From contig PKTZ01000106.1 of NCBI GenBank assembly GCA_002868925.1, positions 1 to 39,539 on the forward strand: DNA of 39,539 nt, read 5' to 3'. A program made the position numbers and the translations under genes. Positions within the stretch are counted from its first letter, which is position 1. Each line of letters starts with the position of its first letter. Below the pieces are notes generated by a model. That model saw only the letters and a program-made list of their open reading frames with translations, was not told the DNA's origin and did not search any database. The stretch comes from Desulfuromonas sp. (GTDB lineage Bacteria; Desulfobacterota; Desulfuromonadia; Desulfuromonadales; UBA2294). Below are positions 1 through 39,539 of this stretch, piece after piece.

Positions 1-48
<48 letters not shown>

Positions 49-58
49 TTTAAAATTT

Positions 59-89
59 GAGGCTACGGGTTTTCCCGTAGCCTCTTTTT
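59..89 (+). terminator. Intrinsic terminator of tRNA-Arg
   Basis: A perfect 11-bp stem (GAGGCTACGGG / CCCGTAGCCTC) with a TTTT loop is followed by a run of five T. It sits 11 bases after the tRNA CCA end. A near-identical hairpin occurs at 33258-33285. Confidence 0.93.
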
Positions 90-210
90 GTTTTTGTCCC
101 GTCCTGTTCATTTGGTTTCATCATCATTAGTGCGCCACCGGAATTTAAATTGTGAGAATTGTCAAGCGGAAGAGGGGTATTTGTGTCCGCGTTTATTCAG
201 TCGAATCGCC

Positions 211-216
211 TATAAT
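211..216 (+). promoter_or_regulatory. Possible -10 box
   Basis: TATAAT matches the sigma-70 -10 consensus exactly. No convincing -35 hexamer lies 16-18 bases upstream, so this is only a candidate. If real, the leader RNA would be about 290 bases. Confidence 0.25.
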
Positions 217-456
217 TTCTGACAGAGGCGAGGCCTTGTAATTCTCTCTTTCAGTCATCCAGATTTACTGCAGCATTAGCCGGTAAAAACTGGCCTGCAA
301 CGGTTGAAGAATGTTGAATTTTCAGGCCATATGCCATAGAATATACGGTTATTGTTGAGTGGTTATTTTTTGATTGCATGTTCTATGTTTTGCGGTGTTG
401 GCCGCGCTTCGAAAATGGCCGCTCCGACCCTTTGCATTCGTAACTTACGGGTGCTT

Positions 457-482
457 GTCGACAGGCTCTTGAGCCCTGTGAC
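457..482. repeat. Imperfect inverted repeat upstream of first operon gene
   Basis: GTCGACAGGCTC and GAGCCCTGTGAC are separated by TT and pair along nearly their whole length if one base is bulged on each side. No T run follows, so it does not look like a terminator. It ends about 30 bases before the first start codon and could be an operator or a leader hairpin. Confidence 0.35.
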
Positions 483-513
483 TATTCGATAGACAGGAAA
501 AGGTAAACCCGTT

Positions 514-1245
514 TTGACTGAACAAAAAAAAGTGGCTCTGGTTACCGGGGCGAGCAAGGGGATCGGCGCCGTTATTGCACGAGAACTGGCTGCCGACGGA
601 TTCCATATCTGGCTGAATTACCGCAGCGACCATGAGTCGGCCCGGCAGGTTGCCGACCAAATCGCAGCGGCCGGCGGCAGTTGTGAGTTGCTGCCGTTCG
701 ATGTAGCCGATGCCGGGGCGACCGAGGCTGCCCTCGAGCCGCTACTGGCTGAACAGGTCCCGTTCGCCCTGGTCAATAATGCCGGTTTCGCCCGCGATGG
801 CATCATGGCAATGATGAGCCAGGAGGATTGGGAAAAGGTTCTGGCGGTCCATCTCAACGGCTTCTTCAACGTGACCCGGCTGGTCGTTGCACGGATGCTG
901 AAAAAGCGGCAGGGCCGGATCATCAATATCGTTTCGACTTCGGGTGAATCGGGCGTCGCCGGGCAGGTCAACTATTCGGCCGCCAAGGCTGGGCTGATCG
1001 GGGCGACCCGCTCGCTCGCCGCCGAAGTCGGTCGGCGCAATATTCTGGTCAATGCCGTCTCGCCCGGTTTTATTACCACCGACATGACATCGGAGCTGCC
1101 GATGGAAAAGATCCTGCCGATGATTCCTCTCGGCCGGTTCGGTGAGGCCGAAGAAGTCTCCGGAATCGTCGGTTTCCTCTGCTCCGATCGTGCGACCTAC
1201 ATCACCGGCCAGGTCTTCGCCGTCAACGGCGGTGTCCATATCTAA
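514..1245 (+). CDS. FabG-like 3-oxoacyl-ACP reductase
   Basis: A classical short-chain dehydrogenase of 243 aa, the usual FabG length. It would reduce the 3-keto group of an ACP-bound chain with NADPH. Visible motifs are the cofactor loop TGASKGIG (11-18), NNAG (88-91), catalytic Ser141, and Y154-x3-K158; the C-terminus IxVNGGVHI is FabG-like. The start is TTG at 514 with AGGAAAAGG 10 bases upstream. It is the first gene of the long operon and ends 13 bases before a ketosynthase gene. Aryl polyene clusters carry a dedicated FabG-like reductase, and the context supports that role rather than housekeeping fatty acid synthesis. Confidence 0.92.
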   Translation: MTEQKKVALVTGASKGIGAVIARELAADGFHIWLNYRSDHESARQVADQIAAAGGSCELLPFDVADAGATEAALEPLLAEQVPFALVNNAGFARDGIMAMMSQEDWEKVLAVHLNGFFNVTRLVVARMLKKRQGRIINIVSTSGESGVAGQVNYSAAKAGLIGATRSLAAEVGRRNILVNAVSPGFITTDMTSELPMEKILPMIPLGRFGEAEEVSGIVGFLCSDRATYITGQVFAVNGGVHI

Positions 1246-1258
1246 GGGAATAAGCGTT

Positions 1259-2473
1259 TTGCACAGAGTTGCCATTACCGGAATAGGGGTCATCTCCTGC
1301 CTCGGCCATGATATCGAGTGCGTCGGCGATGCTCTGCGCTCTGGCCGATCGGGTATTGTCGTTGACGAGCAGCGGCAGAAGATTGGTTTCCGCAGCCCGC
1401 TGACCGGTCAGATCGGCAATTTCGATATGTCGATCCTGTCGCGCAAGCAGCGTAAGAGCATGACCGACTTCGCGGTCTGGACCTATGCCACGGCCCGCGA
1501 CGCGCTGACCATGGCCGGGCTTTCGGACGATGATATTGCCAATGAGCAGACCGGACTGCTCTACGGCTGTGATTCGAGCTGTATCGCTGCAATCGAACAG
1601 GTCGACGCGCTGCGTGAAAAGGGTGAAACCAAGGCGATCGGCAGCGGCCACATTTTCCGCTCGATGACCTCGGTCGTCACCATGAATCTCAACACCCTGT
1701 TGCAGACCCGGGGCGCCTGCTGGTCACTCAGCTCGGCTTGTTCGAGCGGCGGTCACGCCATCGGTCAGGCGGCGGATCTGATCCGTCTCGGTCGGCAGGA
1801 GCGGATGCTCTGTGGCGGTGCCCAGGAGGTCAACTGGGAATCGATGTGCAGCTTCGACGGCCTCGGCGCCTTCTCGACCCGGATCGACGACCCGGCAGCC
1901 GCCAGTCGGCCCTTCGACGCTGAACGCGACGGCCTGGTTCCGGGCGGCGGGGCGGCGACCATTATCCTCGAGCGCTACGATTTCGCCGAGAAGCGGGGCG
2001 CGACCATCCTCGGCGAAGTTCTCGGCTACGGGTTCTCATCCGACGGCGGCCAGCTCTCAGTGCCGAGTGACGACGGCATGAGCCGGGCCATGCGGATGGC
2101 CCTCGACGAGAGCGGCCTCGCCGCGTCCGAGATCGATTATTACTGTGCCCATGCGACTTCGACCCCGGCCGGTGACGCCGCCGAGGCAAAAAATATTCAC
2201 GCTGTTTTCGGACCGCGAACGCCGCCAATCTCAGCCCTCAAGGCGATGACCGGCCATGAGCTCTGGATGGCGGGTGCCTCGCAGGTTGTCTATTCGACTA
2301 TCATGGCCCTTAAGGGGTTTATAGCTCCCAGCATCAATTTTGAAAATCCGTGCGAAGCATCGGTCGGTCTCAATATGATCCGTGAAACCATTCCACAAGC
2401 ACCCCGCAAGGTACTCTGCAATTCGGCCGGCTTCGGCGGCACCAACGCCGCGCTGGTTCTGAATTTTGGGTGA
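1259..2473 (+). CDS. Beta-ketoacyl-ACP synthase (FabF-like)
   Basis: A ketosynthase of the KAS I/II family, 404 aa from the chosen start. Condensing residues are intact: Cys161 in SSACSSGG, His298 in CAHATSTPAGD, and His333 in MTGHELW. The ORF track extends it upstream to 1142, but those codons overlap the end of the reductase gene and encode low-complexity sequence. The TTG at 1259 opens the typical RVAITGIGVIS start and has AAGGGAATAAG just upstream. The variant HATSTPAGD, in place of HGTGTPxND, is shared in part with the ketosynthase at 3940, suggesting the two belong to one subgroup. It probably elongates or starts the polyene chain with malonyl-ACP. Confidence 0.9.
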   Translation: MHRVAITGIGVISCLGHDIECVGDALRSGRSGIVVDEQRQKIGFRSPLTGQIGNFDMSILSRKQRKSMTDFAVWTYATARDALTMAGLSDDDIANEQTGLLYGCDSSCIAAIEQVDALREKGETKAIGSGHIFRSMTSVVTMNLNTLLQTRGACWSLSSACSSGGHAIGQAADLIRLGRQERMLCGGAQEVNWESMCSFDGLGAFSTRIDDPAAASRPFDAERDGLVPGGGAATIILERYDFAEKRGATILGEVLGYGFSSDGGQLSVPSDDGMSRAMRMALDESGLAASEIDYYCAHATSTPAGDAAEAKNIHAVFGPRTPPISALKAMTGHELWMAGASQVVYSTIMALKGFIAPSINFENPCEASVGLNMIRETIPQAPRKVLCNSAGFGGTNAALVLNFG

Positions 2474-2476
2474 TTC

Positions 2477-3949
2477 ATGCAACAGGACGTAATCGTTATC
2501 GGGTCTGGCCTCTCCGGATTGACATCGGCCCTGCTTCTTGCCCGGAGCGGCCGCAAGGTCCTGGTGCTCGAACAGCATGCCCGGCCGGCACCGGTGGTCA
2601 ACGGCTTTTCGCGCCAGGGGCTCTATTTCGACAGCGGATTTCATTATGTCGGCGGGCTCGGCAAGGGAGGTGCCTTCCGACCCCTGTTCCGGCACCTCGG
2701 CCTCGACCGGAAGTTGGAGCTTTTTCCGTTTGCGGCCGACCGGTTCGATCAGCTGAAGATCGTCTCGACCGGCGAAACCTATGCCCTGCCGGTCGGGTTT
2801 GCCGAAATCCGCAGGGAACTCGGTGCCCTGTTTCCGCAGCAGCGGGAAAAAATCGATCGCTATATCGGCGAGATCGAGACGACATGGAGCCGGTTTCCAT
2901 ACCTCGACCTGAACACCGACATCGCCGATTATGCCATGCAGACGGTACATGGTGAATCACTCAAGGAACGCTTGGGGGAATTTGCCGAAACCCCGGAGTT
3001 ACTGAGCCTGTTGTCGATGCACAGCTTGCTCTACGGGCTGTCGCCCGAGATGGCGCCGTTTACCCTGAACGCCCAGGTCGCCGGATCCTACTATCACTCG
3101 GCACACGGTATTCGGGGGGGCGGACGTGCCCTGGTCGCGGCCCTGCTTGAACTGCTTGACGAGGCCGGGGTCGAGGTCCGGTGTGGAGCTGAAGTTACAT
3201 CGATTGATGCCGAAGCCGCAACGGTTTCCGGGGTGACGTTGGCCGACGGCGAGCAGCTGCAGGCTACGGAAGTGGTGGCGACGCTCAATCCGGCTCTGCT
3301 GCCGCAGTTGCTGCAACCGGGTCAGCTGCGGCCGGCTTACCGCAAACGGCTGGCCGGTCTCAAGCAGACCTGCTCGGCCTATATCGTCTTCGCCCGCAGT
3401 GCGCAGGCGATCGAATCATTACAGAAATCGAACCTTTTTGTACAGCCGCAGCCCGGGCTGCTCGCGGCCAATCCTGATTGCCCTCTGCGTGAACGCGCCT
3501 ACTACCTGGCCGCCGCGGGACAGGAGCAGAACGGCGGACACGGTGTGATCGGTATCATCCCGGCACATGTTGACGAGGTCGCCGACTGGGTCGACGCCGG
3601 TCCGCAGCGCAGCCCGGCCTATCGTCAGCACAAAGAGCGGATCGGAGCCGAACTGCTCGCGCTGTTTGCCGACAACAACCCGGAACTTGCCGGCCTCGAA
3701 TTGCTCGAGCTGGCGACACCGCTGACCTTGCACGATTATTCGCTGGCGCCGCAGGGCGCGGTTTACGGGGTCGGCCGTTTCCTCGGCCAGTACAACCCGC
3801 ATCCGATGACCCGGCTGCGGGGGCTTTTCCTGTCGGGACAGGCGATTGCCGCCCCGGGCCTGCTCGGAACAGTGGTTTCCAGCTACCTGACCTGCGGCTC
3901 GATCCTCGGCCATGAACAGCTGCGTGGAGAAATCAGAACATGTCACTAG
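2477..3949 (+). CDS. FAD-dependent oxidoreductase, phytoene desaturase / retinol saturase-like
   Basis: A 490-aa flavoprotein with an N-terminal dinucleotide-binding fold: VIGSGLSGL (GxGxxG at 9-14) and an acidic residue closing the second strand (Glu32). The C-terminal half, ending LFLSGQAIAAPGLLGTVVSSYL, matches the FAD-contact region of carotenoid desaturases and all-trans-retinol 13,14-reductases. The family adds or removes hydrogen at conjugated polyene double bonds, so a role in adjusting the conjugated chain is plausible but inferred. It starts 3 bases after the preceding ketosynthase and overlaps the next by 10 bases, indicating coupled expression. Similar flavoproteins occur in gene clusters proposed for ladderane lipids. 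Confidence 0.82.
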   Translation: MQQDVIVIGSGLSGLTSALLLARSGRKVLVLEQHARPAPVVNGFSRQGLYFDSGFHYVGGLGKGGAFRPLFRHLGLDRKLELFPFAADRFDQLKIVSTGETYALPVGFAEIRRELGALFPQQREKIDRYIGEIETTWSRFPYLDLNTDIADYAMQTVHGESLKERLGEFAETPELLSLLSMHSLLYGLSPEMAPFTLNAQVAGSYYHSAHGIRGGGRALVAALLELLDEAGVEVRCGAEVTSIDAEAATVSGVTLADGEQLQATEVVATLNPALLPQLLQPGQLRPAYRKRLAGLKQTCSAYIVFARSAQAIESLQKSNLFVQPQPGLLAANPDCPLRERAYYLAAAGQEQNGGHGVIGIIPAHVDEVADWVDAGPQRSPAYRQHKERIGAELLALFADNNPELAGLELLELATPLTLHDYSLAPQGAVYGVGRFLGQYNPHPMTRLRGLFLSGQAIAAPGLLGTVVSSYLTCGSILGHEQLRGEIRTCH

Positions 3950-5172
3950 AAAACGTCGTTGTCACAGGAATCGGTATCATCTCGCCGCTCGGTCTCGATT
4001 ACGAACAGCTGACCGCGGCCTTGCTGAACGGTGAAACCGGGGTTCAACACGTGGCCGCGCTCGAAAAGATCGGCGGGCTCCGCTCGCGCCTTGCGGCACC
4101 GGTCGAGGGGGTCGATCCAAAATCGGTGCCGCGCAAAATCCGGCGCTCGATGTCGAACATGTCGATCTATGCCTACCTCGCCAGCCAGCAGGCCCTGGCC
4201 ATGGCCGGCTGGCCGGACGAGGAGCTTTCATCCGGCCGGCTCGGTGTCGTCATCGGTTCCACCCTCGGCAGTACGGAGACCAGCGAAAACTTTTTTGCCG
4301 ACTATTTCCGGGATTACAGTCTCGAGCGGATGAAATCGGGTCTGTTTTTCCAGATCATGGGACATTCCTGCGCCGCCAACGTCGCCCAATCGCTCGGCAT
4401 CACCGGCCGGGTCATGGCCCCCTCGGCCGCCTGTGCCACCAGCTGCCAGGCAGTCGGCTACGCCTACGAACAGATCGCCTTCGGCCGCCAGGACGCTATC
4501 CTCTGTGGCGGTGCCGACGAATTTCATCCCCTGACGGCGGCGACCTTCGATGTCATGCACGCCGCTTCGATCAACTATAACGACCAGCCGGAGCGCTCGC
4601 CGCGGCCGTTTGACGCGGCCCGCGACGGCATCGTCTGCGGCGAGGGGAGCGGCATCCTGCTGCTCGAGAAAAGAGAACATGCCGAAGCACGCGGAGCGAC
4701 GATCCTGGCCGAGATCTGTGGGTTTGCGACGACCTCCGATACGTCGAGTATCGCTAATCCCGATTCCGGCGCCATGCTGGAATGCATGCGGCTGGCCCTG
4801 GCCGATGCCGGGCTGAGTGCGGCCGATGTCGATTATGTCAACGCCCACGCGACCGGCACCCTGCAGGGTGATGCCGCCGAAGCCGGCGCGATTCGCGACT
4901 TGCTTGGCGACAGCGCACCGGTCAGCAGTCTCAAGGGGCATCTCGGCCATACCATGGCGGCAAGCGGATCAATCGAGCTGGGAGCCTGTATCGGCATGAT
5001 GCAGCGGGGCGTGCTGGTGGCAACCCGCAACCTGGAAACCGTCGATAAAAGCTGTGCCGGCCTCGAGCACCTGCAGCAGAACAAGACAACCGAAGCCAAC
5101 GTTATCCTGAAAAATAACTTTGCCATGGGTGGCATTAATTCCACCATCGTCTTAAGGAGCAACAAAGCATGA
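3940..5172 (+). CDS. Beta-ketoacyl-ACP synthase (FabF-like)
   Basis: A ketosynthase of 410 aa with an intact catalytic set: Cys165 in SAACATSC, His303 in NAHATGTLQGD, and His337 in GHLGHTMAASG. The N-terminus NVVVTGIGIISPLG is the usual beginning for this family. The gene overlaps the flavoprotein by 10 bases and its stop overlaps the start of the ACP gene at 5169, so the ketosynthase and ACP are probably made together. It likely extends the polyene chain carried by that ACP. It is the second of four complete FabF-like enzymes in this operon. Confidence 0.9.
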   Translation: MSLENVVVTGIGIISPLGLDYEQLTAALLNGETGVQHVAALEKIGGLRSRLAAPVEGVDPKSVPRKIRRSMSNMSIYAYLASQQALAMAGWPDEELSSGRLGVVIGSTLGSTETSENFFADYFRDYSLERMKSGLFFQIMGHSCAANVAQSLGITGRVMAPSAACATSCQAVGYAYEQIAFGRQDAILCGGADEFHPLTAATFDVMHAASINYNDQPERSPRPFDAARDGIVCGEGSGILLLEKREHAEARGATILAEICGFATTSDTSSIANPDSGAMLECMRLALADAGLSAADVDYVNAHATGTLQGDAAEAGAIRDLLGDSAPVSSLKGHLGHTMAASGSIELGACIGMMQRGVLVATRNLETVDKSCAGLEHLQQNKTTEANVILKNNFAMGGINSTIVLRSNKA

Positions 5173-5423
5173 CTGAACAAGAAGTAATTGAACTGATCGA
5201 CTCGAGCCTCGCCGAAGAATTCGAACTCGACCGGGCCGATATGACCCCCGATGCCAACATCTACGAAGACCTCGGGCTCGACAGCCTCGATACGGTCGAC
5301 ATGGTCATCGTTCTCGAGGGAGCGTTTGATTTCAAGATCCGGGAAGAGGAATCGGTCCGGGCGATCCGGACCCTCGGTGATATTCATCAATTTGTCCTGC
5401 AGAAGGTCGTGGAACACAGCTGA
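5169..5423 (+). CDS. Acyl carrier protein
   Basis: An acidic 84-aa protein with the phosphopantetheine attachment motif LGLDSLDTVD; the modified serine is Ser39. It carries the growing acyl chain as a thioester. It overlaps the upstream ketosynthase gene by 4 bases. It is one of three ACPs in the window (with 22108 and 28771), which suggests separate chain-building steps or products rather than use of the housekeeping ACP. Confidence 0.95.
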   Translation: MTEQEVIELIDSSLAEEFELDRADMTPDANIYEDLGLDSLDTVDMVIVLEGAFDFKIREEESVRAIRTLGDIHQFVLQKVVEHS

Positions 5424-5435
5424 GCTTTATACGTT

Positions 5436-6242
5436 ATGTCTGGTCTAAGCGAAAGCTGCAAAACAACTGAAGTGGACGGGTGCTGGACGCTGCCGGTGAT
5501 CCTGATGAACATCTGGTGTTACGGCATGATGCTGTTCTGGACCCTGCTCTGCATCATGGTCTTTCCGTTTGTTCTCGGTCTCTGCAAGATCGTGCTGCGC
5601 TGGCCGGTCGACCGGCTGATGCGTTGGTACATCTGGATCTACGGCCGGGGCTGGCTGCTATTGATGAGCCCGTTCGTCCACTTCCGCCGGGAACAGATGC
5701 AGCATGTCAAGCCAGGTCAGCCCGCTCTCTTCGTCGTCAACCATCTCTCCTTCTTCGATACCTACTGCATGGGCCTGCTGCCGGTTTACGACATCATCTT
5801 TGCGGTCCGGGCTTGGCCGTTCCGGATGTTCTGGTATTCACAGTTCATGCGTCTTGCCAGGTACATGAACGTTGAAGACAGCAGCTGGTTCGAAACAATG
5901 GAAAACTGCAAGCAGGCTTTCGTCAACAGCGGTGCTGTCCTGTTTTTCCCCGAGGGCAGTCGCAGCCGTACCGGCGAACTGCAACGCTTCTATTCCGGCG
6001 GCTTCAAGGCTGCCATCGATGCCGGAGTGCCGCTGATTCCACTGGTTATCGACGGCACCGATATCTTGCTGCCTCCCGGCCGCAAGCAGCTCCGCCCCTG
6101 CCGGATCAAGCTGCGGGCCCTCGAGCCGATCGACACCGGCGACTTTTCGGGCACCGATGGTCCTTTGCGTCTGCGCAAACTGGCCAAGGAACGGATGGCG
6201 AAAGCCCTCGTCGAAATGCGGGCCGACAGGAAGGATCGCTGA
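5436..6242 (+). CDS. PlsC-like 1-acylglycerol-3-phosphate acyltransferase family protein
   Basis: A 268-aa membrane-bound acyltransferase. A hydrophobic segment at about 21-50 is followed by the two family blocks: NHLSFFD, giving the HX4D motif (His103, Asp108), and FFPEGSRSRTG (about 170-180), which binds the phosphate or acceptor. It would move an acyl chain from ACP or CoA to a hydroxyl acceptor at the inner face of the membrane. The ribosome-binding site is weak. Aryl polyene clusters usually encode such acyltransferases, thought to anchor the polyene to a lipid. Acceptor and donor cannot be told from sequence. Confidence 0.87.
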   Translation: MSGLSESCKTTEVDGCWTLPVILMNIWCYGMMLFWTLLCIMVFPFVLGLCKIVLRWPVDRLMRWYIWIYGRGWLLLMSPFVHFRREQMQHVKPGQPALFVVNHLSFFDTYCMGLLPVYDIIFAVRAWPFRMFWYSQFMRLARYMNVEDSSWFETMENCKQAFVNSGAVLFFPEGSRSRTGELQRFYSGGFKAAIDAGVPLIPLVIDGTDILLPPGRKQLRPCRIKLRALEPIDTGDFSGTDGPLRLRKLAKERMAKALVEMRADRKDR

Positions 6243-7549
6243 TGGGCAACAAAACACCGGCAATCTGTTTTTCCGAGCCGTCGGTCATCGCCGATCGTCA
6301 ACTGGCCCTGCTGCAGCGACATCTAGAGACCTTGCAACAGACTTCGCCCTGGTACTGCGAGCTCAATATCGATCGGCAGGAGGTCCGATCGCTCGACGAC
6401 CTGCGGTACCTGCCGCTGACATCGAAGGACGACCTGGCCGGAAATAATGATGCATTCCGGGCCGTCAGCCCCGAGCAGGTGGTCGATATCTGCCAGACCT
6501 CCGGCACGACCGGTGAACCGGTCACGATCTGGCAGACCGAAAACGACCTGCAACGTCTCGCCCTGAACGAATATCTCGCCTTTTCCGCGACCGGAATCAG
6601 TCGTCGGGACAAGGTTTTGATCGGCGCCGCCCTCGATCGTGGCTTCATGGCCGGCCTCGCTTACTTTTTCGGCCTGCGCCGGATCGGTGCCACCTCCATC
6701 AGGGTCGGTTCGGGCCAGCCGGCCCTGGTCGCCGAAGCGATCGAAAAGCAGCAACCGAATGTCCTGGTCGGGTTCCCGAGCCTTTTCCTCGGCCTCGCCC
6801 GAAGGATGCAGGGGGGTGGCCTCGAGCCGGCGTCCTGCGGAGTCGACAAGCTGGTCTGTATCGGCGAGCCGGTGCGCAATCCCGACCTGACCCTCTCACC
6901 GCTCGGCGCTGCGCTGGCCGAGGCCTGGGATGCCGACATTTTCGGTACCTACGCCAGTACCGAAATGGCGACCTCTTTTACCGACTGCCCTTCCGGCTGC
7001 GGTGGTCACCTCCTTCCGGAACTGATTGCGGTCGAGATCGTCGACGAGCAGGGAGCTCCTCTACCTGCCGGCACGACGGGCGAAGTCGTCGTTACCCCGT
7101 TCGGAATCGAGGGGACGCCGTTGCTCCGCTACCGGACCGGCGATATTGCCGCCCTGCACACCGACCCGTGCAGCTGCGGCCGTCGGACCCCGCGCCTCGG
7201 CCCGGTGATTGGTCGCAAGTCGCAGATGCTGAAAGTGCGCGGGACCACCCTTTTTCCTGCAGCGATCGGCAATGTTTTGAGCGGCATCCCCGGGGTCGTC
7301 AATCACTACCTCGAGGTCGAACAGCAGTTCGATCTCTCCGATCAGCTCCGGGTGGTCGTCGGCACCAGTGACGCCGACTTGACCGCTGAGTACCTGGCCT
7401 CCGAAATTGCCGGCAAGACCCGGGTCAGGCCGGAGGTTGTCCTGGCCAGCCCGGAAGATATCCTGCAGAAAACGGTACGCCCTGACCGGCGCAAACCGAT
7501 CACTTTTTTTGATTATCGAAACAGTAGACAGGAAAGCGAGACACCATGA
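6242..7549 (+). CDS. PaaK-like adenylate-forming acyl-CoA/ACP ligase
   Basis: A 435-aa ANL-superfamily enzyme close to phenylacetate-CoA ligases in size and motifs: the phosphate loop TSGTTGEP (87-93), YASTE (237-241), and YRTGD (297-301). A Cys-rich patch DPCSCGRRTPRLG just before the C-terminal part is also typical of PaaK. The family activates aryl acids with ATP. It lies directly between the acyltransferase and the ammonia-lyase, overlapping the lyase by 4 bases. The natural reading is that it loads the cinnamate or coumarate made by that lyase onto CoA or ACP as the starter unit; this is inference from context. Confidence 0.88.
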   Translation: MGNKTPAICFSEPSVIADRQLALLQRHLETLQQTSPWYCELNIDRQEVRSLDDLRYLPLTSKDDLAGNNDAFRAVSPEQVVDICQTSGTTGEPVTIWQTENDLQRLALNEYLAFSATGISRRDKVLIGAALDRGFMAGLAYFFGLRRIGATSIRVGSGQPALVAEAIEKQQPNVLVGFPSLFLGLARRMQGGGLEPASCGVDKLVCIGEPVRNPDLTLSPLGAALAEAWDADIFGTYASTEMATSFTDCPSGCGGHLLPELIAVEIVDEQGAPLPAGTTGEVVVTPFGIEGTPLLRYRTGDIAALHTDPCSCGRRTPRLGPVIGRKSQMLKVRGTTLFPAAIGNVLSGIPGVVNHYLEVEQQFDLSDQLRVVVGTSDADLTAEYLASEIAGKTRVRPEVVLASPEDILQKTVRPDRRKPITFFDYRNSRQESETP

Positions 7550-9135
7550 ACAGAGATTCAACCATCGTCCTCAACGGAAACGACCTGACCGTCGATGAAA
7601 TCGTCGCCATCGGCGTCGGCGACTGCAAGGTCAGCCTCGATCCGGCTGCCCTCGAGCGCTGCCGTGCTAGCCGCAACTTCCTCGAGGAGGAGGTCGCCGC
7701 TAAGCGGGTTATCTACGGCGTCAACACCTCGTTCGGGCCGATGTGCAACAAGATTATCGACGATGACCAGATCGAGGAGCTGCAGGTCAATCTGATCCGC
7801 AGCCACGCCGCCGGCCTCGGTGATCCGCTCAAAGACTACATCGCGATCGCCGTCATGGCGGTCCGGCTCAATACCCTGGTCAAGGGCTTCAGCGGTGTCC
7901 GGATCGAGCTGCTCGAACATATGCAGTGGATGATCAATGAACGGGTCGCCGCCTACATCCCGGAATGCGGTTCGGTCGGCGCATCGGGCGACCTGATCCA
8001 TCTCGCTCATCTTTCCTTGGCGATCATCGGCGAGGGCCAGATCTACCACAACGGTGAACTCGACGATGCCGCCGCCACCTACAAAAAACTCGGTCGTAAG
8101 CCGATGCGCCTCAGCTTCAAGGAGGGGATCGCCCTGATGAACGGCACCAGCGCCATGACCGCGCTCGCTGCCTTCGCCATCTTCGGCGCTAAAAAATTGC
8201 TCAACATCAGTTGCGTTACCGGGGCCTTCGCCATCGAGATTTTCGGTGGCATCGATGACGCCTTCGACGAGGACCTGCATCGGGTCAAGCCGCACCTCGG
8301 ACAACTCGAAATCGCCGACACGATCCGCAGGCTCTACACCGGTTCGAAGAACATAACGCTGCGGTCTGAAATGCACGAGAAGATCCGCGACCAGAAGTCG
8401 GACGGCCCGGTCTACGAGACCAGCATCAACGTTCAGGATGTCTACTCGGTGCGTTGCACGCCGCAGGTTCTCGCCCCGGTTGCCGAGGCGATCGAGCAGG
8501 CGAGCCGGGTGGTCGAGATCGAGGCGAACTCCTCGAACGACAACCCGATCATCATCCCGGAGAAGAAGAAGGTTATTCACGGCGGCAACTTTCACGGACA
8601 GAGCATCGGCTTCGTCATGGACATGCTCTGCATGGCGGTCGCCACCCTGTGCAACATCTCCGAGCGGCGGACCAACAAGTACCTTGACAAGAGCCTCAAC
8701 GAAGGGCTGCCGGAGTTTTTGATCCCCGGCACCCTGGGGCTGACCATGGGTTTCATGGGCGCCCAATATCTGGCGACGTCGACCACCGCCGAGAACCGCC
8801 AGCTCGCCAACCCGGTCAGCACCAACACCATCAGTTGTAACGCCTCGAATCAGGATGTCGTCAGTATGGGGACGGTGGCTGCGCGCAAGGCCTTCAAGTC
8901 GGTCAGTAACGCCAAACATGTCGTCACTCTCGAAGTCCTTGCCGATTTGCAGGCGCTTTCGTTCCGCAACGCCGAAGGCCTCGGCGGCGGCACCGGAAAA
9001 ATCTACAAGATCCTGAATGAGGAATTCGAGCAATATAATAACGAGGGAATTTTCCACGACGATCTGGTCAAATACCGCAAGCAGCTTTTTTCGAGCCAGC
9101 TGTTTGATGATCTGTCGATCTACTGGGAGGCCTGA
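7546..9135 (+). CDS. Aromatic amino acid (His/Tyr/Phe) ammonia-lyase
   Basis: A 529-aa HAL/PAL-family lyase. The Ala-Ser-Gly triad that forms the MIO cofactor is intact (146-148, in GSVGASGDL), as is the active-site loop YGVNTSFG (57-64). The substrate-position pair in NLIRSHAAG is Ser86-His87. This pair occurs in histidine ammonia-lyases, but I recall the same RSH context in a Flavobacterium tyrosine ammonia-lyase, so it does not settle the substrate. No other histidine-degradation gene is nearby, whereas a PaaK-like ligase precedes it and a dehydratase follows. A tyrosine or phenylalanine lyase giving a coumaroyl or cinnamoyl starter, as in flexirubin pathways, is the favoured role. Confidence 0.9.
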   Translation: MNRDSTIVLNGNDLTVDEIVAIGVGDCKVSLDPAALERCRASRNFLEEEVAAKRVIYGVNTSFGPMCNKIIDDDQIEELQVNLIRSHAAGLGDPLKDYIAIAVMAVRLNTLVKGFSGVRIELLEHMQWMINERVAAYIPECGSVGASGDLIHLAHLSLAIIGEGQIYHNGELDDAAATYKKLGRKPMRLSFKEGIALMNGTSAMTALAAFAIFGAKKLLNISCVTGAFAIEIFGGIDDAFDEDLHRVKPHLGQLEIADTIRRLYTGSKNITLRSEMHEKIRDQKSDGPVYETSINVQDVYSVRCTPQVLAPVAEAIEQASRVVEIEANSSNDNPIIIPEKKKVIHGGNFHGQSIGFVMDMLCMAVATLCNISERRTNKYLDKSLNEGLPEFLIPGTLGLTMGFMGAQYLATSTTAENRQLANPVSTNTISCNASNQDVVSMGTVAARKAFKSVSNAKHVVTLEVLADLQALSFRNAEGLGGGTGKIYKILNEEFEQYNNEGIFHDDLVKYRKQLFSSQLFDDLSIYWEA

Positions 9136-9557
9136 TGGACTTAACCCTGCCACTTGAAGCCGAAGCGCTGATCCCGCATCGCCTGCCGATGCGGCTGGTC
9201 GACCGGCTGGTCGAAATCGATGGCAAAAACGGCTCGATCGAGGCCGACATCAAGGCCGACTGCCCGCTGGTCTCCGAAGACGGGATGCTCGAGGACATCG
9301 CCCTGACCGAGCTGATCGCTCAGGCTTACGCCATGATCAAGGGCTACAACGACCTGCGCAGTTCAGAACCGGTGCGGCAGGGTTTTCTCGTTGGCATCAA
9401 GAAGCTGACGCGCGAGGCTTCGGTCGCCAGTGGTGATACGTTGCGCATCGATATCCGGACGATCGCCGAGCTCGGCGATCTCGCCATTGCCGTCGGCGAA
9501 ATCTGGCGGGACGAACAGAAGCTCGCGCACGGTGAAATCAAGGTCTGGATCAACTGA
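9135..9557 (+). CDS. Hotdog-fold 3-hydroxyacyl-ACP dehydratase (ApeP-like)
   Basis: A 140-aa protein whose N-terminus, ALIPHRLPMRLVDRLVEI with His15, matches the small FabZ/FabA-related dehydratases of aryl polyene clusters. It would remove water from 3-hydroxyacyl-ACP to give the trans double bond of each extension cycle. Its start codon overlaps the stop of the ammonia-lyase gene by one base. Family placement rests on the PHRxPMxLVD motif and on length. Confidence 0.78.
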   Translation: MDLTLPLEAEALIPHRLPMRLVDRLVEIDGKNGSIEADIKADCPLVSEDGMLEDIALTELIAQAYAMIKGYNDLRSSEPVRQGFLVGIKKLTREASVASGDTLRIDIRTIAELGDLAIAVGEIWRDEQKLAHGEIKVWIN

Positions 9558-9559
9558 AG

Positions 9560-10189
9560 GTGATGAGATATTTCTGCCTGACAATCTGCCTTATTCTGCT
9601 GATAACCGGCCCGGTCCGAGCCGGCGAACTCGATGTTCTGCTCGACTCGCTTCGCGAAGTCGCTGCGACCACCGAGACCCTGTCGAGTCACTTTGTCCAG
9701 GAAAAACATCTCGCGATTTTTTCCGAGAAGCTGTTGTCGGAGGGACGGTTTTCCTACCGCAAGCCGGACCGGCTCCGCTGGGAGCTGCTGACGCCGTTCG
9801 CCTCCGGGTTTGTCCTGCGCGGCGACAGTGGTGAACGTTGGAATGGACTGAGCCGCGAGCGCGGACGCTTTTCGGTCGAGCGCGATCCGGTGATGGGGAT
9901 GGTCGCCCGGCAGCTGCTTGCCTGGGCCAGGGTCGATCTCGACTGGCTGCAGCAACGCTACCGCATGGAATTACTGCAAAATCGACCGCCCAAGCTGAGG
10001 CTGATTCCGCTTGATCCCGGCGAAGCCGGCTTTATCCGGCATCTCGAAATCACCTTTGCCGAAGATTTGCGTTATATCTCGACCGTGCTTTTACAGGAAG
10101 CCGGGGGCGACAAGACCCTGCTCCGTTTCAGCGAGGTCGAGCTTAACCGAGCATTGCCGGAGGAGACCTTCCGGGCACCGGAGTTTTAA
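9560..10189 (+). CDS. LolA-like outer membrane lipoprotein carrier
   Basis: A 209-aa secreted protein with a signal peptide (cleavage probably after VRA, residue 21), then a LolA-like body including SSHFVQEKHL and FSYRKPDRLRWELLTPF. LolA proteins carry lipids or lipoproteins across the periplasm. Variant LolA proteins next to an MMPL exporter are a standard part of aryl polyene clusters and are thought to help move the polyene lipid to the outer membrane. The track start is GTG at 9560; an ATG follows at 9563. It overlaps the exporter gene (TAATG). Confidence 0.85.
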   Translation: MMRYFCLTICLILLITGPVRAGELDVLLDSLREVAATTETLSSHFVQEKHLAIFSEKLLSEGRFSYRKPDRLRWELLTPFASGFVLRGDSGERWNGLSRERGRFSVERDPVMGMVARQLLAWARVDLDWLQQRYRMELLQNRPPKLRLIPLDPGEAGFIRHLEITFAEDLRYISTVLLQEAGGDKTLLRFSEVELNRALPEETFRAPEF

Positions 10190-12567
10190 TGAGACTGATC
10201 GCCGCAACATATGAGCGGCTCCGGCGTCGGCGGGCCGTGCTCACCTTGGCCCTGCTTTTGCTGCTGCTGGTCGGAGGCGGACTGCTCTCCCGCCTCGAAG
10301 TCGAGGAGAGTATCGTCGCCATGCTACCGGACGGCGACTCGCGGGTGGCGAGCGACTTCAAACTTCTGCAGCAGGCCCCGTTCGCACGCAAACTGGTCAT
10401 TCACCTCCGTTCCGACGAATCGGTTCCGGCGGACCGGCTCCATGCTGCAACCGACCAAATGCGGAATCTGCTGCCGCCCGATCTGTTCAATAATCTATTG
10501 AGTGGTCCGGGTGGGATCAACCCGGGCCGGCTATCGGCCGGGCTGATTGCCGCCATGCCGGCACTGCTCGACCAGAACGACCTGCAGGATCTGGAGCAGG
10601 AGCTGACCCCTGAGAAGATTGATCGGCAGGTGGCGACCGACCTGGCCCAGCTGCTGCAACCCCAAGGCGTCGCATTGAAGGAGAATATTCGGCGCGACCC
10701 GCTCGACCTGCTGCGCTTCGCCATGGCCAAGCTGCGCTACCTCAATCCGTTGCCCGGTGTCCGCATCGAACAGGGGCACTTTACCAGCGCCGACGGGCAC
10801 AGCACTCTTTTGCTCGCCGATACGCCGGTACAGATCACCGACGCGGTGGCCGGCCGGGAGCTGGTCGATGCCTTTGCTACGGCCCGTTTACAGCTGCCCG
10901 GAGGTGTCAACGCCGACCTGCTCAGCGGGCATCCTTACACCCTAGCCAATTCCGAGGCGATACAGGGTGACATGAGGATTGTGCTGTCTGTTTCCGGCAT
11001 CGGCATCTTCCTGCTCTTCGCCTTTTTCCTGCGGCGACTGCGGGCCCTGGCCGTCTACCTGCTGCCGCTATTCAGTATTTCTGCGGCGCTGGTTGTCACG
11101 TCGCTCTGGTACGGCCGGGTCTCGGGCATAACCATCGGCTTCGGCGCGGTGCTGCTCGGTATCACCATCGATTTCGGGCTGCATGTCTATTTTGCCCTGC
11201 AGCATGGACATGGTCAACGTGCGTACCTGCTGCAGGCCGTATCGAAGCCGGTCCTGTTCGGCGGCCTGACCACCCTGGCCGCATTTTCGGTACTGCTCAA
11301 TTCAGAGCTGCCGGGCCAGCGCCAGCTCGCTATTTTTGCCATTGCCGGCAGCATTTCCGCCCTGCTGCTTGCCCTCTTGGTCATGCCGCATTTTCTCGGT
11401 AAAAACGATACGATCGCCCGTACCGGATCGCTGACGAATATTAACCAGATCTATGTCCGGCAGCCGAAACTCCGCCGGGTTGTCATCCTGCTCTGGTTCG
11501 GACTCGCCCTGTTCGGTGCGATCCAGACCCAAAAACTTGGCATCAACGGTGAGCTGCGCCAGCTCAGCTATATCCCGAAACAGCTGCAGCAGGCAGAGAA
11601 CCGGTTGGCCGAGTCATGGGGGCGCATGCGCGACCGGGCCATGATCTTTACCGCCGCCGCAAATCGCGAAGAGGCCATAGCCGCCAACGACCAGATCTGG
11701 CAAATCCTCGACCAGCAACAGTTGCAGGGCGAAGCGGTCAGCCTGGCGCCGCTGTTGGCCGGCCAGAAGATCCAGAAACAGCGCCTCCACAACTGGAACG
11801 AATTCTGGACGAAGCACCGTGCTAAAACAGAAGAGTTGCTGCAGAAATCGGGGCAGAAATACGGCTTTTCGACAGTTGCCTTCCAACCCTTTTTCGACAC
11901 TCTTGAACGCTCGGCACAGATCATCGAGCCGGAAACCCTGACCGGCTGGGGGATGAACAGTCTCCTGGACAACCTGTTGCTCAAGGACGGGAACTCCTAC
12001 CGGCTGATTACCCTGGTGCCGGATCGTCCCGAACTGGTGACGCGCCTCGACGCCGAGCTCGCCAAAGTTCCGGGTGCGACCCTGGTCTCACAGGGGCGCT
12101 TCGGTCGAGAGCTGAGCCTCGAAGTCGCTGCCGATTTTGCCAAGTTTATTATTTCCGCCGGGATAGCGGTCCTGCTTTTGCTGATTGTTCTGTTCCGCCG
12201 TCTGCAGGATGTATTGCTTGCGCTGTTGCCGGTTTTGACCGGCCTGCTGGTGATGTTCGGCGGGATGAGCCTGGTCGGCCTGGACATGAACATGTTCAAT
12301 GTTATCGCCACCATCCTGATTATCGGGCTTGGTGTCGATTATGGAATTTTCATGGTCTGCCACAGCCGGCAGCAGGAGGAGACCGCTTCGACCAGGGCCG
12401 TTCTGGTCTCGGGCCTGACCACCCTGGTCGGATTCGGAGCGCTGGTCCTGGCCCGGCACCCGGCGTTGAACTCGATCGGCCTGACCGTTTTGCTCGGCAT
12501 CTCGGCCGCTGTACCGACCGCGGTTCTGGTTATCCCGGCCTTTCGCCCGAGGTGTAGCGATGCCTAG
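10189..12567 (+). CDS. MMPL/RND-family lipid exporter
   Basis: A 792-aa inner-membrane transporter with the two-fold RND layout: TM1 at about 16-34, a periplasmic domain, a bundle of helices at about 263-402, a second periplasmic domain, and a final bundle at about 645-790. Acidic residues in GITIDFGLH and GVDYGIF occupy the positions used for proton relay in MmpL-type proteins. MMPL proteins move lipids outward using the proton gradient. In aryl polyene clusters this exporter is paired with LolA-like and DUF3261 proteins, exactly as here, so it is the likely exporter of the finished pigment lipid. Confidence 0.9.
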   Translation: MRLIAATYERLRRRRAVLTLALLLLLLVGGGLLSRLEVEESIVAMLPDGDSRVASDFKLLQQAPFARKLVIHLRSDESVPADRLHAATDQMRNLLPPDLFNNLLSGPGGINPGRLSAGLIAAMPALLDQNDLQDLEQELTPEKIDRQVATDLAQLLQPQGVALKENIRRDPLDLLRFAMAKLRYLNPLPGVRIEQGHFTSADGHSTLLLADTPVQITDAVAGRELVDAFATARLQLPGGVNADLLSGHPYTLANSEAIQGDMRIVLSVSGIGIFLLFAFFLRRLRALAVYLLPLFSISAALVVTSLWYGRVSGITIGFGAVLLGITIDFGLHVYFALQHGHGQRAYLLQAVSKPVLFGGLTTLAAFSVLLNSELPGQRQLAIFAIAGSISALLLALLVMPHFLGKNDTIARTGSLTNINQIYVRQPKLRRVVILLWFGLALFGAIQTQKLGINGELRQLSYIPKQLQQAENRLAESWGRMRDRAMIFTAAANREEAIAANDQIWQILDQQQLQGEAVSLAPLLAGQKIQKQRLHNWNEFWTKHRAKTEELLQKSGQKYGFSTVAFQPFFDTLERSAQIIEPETLTGWGMNSLLDNLLLKDGNSYRLITLVPDRPELVTRLDAELAKVPGATLVSQGRFGRELSLEVAADFAKFIISAGIAVLLLLIVLFRRLQDVLLALLPVLTGLLVMFGGMSLVGLDMNMFNVIATILIIGLGVDYGIFMVCHSRQQEETASTRAVLVSGLTTLVGFGALVLARHPALNSIGLTVLLGISAAVPTAVLVIPAFRPRCSDA

Positions 12568-13228
12568 GGTGCTGATACTGTTCGTTGTCCTGCTGTCCCT
12601 CATGGCCTGTATGCCGGCGCCGCCGTCGCTGCAGCTGCCGCAGGATTGCCGGGCTCAGCAGAGCATAGAAAAGCTGCTGGCGACCGATTGGCTCGCAGGG
12701 GAGGAGGTGTGGCGCATCCGCCAAACCGCATTACTCGAGACCCGTTTTCGCAAGCTGGCGATGGAAGGATTTTTGCGGCTGGACCTGAAAACGGGTGAAG
12801 CCCGCCTGGTCGCGCTGAATGAAATCGGCCTGGTCCTGTTCGATCTGCAGGTGACGGCCGACTCCGAACAGCTCCACCGGGCTGTTCCGCCATTGGAGAA
12901 GCGCCGGGATCTGATGACAACGATCGCCAAGAGCCTGCGCCGGATTTTCCTGGTGCCGCGCCCGGCATTATCTGACCGGCTTGTGCCGCAGGAAAACGTC
13001 CAGTCCCTTTCGCGAATCAGCACCAACGGAAGCCAAAACTTCCTGTTCGATTGCTACGGTGATCTGCGTGAGAGCCGCTGGCAGGGCGAAGCCGGGAGCT
13101 GGTCGACGCACTACAATCACTACGACGAGCGGCAGAACGTGCGCTTGCCGGAAGAGATCATCCTGCACGACGAGGAGCAGGGGATCAGGCTGACACTCGA
13201 AATCAAAGAGGTCAAACCGGAATCATGA
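12560..13228 (+). CDS. DUF3261-type outer membrane lipoprotein
   Basis: A 222-aa predicted lipoprotein. The signal peptide ends in a lipobox, LMAC, with Cys17. The rest is rich in beta-prone sequence and fits the DUF3261 family found in aryl polyene clusters, although I assign it mainly from context and general pattern. It overlaps the exporter gene by 8 bases and the following dehydratase gene by 4. It probably acts at the outer membrane in placing the polyene lipid. Confidence 0.72.
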   Translation: MPRVLILFVVLLSLMACMPAPPSLQLPQDCRAQQSIEKLLATDWLAGEEVWRIRQTALLETRFRKLAMEGFLRLDLKTGEARLVALNEIGLVLFDLQVTADSEQLHRAVPPLEKRRDLMTTIAKSLRRIFLVPRPALSDRLVPQENVQSLSRISTNGSQNFLFDCYGDLRESRWQGEAGSWSTHYNHYDERQNVRLPEEIILHDEEQGIRLTLEIKEVKPES

Positions 13229-13605
13229 ACAGAATGCGAAAAGCGATAATTGCGTCGGCCGTCGGGCCGGTTGAACTGGCTGAAGGGAGTGGCAAACAGA
13301 GCTTCAGCTTCGACGAGACGTTTCTCGGCTTTGCCGGCCACTTCCCCGGCTACCCGATTCTGCCGGGAGTGCTGCAGAACCTGCTTGCCCAGGTCGTGTC
13401 CGAGCAGGTCATCTCCGATCCGGTAGAGTTCAGGGCGATTCAGCGGGCTAAGTTCAGCCGTCAACTCCGGCCGGGCGACCAGATCGAGGTCGAGGTCATC
13501 TGTCGCGACAAGGAAGGCGCCCTGTACTGTGCGACCAAAATGCGGGTTGGTAGCGAGGAGGCATCGAGCTTTACCCTGATCCTCGAGAAAAAGGCGACAA
13601 CATGA
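13225..13605 (+). CDS. FabZ/FabA-like hotdog protein
   Basis: A 126-aa hotdog protein with the dehydratase signature GHFPGYPILPGVL and the catalytic-type His39. In FabZ the next helix supplies a catalytic Glu; here it reads LQNLLAQ and shows no acidic residue at that place. It may therefore be a weak or non-catalytic partner, or use another residue. Aryl polyene clusters normally encode two dehydratase-like proteins, so it may pair with the one at 9135. Starts with ATGA overlapping the previous stop. Confidence 0.78.
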   Translation: MNRMRKAIIASAVGPVELAEGSGKQSFSFDETFLGFAGHFPGYPILPGVLQNLLAQVVSEQVISDPVEFRAIQRAKFSRQLRPGDQIEVEVICRDKEGALYCATKMRVGSEEASSFTLILEKKATT

Positions 13606-14063
13606 GAAAGCAGTATTTCAAACAAGAAGAGGGCGCACCCGAACCGCTCCGTTGCACGGTCGAACGGGTCGCCCGGTTCGAAGAGGTCGACGCTCTCGGC
13701 ATCGTCTGGCACGGTCGTTACCCGAGCTATTTCGAGGATGGCCGGGTCCTGCTCGGCGAAAAGTACGGGATCGGTTACCTCGATTTATACCGACAGGAAA
13801 TTATCGCCCCGATCAAACAGATGCATGTCGATTATCAGAGGCCGCTGCAATTCAGCGATCCTTTCACTATCGAGGCGATCCTGCATTGGTCGGACGCGGT
13901 GCGGCTCAACCATGAATTTATCCTGCGCAATGCCGCCGGCGAGATTACGACCACCGGCTACACGGTGCAGCTGCTGATGGATCCCGAGCACAATGTCCTG
14001 ATGGTGCCGCCGCCGTTTTACCAGGAATTTCGTGAACGCTGGCAGGCAGGAGAGTTGACTTGA
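13602..14063 (+). CDS. 4HBT/YbgC-like acyl thioesterase
   Basis: A 153-aa hotdog thioesterase. The N-terminal block VARFEEVDALGIVWHGRYPSYFEDGR matches the 4-hydroxybenzoyl-CoA thioesterase signature, with Asp30, His37 and Tyr40 in the usual places. It would hydrolyse an acyl thioester, either releasing the chain or clearing stalled intermediates. Aryl polyene clusters commonly encode one. It overlaps both neighbours by 4 bases. Confidence 0.85.
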   Translation: MRKQYFKQEEGAPEPLRCTVERVARFEEVDALGIVWHGRYPSYFEDGRVLLGEKYGIGYLDLYRQEIIAPIKQMHVDYQRPLQFSDPFTIEAILHWSDAVRLNHEFILRNAAGEITTTGYTVQLLMDPEHNVLMVPPPFYQEFRERWQAGELT

Positions 14064-15181
14064 AAAAGGTTTTGATCAGCAAGGTCGGCTGTGAGACTGC
14101 CCTCGGCTCCGGCCCTGAGAAACTCTGGCTAGAACTGCTCGCCGGTCGCAGCGGAATCAAACCGCTGACCCGCTTCAGCTGCGAGAACTACGTTTCAAAC
14201 CTCGCCGCCGGCATCGACGACCTCGCGATACCGGCCGGAAGCTCGCGCCACGATGATTTGCTCGATCGTGTCGCCGATCAGGTCGGCCCGATACCTGCCG
14301 ATAGCCGCCTGCTGGTCGCCTCGACCAAGGGGGAGATCGACCGCCTGCAGACCGCCTGTCGTCACGATGAGCCGGTACCGGCGTCGGCCCTGTTCGAACC
14401 ACTGCTCGCGAAAATTTCCCGGCGCTTCGATCTGATCGATCACGGCACCAACATCAATGCCGCCTGTGCCTCCTCGACCATTGCCATTGCCCGCGGCGCC
14501 GCGATGATCGCCCATGGTCAGGCCGAGTCGGTCCTGGTCTACGCCGCCGATCTGCTCAGCGAATTTGTTTTCTCCGGTTTTTCTGCACTGCAGGCGCTCT
14601 CCCCGACGCCGGCCCGACCCTTCGATGCACAACGGCAGGGTTTGAACCTCGGCGAGGCGGGGGCGGCGTTGCTGCTGACAAATGAAAAACGGGCCGGAGA
14701 TTCTCCGTTGGCACAGGTCGCCGGCTGGGGCGCGGCCAACGACGCCCACCATGTCACAGCCCCGGCCCGGGACGGCAGCGGCCTGATCCTGGCCTGCCGC
14801 GAGGCGATGCAGCGGGCCGGTATCGACCCGGATCAAGTGGCAGCGATCAATGCCCACGGCACCGGCACCCCGTATAACGATGCCATGGAGCTGACCGCGT
14901 TTGACTCCCTGTTCGGCAAAAAGATGCCGCCGCTACACGGCGTCAAGGGGAGCCTCGGCCACACCCTCGGTGCCGCCGCCGCACTCGAGACAATTGTCGG
15001 CGGTTTCGCCCTTACCGCAAAAAAGATCCCCGGTACGGTCGGTTGCACCGATCCGGAAGAGGTCGGTATGGGACGAATCGGAACGGCAACCCAGTCTATC
15101 GACGGAGATTACCTGCTCACCACCAATTCCGGTTTCGGCGGCATCAACGGAGCCCTGGTTCTGCAGGGGGCGGCATCATGA
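14060..15181 (+). CDS. Beta-ketoacyl-ACP synthase
   Basis: A compact 373-aa ketosynthase with all condensing residues: Cys136 in NAACASST, His266 in NAHGTGTPYND, and His301 in GSLGHTLGAA. It starts with TTG at 14060, overlapping the thioesterase stop (TTGA), and overlaps the next gene by 4 bases. The next gene is a ketosynthase-like protein without the nucleophile, so these two look like a ketosynthase/partner pair. The HGTGTPYND form differs from the HAT forms at 1259 and 3940 and resembles the ketosynthase at 22359. Confidence 0.9.
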   Translation: MKKVLISKVGCETALGSGPEKLWLELLAGRSGIKPLTRFSCENYVSNLAAGIDDLAIPAGSSRHDDLLDRVADQVGPIPADSRLLVASTKGEIDRLQTACRHDEPVPASALFEPLLAKISRRFDLIDHGTNINAACASSTIAIARGAAMIAHGQAESVLVYAADLLSEFVFSGFSALQALSPTPARPFDAQRQGLNLGEAGAALLLTNEKRAGDSPLAQVAGWGAANDAHHVTAPARDGSGLILACREAMQRAGIDPDQVAAINAHGTGTPYNDAMELTAFDSLFGKKMPPLHGVKGSLGHTLGAAAALETIVGGFALTAKKIPGTVGCTDPEEVGMGRIGTATQSIDGDYLLTTNSGFGGINGALVLQGAAS

Positions 15182-15885
15182 AGGCATTGATCAACGGTAT
15201 CGGCTGGATCACCCCGGCCGGCTTCGGCCAGGGGCATGCTGCGAACGGACAACCGTTGCTTGCCGGCGAGCTTGAAATCCCGACGCGCAAGCAGATCTTC
15301 GCCGGTATCGACCGACGTTTCGGCCGACTCGATGACTTCTCCCGGATCGGCCTTGGCGCCGCGACCTTCTGTCTGCGTGACGCCGGCGCCGAAGAATGGA
15401 GTGAAAAAAGACGGGTCGGGATTGTTGCCGCCAGTCGTTACGGCTGCCTGCGGACCGATCTCGACTACCTGGAGACGATGCTGTCGGAGCAGGGGAAACT
15501 GGCCAGCCCCAATATCTTTGCCTACACCCTGCCGAACTGTTTTCTCGGCGAGGCGGCCCTCCGTTTCGGCCTGACCGGCAACAGCATGATCATCAACCGT
15601 CACGACCCCGATCGGGTCACGGCGATCCGGATCGCCCTCGAGGAACTCAGCTGGACCGACCAGGCCGGAATCCTCGCCGGAATCGTCGATCTTACGCCGC
15701 CGCCGGAGCTGGCGGCCGACGACGATCTGCCCGGCAGTCTCTTCCTGCTCCTTGAGCGAGGGCCTCGACCCAGGATCGAGCCGTACGGGGAGCTTGTGCT
15801 GCAAGGCGATCAACTGATTTTCAATGGCAAGGAAATGTCCGACCTGAAAGAGCTGGTCGCTTCCTGCCTGAGGATAGAGTCCTGA
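15178..15885 (+). CDS. Truncated ketosynthase-like protein lacking catalytic residues
   Basis: A 235-aa protein that begins like a ketosynthase (INGIGWITPAGFG; later RVGIVAASRYG) but stops at about the middle of the fold. Where a ketosynthase has its Cys it reads IINRHDPDRVTAI, so no nucleophile is present, and the part with both His residues is absent. The start is ATG at 15178, overlapping the ketosynthase stop; the upstream extension in the ORF track is a shadow of the previous gene. A conserved role as a short partner of the 14060 ketosynthase is likelier than decay, given the clean overlap and intact frame. It could also be the equivalent of a small ketosynthase-like protein found in aryl polyene clusters. 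Confidence 0.75.
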   Translation: MKALINGIGWITPAGFGQGHAANGQPLLAGELEIPTRKQIFAGIDRRFGRLDDFSRIGLGAATFCLRDAGAEEWSEKRRVGIVAASRYGCLRTDLDYLETMLSEQGKLASPNIFAYTLPNCFLGEAALRFGLTGNSMIINRHDPDRVTAIRIALEELSWTDQAGILAGIVDLTPPPELAADDDLPGSLFLLLERGPRPRIEPYGELVLQGDQLIFNGKEMSDLKELVASCLRIES

Positions 15886-15933
15886 ACGAAGCGGTGCCGC
15901 AGCATCGTTTGAAGCATTAAAGGAGTTGTTGTA

Positions 15934-17193
15934 ATGAACATGGAACTGATTTATCCGCGCTGGCCGAAGCTCGATCGCCAGACCGAGTTTCACCTGCCGC
16001 CGCACGGCCCGGTCGTTTTTGCCGCGGCGTTGCCCGAAGAGGTTAAAGTCAACTTTACCGACGAGAACCTGCAGGCGGTCAACTTCGATGCGAGCTGCGA
16101 CCTCGTCGCCATCTCGACGATGCTGACCTCGCAGCTGCCGCGCGCCTTCGAGATCGCCCGCGAGTTTCGCGCGCGCGGCAAGACGGTGATCTTCGGCGGC
16201 ATTTCGACCATGCTGCACGCCGAGGAGGTGCAGCAGCACGCCGATTCCGTCTTCCTCGGCGAGGTCGAGGGGCGCATCGGAGAAGTACTCGAGGATTTCA
16301 AGCGGGGCGAGCTCAAGCCGGTCTATAACTACATGCACAACCATCCCGACATCAACCTGGTCGGGACCGCCCGGCGCGACATCCTCAACCGCGAACTCTA
16401 CAACTATCGCGGCGTCCAGATGCTCGATCTCGTCCACGCCTCGCGCGGCTGCAAGTTCGACTGTTTCCCCTGCTGTACCGGTTTTCTCGGAGGCAAGGCG
16501 TTTCGCCCCCGGCCGATCGACAAGGTCATCGCCGAGATGGAGGCGATCCAGAACAACCGCATGTTCATCGTCGATAACTCGCTCGCCCAGGACAAACAGT
16601 GGTTGATCGACCTGTTCACGGCGATGGCGCCGCTGAAGAAGAAGTGGGTCTCGCATCCGATCCTCGATGATGACGAGGTTCTGAAGCTGGCGGCCGACGC
16701 CGGCGCCTGGTATGTCTACCAGGCGGTTTTCGATACCTCGGACACTATCCGCAACCGGATCAAGCGGCTCAAGGAGTACGGCATCGGCATCGAGGGGACG
16801 ATTATCCTCGGCACCGACGATCAGAGCGAGGACGACATCAAGCGCTTGGTCGACTTCCTGCTCGAGGTCGAGCTCGATGTTGCCGAGTTCACGATCATGA
16901 CGCCGTTCCCGCATTCACCGATCCGGAGCCAGCTCGAGAGGGAGGGCCGCATCCTCTCGAACGACTGGCTCAACTACACCGCCGACAAGGTTGTTTTTCA
17001 GCCGAAACAGATGACGCCGGATAAGCTGCAGGAAATGTACTACTACGCCTGGGATACCTTCAACGCCGACAGCGGCCACGCCCTGAAGATGGGCAAGTTG
17101 TTCGAGCAGGTTATCCGCCGTGAGATCGAGGACGGCACCTATCGCCGTTATGAGCCGCGAAAACGGCGTCAATTCAAAAAGGAGAGCGCATGA
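15934..17193 (+). CDS. B12-binding-type radical SAM protein
   Basis: A 419-aa enzyme. The N-terminal 150 residues resemble the cobalamin-binding domain of this class (LVAISTML, VIFGGIST, FLGEVEG). The radical SAM domain begins with HASRGCKFDCFPCC, the CX3CX2C iron-sulfur motif (Cys173, 177, 180). Such proteins cleave S-adenosylmethionine and often methylate or rearrange unreactive carbons. It has a good ribosome-binding site (AAAGGAG) and follows a 48-base gap, the largest in this part of the operon. It is the first of three consecutive genes of this class. Substrate unknown; a lipid-like chain on ACP is inferred from the surroundings. Confidence 0.87.
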   Translation: MNMELIYPRWPKLDRQTEFHLPPHGPVVFAAALPEEVKVNFTDENLQAVNFDASCDLVAISTMLTSQLPRAFEIAREFRARGKTVIFGGISTMLHAEEVQQHADSVFLGEVEGRIGEVLEDFKRGELKPVYNYMHNHPDINLVGTARRDILNRELYNYRGVQMLDLVHASRGCKFDCFPCCTGFLGGKAFRPRPIDKVIAEMEAIQNNRMFIVDNSLAQDKQWLIDLFTAMAPLKKKWVSHPILDDDEVLKLAADAGAWYVYQAVFDTSDTIRNRIKRLKEYGIGIEGTIILGTDDQSEDDIKRLVDFLLEVELDVAEFTIMTPFPHSPIRSQLEREGRILSNDWLNYTADKVVFQPKQMTPDKLQEMYYYAWDTFNADSGHALKMGKLFEQVIRREIEDGTYRRYEPRKRRQFKKESA

Positions 17194-18545
17194 GTCGCGT
17201 CTTTTTCATCTCCAGTAATACCACCATCGAACCCTACCCGGTCTACCCCCTGGGCATGGCGGTGGTCTCAGGCGCGGTCAAGGCGGCCGGACACATGGTC
17301 GAGCAGTACGACTGCCTGGTCAACGGAGATGACATCGACACGCTGCGGGCCCGGATTGCCGACTTTGCCCCCGACCTGATCTCGATTTCGCTGCGTAACA
17401 TCGACAACGTCGACTCCTTCTCCGGCGAGAACGCCTGGTACCTGGCGCGAGTCAAAACCCTGGTCGCCGATATCCGCAAGTTCTGTACCGCGCCGATCGT
17501 CGTCGGCGGCCCGGCGTTAACCATCATGCCTGAACAGATCGCCACCTACCTCGAGGTCGACCACGCCATCATCGGCGAAGGGGAGGTTGCCCTGCCGCAG
17601 CTGGTCACTAACCTCTCTTCCGGCAAACAGGTGCCGCAGGTGATCACCCGGAGCGCACCGCTGGCCGGCAACGATTTCAGTACGCCGTTGTTCGACCCCG
17701 AGCTGGCTCCGTTCTACCTCGAACAGAGCGGGATGCTCAACCTGCAGACCAAGCGGGGCTGCCCCTATCGCTGCACCTACTGTTCCTACCCGCATCTCGA
17801 GGGGAACCGCTTCCGGCGCCGCGACCCGGAACTGGTTGTCGGCGAACTGAAACGGTTGAAGGATAAGCACGGGGTAGAGCGGGTCTTTTTTACCGATTCG
17901 GTTTTCAACGATCCGCAGGGAACATACCTCAAGCTCTGCGAAGAGATGATCCGCCACGACGTCGGTATCGGCTGGTCGGCCTATTTCAGGCCGCAGGGCT
18001 TCGGGCGGGAAGAGCTGCAGCTGATGAAACGGGCCGGTCTTTACGCCCTCGAACTCGGCCCCGACGCCGGCTGCGACCGGACCCTGAACGGACTCGACAA
18101 GAAGCTGACTTTTGCCGAGGTTATTGCGGTTAACGAGGCCTGTCTCGCCGAACAGCTGGCGGCAGCCCATTTCGTCATTTTCGGTGGCCCGGAGGAAGAT
18201 GACGAAACTCTGGCCGAAGGCCTCGACAATATGGACAGGCTCGGCGCCTCCGTCGTCTTCGCCTTCTCCGGTATCCGCATCCATCCCGACTCGCCGCTGC
18301 ATCAGCGGGCCATCGACGATGGGATCATCACCGCCGAGACCTCTCTGCTCAAGCCGGTCTACTACTTCTCACCGCGGATCGACCGGGAGAAGATGGAAGC
18401 GACCATCGAGGCCCGCTTTCACGGCCGGAAAAACCGGATCTTTCCGCCGTCGGAAGGGACGAAGCGCCTCGAAATCATGAAGAATTTCGGCTACCGTGGA
18501 CTGATGTGGAATCGGCTGATCCGCTTCCCGAAAGAAGAGTTGTAA
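17190..18545 (+). CDS. B12-binding-type radical SAM protein
   Basis: A 451-aa enzyme with the same layout as its neighbour: an N-terminal cobalamin-binding-like domain (PIVVGGPALTIMPE, HAIIGEGE) and a radical SAM domain starting at TKRGCPYRCTYCSYP, with Cys191, 195 and 198 for the 4Fe-4S cluster. It overlaps the preceding radical SAM gene by 4 bases. Gene clusters proposed for ladderane lipids contain radical SAM proteins of this kind among ketosynthases and desaturase-like flavoproteins. Ring formation or methylation of the chain is possible; nothing in the sequence decides between them. Confidence 0.88.
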   Translation: MSRVFFISSNTTIEPYPVYPLGMAVVSGAVKAAGHMVEQYDCLVNGDDIDTLRARIADFAPDLISISLRNIDNVDSFSGENAWYLARVKTLVADIRKFCTAPIVVGGPALTIMPEQIATYLEVDHAIIGEGEVALPQLVTNLSSGKQVPQVITRSAPLAGNDFSTPLFDPELAPFYLEQSGMLNLQTKRGCPYRCTYCSYPHLEGNRFRRRDPELVVGELKRLKDKHGVERVFFTDSVFNDPQGTYLKLCEEMIRHDVGIGWSAYFRPQGFGREELQLMKRAGLYALELGPDAGCDRTLNGLDKKLTFAEVIAVNEACLAEQLAAAHFVIFGGPEEDDETLAEGLDNMDRLGASVVFAFSGIRIHPDSPLHQRAIDDGIITAETSLLKPVYYFSPRIDREKMEATIEARFHGRKNRIFPPSEGTKRLEIMKNFGYRGLMWNRLIRFPKEEL

Positions 18546-18560
18546 CGGACAGAACAAGGT

Positions 18561-20009
18561 ATGGCGAAACTGAACGACAAAAATATCCTGCTGGTCCATC
18601 CGCTCGGCTACCAGGTCGATGCTGCAGCCAATGATATCTCGCGCAAGGCGAATATCATGCCGCCGCTCGGACTGGCGAGCATCGCCGCCTGTCTCGACGC
18701 CGCGGGTTTCAGCAGCTTTATCCTCGATTGCTACGCCCACCCCGATGCCGACGGACGGCTGCTCGAACTACTGCGTGAACATCGACCCGGCTTGATCGGC
18801 TTCAGCTGCACGACCGCCAGTTTCCATGACAGCGTCCGCCTGGCCGGCCTGGCCAAGCAGGAGCTGCCGGAAATCAGGACCGCTTTCGGCGGTGCCCATG
18901 TCTCGGCGTTGCAGGAGAAGGTTCTCGATTTCTCGCCGCTGATCGACTACGCCGTTATCGGCGAGGGGGAGCAGACGATGATCGAGCTGGCGCAGCTCGC
19001 CGGTGAAACGCCGCGCGACATCGGCGGGGTCGTCTGGCACGATAGCGATGGGGCAATCGTCAACAACGGTTACCGCAGCGACGCCCTGATCCTCGACGAG
19101 CTGCCGTTCCCGGCCTACGAGAAACTGGCCGGATACCCCGACGCCTACAAACTACCGATCTTCAACTACCCGAAGGCCCCGAACACAAGCTGTATCTCCA
19201 GCCGCGGCTGTCCCTACAGCTGCAGCTATTGCGATCGCAGCGTCTTCCAGCGCAGCTTCCGCTTCAACTCGGCCGAGTACCTCTACGCCCACCTCGAGTA
19301 TCTAAAAAATCGTTTCGGTATCCGTCACATCAACTTTTACGATGATCAGTTCACCTTCCAGCGCAAGCGGGTCGAGCAGTTCTGTCGGATGATGATCGAT
19401 AAGCCGCTCGGCATGACCTTCAACTGCGCCGTGCGGGCCGAACATGTCGACCGTGAGCTGTTGCAGCTGATGAAGGCGGCCGGCTGCTGGATGGTCAGCC
19501 TCGGCATCGAGAGCGGCGACGAACAGCTGCTGGCCCAGCACCGGCAGAACGCCAACCTCGACCTGCTCGCCGATACCATCCGCACGATCAAGGCGTGTGG
19601 CATCCGGACCAAGGGGCTGCTGATGATGGGCCTGCCGGGTGAATCCGAACTGTCGATCCGGCGCAGCATGGATTATGTCTATTCGCTGCCGATCGACGAC
19701 TTCAACCTGGCCAAGTTCACGCCGTTCCCCGGATCGCCGATCTACGAGAACATCCACGAGCTCGGCAGCTTCGATGAAGACTGGCCGAAGATGGACTGCA
19801 TGCATTTCCAGTTCGTGCCGCATGGCATGGAACAGGAGCAGCTCGAGAAGCTGTTCATCGAATTCTACAAGAACCATTTCAAGCGGAACCGGGTGCTGCT
19901 CGGCTACGTCAGCATGCTCTGGAAGTCGCCCGACAGCTGGCGCCGTTTCATTGCCAGCGCCGGCCAGTTCCTCCGTTTTGCCGTCAGTAACAAGCGCTAT
20001 GGCAGTTGA
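18561..20009 (+). CDS. B12-binding-type radical SAM protein
   Basis: A 482-aa enzyme, third in the row. The cobalamin-binding-like half has AFGGAHVSALQE and YAVIGEGEQT; the radical SAM half starts with SSRGCPYSCSYCDRS (Cys217, 221, 224). A C-terminal extension of about 80 residues follows the barrel (FTPFPGSPIYENI onward), as in BchE-like enzymes. Its end overlaps the glycosyltransferase gene by 11 bases. Reaction unknown; the operon position suggests it modifies the same lipid as its two neighbours. Confidence 0.88.
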   Translation: MAKLNDKNILLVHPLGYQVDAAANDISRKANIMPPLGLASIAACLDAAGFSSFILDCYAHPDADGRLLELLREHRPGLIGFSCTTASFHDSVRLAGLAKQELPEIRTAFGGAHVSALQEKVLDFSPLIDYAVIGEGEQTMIELAQLAGETPRDIGGVVWHDSDGAIVNNGYRSDALILDELPFPAYEKLAGYPDAYKLPIFNYPKAPNTSCISSRGCPYSCSYCDRSVFQRSFRFNSAEYLYAHLEYLKNRFGIRHINFYDDQFTFQRKRVEQFCRMMIDKPLGMTFNCAVRAEHVDRELLQLMKAAGCWMVSLGIESGDEQLLAQHRQNANLDLLADTIRTIKACGIRTKGLLMMGLPGESELSIRRSMDYVYSLPIDDFNLAKFTPFPGSPIYENIHELGSFDEDWPKMDCMHFQFVPHGMEQEQLEKLFIEFYKNHFKRNRVLLGYVSMLWKSPDSWRRFIASAGQFLRFAVSNKRYGS

Positions 20010-21174
20010 ACGATCCGACATATTCGTCGCCGTGCCGGTCTACAACCATGCGGCGACCCTGCGCCAGGTGATCGCGGGCATCCTCGAACAGCACGACCGG
20101 GTTCTGGTCGTTGACGACGGCAGCAGCGATGGCGCTGTCGAGGCGATCGCCGGCCTGCCGGTTGAGCTGATCCGGCACCCGCGCAACCTCGGCAAGGGGG
20201 CGGCCCTGCAAAGTGCTGCACGGTGGGGGCTTGAACAGGGCTGTAGCCACATGATTACGATCGACGCCGATGGCCAGCATGCCCCGGCTGACCTGTCCCG
20301 ATTCTTTGCCGAGATCGAGAAGCACCCGCAGGCGCTGATTGTCGGCCACCGCGACTTCGACCAGGCTTCGATCCCCGGTTCGTCCCGCTTCGGCCGGCAG
20401 TTCTCCAACTTCTGGCTGCGCGTCCAGACCGGGTGTCGGCTCAAGGACAGTCAGAGCGGGTTTCGCGCATACCCGCTGATCATCTTCGAGCATCTCAACT
20501 TCTGGTGCCGCCGCTATAACTTCGAGGTCGAAATCCTGGTCCGCTCGGCCTGGGCCGGGGTCGAGCTGCGCGACGTCGATATCTCGGTGTACTATCCGCC
20601 GGGCGAGGAGCGGATCTCGCACTTCCACGGCTTTCTCGACAACTGGCGCCTGACCCTGCTCAACACGCATCTGACCGGGCGTTCGATCGTCCCCTGGCCG
20701 CACCGCAAGATCATCGAACGTGAAGACGAGGGGAAGCTGAAAACCGTCTCGGTGATCCATCCGCTGCGTTCGATCCGGCAGCTGTTGCAGGAAAACAGCA
20801 CCCCGCCACGGCTCGCCGTGGCGGCAGGAACCGGCGTGCTGCTCGGCACCCTGCCACTGATCTTCTGCCACACCATCATCATCCTGATGGTCTGTGGTTT
20901 CTTCCGGCTCAACAAGGTCGCCGCGATCAGCAGCAGCCAGCTCTGCATGCCGCCGATCGTGCCGGCGCTCTGTATCGAGCTCGGATATTTCATGCGCCAT
21001 GGCGAGTGGTTGACCGAGCTGTCATTGCAGACCCTCGGCTATCAGGCGTTGGAGCGGATCTACGAATGGCTGCTCGGTTCACTGGTCCTGGCCCCGGTCC
21101 TGGCCGGTGCGGTCGGATTGCTAACCCTGTTGCTGGCACAACTGGTGCAGAAAAAAGATGTCGAGACGATCTGA
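19999..21174 (+). CDS. GT2 glycosyltransferase fused to DUF2062
   Basis: A 391-aa two-domain protein from ATG 19999; the upstream part in the ORF track is a shadow of the radical SAM gene. The first domain is a family 2 glycosyltransferase with VAVPVYNHAATL, VLVVDDGSSDG, and the metal-binding DADGQH (89-94), resembling dolichol-phosphate-mannose-synthase-type enzymes. The second domain (from about 255) is a membrane DUF2062 region, RLAVAAGTGVLLGTLPL onward, with two to three helices. It may transfer a sugar to the lipid product. It overlaps the following acyltransferase by 17 bases; GT2 and LpxL-like genes are also neighbours in many aryl polyene clusters. Confidence 0.87.
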   Translation: MAVERSDIFVAVPVYNHAATLRQVIAGILEQHDRVLVVDDGSSDGAVEAIAGLPVELIRHPRNLGKGAALQSAARWGLEQGCSHMITIDADGQHAPADLSRFFAEIEKHPQALIVGHRDFDQASIPGSSRFGRQFSNFWLRVQTGCRLKDSQSGFRAYPLIIFEHLNFWCRRYNFEVEILVRSAWAGVELRDVDISVYYPPGEERISHFHGFLDNWRLTLLNTHLTGRSIVPWPHRKIIEREDEGKLKTVSVIHPLRSIRQLLQENSTPPRLAVAAGTGVLLGTLPLIFCHTIIILMVCGFFRLNKVAAISSSQLCMPPIVPALCIELGYFMRHGEWLTELSLQTLGYQALERIYEWLLGSLVLAPVLAGAVGLLTLLLAQLVQKKDVETI

Positions 21175-22105
21175 TCATAAATCCGGCTGGAGCAGCCGGA
21201 GTATCGGCAGTAACTGGCAGCACCAGTTTTTTTACCTGGCGATTAAGATTGGCGGCCGTCGTGCAGCCTATTTTGTGCTATATTTCGTAGTCGCTTATTA
21301 TGCTCTGTTCAGCCGCCTGGCGCGGGAGCGAGCAGGCCACTATGTTTCCCGACGCTTCCCGGAAGCTCGCGGGCTGAAGCGGCTCTGGCACGGCTACCGC
21401 ATGATCCTCAACTTTGGCATGGTGCTGATCGACCGGGCGGTGGTCGGCATCCTCGGGCCCGATTCGTTCGAGGTCAGCCTGGCCGGACGTGAACAGCTAC
21501 TGAAAATCCGGGACGAGAATCGGGGCATGATCCTGATGACGGCCCATGTCGGTTGCTGGCAGGTCGCGATGTCGGTCCTCGAATTTCTCGAGCGGCCGGT
21601 GTACATGCTGATGCGACAGGAGGACGGTGATATCGACCGGCATTACTTCGAGCATGCCGGCATCGAATGTCCCTATCGGGTGATCGACCCGACCGGCTAC
21701 CTCGGCGGCACCCTCGAAATGCTCGGGGTGCTCAAGCAGGGGCAGGTCGTCAGTGTCATGGGCGACCGCCTGCTCGGCAGCGACAAGAGCAGCTGCCCGG
21801 TCGATTTTCTCGGAGCCACGGCAACGGTTCCGTTCAGTGCCTACAAGATCGCTTCGGCGAGCGGCGCGCCGATCGTGATATTCTTTACCCGCAAAAGCGG
21901 GCCAAACAGTTACGAGGTTGAAATTGCCCGGGTGATCCGGGTGCCGGAACTGCCGGGTCGGGAGTCGTCAACGTTCACCCCCTACGCCCAGGAATTTGCC
22001 GAGGCGCTGGAGGAGGTCAGCCGGAAGCACCCGTACCAGTTTTATAACTTTCACGATATGTGGGCGGTCGAGCCGCCATCAATAAAGCAAGAAGGGCAGG
22101 AGTAA
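21158..22105 (+). CDS. LpxL/HtrB-like lysophospholipid acyltransferase
   Basis: A 315-aa membrane protein of the lipid A acyltransferase family, with a hydrophobic segment at about 35-52 and the active block ILMTAHVGCWQVA. The family's HX4(D/E) motif reads HX4Q here (His130, Gln135). It would acylate a hydroxyl on the glycolipid made by the preceding glycosyltransferase. The start is ATG 21158 inside the GT gene; a later start is possible because the first 20 residues are not family-like. Confidence 0.82.
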   Translation: MSRRSDHKSGWSSRSIGSNWQHQFFYLAIKIGGRRAAYFVLYFVVAYYALFSRLARERAGHYVSRRFPEARGLKRLWHGYRMILNFGMVLIDRAVVGILGPDSFEVSLAGREQLLKIRDENRGMILMTAHVGCWQVAMSVLEFLERPVYMLMRQEDGDIDRHYFEHAGIECPYRVIDPTGYLGGTLEMLGVLKQGQVVSVMGDRLLGSDKSSCPVDFLGATATVPFSAYKIASASGAPIVIFFTRKSGPNSYEVEIARVIRVPELPGRESSTFTPYAQEFAEALEEVSRKHPYQFYNFHDMWAVEPPSIKQEGQE

Positions 22106-22107
22106 CG

Positions 22108-22362
22108 ATGGAGATCAAGGAAAAACTGAAGCAGGTACTGATAGAAGACTTGAACCTTGAGGATGTCACCCCGGATGAGATCGGTAACGACGAGCCGCTG
22201 TTCGGCGAGGGTCTCGGTCTCGATTCGCTCGACGCGGTCGAGCTCGTCGTTGTTGTACAGAAGCACTTCGGTGTCGAAATCAAGGATATGGACGAGGGCC
22301 GCCCGGCCCTGCAGTCGATCAACACCCTCGCCGCCTTTATCGAGGAAAAATCGAACGGATGA
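22108..22362 (+). CDS. Acyl carrier protein
   Basis: An acidic 84-aa ACP with GLGLDSLDAVE; Ser40 carries phosphopantetheine. The ORF track begins at 22060, inside the acyltransferase gene; ATG 22108 with GGCAGGAG upstream is the natural start and gives the usual ACP length. It overlaps the ketosynthase at 22359 by 4 bases. It differs clearly in sequence from the ACP at 5169 and presumably serves the second ketosynthase pair. Confidence 0.94.
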   Translation: MEIKEKLKQVLIEDLNLEDVTPDEIGNDEPLFGEGLGLDSLDAVELVVVVQKHFGVEIKDMDEGRPALQSINTLAAFIEEKSNG

Positions 22363-23546
22363 ACCAACCGGTTGCCATAACCGGCCTCGGTTGTCTCTGC
22401 GGCGCCGGCATGAACTTGGCCGAATGCATGGAGAGCATGTTCCGCGGCGTGCGCAAGCCGCGGCCGCCGTTCCGCTTTTCGACCGATCACCCGGTCAGCT
22501 ACCCGGTGCTCGAGCTGCGCGACGAGTTCAAATTACCGCTCGATGACCAGGAAAAGGTCTATGCCCGAACCAGCCAGCTCGCTCTGGCCGCCGCCCTCGA
22601 GGCGCTGGCCGACGCCGGCTGGGACGAGGCGTCGCTACGCGGAAAAAAGGTTGGGGTCTGCATCGGCACTACGGTCGGCTGCGCCCTCAATTGCGACGAC
22701 TTCTACCGCGCCTACAAGGAAGGCGACGACCCGGAGATGGATGTCATCGAGCGATTTCTGCGGAGCAACCCGGCATCGGTCATCGCCCGCCAGCTCAAGC
22801 TCGACGGTCCGAACCAGACCGTAGTCAACGCCTGCTCATCCGGCACCGATGCGATCGGACTTGGCGCTTCATGGATCCACTCCGGTGCCTGCGACATTGT
22901 CATCGCCGGCGGCGCCGACGAGCTCTCGCGTGTCACCTATGCCGGCTTCAGCTCGCTGATGATCACCGACACCGAACCGTGCAAGCCGTTCGATGTTAAC
23001 CGCAAGGGACTCAACCTCGGCGAAGGTGCCGGAATCATGGTATTGGAAAGTGATGCAATCCGGGGCGACAGGAAGGCGTGGGGCTTTGTTCGCGGTTACG
23101 GTTCCGCCTGCGATGCTTATCACTTGACGGCACCGCGGCCGGATGGTGCCGGTCTCAAGCAGGCGATGGGCGAGGCGTTTGCCGCTGCCGGTCTCACACC
23201 GGAACAGATCGCTTTCGTCAACGCCCACGGCACCGGAACCCCGGACAATGACAAGGTCGAGAGCGGTGTTCTCGCCGAAATGCTCCCCGGTGTTCCGTTC
23301 CTTTCGACCAAGGGCTACACCGGCCATACCCTCGGCGCTGCCGGCGGTATCGAGGCGGTCTTCACCGTCGAGTCGTTGCGTCGCGGCAAACTGCCGGCCA
23401 ATATCGGCTATGCCGATGCCGACCCGGAGATCAAAGGCACCCCGGTGACCGAAAACACCGAGATTGATGGGGAATACGCGTTGTCGGAATCACTCGCCTT
23501 CGGCGGCAACAACGCGGTCCTGATTCTCGGCAAGGGAGACGATTGA
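22359..23546 (+). CDS. Beta-ketoacyl-ACP synthase (KS of a KS-CLF-like pair)
   Basis: A 395-aa ketosynthase with Cys159 in NACSSGTD, His290 in NAHGTGTPDND, and His323 in YTGHTLGAAGG, so all catalytic residues are present. It directly precedes a ketosynthase-like gene in which the Cys is Gln, the arrangement of a ketosynthase/chain-length-factor heterodimer as described for aryl polyene synthesis in E. coli. It starts within the ACP gene (ATGA). It probably catalyses the repeated elongation of the polyene chain. Confidence 0.91.
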   Translation: MNQPVAITGLGCLCGAGMNLAECMESMFRGVRKPRPPFRFSTDHPVSYPVLELRDEFKLPLDDQEKVYARTSQLALAAALEALADAGWDEASLRGKKVGVCIGTTVGCALNCDDFYRAYKEGDDPEMDVIERFLRSNPASVIARQLKLDGPNQTVVNACSSGTDAIGLGASWIHSGACDIVIAGGADELSRVTYAGFSSLMITDTEPCKPFDVNRKGLNLGEGAGIMVLESDAIRGDRKAWGFVRGYGSACDAYHLTAPRPDGAGLKQAMGEAFAAAGLTPEQIAFVNAHGTGTPDNDKVESGVLAEMLPGVPFLSTKGYTGHTLGAAGGIEAVFTVESLRRGKLPANIGYADADPEIKGTPVTENTEIDGEYALSESLAFGGNNAVLILGKGDD

Positions 23547-23547
23547 T

Positions 23548-24612
23548 ATGCGGATGGCGATTCAGAGCATCGGAATCTCCGGAGGCTTCGGTCAAGGCGT
23601 CGACTCCCTGCAGCGGGCCCTTGTCGCCGGTGAGGTTGAACCGCAGACCGGCGAGGTCGAGCGCAACGGAACGGTCGACAGCTTCCCCTGCTACCGCGCC
23701 GCCATCGATGGACTCGACGAATTTTTCCCGAAGCGGGCCCTGCGCCGGATCGATCACTATTCGAAGATGACCCTGTACGGGGCCAGCCTAGCCCTGAAGG
23801 AGGCCGGTCTGCTCGAAGCCGATCGTTCGCGCATGGGCGTGATAATCGCCACCGGTTACGGCGCTCTGAAGACGACCTTCGATTTTCTCGATTCCTACCT
23901 TGATTTCGGCTATTCGTGTAGCTCGCCGACCCATTTTTCGAACTCGGTCCACAACGCTGCGGCGGCCCATGTCTCGATGCAGTTCAAGGCGACGGCACCG
24001 AGCCTGACCGTGACCCAGTTCGAGATGTCGGTCGCTTCGGCCCTGCTCACCGCCAGGCACTGGCTGGCCGAGGGACGGGTCGATCAGGTTTTGTTCGGTG
24101 CGACCGACGAATACTGCGACGTCCTGCGCTACTGCCGCAAACGCTTCTTTTGCGACGGCGAACAGGGCCCGATGGCACCGTTCAATTTCGAGCGGCAAAG
24201 CGCCGTGGTCGGAGAAGGCGCCGCCTTTTTCATCCTGACCCGGGACGAGCAGCAGGCAAGTTATGGCTATATCGACGCGGTCACTCTCGGCAACCATGTC
24301 GCATCTCCGCTCGAATTGCCGGCGGACGATTTCGTTATCGCCGGCGCCGACGGACACCGCGATTGCGGCCAGTGGTACGCTGAAACGATCGGCAGCCTGC
24401 CCGCGTCCGCCTACTCACCGCTTTACGGGAGTTTCCCGGCTGCGGCCGGCTTCGACCTGGCGGTCGCGGCGTTGACCTTGAAAGAAGGATGTTACTTTAC
24501 GGTACCGGACAACGCCGGTTCGACGACGACTCCTGAAGAGGCGCCCGCAAAGATCTCCTGCCTGAAGTTCGGACCGGGAGGCGATTATGGCCTGATCCGC
24601 CTGTCACGCTGA
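23548..24612 (+). CDS. Chain-length-factor-like ketosynthase homologue
   Basis: A 354-aa ketosynthase-fold protein without condensing activity. At the Cys position it reads SLTVTQFEMSVASAL, with Gln157 in place of Cys; Cys-to-Gln is the hallmark of chain length factors. The HGTGT and GHT histidine motifs are also missing. Structural landmarks of the fold remain (MGVIIATGYGALKT, VVGEGAAFFIL). It begins one base after the KS stop, so the two are surely co-expressed. It probably pairs with that KS to set chain length. Confidence 0.85.
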   Translation: MRMAIQSIGISGGFGQGVDSLQRALVAGEVEPQTGEVERNGTVDSFPCYRAAIDGLDEFFPKRALRRIDHYSKMTLYGASLALKEAGLLEADRSRMGVIIATGYGALKTTFDFLDSYLDFGYSCSSPTHFSNSVHNAAAAHVSMQFKATAPSLTVTQFEMSVASALLTARHWLAEGRVDQVLFGATDEYCDVLRYCRKRFFCDGEQGPMAPFNFERQSAVVGEGAAFFILTRDEQQASYGYIDAVTLGNHVASPLELPADDFVIAGADGHRDCGQWYAETIGSLPASAYSPLYGSFPAAAGFDLAVAALTLKEGCYFTVPDNAGSTTTPEEAPAKISCLKFGPGGDYGLIRLSR

Positions 24613-24619
24613 GGTCGAT

Positions 24620-25204
24620 ATGCGACCCGGCTTGATTTGCATTCTCTGCGGTGCGTTGCTCGTCACCCTTACTCCGGCGATGGCCCGGGCCGAGGCAGAT
24701 CCGGGCGGAGAGTCCGTTTCATACCGGCCGAATCGCTACGGCGTCGGGCTGCTGGCCGGGAAGGCCTATGACCCCGAACACTTCGGTCTGGTTATACTGC
24801 AGGGTCAGATGCTGGTCGATTACGATCGGATTGTCTGGCACCGGGCACCCGAGGAACTTTATCTCAAGTTCGAAGCGAATCTCGGCATCACCACCGACGG
24901 TCGTGACAAAGGGTTAGCCGCGGTCAACATGCTGGCCCTTTTCTATCTGGACGCCCCCGATGCGCGGCGCTGGAGACCGTTTCTCGAAGCGGGAATCGGC
25001 CTGATCTATACTGAGTACCGGGTTGAGGGTCAGGGACTGTATTTGAACTTTAATCCCCAGGCCGGTGCCGGCGTTGAATTCCGCCGGGATAACGGGCAGG
25101 CGCTCTCAATCGCATTGCGTCTGCACCATTTGTCAAACGGCAACCTGTACAAGGATAACCGGGGCGTCAATTCCGCGTTCCTGATGCTCGGTTACTTATT
25201 CTGA
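24620..25204 (+). CDS. PagL-like outer membrane lipid A deacylase family protein
   Basis: A 194-aa protein with a signal peptide (cleavage probably after ARA, residue 24) and a small beta-barrel pattern ending in aromatic GYLF. The C-terminal HHLSNGN fits the PagL catalytic block (His170, Ser172). In PagL a Glu lies 12 residues after the Ser; here that position is Asn184. Many acyloxyacyl hydrolase family members may share this change, so activity is uncertain. It may trim acyl chains of a lipid at the outer membrane; its presence inside the operon suggests the substrate is the cluster product or the lipid A around it. Confidence 0.75.
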   Translation: MRPGLICILCGALLVTLTPAMARAEADPGGESVSYRPNRYGVGLLAGKAYDPEHFGLVILQGQMLVDYDRIVWHRAPEELYLKFEANLGITTDGRDKGLAAVNMLALFYLDAPDARRWRPFLEAGIGLIYTEYRVEGQGLYLNFNPQAGAGVEFRRDNGQALSIALRLHHLSNGNLYKDNRGVNSAFLMLGYLF

Positions 25205-25206
25205 CG

Positions 25207-25650
25207 ATGAAGAAAAAAGATGTCCCACAACAGGGCGGCCTGAACGCCGGCTGCCGCGAAATCAACTATGCGGTTGATGACGACGGGCACTATACCCTCG
25301 AATCGAGTGTCGGCTGGGAGGCGAAGAACATCGCCCTGCGCCAGGCCTGGGAAGAGATCATCGACCAGCTGCATCGTGTTCTGGACGAAGTCAGGGCCGG
25401 GGCCAAAAGTCCTCTTGCCTACCATATGGTCAAGAACCAGATGAACCCGATCCTGCTCGCCCGCTACTCCGGGATCGCCCGCTGGCGGGTCAAACGTCAC
25501 TTCAAGCCGGCAGTTTTTGCCAAATTGAAACAAAGCGATCTGCAACCTTACGCCGATCTGTTTAAAATTTCAGTGGAGGAGTTGAAACAGGTTCCGGAAA
25601 AACCCGACCTGTCGATTGAGGAAATCGATCCGTCAGGAGGATCAGCATGA
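25207..25650 (+). CDS. Conserved-looking small protein with possible HTH-like segment
   Basis: I do not recognise a family with certainty. It is 147 aa, charged and soluble, with no signal peptide. The segment LLARYSGIARWRVKRHFKPAVFAKLKQSDLQPYADLF looks like a helix-turn-helix of the kind that reads a short conserved motif, followed by ISVEELKQ. It starts 2 bases after the PagL-like gene and overlaps the BtrH_N gene by 4, so it belongs to that group. It could be an operon-borne regulator or a small partner of the next protein. Confidence 0.6.
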   Translation: MKKKDVPQQGGLNAGCREINYAVDDDGHYTLESSVGWEAKNIALRQAWEEIIDQLHRVLDEVRAGAKSPLAYHMVKNQMNPILLARYSGIARWRVKRHFKPAVFAKLKQSDLQPYADLFKISVEELKQVPEKPDLSIEEIDPSGGSA

Positions 25651-26651
25651 AGATCGATTTCCAGCACCGGCAATTTGCTCACTGCGAGAGCGGCGTTACT
25701 GCCAATCTGCTCAATCATCACGGGTTTCCCTGTTCCGAGGCGATGGCCTTCGGGATTGGCGGTGGGCTGTTTTTCGGCTACGTTCCGTTCGTCAAGCTTA
25801 ACTTTCTGCCGCTGACGACTTTCCGGACCGGTCCGGGAGCGATCTTCAAGAAAGCGACACGACGCCTCGGGATCGAGGTCAGGAAACAGACTTTTCGCAA
25901 CCCGGCTGAGGCCGAATGTGAACTCGACCGAGTGCTCGAAGCAGGTATCCCGGTCGGTGCCCAGACCGGCGTGTTCTGGCTGCCGTTTTTCCCGCCGGCC
26001 TACCGCTTTCATTTCAACGGGCACAACCTGGTCGTTATCGGTAAAGAGGGCGATGACTACCTGATCAGCGACCCGATCTTTGAAGAGATTGTCCGTTGCC
26101 CGGCTGTCGACCTGCGCAAGGCCCGCTTCGCTAAAGGTGCCCTGGCCCCGAAGGGGAAGATCTACTATATCGAAAAGATGCCTAATCAATTCGACCTGCC
26201 GCAGGCGATCAAGACCGGTATTCGGGAAGTTTGTCGGGTCATGCTCAAAACACCGGTTCCGCTGGCCGGGGTGCGCGGCATCCGGCTGCTTTCGCGCCAG
26301 CTGCGTAAGTGGCCGAACAAGCTCGGCGAAAAGAAAACCATCCTCCACCTCGGCCACATTATCCGGATGCAGGAAGAGATCGGCACCGGCGGCGGCGGGT
26401 TCCGTTTCATCTACGCCGCATTCCTCCAGGAAGCGGCCGAAACACTTAGCAATGACAAGCTCTCTGCTCTTTCTGATCGTTGCACCGAAATCGGCGATCT
26501 CTGGCGCGATTTCGCTCTGATCGCTTCCCGGGTTTGCCGCGGGCGGGCAACGGTTCAGGATTCGTTTGATGACCTGGCCGATCTGCTACAGCAATGCGCG
26601 GACCGGGAAGAGACGTTTTTCCTCGATCTGCAGACGGCTCTGGCAAAATAA
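25647..26651 (+). CDS. BtrH_N-domain acyltransferase-like protein
   Basis: A 334-aa protein. Its first about 150 residues match the BtrH N-terminal domain: FAHCESGVTANLLNHHG with Cys13, SEAMAFGIGGGLFFGY, then GHNLVVIGKEGDDYLISDP with His126 and Asp142, forming a likely papain-type Cys-His-Asp set. BtrH moves an acyl group from an ACP to an amine in butirosin synthesis. The C-terminal half is helical and not assigned. With ACP genes in the same operon, an ACP-to-acceptor transfer or release step is the best guess. Confidence 0.78.
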   Translation: MKIDFQHRQFAHCESGVTANLLNHHGFPCSEAMAFGIGGGLFFGYVPFVKLNFLPLTTFRTGPGAIFKKATRRLGIEVRKQTFRNPAEAECELDRVLEAGIPVGAQTGVFWLPFFPPAYRFHFNGHNLVVIGKEGDDYLISDPIFEEIVRCPAVDLRKARFAKGALAPKGKIYYIEKMPNQFDLPQAIKTGIREVCRVMLKTPVPLAGVRGIRLLSRQLRKWPNKLGEKKTILHLGHIIRMQEEIGTGGGGFRFIYAAFLQEAAETLSNDKLSALSDRCTEIGDLWRDFALIASRVCRGRATVQDSFDDLADLLQQCADREETFFLDLQTALAK

Positions 26652-26661
26652 CCGGAAAGGC

Positions 26662-27429
26662 ATGGTGGTGACTCAGGCTGCAACCGAAAAAATCCTGTCA
26701 ACCCGTGACCTGGTCAAGGTTTATGCCGGATCGGACCGCCCGGCGGTCGATGGGCTGAACCTGGAGATCGACCGGGGTTCGATATTTGGCCTGCTTGGTC
26801 CCAACGGCGCCGGCAAGACAACGACCATCTCGATTCTCTGCACCCTGTTGCAGCCGACGTCAGGACAGGCGATCGTACTGGGGCAGGATGTTAGGAATCA
26901 GGCCGATGCGATCCGCCGCCGGATCGGAGTTGTCCCGCAGGATATCGCCCTCTACCCGAGCCTGACTGCCCGAGAGAATCTACGCTACTTTGCCCGGATC
27001 CTGCGCATTCCGCGGGACAGGATTGAGCAGCGTATCGACGAGTGTCTCGAGCTGGTCGGGCTGCGCGATTTTTCGCACAAGCGGGTTGCCGACTTTTCCG
27101 GCGGCATGAAACGCCGTACCAACCTTGCCGTCGGCATCCTGCATGAACCGGAACTGCTCTTTCTCGACGAACCGACCGTCGGCATCGATGCCCAGTCGCG
27201 AAACCTGATCCTCGATCGCCTGGGTGAACTGAATCGGGCCGGCATGTCCATGCTTTACACCTCGCACTACATGGAGGAGGTCCGGCAGCTTTGTCATGAT
27301 GTTGTCATAATTGATCACGGCAGGGCGATTGCGGCAGGAACGCCGGATGAGCTTGTCGCCGGTTCGGCCGAAGCCGAAAACCTGGAAGAGCTTTTTCTCG
27401 AATTGACCGGCCGCGAGCTGCGGGATTGA
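26662..27429 (+). CDS. ABC transporter ATP-binding protein
   Basis: A 255-aa ATPase with all motifs: Walker A GPNGAGKT (46-53), Q-loop in VVPQDIALYP, signature FSGGMKRR (145-152), Walker B LLFLDEP, and H-loop TSHYMEE. It is of the ABC-2 (drug/lipid export) type. The ORF track starts at 26566 inside the BtrH_N gene; ATG 26662 is preferred, although GTG 26668 has better spacing to GGAAAGG. It pairs with the permease that follows 7 bases later. Confidence 0.93.
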   Translation: MVVTQAATEKILSTRDLVKVYAGSDRPAVDGLNLEIDRGSIFGLLGPNGAGKTTTISILCTLLQPTSGQAIVLGQDVRNQADAIRRRIGVVPQDIALYPSLTARENLRYFARILRIPRDRIEQRIDECLELVGLRDFSHKRVADFSGGMKRRTNLAVGILHEPELLFLDEPTVGIDAQSRNLILDRLGELNRAGMSMLYTSHYMEEVRQLCHDVVIIDHGRAIAAGTPDELVAGSAEAENLEELFLELTGRELRD

Positions 27430-27436
27430 TACGATC

Positions 27437-28753
27437 ATGATTTTACTGGCCAACATCAAAAAAGAGCTGTTGCTGCTGAGTCGTGACCGGGCCGGTCTGC
27501 TCATCCTGTTCGTCATGCCGATGCTGCTGGTTCTCGTCCTCTCGTTGATCCAGGACAACCTCTTCCGGGCGACCGGGGAGACGGCGACCCGGGCCCTTTT
27601 TGTTAACCTCGACCAGGGCGATCTCGGCACGGAACTGAAGACCCAGCTCAATGCGACCGGCGCTCTCGAGCTTGTCGAGCAGTTTTCCGGCCGTACGATC
27701 GAGCCCGAGCAGGCCCGGCAGACCGTATTTGCCGGCGATTACCAATTTGCGATCATTGTTCCGGCCGACTTCAGTGCCCGCTTGAACAGCGCGGCCGATG
27801 AAACTGTCCGGGCGGCGCTCGATCAGAAAAATCTGGAGCGAGCGCCGGAGCCGTTGATCCTCTATTTCGATCCGACCGTCCGGGGCGTCTACCGAACGGC
27901 TGTAACCAATGCCCTTTACCGGGGGCTGCTCGGCCTCGAAATCGCCCGCAAGGGCGAGGCGCTCAGCCGGCTGTTGCCGGAAAAAGTGCAGGAGAGTGTC
28001 GAGCGCGAGATGGCCGCCTATGGTGGCGGGATCGCTCTCGACCTGCCGGAGCTTTCAAGCGGCTGGGCCCGCCAATCGTTGCTCGAACTCAGGGAAGAAT
28101 CGGCCTACCCGGAGAAATATTCGACCCTGCCGACGTCGGTTCAGCAGAATGTCCCGGCCTGGACGCTGTTCGGCATGTTCTTCATCGTCATCCCGCTCGC
28201 CGGAACCCTGATCCGTGAACGACAGGAGGGGACCCTGACCCGGCTGATGACGATGCCGGTCAGTAACAGTTCACTGCTGCTCGGCAAGGTCATCGCCTAC
28301 CTGTCAATCTGCCTGGTTCAGTTTGGACTGATGCTGGCCGTCGGCCGTTTTATTCTGCCCCGCTTCGGCACCCCGGTCCTCGAGCTCGGGTCCGCGCCGG
28401 TGGCTCTGATCGTGGTCGCTCTGGTGGCGGCGCTGGCCGCCTGCGGCTACGGTATCCTGGTCGGCACCCTGGCCCGGAGTTACGAACAGGCGTCGACCTT
28501 CGGCGCTGTCTCGATCGTTATCGCGGCGGCGCTCGGCGGTGTCATGGTCCCGGTTTACGTGATGCCGAAGGTGATGCAGGGTCTCAGTGTTGTATCGCCG
28601 CTCGGCTGGGGGCTCGATGCCTTCCTCGATATCTTTGTCCGTAACGGAAATCTGGCCAGCGTCTTTCATCGGGTTGCTGCGCTCGGCGGATTCTTCCTGG
28701 CCTGTATTATTGTCGCATCGGTGGTGTTCCGGCACCGCCGGCGTGGAACCTGA
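27437..28753 (+). CDS. ABC-2 type transporter permease
   Basis: A 438-aa membrane protein with one N-terminal helix (about 20-40), a large external domain, and a C-terminal group of about five helices from about 240 onward (TLFGMFFIVIPLAGTLIRERQEGTLTRLM is the typical ABC-2 block). This is the full-length YhgE/NatB-like layout. With the preceding ATPase it makes an exporter. The operon therefore encodes two export routes, this one and the MMPL protein. Confidence 0.92.
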   Translation: MILLANIKKELLLLSRDRAGLLILFVMPMLLVLVLSLIQDNLFRATGETATRALFVNLDQGDLGTELKTQLNATGALELVEQFSGRTIEPEQARQTVFAGDYQFAIIVPADFSARLNSAADETVRAALDQKNLERAPEPLILYFDPTVRGVYRTAVTNALYRGLLGLEIARKGEALSRLLPEKVQESVEREMAAYGGGIALDLPELSSGWARQSLLELREESAYPEKYSTLPTSVQQNVPAWTLFGMFFIVIPLAGTLIRERQEGTLTRLMTMPVSNSSLLLGKVIAYLSICLVQFGLMLAVGRFILPRFGTPVLELGSAPVALIVVALVAALAACGYGILVGTLARSYEQASTFGAVSIVIAAALGGVMVPVYVMPKVMQGLSVVSPLGWGLDAFLDIFVRNGNLASVFHRVAALGGFFLACIIVASVVFRHRRRGT

Positions 28754-28770
28754 ACCGACTGGAGTTGAAA

Positions 28771-29037
28771 ATGAGTGACAACCTCGAACGAGAACTGATC
28801 GATTTGGTCATCGATTTCTGCAACGTAGATGACGTCGATCCGGAGGAGATTGCGTACGATCTGCCGCTGATCGGTCCCGATTCGCCGTTCGACCTCGATT
28901 CTCTCGACGCTGTCGAAATCGTCGTCGCCGTCCAGAAAACTTACGGCGTCCGGATTGCCAATGACAATACCAGCCGCGAAGTCTTGCAATCTCTGACCGC
29001 GCTGGCAAACTATATTCGTGACAATCGTCCGGCCTGA
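28771..29037 (+). CDS. Acyl carrier protein
   Basis: An acidic 88-aa ACP with FDLDSLDAVEIVVAVQ; Ser44 is the attachment site. The track start TTG 28765 is replaced by ATG 28771, which has GGAG 6 bases upstream. It resembles the ACP at 22108 in the DSLDAVE(L/I)VVxVQK region more than the one at 5169. It follows the ABC exporter and may serve the BtrH_N protein. Confidence 0.94.
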   Translation: MSDNLERELIDLVIDFCNVDDVDPEEIAYDLPLIGPDSPFDLDSLDAVEIVVAVQKTYGVRIANDNTSREVLQSLTALANYIRDNRPA

Positions 29038-29093
29038 CCGGGCTCATTCCGTTTCCGTCTAACGGCCAATTAAATAAACATGGAGGTGAAACG

Positions 29094-29843
29094 ATGAAGA
29101 ATGTTCTGTTAGTGTTGTTTGTCGCTCTTGTCAGTTCTCTGTTCATCCTATCGAACAGCGCTATGGCGAGTAGCGGCAAGTACCTCAAGATGCTCGATTC
29201 CGGCGATGTTAAGACCCGGATCCAGGCCGCCAAGATGGTGGCCCGTGACAAGGCCTTCGATGCCGCCATCCTGCAGAAAATCGAATCGAAACTTCGGGCC
29301 GGCTACAATAAGCGGGCGAACGACCGCTATCACAACGACGAGATGGCCTATTACTGCAAGACCCTGAGTGCGACCGGGGACATGAAATACAAGAAGCTGC
29401 TCGAGGAGGTGGCCAGCGGGACCTCGAACCGGAATCTCAAGCGTCACGCCGGAAATTCATTGAAGCTGCTTGCCGATAATGCCGAACTCAAGCAAATCAA
29501 GTCCGCAAAAGGGGACTGGGACAGCAGCCTGAGCGACAGCGAGAATAAGCAGATGGCGATGCTTCGTTCCGACCAGTTCCGGCTCAAGCGAACGGCGGCC
29601 AAGGAGCTGTACGGGAATCCGGGCGCTAACGTGAAGGTTTTCGATGAAGTCGCCAACCAGCTTCTGGCCGGGACGAAAGAGATGTCCCGCGATCGAGATT
29701 ACGTCGACACCATGGCCTGGCTCTGCAAGGCGCTCGGTAATTCCGGCCAGGCAAAATACAAGGAGACGTTGCTGAAGGCCAAGGCCCAGACTTCGAACGC
29801 GAACCTGAAAAAATATGCCGATCAGGCTTTGCGCATGCTGTAA
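29094..29843 (+). CDS. Exported HEAT-repeat-like protein
   Basis: A 249-aa protein with a signal peptide (hydrophobic 4-20, cleavage probably after AMA or nearby) and a helical, Lys- and Ala-rich body. Blocks such as YLKMLDSGDVKTRIQAAKMVARDK, YYCKTLSATGDMKYKKLLEEVA and WLCKALGNSGQAKYKETLLKAK repeat with HEAT-like character, suggesting a periplasmic binding scaffold. It has a strong ribosome-binding site (GGAGGTG) after a 56-base gap and ends just before a terminator, so it is the last + strand gene here. Function unknown. Confidence 0.78.
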   Translation: MKNVLLVLFVALVSSLFILSNSAMASSGKYLKMLDSGDVKTRIQAAKMVARDKAFDAAILQKIESKLRAGYNKRANDRYHNDEMAYYCKTLSATGDMKYKKLLEEVASGTSNRNLKRHAGNSLKLLADNAELKQIKSAKGDWDSSLSDSENKQMAMLRSDQFRLKRTAAKELYGNPGANVKVFDEVANQLLAGTKEMSRDRDYVDTMAWLCKALGNSGQAKYKETLLKAKAQTSNANLKKYADQALRML

Positions 29844-29867
29844 GTTCGTACTGCCAAAGGATACAAA

Positions 29868-29904
29868 AGGGGCCTGAACTCAAGTTCAGGCCCCCCTTTT
29901 TGAT
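29868..29904. terminator. Bidirectional intrinsic terminator
   Basis: The hairpin GGGGCCTGAACT / AGTTCAGGCCCC has a 2-base loop, with A residues before and a run of T after. It lies between the convergent ends of the HEAT-like and KAS III-like genes and can stop transcription in both directions. Confidence 0.93.
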
Positions 29905-29921
29905 GTCCTGTCGTATGCCGA

Positions 29922-31067
29922 TTAAACGGCGGTCAGGTGCATATAGCCGATCGAGAAGCGGCCGCTCTCGGGGATAAAGCAGAGGATCTTTTCGCCCTTC
30001 TTCACCCGGCCCGATTTGAAGAGCTCCTCGAGGATAATGTAGATCGAAGCCGACCCGGTATTCCCTTTTTCGACCAGGTTGGTGAACCATTTCTCCTCCG
30101 GGATATTCATCCCGATCTCATCGAGTCCTTCCTTCAAAGGCTTGCGGAAGTAATTGGACGAGTAATGCGGCAGAAACCAGTCGATCTGCCCCGGCTTTAG
30201 ATCCCGCTTTTCCATGATCAGCGGTATTGTGCGCCGGGCCGCGGTCGGGATGATTTCGGCGTTGAGCAGCTTGACATCCTGCTTGACATTGAAGACGCCG
30301 TTCCGGATCGCCTCCTCCGGTTCGTATTCACGCCAGCTTTTGAGCGTTCCGTCTTCAAGTTTGTTCGCCCCGCAGAACATGCAGGCTTCCATTTCATGGG
30401 CAAACGAGTAGATGTCGATCCAGTCGATCTGGAGGGCAGGCCGGTCGTCCGATCGGTTCTTGCTCAGGAAGGCGGCCCCGGCACCGTCGGAGAGCATCCA
30501 GCGTAAGAAGTCCTCTTCGAAGGAAAGTGCCGGGTCGCTGTCGAGAGCGGCGACCTTTTCAGCGCTGATCGCTTTCATCTGGCGCGCCTTCATCGAGATC
30601 GAAGCGAGCTCGGAGCCGGTCGCCACCGCATTGCGACTCTGGCCGGTCGCGACATTCATCCAGGCGTATTTCAGAGCGGTTATTCCGGAGAGGCAGACCC
30701 CGGAGGTGCTGACTACTTCGAGCGGAGAACCACCGATCTCGCCATGAACCATCGGCGCGTGCCCCGGCATCATCTGGTCCGGCATCGAGGTTCCGCAGCA
30801 GAGGCACTCGATCTCCTCGACCGAAAATTCATGATGCGGATTGAGCCGCCGGACCGCCTCGGCCGCCAGCTGGGCATTGCTGTGCGTCGTCTCTCCGGTT
30901 TCCGGGTTGATCGCGTAGTAGCGCTTCTTGATGCCGTTATTCCGCAGAATGATCCGGCGGGTCCGAGACGGGAGCTCGTTGACCATCCCGAGCAATTTTT
31001 CCATTTGTTCGTTGGAAACCGGGGCGTTCGGCAGGAAATAAGCCAAATCAGTGATGAAAACGGACAT
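29922..31067 (-). CDS. KAS III-like ketosynthase (FabH/DarB type)
   Basis: A 381-aa thiolase-fold enzyme with the FabH triad: Cys125 in STSGVCLSG, His301 in LPHYSSNYF, and Asn336 in EKGNTGSAS. FabH enzymes start chains from acyl-CoA; DarB-type relatives condense a chain with a second acyl group to form resorcinol precursors. No DarA-like aromatase is present here. The track start is TTG 31079, which overlaps the upstream stop; ATG 31067 with GAGAG just before it is preferred. It is co-transcribed with the radical SAM gene before it. Confidence 0.88.
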   Translation of the reverse strand: MSVFITDLAYFLPNAPVSNEQMEKLLGMVNELPSRTRRIILRNNGIKKRYYAINPETGETTHSNAQLAAEAVRRLNPHHEFSVEEIECLCCGTSMPDQMMPGHAPMVHGEIGGSPLEVVSTSGVCLSGITALKYAWMNVATGQSRNAVATGSELASISMKARQMKAISAEKVAALDSDPALSFEEDFLRWMLSDGAGAAFLSKNRSDDRPALQIDWIDIYSFAHEMEACMFCGANKLEDGTLKSWREYEPEEAIRNGVFNVKQDVKLLNAEIIPTAARRTIPLIMEKRDLKPGQIDWFLPHYSSNYFRKPLKEGLDEIGMNIPEEKWFTNLVEKGNTGSASIYIILEELFKSGRVKKGEKILCFIPESGRFSIGYMHLTAV

Positions 31068-31075
31068 GCTCTCTA

Positions 31076-32368
31076 TCAAACCTTTGCTGCTTTATGTCCC
31101 TCAACCAGAAGCGCGGCGTAGTGTTGATAAAAGGTCTTTTCATCAAGTCGGGTCGGTAGAACAGCGTTGGTGAGGGTATAGTAGTCAAGATCGTGGATTC
31201 TGATCCGGTCCTTCATCTCCTCGTAGAGCCGGGTTCCCGGCAAGGGTGTCAGGACCGTATACATCGGCAGTTCGATTCCGTGTTCCCGAACGAACGAACC
31301 GAGCTGATCGAACTGCGCCTCAGTATAGTCGGGCGAGATAATAAAGTCACCAACAATTGTGATGCCGATACGGTGCAGAATTTCGATCGCCTGGCGGTTG
31401 ATTTGGGCATTGTTCTCCTTGTTCATCGCACCGAGGGCCCGGTCGTCAATCTCCTCGAATCCGATAACGACGGCCCGCAGTCCGATCTGTTTCCAGCGTT
31501 CCATCATTTCGGGGTGCCGGACCACCGAGTCGGAACGGACATCGGCCAGAAACTGCTTGCGGATGCCGGCCGCCTCAATGGCATCGGCAAGCGCCAGCGC
31601 ATGCTTCGGGTTGCCAAAGGTATTGGCATCGACCAGGCGGACTACTGGCGTTTGCAGCATTTCGATGTCCCGGATGACCGTGTCGGTCGCAGCGGTCAGG
31701 TAGGTCCCGCCGGTCAAGGACGAGATGCAGCAAAACGAGCAATCGTAGGGGCAGCCGGCTGCCGAGTTGACAAATCCGAGCTCCAGTCCGAGGCTTTCCA
31801 GGGTGTACTCCGACCGGTATTTTTCCACCAGATCGTAGCGGGGCGCCATTGTCTCGGCCAGATCTTCGCAGCTGTAGGTACGTGGCCTGTACTGCAGGGC
31901 TGTGCCCGGTGTTGCCCGGGCAACACCCGCGATGTCAATGGTGGGATCGTCCTGTTCAAGTGCGTCAACCAGTTCCCGGAAGCTCTGCTTGCCGAGCCCG
32001 ACGACGATCCAGTCAATCTCTTCGCGGTTGAAAAAATCGGGGTCGGCCGAGGCATGAACGCCGCCAACGACAATGGTAGCCCGGCTCTGCCGCCGTATCG
32101 TCTCCGCAATTTTGAGCATCGACTGGGCTTCACAGGTCATACCGGTTACGCCGACCAGGTCGGGGGAAAACTGTTCCAGGGCCGGGGATAGTCCCTCCGG
32201 TTCAACTTTTAGATCAAGAATTTCGAGATCATGATCGGGGAGGTTGCCTGCCAGCACTTCGAGGGCGAGCGGTTCACCGCGGAAAATCTGTTTGACCGAG
32301 GTGATGCCGTAGTTTTCTTCGGGGATGGATCGGCCGCTGTTCGGCGGGTTTATGAGGAGTATTTTCAT
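31076..32368 (-). CDS. B12-binding-type radical SAM protein
   Basis: A 430-aa enzyme with an N-terminal cobalamin-binding-like domain (MKILLINPPN, LVGVTGMTCE, IVVGGVHASADP) and a radical SAM domain starting with SAAGCPYDCSFCC (Cys206, 210, 213). It is the fourth enzyme of this class in the window and is transcribed on the opposite strand from the other three. The KAS III-like gene follows with no gap, so the pair probably acts together on one acyl product. No Shine-Dalgarno sequence is evident. Confidence 0.88.
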   Translation of the reverse strand: MKILLINPPNSGRSIPEENYGITSVKQIFRGEPLALEVLAGNLPDHDLEILDLKVEPEGLSPALEQFSPDLVGVTGMTCEAQSMLKIAETIRRQSRATIVVGGVHASADPDFFNREEIDWIVVGLGKQSFRELVDALEQDDPTIDIAGVARATPGTALQYRPRTYSCEDLAETMAPRYDLVEKYRSEYTLESLGLELGFVNSAAGCPYDCSFCCISSLTGGTYLTAATDTVIRDIEMLQTPVVRLVDANTFGNPKHALALADAIEAAGIRKQFLADVRSDSVVRHPEMMERWKQIGLRAVVIGFEEIDDRALGAMNKENNAQINRQAIEILHRIGITIVGDFIISPDYTEAQFDQLGSFVREHGIELPMYTVLTPLPGTRLYEEMKDRIRIHDLDYYTLTNAVLPTRLDEKTFYQHYAALLVEGHKAAKV

Positions 32369-32391
32369 GAAAGGGTATGGTTTCCAATAAG

Positions 32392-32414
32392 CTTGAACGA
32401 TTCATCAATCCAAG
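32392..32414. repeat. Imperfect inverted repeat upstream of the minus-strand pair
   Basis: CTTG/ATT in CTTGAACGATTCATC pair with AAT/CAAG in AATCCAAG across a short spacer. It lies 24-46 bases upstream of the radical SAM start on the minus strand, where a promoter or operator would be expected. A weak possible -35 (TTGGAT, minus strand) overlaps it. Confidence 0.25.
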
Positions 32415-32479
32415 CCTAGACCTTACCTTTTTGTGTGGATTTTGTAAATTTCAAACCGCCTCTGGTCGGCTGCAGGTGT

Positions 32480-32884
32480 TTAAGGGGAAAGGTCGATCAG
32501 CGGCCGAGTCTCCAGAATTCGAAAGACGATAGCGCAGCGCAGCATGCCGGCTGCCATCCGGCCGGCGGTCTGTTCGGTTTCAGCCACTAGGTTCTCGAAC
32601 AGCTCGCCGTCTTTTTCAAAACGGACCGCTTCGAGGTAAAGCCGGCCACCCTGCCAGTCGAGGAGAGTTTCGCCGGGGGTGTAAAAAAGATAGACGGCCC
32701 GTCCGTCAACCTTGAGGTTGTGTAGGGTTCGGCACTCGCCGAGAGCTATCGCGACATGCTGTTCATCAAGTTCTCGGAGTGATCCGAAAACGGCCGCGTT
32801 GACAGCTCCCGCCCCATCGGAACTCGACAGGATACCCGCCCCGGAATGTTGCCGGAACGCTCTAATCTGTTTTTCCTGGTCCAA
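32480..32884 (-). CDS. Pyridoxamine 5'-phosphate oxidase-like flavoprotein
   Basis: A 134-aa split-barrel protein. GILSSSDGAGAVNAAVFGSLRELDEQHVAIALGECRTLHNLKVDGRAVYLF follows the PNPOx-like pattern, in which such strands bind FMN, F420 or heme. The start is TTG 32884 with AGGA upstream. It stands alone between the radical SAM/KAS III pair and the entericidin-like gene, with gaps on both sides. Substrate unknown. Confidence 0.75.
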   Translation of the reverse strand: MDQEKQIRAFRQHSGAGILSSSDGAGAVNAAVFGSLRELDEQHVAIALGECRTLHNLKVDGRAVYLFYTPGETLLDWQGGRLYLEAVRFEKDGELFENLVAETEQTAGRMAAGMLRCAIVFRILETRPLIDLSP

Positions 32885-32912
32885 TTATTTTTCCTGCAGT
32901 TCGCGAGTCTGC

Positions 32913-33047
32913 TTACTTTGCCTTTTCTTCAACCCATTCCCCCGCCTTTTGCATATCTTTGCCGAGCCCTTCGAATGTTTTACAGGCTGATATTGATAGG
33001 ATCAGCGCTATTGGAATGAATAGAAATAGAAGTTTATATTTTTGCAT
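32913..33047 (-). CDS. Entericidin-like small lipoprotein
   Basis: A 44-aa lipoprotein. A hydrophobic signal ends in the lipobox ISAC (Cys22), then CKTFEGLGKDMQKAGEWVEEKA, matching the EcnA/EcnB family (C-T-x-G-x-GKDxxxxG). The ORF track extends it to 33179, but ATG 33047 has the strong site GAGAGGAAAG upstream and the family length. These lipoproteins are usually stress-induced and membrane-associated. Confidence 0.85.
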   Translation of the reverse strand: MQKYKLLFLFIPIALILSISACKTFEGLGKDMQKAGEWVEEKAK

Positions 33048-33216
33048 CTTTCCTCTCTTAATTATGTTGTTCAATGGCCCGTATTTTACAAAATTAGGGT
33101 AGCTTTTGAAAACAATATTATCTTTGGTGCTCATATTGAATGTAAGTGAAGGGGCAATGAAAGAGTATTTTGATGACACGTGTTATGGAATGATGTGTGA
33201 AAACTTCATTGTTTTT

Positions 33217-33245
33217 CTACGGCCCATAAATTTTCCGCGGCACCA
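33217..33245 (+). other. Possible decayed tRNA-Arg 3' fragment
   Basis: CTACGG (33217-33222), then TTCCGCGGC (33233-33241) and ACCA (33242-33245) repeat, in order, pieces of the tRNA-Arg at 1-48 (CTACGG at 4-9, TTCCGCGGC at 34-42, then CCA). The T arm between them is lost or altered. Like the tRNA, it is followed after a short gap by the GGCTACGGG hairpin. It may be a remnant or an attachment-site half; chance similarity is not excluded. Confidence 0.35.
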
Positions 33246-33257
33246 ATATTGAAGAAA

Positions 33258-33285
33258 AAGGCTACGGGCTTTCCCGTAGCCTTTT
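33258..33285. terminator. Orphan intrinsic terminator, copy of the tRNA-Arg one
   Basis: An 11-bp stem (AAGGCTACGGG / CCCGTAGCCTT) with loop CTTT, flanked by A- and T-rich runs. Neighbouring genes point away from it on both sides, so it has no obvious gene to terminate. Its stem matches that of the terminator at 59-89 except at the outermost base pair. Confidence 0.85.
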
Positions 33286-33718
33286 CTTGTATTTCTGGCA
33301 AATAACAGTATTTGCCGATCTTCCTTTTTCATTAAATATTTCATATAGTTATCTTTTAGTTGTGGTCTGTGGATGATGTAGTCTTGACGGCAGTTTGGTT
33401 GGAAATTTTTGTATTGTCTCTGCTATTGTGAATATCCATTCTGTATCTATTTGAAATATATGTGTATTTAGCAGGTCGCTGGCTAGCTGAAAAGAGAAGG
33501 CTGTATTGTTTATTAATTGCGGCAAAGGGGCTTTTTGGTTCTGTGTGTCAGGGGGGGGTGATTCTTTATTTGTTTGTTGGGAATCGCAGCTATTGTTGTT
33601 GCCGTGTGGCGGCATAAAATTTGCACATAAACACCCGGTTTAACGTTAATTGTCCGGTATTCGATTGTTGTTTAGATTGACTTTATAAATTGACCCATTT
33701 GTTGGGGGAGTGTGTTTA
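33286..33718. other. AT-richer gene-free stretch before the secretion locus
   Basis: About 430 bases with lower GC than either flank and strand asymmetry (G- and T-rich on +, including a run of eight G at about 33551-33558). The 88-aa minus-strand ORF at 33349-33615 is Pro-, Thr-, Gln- and Asn-rich with no recognisable domain and is probably not a gene. A perfect palindrome TTAACGTTAA lies at 33640-33649. TTGTCC (33650-33655) with TAGATT 17 bases later is a possible promoter for the TolC-like gene. The composition suggests a junction between segments of different origin. Confidence 0.45.
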
Positions 33719-35320
33719 GTGATTTTACGATTCAAGAATTTGTTTTGCCTTGCCCTGGTTGCAGTTGTCTGTGTGGTTTTGCTGGCAACGACTTCAGGCT
33801 ACGCGGCTGACATGTCAGGTGAGAGTGAGGTCGGTTCGGAGGATGGGGGTGCGGCTCTTTTTTCTGTTCCCCGTGACCAGAGTCTGGCCGGCCTGGCCGG
33901 TGTTTCGGAAATTCCTGTCGCCGCCGATGCCGAAGGGCTGTTTGTCGATAATGTTTCGGTTTCGCGTTACCTTGACAGCGAACCGGCCAGTCCTGTCGAC
34001 GCCGCCGATTTGACCGAGTCAATCAACATTGGTCGGGGCTTTAACCGGGAGAGCCTTGCCGCGGCAGCCCGCACCGAGCAGGCGGCGGCCCAGACCGGTC
34101 AGGCGGTTGGCGATCTTCTGCCGTCGGTTTCGGTCAGGGCGAACCGGGGTTACGAGATTTCCGAACCTTCGGTCGTGGTTGACGACGTAACCGGTGAGCT
34201 CAAGGATCACAGCCGCCATATCCGGACCGATGTGACCCTGACCGTGTCGCAACCTCTGTTTGATCTGCCGACCTTTCTCGAGTGGCGCCGCCGCAAGCAG
34301 AAGGAGAAGGCACGCGGCGAGGGTTATCGGGTCAGTGACGGCGATGCCTACCTCGCCACGGTCAAATCCTATCTCTCCTTGGTGTCGACCCGTCTCCAGT
34401 CTGAGCTGATGCGTGATTTCGAGGCGCAACTTGCCGAGTTGTTGAGCTACATTGAAAAGCGGGCCGGTGCCGGGGCCGCGAGTGTGGCCGATATGTCCCG
34501 TGTTCGGGCTCGTAGCCAGGAGACAGTATCGACCCGGCTCGAGCAGGAATCGGCCCATCTGGCGGCCGGGACCGAGTTCGTTCGTCTGACCAACCTGGTC
34601 CCCCAAAAGCTTCAACTGCCCGCCCTCGAGGATGTCGGCCTTCCCCTTTTGCCGGAAACGTATGAACAGGCGGTCGAAATCGCGATGGAGTCGAACCCGG
34701 AGATTACGACACTGATGGCAGAACTGCAGTCGGAAAAGATCAACAAGTGGGCGGCCCGGGGTCGCTTCCTGCCGCAGTTCGACGCCGAGTATACCGATAC
34801 TTATTCCGAGCGCGCCGGAGGTAGTGACCAGGACCAACGCGATAAGCGGACAATGTTGGTGCTCAACTGGAACCTGTTCCGCGGAGGGAAGGATATCAAG
34901 ATCGTCAGGGAGCGTGTGGCACGGTACGAGGAGACCCAGTATCGTCTTGATGATCAGCGGCGGCGCGTGGTGCAGGCGCTGGCGTCGAATTATTCGGCGT
35001 TGAAGACAACCGGTCAGCGTCTGGAAACCGGGTACCAGGAGCTGGAGTCGATCGCGACCGCGGCCGAGGCGATGTCGAAGCGGATGCTCTCCGGCAACCA
35101 ATCGCTACTCGACCTTTTGACCGTCTACGACCGTTACTACAAGATCCGGGGCCGCCTGATCGATCTGCACGTGTTCGAGATGAACACGGTCGCACAACTG
35201 GTCAGGTTGACCGTCGGTACTCCGTGGCCGGCCGAAAAGCCGGTTTCGGAAGGCGAGAGCAATCAGGGTGAGCAGGTTATGCCGCTGTCGAATGAATGGG
35301 ATTCGCTTTATGGGGGCTGA
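33719..35320 (+). CDS. TolC-like outer membrane efflux protein of a type I secretion system
   Basis: A 533-aa protein. The signal peptide ends around SGYA-AD; an N-terminal region of about 80 residues precedes the TolC-like body. The long helices, the repeated 'A.A...P.....A.RGY' start of each half (LAAAARTEQAAAQTGQAVGDLLPSVSVRANRGYE) and the LNWNLFRGGKD block are typical. GTG 33719 is chosen since GGGGGAG is 8 bases upstream; the track start 33710 overlaps that site. It opens the secretion locus and would form the outer-membrane channel. Confidence 0.87.
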   Translation: MILRFKNLFCLALVAVVCVVLLATTSGYAADMSGESEVGSEDGGAALFSVPRDQSLAGLAGVSEIPVAADAEGLFVDNVSVSRYLDSEPASPVDAADLTESINIGRGFNRESLAAAARTEQAAAQTGQAVGDLLPSVSVRANRGYEISEPSVVVDDVTGELKDHSRHIRTDVTLTVSQPLFDLPTFLEWRRRKQKEKARGEGYRVSDGDAYLATVKSYLSLVSTRLQSELMRDFEAQLAELLSYIEKRAGAGAASVADMSRVRARSQETVSTRLEQESAHLAAGTEFVRLTNLVPQKLQLPALEDVGLPLLPETYEQAVEIAMESNPEITTLMAELQSEKINKWAARGRFLPQFDAEYTDTYSERAGGSDQDQRDKRTMLVLNWNLFRGGKDIKIVRERVARYEETQYRLDDQRRRVVQALASNYSALKTTGQRLETGYQELESIATAAEAMSKRMLSGNQSLLDLLTVYDRYYKIRGRLIDLHVFEMNTVAQLVRLTVGTPWPAEKPVSEGESNQGEQVMPLSNEWDSLYGG

Positions 35321-35342
35321 GGTCGGGCCTTAACGAATATTG

Positions 35343-35358
35343 GAATCGATAACGATTC
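35343..35358. repeat. Perfect inverted repeat between TolC-like and MotB-like genes
   Basis: GAATCG and CGATTC are separated by ATAA. It lies 30 bases upstream of the next start codon. The stem is short and the following T-rich stretch is weak, so an operator or a mild mRNA hairpin is as likely as a terminator. Confidence 0.35.
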
Positions 35359-35387
35359 GAGAGATTTTTAACAAAAGGTGAAATGAT

Positions 35388-36059
35388 ATGGCAGGCGCTT
35401 CTTCTGACAATGATGACGGATCTGAAATTTTTTGGCCCGGTTACGTTGACGCAACGACGAACCTGATTCTGAACCTCCTTTTTCTGCTGACGATCCTGAT
35501 CGTAGCGGTCTTCATGTTTGCTCTCGAGCTCGGACGGGCGGTCGGTCCACAGGATGCCAACGCTGAGTTCGAGGCACGAGCAGAAATTGAGGCGACCGAA
35601 ATCGATCCGGCAGCCGAGAACATCGCGCTCAAAAACGAGATCAAGCGCTTGCAGGCGCTGCTGGAAAAAAAGCAGGTCAGCCAGATCAACAAGACCGGTG
35701 AAGCGAAAACGGTCAGTGGAACACAGGTTGTCCCCAAGGCGGAGAAGGGCCTGTCTCAGGCGCTCCCCGGTGATTTCGAGTTGCTGGTTCGTTTCAACAA
35801 GGATTCGGTCTCGTTCACACCGGAAGAGCGCGAACAGTTACTACAGGATCTGAAGCCGGTTATAGCGGACGATAAGGCGCTGATTTATGTCGGGGTGCCG
35901 GCCGGATTTTCCGAGGCGAAGCGGATGGGTTTCTATCGTGCCCTGGCGGTGCGCAACCTGCTGATCCAGATGGGGGTTCCGACCAAGGATATCGATGTCT
36001 CTGTCGTTGAGGGAGCGGCCGACGCCGATGCGGCGGTTGTCAAGGTCCGATCACGCTGA
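35388..36059 (+). CDS. MotB/OmpA-like inner-membrane protein (SiiA-like)
   Basis: A 223-aa protein with a short cytoplasmic N-terminus, one helix (about 23-47), a coiled linker, and a C-terminal OmpA-like peptidoglycan-binding-type domain (about 128-223: FNKDSVSFTPEEREQLLQDL, ALAVRNLLIQMGV). WPGYVDATTNLILNLLFLL resembles the MotB helix start, and Asp21 sits where MotB carries its proton-binding Asp. In Salmonella SPI-4 the similar SiiA works with SiiB next to a type I secretion system. Here a MotA-like gene lies 1.4 kb downstream, so the two should form a proton channel. Confidence 0.8.
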   Translation: MAGASSDNDDGSEIFWPGYVDATTNLILNLLFLLTILIVAVFMFALELGRAVGPQDANAEFEARAEIEATEIDPAAENIALKNEIKRLQALLEKKQVSQINKTGEAKTVSGTQVVPKAEKGLSQALPGDFELLVRFNKDSVSFTPEEREQLLQDLKPVIADDKALIYVGVPAGFSEAKRMGFYRALAVRNLLIQMGVPTKDIDVSVVEGAADADAAVVKVRSR

Positions 36060-37366
36060 TGAGTACGGAACAGTCGACAGGAAAAAGCAGCATCAAGGAG
36101 AGGGTTGCGGACATGCCTCCGCGTCGTCTCTTTATCCTGCTGTTGCTTATCAGCAGTCTCAGCATACTGTTGTGGGCAGGACTGTCGGAAGTCGATGTTA
36201 TCGTCCGGGCCGAAGGGCAGATCATCCCGGCCGGGAAATCACAGATCGTTCAGCACCTTGAGGGCGGAATCGTTCAGAATATCCTGGTCGAAGAGGGGCA
36301 GCTCGTGTCCGCCGGCCAGCCGTTGATGGAGCTCTCTGATGTCCAGACCCGTTCCAACCTGGAGCAGGAACAATCGAAATTCGACGCCTTGCGCGGTCGG
36401 GAAGCGCGCCTGCTGGCCGAACTGCAGGGTGAAAATGAAATCACCTTTCCGGAAGACCTCACGGACCAGAACGTGATCCGGGTTGAGGCGGGAGCCTGGA
36501 AGGCGCGGCGGACCCAGTTGGCCGAGGAGGTCCAGGTTCTACAGGCCCAGAGCCAGCAGAAGAAAAACGAACTGGCCGAGATCAAGTCGCGGCAGAAGAA
36601 CCTGCTCGATGAGCTGGTGCTGGCACAGAAGAAAAACCGGGTAATCGAAGACCTTCGTAAGAACAACGCGGCTTCCGAGCTCGAGGTTCTTGACAGCCAG
36701 ATGCGGATTCAGCAACTCAAGTCGGAGATCGCCGAGGCGACCAGCCGCGCACCGCGCCTGCAGTCGGCCCTGGAAGAGGCCGAGTCGCGTGAGAAGGAAG
36801 CGGTCGCCCGTTTCCGGGCGGAAGCTTCCGCTGCCTTGACCCAGGTACGGGAAGAGTTGGAGAGTATCCGTTACGGTCTCGACAGCAGTGTCGATAGGCT
36901 CAAGCGGAATGTTGTGCGCAGCCCGGTGGCGGGCTTGATCAACAAGCTCAACGTGACGACGATCGGCGCGGTCGTGCGGCCGAGCGAGATACTGCTCGAG
37001 ATTACGCCGAGCGATCAACGCATCGTGATCGAGGCCCGGGCCAATCCGGATGATCGCGCCCACCTGCGGCGCGGCCTGTCGGCCCGGGTCCGGGTTGGCG
37101 CTTACGATTATTCGACCTACGGTACTTTTGAGGGAAGAGTAACGGAAGTCAGCGCCGATACCCTGCAGGATGAACGGGGCATTCGTTATTACCGGGTGAA
37201 TATCGAGGTCGATGTTTCGAACATTACAGATCGTAAGAACCAGCCGGGAGTGCTGATGCCCGGAATGGGAGCGAGCGCCGATGTGACCGTCGGAAAGCGA
37301 ACCATCCTCTCCTATATTTTGTCGCCCCTGCTGGAGTTCCGGGATGGTGCCTTTCGGGCGAGCTAG
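36059..37366 (+). CDS. HlyD-family membrane fusion protein
   Basis: A 435-aa type I secretion adaptor. One helix (about 24-42) is followed by the lipoyl half-motif VQHLEGGIVQNILVEEGQLVSAGQPLMEL, a long coiled coil (about 90-290), the second half VVRSPVAGLINKLNVTTIGAVVRPSEILLEI, and a beta-barrel end with GMGASADVTVGKRTILSYILSPLL, as in HlyD, LapC and SiiD. It bridges the inner-membrane ATPase and the TolC channel. It starts at the stop of the MotB-like gene (1-base overlap). The ABC ATPase expected for such a system is not in the window. Confidence 0.92.
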   Translation: MSTEQSTGKSSIKERVADMPPRRLFILLLLISSLSILLWAGLSEVDVIVRAEGQIIPAGKSQIVQHLEGGIVQNILVEEGQLVSAGQPLMELSDVQTRSNLEQEQSKFDALRGREARLLAELQGENEITFPEDLTDQNVIRVEAGAWKARRTQLAEEVQVLQAQSQQKKNELAEIKSRQKNLLDELVLAQKKNRVIEDLRKNNAASELEVLDSQMRIQQLKSEIAEATSRAPRLQSALEEAESREKEAVARFRAEASAALTQVREELESIRYGLDSSVDRLKRNVVRSPVAGLINKLNVTTIGAVVRPSEILLEITPSDQRIVIEARANPDDRAHLRRGLSARVRVGAYDYSTYGTFEGRVTEVSADTLQDERGIRYYRVNIEVDVSNITDRKNQPGVLMPGMGASADVTVGKRTILSYILSPLLEFRDGAFRAS

Positions 37367-37443
37367 CAAGAAGTAAGTAAACTAACAGATCAGTTGTTGA
37401 TGAACATAAACGATTAGATGACCTAAAGAGGGACGAAAAAGCC

Positions 37444-39348
37444 ATGCTCAAGAATCTTAAGATCTATTATCTGTTCGTATCGCTTCCGTACATCATGCTG
37501 ATGATCGGGGCGACTATTTTCTGGGGCCCGATTGAAGGGACCCTTGACCGCAACCCCCATCCCCAGATCAACTACACCATCTTCGTTATCATCATCGGTG
37601 GCGGGCTAATTGTCCTCCTCAACGCTCGCCGTCTGATGCGTGAAGCGAAGGTTCTGGTTGAGTTTTCCAAAGCGGTGCACGCCAAGACCGATATCGAAAG
37701 TCTGAAGGAGTTGGCCAACAGCTACACCTGCGATATCGCCTGCCTGCTGCAGATGATAGCCTCCTCCTCAGATCGCTCTATCTCCCACCAGGAGCAGGCG
37801 GCCCTCGAGCATGAAACCGAAAACGTCCACAGTCGCCTCAATCGACGCAATGCTCTGCCGTCGTATCTCACCGGCCTGCTGGTCGGCATGGGCCTGCTCG
37901 GTACCTTCATCGGCCTGCTCGCTACCCTGGGCGACATCGGCGCCCTGATCGGTAGCTTCTCAGATCTCGACATGAGCGCGGCCGATCCGATCGTGGTCTT
38001 CAGTAACATGATCGAGAAGATGAAGGCGCCGATGGCGTCGATGGCAATCGCCTTCTCGGCGTCGATGTTCGGTCTGCTCGGGTCGATTATCCTCGGCCTG
38101 ATGATGGTCGGGATCAAGCGTTTCCAGGGCGATATCTTCTCCGTGCTCAGTTCCGAAGTGGCACGCCACATCGAGGTTGCCCTGTCATTCGAGAGCATCT
38201 CTTTCCGTGGCGAGGGCGATGCCGTCGGTTGTTACGAACAGGGGTCTGAGCTGACCTCCAAGGTGCTGCTGAGGATCGAGGAGCGCCTTACCGAGGCGGC
38301 CCGCATCCGGCAGCGTGCCCTCTCTACCGAGATCGATGATTTCAAGAAGCAGCGCTCCGATATGCTCACCGCCCTGAAAGAACAAACCGATGCAAACAAT
38401 GCATTCCGTGGTGAAATGCAGCAGTTGGTGACACAACTCGGCAACGTGTTTAAGGTCATGGAAAAGGGTTCGGGCGAACTGACCTCGCAGCTTTCCGAGC
38501 TGACCGTGCAGATGGCCGGCAACGCCAAGGAGTCACACAAGCTGCTCGCCACCCAGGCCGAAGAACAGAAGAAACTGCGCGACACCATCGATTCGTACAA
38601 CATCGAAGAGCGGCTCGCCGAATCGGCCCGCAGTCAGCAGCGGATGCTCACCTCGATGCTGGAAGACTTCGAAAACCAACGAAATGAGATGCTTAGCGCC
38701 CTTAACGACCAGACCGAGACCGGCAACAACCTGCACAACCAGTTGCAGCAGGTCGGCGGTCAGCTCGGTGAGCTTTCCGAACTGCTGGCGAAGGGGAACA
38801 GCGAAGTTTCGTCCCAGCTTTCCGAGTTAACCGTGCAGATGGCGACCGACGCCAAGCAGGCGCAGTCTCTAATCAGCACTGCCAGCGGCAACGTCCGCGG
38901 CGAACTGCAGCAGCTCGGCACGAAGTTTGCTGAAAATATCACTACCCTCACCACGACCGTGGAGAAGGGAGATGGTGAAATCTGTGACCAGGTTGCCGAA
39001 CTGGCAAAGGATTCGGCGGAAACGTCCCGTCAGGCCCAGGTCCAGCAGGCCGATTTCATGGGGCGGCTGGTCGAGCAGATTGAAAAAGGCGACGGTGAAC
39101 TCGCAAGTCGGATTGCCGGTCTGCAGAAGGATGTCACTGACGAATCGAACCAGTCGGGGACACAGCGTGCCGAGATGCTGAAGAACCTCGCCGAGCAGGT
39201 CGAGGCGAACAGCAAGGCGCGCGCCGAACTGCAGAAAATAAGCGTTCAGCTCGGAACCATCGCCGGTCTCATCGAAAAAGGGAATGGCACTCTGGTTAGC
39301 AAGGTTTCCGAGCTGGCGGCTAGTATGAGCGAAGAAAATCAGGAATAG
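37444..39348 (+). CDS. MotA/TolQ/ExbB-like protein with long repeated coiled-coil tail (SiiB-like)
   Basis: A 634-aa protein. Helices at about 12-28 and 43-60 are followed by the ExbB/MotA-type pair SYLTGLLVGMGLLGTFIGLLATLGDIGAL (140-168) and MASMAIAFSASMFGLLGSIILGLMM (198-221). From about 275 to the end it is hydrophilic coiled coil, including a 109-residue tandem repeat (EERLxExAR at 279 and 388; SQLSELTVQMA at 348 and 457) and weaker later copies of EKGxGEL. The channel part should pair with the MotB-like protein at 35388. The long cytoplasmic tail is unusual for ExbB but resembles SiiB-like and ZorA-like proteins. Confidence 0.86.
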   Translation: MLKNLKIYYLFVSLPYIMLMIGATIFWGPIEGTLDRNPHPQINYTIFVIIIGGGLIVLLNARRLMREAKVLVEFSKAVHAKTDIESLKELANSYTCDIACLLQMIASSSDRSISHQEQAALEHETENVHSRLNRRNALPSYLTGLLVGMGLLGTFIGLLATLGDIGALIGSFSDLDMSAADPIVVFSNMIEKMKAPMASMAIAFSASMFGLLGSIILGLMMVGIKRFQGDIFSVLSSEVARHIEVALSFESISFRGEGDAVGCYEQGSELTSKVLLRIEERLTEAARIRQRALSTEIDDFKKQRSDMLTALKEQTDANNAFRGEMQQLVTQLGNVFKVMEKGSGELTSQLSELTVQMAGNAKESHKLLATQAEEQKKLRDTIDSYNIEERLAESARSQQRMLTSMLEDFENQRNEMLSALNDQTETGNNLHNQLQQVGGQLGELSELLAKGNSEVSSQLSELTVQMATDAKQAQSLISTASGNVRGELQQLGTKFAENITTLTTTVEKGDGEICDQVAELAKDSAETSRQAQVQQADFMGRLVEQIEKGDGELASRIAGLQKDVTDESNQSGTQRAEMLKNLAEQVEANSKARAELQKISVQLGTIAGLIEKGNGTLVSKVSELAASMSEENQE

Positions 39349-39473
39349 CAGTAGCTTCCCGCCATAACGACGGGTCAAGAAGGATCGGTGTTTTTTCCAA
39401 CGCCGCTCGGTTGAAGATGGTTTGTGTTTTCGTCTTCTAGCGAGGGCAGAGGGAAGCAAAAGCGGAGGTTGAT

Positions 39474-39539
39474 ATGGCTGACAAGACCGAAATTACCAAA
39501 AACGGGCCCGAGCAGGGGCAACAGGTTGAGCGTGCAATA
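39474..39539 (+). CDS. Start of an unidentified gene after the secretion locus (partial)
   Basis: ATG 39474 has GGAGG 6 bases upstream and opens a frame that runs to the window end: MADKTEITKN, Gln- and Glu-rich, no signal peptide. The good ribosome-binding site and the open frame support a real gene. Its position directly after the channel gene suggests the secreted substrate, such as a giant adhesin without a cleaved N-terminal signal, or another secretion component. The 22 visible residues cannot decide. Confidence 0.65.
   Translation, partial: MADKTEITKNGPEQGQQVERAI

Follow-up and report, generated by a model that had tools for sequence, protein, structure and literature searches.

What do three consecutive B12-type radical SAM genes contribute to a polyene biosynthesis cluster? 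The genes (rSAM1, rSAM2 and rSAM3) lie in an aryl-polyene-like cluster of approximately 33 genes in a Desulfuromonas sp. contig, of which the analyzed stretch of 39,539 nucleotides is referred to here as the window.

15934..17193, +, rSAM1: B12-type radical SAM protein, 419 aa; core of the conserved pair, with a predicted fold like that of AprD4; highly conserved unnamed family
17190..18545, +, rSAM2: TIGR04072 'lipid biosynthesis B12-binding/radical SAM protein', 451 aa; TsrM-like predicted fold, Arg69
18561..20009, +, rSAM3: HpnJ/BchE-like B12-type radical SAM protein, 482 aa; optional third member

The cassette (15934-20009) consists of three intact open reading frames on the same strand, each starting with ATG, and the head-to-tail arrangement described in the original prediction was confirmed, with a 4-base overlap between rSAM1 and rSAM2 and a 15-base gap between rSAM2 and rSAM3. 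Each protein contains a CX3CX2C motif (CKFDCFPC in rSAM1, CPYRCTYC in rSAM2 and CPYSCSYC in rSAM3) and a Rossmann cobalamin-type domain, which is apparent from the predicted fold in rSAM1 and rSAM2 and from Pfam in rSAM3. Judged from sequence, such a domain need not mean that any of these enzymes binds cobalamin; a cobamide is plausible in the host, since CobS is present. At only 22-24% pairwise identity the three proteins are not recent duplicates of one another, and because the same gene order recurs in other genomes the arrangement is not due to chance. The presumed lower-axial residue for cobalamin also differs (M63 in rSAM1, R69 in rSAM2, T84 in rSAM3). The three proteins represent three separate families. 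The suggestion that each may catalyze a different step thus finds support in their families, lower-axial residues and distributions and, for rSAM1 versus rSAM2, in the nearest solved structures. Selenocysteine was considered for in-frame stops flagged in some homologues of the three proteins and rejected; in two rSAM3 homologues (L234 and L235) the stop was read out as the normal end of the gene.

The cassette is accompanied in the window by the following genes.

514..1245, +, FabG-type ketoreductase
1262..2473, +, FabF-type ketosynthase
2477..3949, +, phytoene-dehydrogenase-like amine oxidoreductase (PF01593)
3940..5172, +, ketosynthase
5169..5423, +, acyl carrier protein (LDSL motif; conserved in other genomes)
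5436..6242, +, PlsC-type acyltransferase
6242..7549, +, phenylacetyl-CoA-ligase-like AMP-binding enzyme
7546..9135, +, aromatic amino acid ammonia-lyase, probable tyrosine specificity (RSH motif; NQDVVSM in place of HutH-type NQEDHVSM)
9135..9557, +, probable dehydratase (by position and synteny; no Pfam match)
9560..10189, +, LolA-like carrier
10189..12567, +, MMPL-family membrane exporter
12560..13228, +, lipoprotein at the DUF3261 place of aryl-polyene clusters (no Pfam match)
13225..13605, +, FabA/ApeI-like dehydratase
13602..14063, +, 4HBT-type thioesterase
14060..15181, +, ketosynthase
15178..15885, +, short chain-length-factor-like ketosynthase homologue
19996..21174, +, GT2 glycosyltransferase with DUF2062
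21158..22105, +, lipid A acyltransferase-like protein
22108..22362, +, acyl carrier protein (DSL motif, from sequence)
22359..23546, +, ketosynthase
23548..24612, +, chain-length-factor-like partner
24620..25204, +, PagL-like outer-membrane deacylase
25647..26651, +, BtrH_N/DUF4872 protein
26662..28753, +, ABC exporter (ATPase 26662-27429, permease 27437-28753)
28765..29037, +, acyl carrier protein
29922..31079, -, StlD/DarB-family ketosynthase (594 bits, cut-off 450)
31076..32368, -, rSAM4: HpnR-like B12-type radical SAM protein; its gene overlaps that of the StlD/DarB ketosynthase

This is a ladderane-type lipid cluster, a kind already known, and not a standard aryl-polyene operon that has acquired an unusual insertion. 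Rattray 2009 (PMC2649909) described ladderane-type FASII clusters in anammox bacteria, Desulfotalea, Geobacter and Pelobacter, and 'ladderane' is a cluster class in antiSMASH (PMC9902471). The characteristic gene set is complete in the window: radical SAM, phytoene-dehydrogenase-like protein, phenylacetyl-CoA-ligase-like (PaaK-like) enzyme, glycosyltransferase, MMPL-type membrane protein, and multiple FabF ketosynthases with chain-length-factor-like partners. The earlier description of a polyene operon was therefore correct but incomplete. The window differs from the reported clusters by its run of three head-to-tail radical SAM genes, by a tyrosine-ammonia-lyase-like gene, and by a fourth radical SAM gene, missed in the original prediction, next to a DarB-like ketosynthase. 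The aryl polyene cluster of E. coli and the flexirubin cluster of Chitinophaga pinensis also have much in common with the window, including ketosynthase/chain length factor, ketoreductase, dehydratase, acyl carrier protein, thioesterase, LolA, exporter, acyltransferase, glycosyltransferase, a DarB-like enzyme and a predicted ammonia-lyase with mixed motifs like those of FlxA. However, the window has the radical SAM module in place of the class-I methyltransferase of these clusters. Anammox clusters likewise carry class-I methyltransferases, whereas, as had been noted earlier, none is present among the window cluster genes scanned with Pfam.

The first two genes of the cassette are conserved as a pair, which recurs in comparable lipid clusters across many bacterial phyla. 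rSAM1 adjoins rSAM2 in 58 of 65 loci, and rSAM3 is adjacent in 49 of 66. Among 31 long loci, dehydratase, LolA, MMPL, thioesterase, ketosynthase, chain length factor and GT2 genes are each found with the pair in 24-27, the ammonia-lyase in only 12. No ammonia-lyase turned up in ten further carriers searched whole, and two more have only HutH. The absence of a tyrosine ammonia-lyase from several carriers indicates that the pair acts on a substrate that does not depend on that aryl starter. Close homologues with unrelated functions outside lipid clusters had been named as evidence against a role in this pathway; the rSAM1 and rSAM2 orthologues are in lipid clusters wherever the flanking sequence is long enough, and the objection applies in part to rSAM3, relatives of which at 46-50% identity can sit among unrelated genes. 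Correlations of pairwise distances gave no separate block for rSAM2-rSAM3-GT2-LPLAT, which we had considered as a single co-evolving unit.

The genes surrounding the pair raise the question of whether the radical SAM enzymes make or modify a starter unit or a resorcinol partner instead of the chain. The ammonia-lyase, the ligase and the DarB-like ketosynthase are all close by, and rSAM4 is paired with DarB. The predicted ammonia-lyase has the mixed motifs of FlxA, and histidine ammonia-lyase activity was rejected because its second motif is not of the HutH type. The DarB-like ketosynthase falls within the parent subfamily NF005293 but below the cut-off of the resorcinol exception NF053539 (502 bits, cut-off 550), and rSAM4 is not a member of the HpnR family (TIGR04367, 189.3 bits, cut-off 650). 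Against a starter or resorcinol role, the rSAM1-rSAM2 pair persists without ammonia-lyase and ligase, and neither DarB nor rSAM4 was found within the 40 kb read in two genomes (G041 and G051). We consider such a role very unlikely.

rSAM2 is a member of NCBIfam TIGR04072 (rSAM_ladder_B12), matching positions 1-443 of 443 with 661.8 bits (cut-off 360), and it exceeds the cut-offs of the Pfam B12-binding and Radical_SAM models (E 2e-16 and 7e-17). Sequences first assigned to BzaD score higher with TIGR04072, and an RN-D motif was therefore rejected as a BzaD trait. The top match of rSAM2 is the tryptophan C2 methylase TsrM, both by profile (182 bits) and by fold (TM 0.85, E 5e-28), although the score against the TsrM family model TIGR04428 is below cut-off (127 bits, cut-off 500). 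In TsrM, Arg69 shields the lower face of cobalamin, and Glu273 ligates the unique iron and blocks SAM from the cluster (PMC8992657). In the profile alignment R69 of rSAM2 falls on TsrM Arg69 and is arginine in 56 of 56 sequences; the position of Glu273, in contrast, is valine or isoleucine in all 56. Methylation is plausible chiefly for rSAM2, but the likeness to TsrM could stem from cofactor handling instead.

The family name of rSAM2, the unusual gene types shared with the anammox and Desulfotalea clusters, and the conservation of the pair over phyla are all consistent with core ladderane-type chemistry as proposed for anammox clusters, in which the pair would desaturate or radically cyclize the polyene to give a cyclized or cyclobutane-bearing lipid. 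However, Desulfotalea, which has a syntenic cluster, made no ladderanes (PMC2649909), ladderanes were not detected when anammox candidate genes were expressed in E. coli (PMC4790861), and Arg69 together with the TsrM fold indicates methyl transfer. We regard this reading as unlikely.

rSAM1 belongs to no named family. It matches the Pfam B12-binding and Radical_SAM models only below cut-off (E 6e-6 and 3e-5). However, its AlphaFold2 model contains a complete Rossmann domain and radical-SAM barrel (pLDDT 92), and Foldseek matches the model to B12-type radical SAM enzymes (E 3e-18). The top match in both profile and fold searches is the radical SAM diol dehydratase AprD4 (TM 0.78), with which rSAM1 shares 16-17% identity; it is not a member of the AprD4 family (NF033070, 27.8 bits, cut-off 500). 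From sequence and predicted structure, rSAM1 thus appears to resemble most a non-methylating enzyme. The aligned orthologues are nearly all about 60-92% identical (three are at 45-59%). Orthologues have lipid genes alongside, and in 297 genomes a clear score gap from 469 to 266 bits sets them apart. The conservation of the pair across phyla, the rSAM1 family and its AprD4-like predicted fold are new.

rSAM3 exceeds the Pfam B12-binding and Radical_SAM cut-offs (E 1e-24 and 2e-22). Its best NCBIfam scores are for HpnJ (TIGR03471, 183.6 bits, cut-off 578) and BchE (TIGR02026, 171.8 bits, cut-off 481), both too low for membership, and for all of the radical SAM proteins the scores against HMMs of characterized equivalogs are far below cut-off. 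When separated from rSAM2, rSAM3 often still adjoins GT2, and GT2 is also found without rSAM3. In one genome (G002) a stretch of lower identity extends over rSAM2-rSAM3-GT2-LPLAT.

Could all three instead be sequential polyene C-methylases that replace the class-I methyltransferase of aryl-polyene and flexirubin clusters? ApeB is the methylating enzyme of aryl polyenes (PMC8253772), flexirubin is labelled from methionine (PMC3992019), no class-I enzyme was found among the scanned cluster genes, and the majority of known B12-radical SAM enzymes are methylases (PMC11659888). However, rSAM1 resembles a non-methylase, AprD4, and rSAM3 scores best with HpnJ and BchE, neither of which is a methylase (BchE acts in ring formation; PMC13331322). 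Moreover, carriers without the ammonia-lyase keep the pair, so that, barring a different aryl starter, methylation of an aryl head cannot be what the pair does in general. Three successive methylases seem quite improbable.

We consider the chances evenly balanced that the cassette is the radical-SAM module of a ladderane-type lipid cluster in which rSAM2 acts as a C-methylase dependent on cobalamin and rSAM1 as a radical enzyme that does not methylate, both with an ACP-bound polyene as substrate, while rSAM3 tailors the product. The polyene would be built by the ketosynthase/chain length factor, ketoreductase, dehydratase and acyl carrier protein set. rSAM2 would bind cobalamin base-off with its lower face shielded by Arg69 and methylate an sp2 carbon of the chain or its head; because Glu273 is missing, SAM could reach the cluster, and both radical and polar methyl transfer are possible. 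On the same chain rSAM1 may carry out an isomerization, dehydration or C-C bond formation on its AprD4-like scaffold. rSAM3 would be accessory and perhaps acts on a sugar head group added by the neighboring GT2, judging from gene neighborhood and much as HpnJ works with HpnI in hopanoids, where HpnI, HpnK and HpnJ are required for the BHT cyclitol ether (PMC5462960). LolA, MMPL, the acyltransferases and the ABC exporter would then deliver the lipid to the outer membrane.

A wider proposal, which we make tentatively and with some doubt, is that rSAM1 is the first member of a radical SAM family not yet described, which works together with a cobalamin partner resembling TsrM. The two would modify ACP-bound polyenes anaerobically in a way not seen before, common to many phyla and to the anammox ladderane clusters. 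To our knowledge the years since 2009 have brought no proven function for any enzyme of a ladderane-type cluster, and pure cultures of anammox bacteria cannot be obtained. The fixed pair in many phyla, the TsrM-like pocket without the radical-blocking residue and the cultured carriers of the complete set together make the question testable. If the proposal holds, the chemistry of these clusters could be modelled in a culturable Desulfuromusa or Geothermobacter, as the complete set is present in cultured Desulfuromusa kysingii (DSM 7343) and Geothermobacter hydrogeniphilus (HR-1).

The three B12-type radical SAM genes of the ladderane-type cluster had been predicted to lie head to tail, and this arrangement is borne out. 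All three are intact open reading frames on one strand, with a 4-base overlap between rSAM1 and rSAM2 and a 15-base gap between rSAM2 and rSAM3. A fourth gene of the same type, rSAM4, lies on the opposite strand.

15934-17193, + strand: rSAM1, intact open reading frame
17190-18545, + strand: rSAM2, intact open reading frame
18561-20009, + strand: rSAM3, intact open reading frame
31076-32368, - strand: rSAM4, fourth B12-type radical SAM gene, overlapping a StlD/DarB-type ketosynthase gene

Each protein of the trio carries the expected CX3CX2C motif. With the Pfam models for the B12-binding and Radical_SAM domains, both rSAM2 and rSAM3 score above the cut-offs and rSAM1 scores below them. AlphaFold2 models rSAM1 with the whole B12-type radical SAM fold (pLDDT 92). 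Its nearest fold in a Foldseek search is AprD4 (E 3e-18), a diol dehydratase (PMC5461906). The best family scores of rSAM3 are to HpnJ and BchE, both under the cut-off. Identity among the three proteins is 22-24%, in agreement with the original prediction that they are not recent copies of each other.

The model of rSAM2 (pLDDT 94) is closest in structure to TsrM (TM 0.85), and in a profile alignment R69 of rSAM2 falls on Arg69 of TsrM. In TsrM this arginine is placed beneath the cobalt, where it makes methylcobalamin less stable and so open to a weak attacking nucleophile; Glu273 keeps SAM off the cluster (PMC8992657). R69 is found in all 56 rSAM2 sequences. However, the position of Glu273 is occupied by valine or isoleucine in all 56. 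Taken together, the invariant arginine and the replacement of the glutamate indicate that rSAM2 probably combines the cobalamin pocket of TsrM with a normal SAM site, as judged from sequence and model.

The same site was compared across the trio. OxsB Asn186 and TsrM Arg69 both occupy the position two residues past the conserved strand-3 serine (PMC13331322), and the lower-axial residues of rSAM1 and rSAM3 were assigned to this position by alignment. At the presumed site rSAM1 has methionine in 57 of 61 sequences and leucine in the remaining 4, and rSAM3 has threonine in 51 of 52. The suggestion that each enzyme may catalyse a different step thus gains support, since the residue is Met/Leu in rSAM1, Arg in rSAM2 and Thr in rSAM3; these differences support three different chemistries, as far as aligned residues can indicate.

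The genes between 514 and 32368 encode, among others, a ketoreductase, several ketosynthases with chain-length-factor-like partners, three acyl carrier proteins, dehydratases and a thioesterase. Also present are LolA, MMPL, acyltransferases, a GT2-DUF2062 glycosyltransferase (GT2), PagL, BtrH and an ABC exporter, together with a phytoene-dehydrogenase-like oxidoreductase, a PaaK-like ligase and an aromatic ammonia-lyase. No class-I methyltransferase was found among the cluster genes scanned, as had been noted from the sequence. The host genome (2.57 Mb), of which the window forms a single contig, is 88% complete. Its closest relatives with names belong to Desulfuromonas and to other Desulfuromonadales, and cluster synteny is kept in approximately 20 genomes of the same order.

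Clusters of this kind have been described previously. rSAM2 matches NCBIfam TIGR04072 with 662 bits (cut-off 360). The clusters of the anammox bacterium Kuenenia contain radical SAM, phytoene-dehydrogenase-like, phenylacetyl-CoA-ligase-like, glycosyltransferase and membrane-protein genes; Desulfotalea, which made no ladderanes, shows striking synteny with them, and similar clusters occur in Geobacter and Pelobacter (Rattray 2009, PMC2649909). Ladderanes were not detected when anammox candidate genes were expressed in E. coli (PMC4790861), and antiSMASH 'ladderane' clusters of unknown function were reported in many phyla from the Cariaco Basin (PMC9902471).

A contig profile scan with the rSAM2 alignment yielded 73 named loci, distributed among Desulfobacterota, Lentisphaerota, Verrucomicrobiota, Planctomycetota (Phycisphaerales), Nitrospinota, Hydrogenedentes, Acidobacteriota and others. 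rSAM1 directly adjoins rSAM2 in 58 of the 65 loci with room for it; among the other seven, L125, L145 and L155 do have an rSAM1 gene within the locus, which the adjacency rule overlooked. An adjacent rSAM3 occurs in 49 of 66 loci. Across 297 Desulfobacterota genomes, rSAM1 orthologues reach down to 469 bits and the next family begins at 266 bits. These orthologues neighbor ketosynthase/chain-length-factor, LolA, FabG or ammonia-lyase-like genes except at L185, which runs into a contig end, and L187, where lipid genes are visible only in the wider region of the genome (G334). Orthologues of rSAM3 mostly have rSAM2 or GT2 as a neighbor, but relatives of the second tier (46-50% identity) are in some cases isolated amid unrelated genes. 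Phyla are intermixed in the rSAM1 tree, although conclusions about transfer are restricted by MAG binning and by the ranks that submitters assigned.

The complete rSAM1-2-3 set is also present in the cultured Desulfuromusa kysingii DSM 7343 (L092) and Geothermobacter hydrogeniphilus HR-1 (L115). Typical cluster genes occur in MAGs labelled Neptunomonas and Bacillota (L110 and L125), possibly through binning errors. Compared with window positions 15934-25650, locus L063 (genome G002) is 89% identical in rSAM1 and 53-68% in rSAM2, rSAM3, GT2 and the lipid A acyltransferase-like gene, after which identity rises to 75% at the next ketosynthase. This pattern suggests that a segment was exchanged between clusters.

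The ammonia-lyase of the window (7546-9135) combines a HAL-type motif 1 with a TAL-type motif 2, the same mix as FlxA, whose activity as a tyrosine ammonia-lyase in flexirubin synthesis is proven (PMC3992019). This gene is often absent from otherwise similar clusters. No ammonia-lyase match was found in ten genomes carrying the rSAM1-rSAM2 pair (G014, G338, G263, G306, G250, G294, G286, G071, G188 and G334). In G037 and G048 the only ammonia-lyase is a homologue elsewhere in the genome that, in contrast to the window gene, has the HutH motif. Because carriers of the pair lack an ammonia-lyase or have only HutH, we infer that the substrate of the pair is something common to all clusters. The simplest shared substrate would be an ACP-bound polyene, on which rSAM1 and rSAM2 may both act.

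The overlapping rSAM4 and StlD/DarB ketosynthase genes (29922-32368, - strand) recur as a pair in several related clusters (for example in G001, G007, G015, G016, G021, G028, G037 and G250). This pair could be an anaerobic replacement of the DarA aromatase step. Further along the window (33710-39348), a gene for a TolC-like outer membrane efflux protein is followed by OmpA-like and HlyD-like genes, recognized by eye; they belong to an operon of type I secretion-like character that apparently does not form part of the lipid cluster.

What the first reader, a model, noticed from the sequence alone, without database searches (positions are those of the whole stretch)
33719..39539. Type I secretion locus with its own MotAB-like channel, like Salmonella SPI-4
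TolC-like, MotB/OmpA-like (Asp21 at the helix start), HlyD-like and MotA/ExbB-like genes lie in one direction, followed by the start of a new frame. SPI-4 uses SiiA/SiiB in this way to control surface retention or release of the giant adhesin SiiE. A comparable locus in this type of organism would extend that principle, possibly to mineral or surface attachment.
Basis: partly seen in the sequence, partly recalled or inferred. Interest (0 to 1): 0.75.

Follow-up and report, generated by a model that had tools for sequence, protein, structure and literature searches.

The report
Adhesin export locus with proton-channel genes
A metal-reducer-type bacterium carries an operon that exports a giant surface adhesin and has its own proton-driven motor proteins built in; this arrangement, known until now mainly from Salmonella, turns out to be a widely conserved machine in environmental bacteria.

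Summary
TolC, MotB-like, HlyD and MotA-like genes lie in one direction (33710-39348). The frame that starts at 39474 matches the start of a giant RTX adhesin. The contig ends 66 bp into the adhesin gene, but contig C167 of the same genome starts inside an RTX adhesin and runs into the genome's only type-I-secretion-type ABC transporter. One relative has the whole locus intact, with a 4943-aa adhesin. In 64 loci found through the MotA-like protein alone, 63 carry secretion or adhesin genes beside it, nearly all in the order TolC-MotB-HlyD-MotA-adhesin-ABC (some cut by contig ends), across Desulfuromonadia, Beta- and Alphaproteobacteria. The best PDB match of the MotB-like profile is SiiA of Salmonella SPI-4, and two invariant arginines align with an arginine pair that I infer to be SiiA's peptidoglycan-binding one. 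The channel Asp21 is invariant. So it works like SPI-4, but gene order, RTX substrate and a MotA tail built of 109-residue repeats differ. SiiB could not be compared. Mineral attachment is untested. This is a new, widespread variant of a known kind.

The parts
33710..35320 (+). TolC-family outer membrane channel (536 aa; other starts such as GTG 33719 are possible)
   Evidence: PF02321 OEP 5.9e-35; TIGR01844 type_I_sec_TolC 157 bits, below its cut-off of 225; first gene of the locus in 53 of 64 related loci, by my count from the list
35388..36059 (+). MotB/SiiA-like B subunit (223 aa): channel Asp21, TM helix 17-51, flexible linker, OmpA-type peptidoglycan-binding domain about 128-223 with invariant R179, R184, R189
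   Evidence: 39-sequence alignment; profile against PDB, best hit SiiA 6qvp_A, E 0.054; AF2 model and Foldseek, SiiA TMt 0.75-0.76
36059..37366 (+). HlyD-family periplasmic adaptor (435 aa); its ATG overlaps the MotB-like stop codon
   Evidence: TIGR01843 363.8 bits, over the cut-off; overlap
37444..39348 (+). MotA/ExbB/ZorA-like A subunit (634 aa): ExbB/TolQ-like core about 1-250, long alpha-helical cytoplasmic tail about 270-634 with 109-residue repeats
   Evidence: PF01618; ZorA families are the nearest curated models; AF2 model against PDB: ExbB/TolQ, then ZorA; repeat period
39474..39539 (+). First 22 codons of the giant adhesin gene; the contig ends here
   Evidence: similarity to adhesin N-termini of relatives; the gene's 3' end is probably on contig C167 of the same genome (L037)

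Best explanation
The locus is one operon for a type I secretion system whose substrate is a giant, Ca2+-binding RTX adhesin, with a built-in proton-driven stator-like channel. Order in the operon: TolC - MotB-like - HlyD - MotA-like - adhesin - ABC ATPase. Likely mechanism, as in SPI-4: the ABC transporter, HlyD and TolC export the adhesin C-terminus first. Its conserved N-terminal domain comes last and stays in or near the secretion duct. A MotA pentamer with a MotB dimer, anchored to peptidoglycan through the OmpA-type domain, uses proton flow (Asp21) to hold or release the stalled adhesin according to membrane energisation. The repeat-built MotA tail reaches into the cytoplasm and probably contacts the ABC transporter or sets a length or timing signal. 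Shown: gene content and order, conservation, channel Asp, peptidoglycan-binding-type fold, conserved adhesin N-terminal domain found only with the MotA gene in the relatives sampled. Inferred: 5:2 stoichiometry, proton flow, retention control, role of the tail.
For: 63 of 64 loci found by MotA alone carry T1SS and/or adhesin genes, nearly all in the same order. The whole locus is intact in L026+L027. In the own genome, contig C167 begins inside an RTX adhesin and goes on with an LssB-type ABC transporter, the only T1SS-type one found, 71% identical to that of the relative. Asp21 and R179/R184 are invariant in 39 homologues. SiiA is the best PDB match by profile and among the best by fold. The MotA core is ExbB/TolQ/ZorA-like. 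T1SS-linked MotA proteins fall on one side of a branch against stand-alone relatives, support 94. The adhesin N-terminal domain occurs in 7 of 58 order relatives, all 7 with the MotA gene, none of 49 without. Two nearly complete genomes with the locus have no LapG protease. SiiAB is reported to form a proton channel that controls SiiE retention, and SiiF binds SiiB (PMC6272769, PMC12607715).
Against: No experiment on any of these proteins. The sequence match to SiiA is marginal (E 0.054). SiiB was not compared. In the own genome the two halves lie on different contigs, and the N-terminal and middle parts of the adhesin were not found elsewhere in it. Five relatives with the locus also carry LapG elsewhere, so LapG-type release is not excluded there.
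Confidence: 0.8

Rival explanations
1. The MotA/MotB-like pair drives or assists export itself (as ExbBD does for TonB or TolQR for Tol-Pal) rather than controlling retention of a finished adhesin.
For: The MotA core is closest to ExbB/TolQ in the fold search. The stator genes are interleaved with HlyD, which hints at a physical complex with the export duct.
Against: In SPI-4, deletion of siiA/siiB leaves SiiE secretion into the medium unaffected but lowers invasion (PMC12607715).
Confidence: 0.25
2. The MotA-like protein is part of a Zorya anti-phage system that merely lies next to a secretion operon.
For: PADLOC ZorA3 2.7e-10 for the core and ZorA1 1.5e-7 for the tail; NCBIfam ZorA models are the nearest.
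Against: 63 of 64 relatives lie in T1SS/adhesin operons. The MotB-like protein matches no PADLOC family, and its best solved relative is SiiA. The neighbouring genes in the window are all T1SS genes or its partner.
Confidence: 0.02
3. A generic stator pair (the stand-alone PRK09039-type pair of Alphaproteobacteria) was inserted by chance into a Lap-type adhesin operon; retention is by LapD/LapG.
For: The N-terminus of the MotB-like protein matches PRK09039 models (9e-8). LapG occurs in 5 of 10 genomes checked.
Against: Order conserved across three proteobacterial groups. T1SS-linked MotA proteins separate from stand-alone ones. No LapG found in the own genome or in the nearly complete G004 and G024.
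Confidence: 0.08

Closest known systems
Salmonella SPI-4 (siiABCDEF)
   Same: The same six kinds of gene: MotB-like, MotA-like, TolC, HlyD, giant adhesin, LssB/HlyB-type ABC transporter. B subunit with a TM helix, a flexible linker and an OmpA-type peptidoglycan-binding domain whose two arginines align.
   Different: Gene order is TolC-MotB-HlyD-MotA-adhesin-ABC instead of MotB-MotA-TolC-HlyD-adhesin-ABC. The substrate carries RTX repeats, whereas SiiE is described as non-RTX with 53 BIg domains. The MotA tail is built of 109-residue repeats. SiiB could not be compared.
LapA/LapDG-type adhesin systems (Pseudomonas LapA, Desulfovibrio DvhG)
   Same: Giant T1SS adhesin with RTX repeats and an LssB-type ABC transporter.
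   Different: Stator-like pair in the operon; no LapG/LapD gene recognised in the locus, and LapG absent from some genomes that have it.
Zorya ZorAB
   Same: MotA-type core with a long cytoplasmic tail; the nearest curated families.
   Different: No Zorya effector; embedded in a secretion operon; B subunit is SiiA-like.
Stand-alone PRK09039-type MotA-MotB pair
   Same: WPGxVDA motif in the B subunit, related A subunit.
   Different: Not next to T1SS genes; separate branch in the tree.

Membership tests
Type I secretion system for a large RTX adhesin | TolC, HlyD and ABC transporter encoded together | tested here: met
   In the window: TolC and HlyD. ABC transporter on contig C167 behind the adhesin end. 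All on one stretch in relatives, e.g. L026+L027, L041, L042.
Type I secretion system for a large RTX adhesin | Giant repetitive substrate with C-terminal RTX repeats | tested here: met
   4943 aa in L026+L027, 20 RTX stretches at the C-terminal end, PF00353 2.9e-99. In the own genome a 1753-aa C-terminal part on C167.
SPI-4-like system with SiiAB | SiiA-type B subunit: TM helix with channel Asp, linker, peptidoglycan-binding domain with two essential Arg | tested here: met
   Asp21, R179, R184 invariant; SiiA best PDB hit, E 0.054; fold TMt 0.75-0.76. That the aligned arginines are R162/R167 is inferred from their spacing of 5. SiiA's own TM region was not available for comparison.
SPI-4-like system with SiiAB | A subunit homologous to SiiB | not testable with these tools
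   No SiiB sequence was reachable; the A subunit is ExbB/TolQ/ZorA-like.
SPI-4-like system with SiiAB | Gene order siiA-B-C-D-E-F | tested here: not met
   TolC-MotB-HlyD-MotA-adhesin-ABC in the window group; MotA-TolC-MotB-HlyD-adhesins-ABC in three Enterobacterales genomes.
SPI-4-like system with SiiAB | Proton conduction and control of adhesin retention | not testable with these tools
   Needs experiments.
Lap-type system | LapG protease and LapD in or near the operon | tested here: not met
   PF06035 absent from the own genome (88% complete), G001, G004, G024; present on other contigs in five relatives. LapD was not searched for.
Zorya | zorC/zorD/zorE or similar next to zorAB | tested here: not met
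   Neighbours are T1SS and adhesin genes.

The most novel reading that the evidence does not exclude
Stator-coupled type I secretion is a separate, old and widespread class of adhesin secretion machine, of which SPI-4 is one branch. In it a MotAB-type motor with a length-variable, ZorA-like cytoplasmic tail couples the proton-motive force to retention or release of a giant RTX adhesin, in place of c-di-GMP and LapDG.
Probability: 0.5. Interest if true: 0.75.

Novelty: new variant of a known kind. Interest (0 to 1): 0.62.

Why it matters
SiiA/SiiB have been treated as accessory proteins of one Salmonella island. Here the same combination is a conserved operon in free-living sediment, groundwater and freshwater bacteria, so it can be studied in harmless cultivable strains. 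It gives a testable question: does the proton-motive force decide whether a cell keeps or drops a giant adhesin? It also links three stator families (ExbB/TolQ, ZorA, SiiAB), and it warns that annotation pipelines may call these MotA proteins ZorA.

Tried and rejected
Zorya defence: rejected on neighbourhood. Chance neighbourhood: rejected by 63 of 64 loci. Stand-alone MotA-MotB pairs in Alpha- and Gammaproteobacteria were checked and are not next to T1SS genes. Plasmid copies: none with the window protein. Other parts of the adhesin in the own genome: none found. The search for SiiB via an E. coli handle failed, as that record is not held; the Enterobacterales sample gave three related loci with another gene order but no SPI-4 order. 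The MotB-like profile of six sequences against PDB gave nothing useful; only the 39-sequence profile found SiiA. The adhesin N-terminal domain has no significant Pfam, NCBIfam or PDB match. A role of MotA tail length as a ruler for adhesin length was considered; lengths on hand show no plain relation, but this was not tested formally.

Full report
What is in the sequence. Four genes run in one direction at the end of the window: TolC (33710-35320), a MotB-like protein (35388-36059), HlyD (36059-37366) and a MotA-like protein with a long tail (37444-39348), then a new frame at 39474 that runs off the contig after 22 codons. Gaps are 67, -1, 77 and 125 bp, so one operon is likely. HlyD passes the cut-off of the type I HlyD family. 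The window is contig C17 of a 2.57-Mb, 88% complete genome. From its relatives it belongs to the Desulfuromonadales group (inference).

The missing half. In relative G031 the locus is unbroken: TolC-MotB-HlyD-MotA, then one frame of 4943 codons with a conserved N-terminal domain, many Ig/cadherin-type repeats and about 20 RTX stretches, then a GT4 glycosyltransferase and an LssB-type ABC transporter. In the own genome, contig C167 starts inside an adhesin (1753 codons, RTX end) and goes on with a 692-aa ABC transporter, 71% identical to that of G031; the adhesin ends are also alike. It is the only T1SS-type ABC transporter in that genome's list by score and length. The break inside a repetitive gene is what short-read assembly would give. 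The join of C17 and C167 is therefore likely but inferred. The N-terminal and middle parts of the adhesin were not found in the own genome.

More than chance. A scan of 85,462 species genomes with the MotA core alone gave 64 loci. The scan knew nothing of the neighbours. 63 of the 64 have T1SS and/or adhesin genes next to the MotA gene, and nearly all follow TolC-MotB-HlyD-MotA-adhesin-ABC, complete or cut by contig ends; the odd one out, L103, is a very weak match. They come from Geobacter, Desulfuromonas, Geopsychrobacter, Desulfocapsa/Desulfobulbaceae, Methylovorus, Methylotenera, Rhodoferax, Limnohabitans and Magnetospirillum, among others. Three Enterobacterales genomes have MotA-TolC-MotB-HlyD-two adhesins-ABC, a second order. 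Within the own order only 9 of 58 genomes have the MotA gene, so the trait is patchy.

The B subunit. Thirty-nine homologues share WPGxVD with the channel Asp21, and R179, R184 and R189 in the C-terminal domain. Against 177,635 PDB sequences the best match of their profile is 6qvp_A, the periplasmic domain of SiiA, over the whole domain (E 0.054; marginal by itself). R179 and R184 align with chain residues R60 and R65, the only arginine pair five apart in the aligned part; SiiA is reported to need R162 and R167 for peptidoglycan binding (PMC12607715), so I infer that these are the same pair. The AF2 model has a TM helix, a disordered linker and an OmpA-type domain. In Foldseek many OmpA-like domains match; SiiA chains have the highest target-normalised TM-scores in the list, 0.75-0.76. 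In the three Enterobacterales proteins R184 seems kept but R179 not (read by eye).

The A subunit. The first 330 residues match the MotA/TolQ/ExbB family. Among curated families ZorA models are nearest. The AF2 model matches ExbB and TolQ best, then ZorA, with modest scores (E 1.5e-3 and up). The cytoplasmic tail is rich in E, L, Q, A and S. In the Desulfuromonadia group it is built of units with a period of 109 residues (often with 54-residue halves), and total length varies from 404 to 742 aa over all relatives with a complete gene. In a tree, 52 T1SS-linked MotA proteins lie on one side of a branch against 38 stand-alone ones, support 94, after leaving out ten long-branch or weak rows. This fits one origin of the association but does not show it.

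The adhesin N-terminus. About 100 residues with DGTI...VDVADVDLLLxFxDGxxVIIPNGALDA are conserved while the adhesin bodies vary. In the same 58 relatives this domain occurs in 7 genomes, all 7 with the MotA gene, always directly behind it; the other two MotA genomes (own and G056) have contigs that break there; none of the 49 genomes without MotA has it. No library names it. As the last part to be exported it is the natural candidate for what the channel holds or lets go (inference).

How it most likely works. As in SPI-4, where SiiAB is described as a proton channel that controls SiiE retention, where uncoupling lowers retention, and where SiiF contacts SiiB (PMC6272769, PMC12607715). ABC/HlyD/TolC export the adhesin C-terminus first; the N-terminal domain stays behind; the peptidoglycan-anchored stator holds or frees it depending on proton-motive force; the tail may contact the ABC transporter. 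The gene content, residues and conservation are shown; the rest is inferred. LapG-type release is not needed in at least the two nearly complete genomes G004 and G024, which have the locus and no LapG.

Comparison with the known. By content it matches SPI-4 gene for gene; by order, substrate type (RTX; SiiE is called non-RTX) and MotA tail it differs. Membership in the SPI-4 family proper cannot be claimed: gene order is not met and SiiB was not testable. In the open-access papers searched, SiiAB is mentioned in this role only for Salmonella, and a broad survey of stators does not list this group. Subscription papers were not searched, so prior description is possible.

Verdict. Observation confirmed; interpretation right in kind, with mineral attachment unsupported. 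It is a new and widespread variant of a known kind, of real interest to people who study adhesin secretion and ion-driven stators.

Noticed in passing
window 514-25204: Large cluster upstream with several ketosynthases, an aromatic amino acid lyase (PF00221, 8.6e-164), an MMPL transporter, an FAD oxidoreductase, acyltransferases and B12/radical-SAM-type proteins: looks like an aryl-polyene type pigment cluster (reading from memory of such clusters; only single domains tested).
   Followed up: partly
window 15934-20009 and 31076-32368: Four long frames that read like cobalamin-binding radical-SAM enzymes near the polyene-like cluster; only a weak B12-binding match for the first was tested.
   Followed up: partly
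L027 6712-8007: A GT4 glycosyltransferase (PF12000 1.6e-66) lies between adhesin and ABC transporter in G031 but not in the own genome; it might glycosylate the adhesin.
   Followed up: no
L190 1672-6295: A MotA-like gene followed by two different MotB-like genes and a TolC-like gene in a gammaproteobacterial genome, with no HlyD, adhesin or ABC transporter in the stretch: another possible stator-TolC combination.
   Followed up: partly
L209 7694-10395; L210 9526-12192: Another MotA-type protein of 666-675 aa with a small MotB-like partner in unrelated surroundings.
   Followed up: no
window 37444-39348: PADLOC and NCBIfam ZorA models hit this protein or its relatives; automatic defence annotation could mislabel the whole group as Zorya.
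   Followed up: yes
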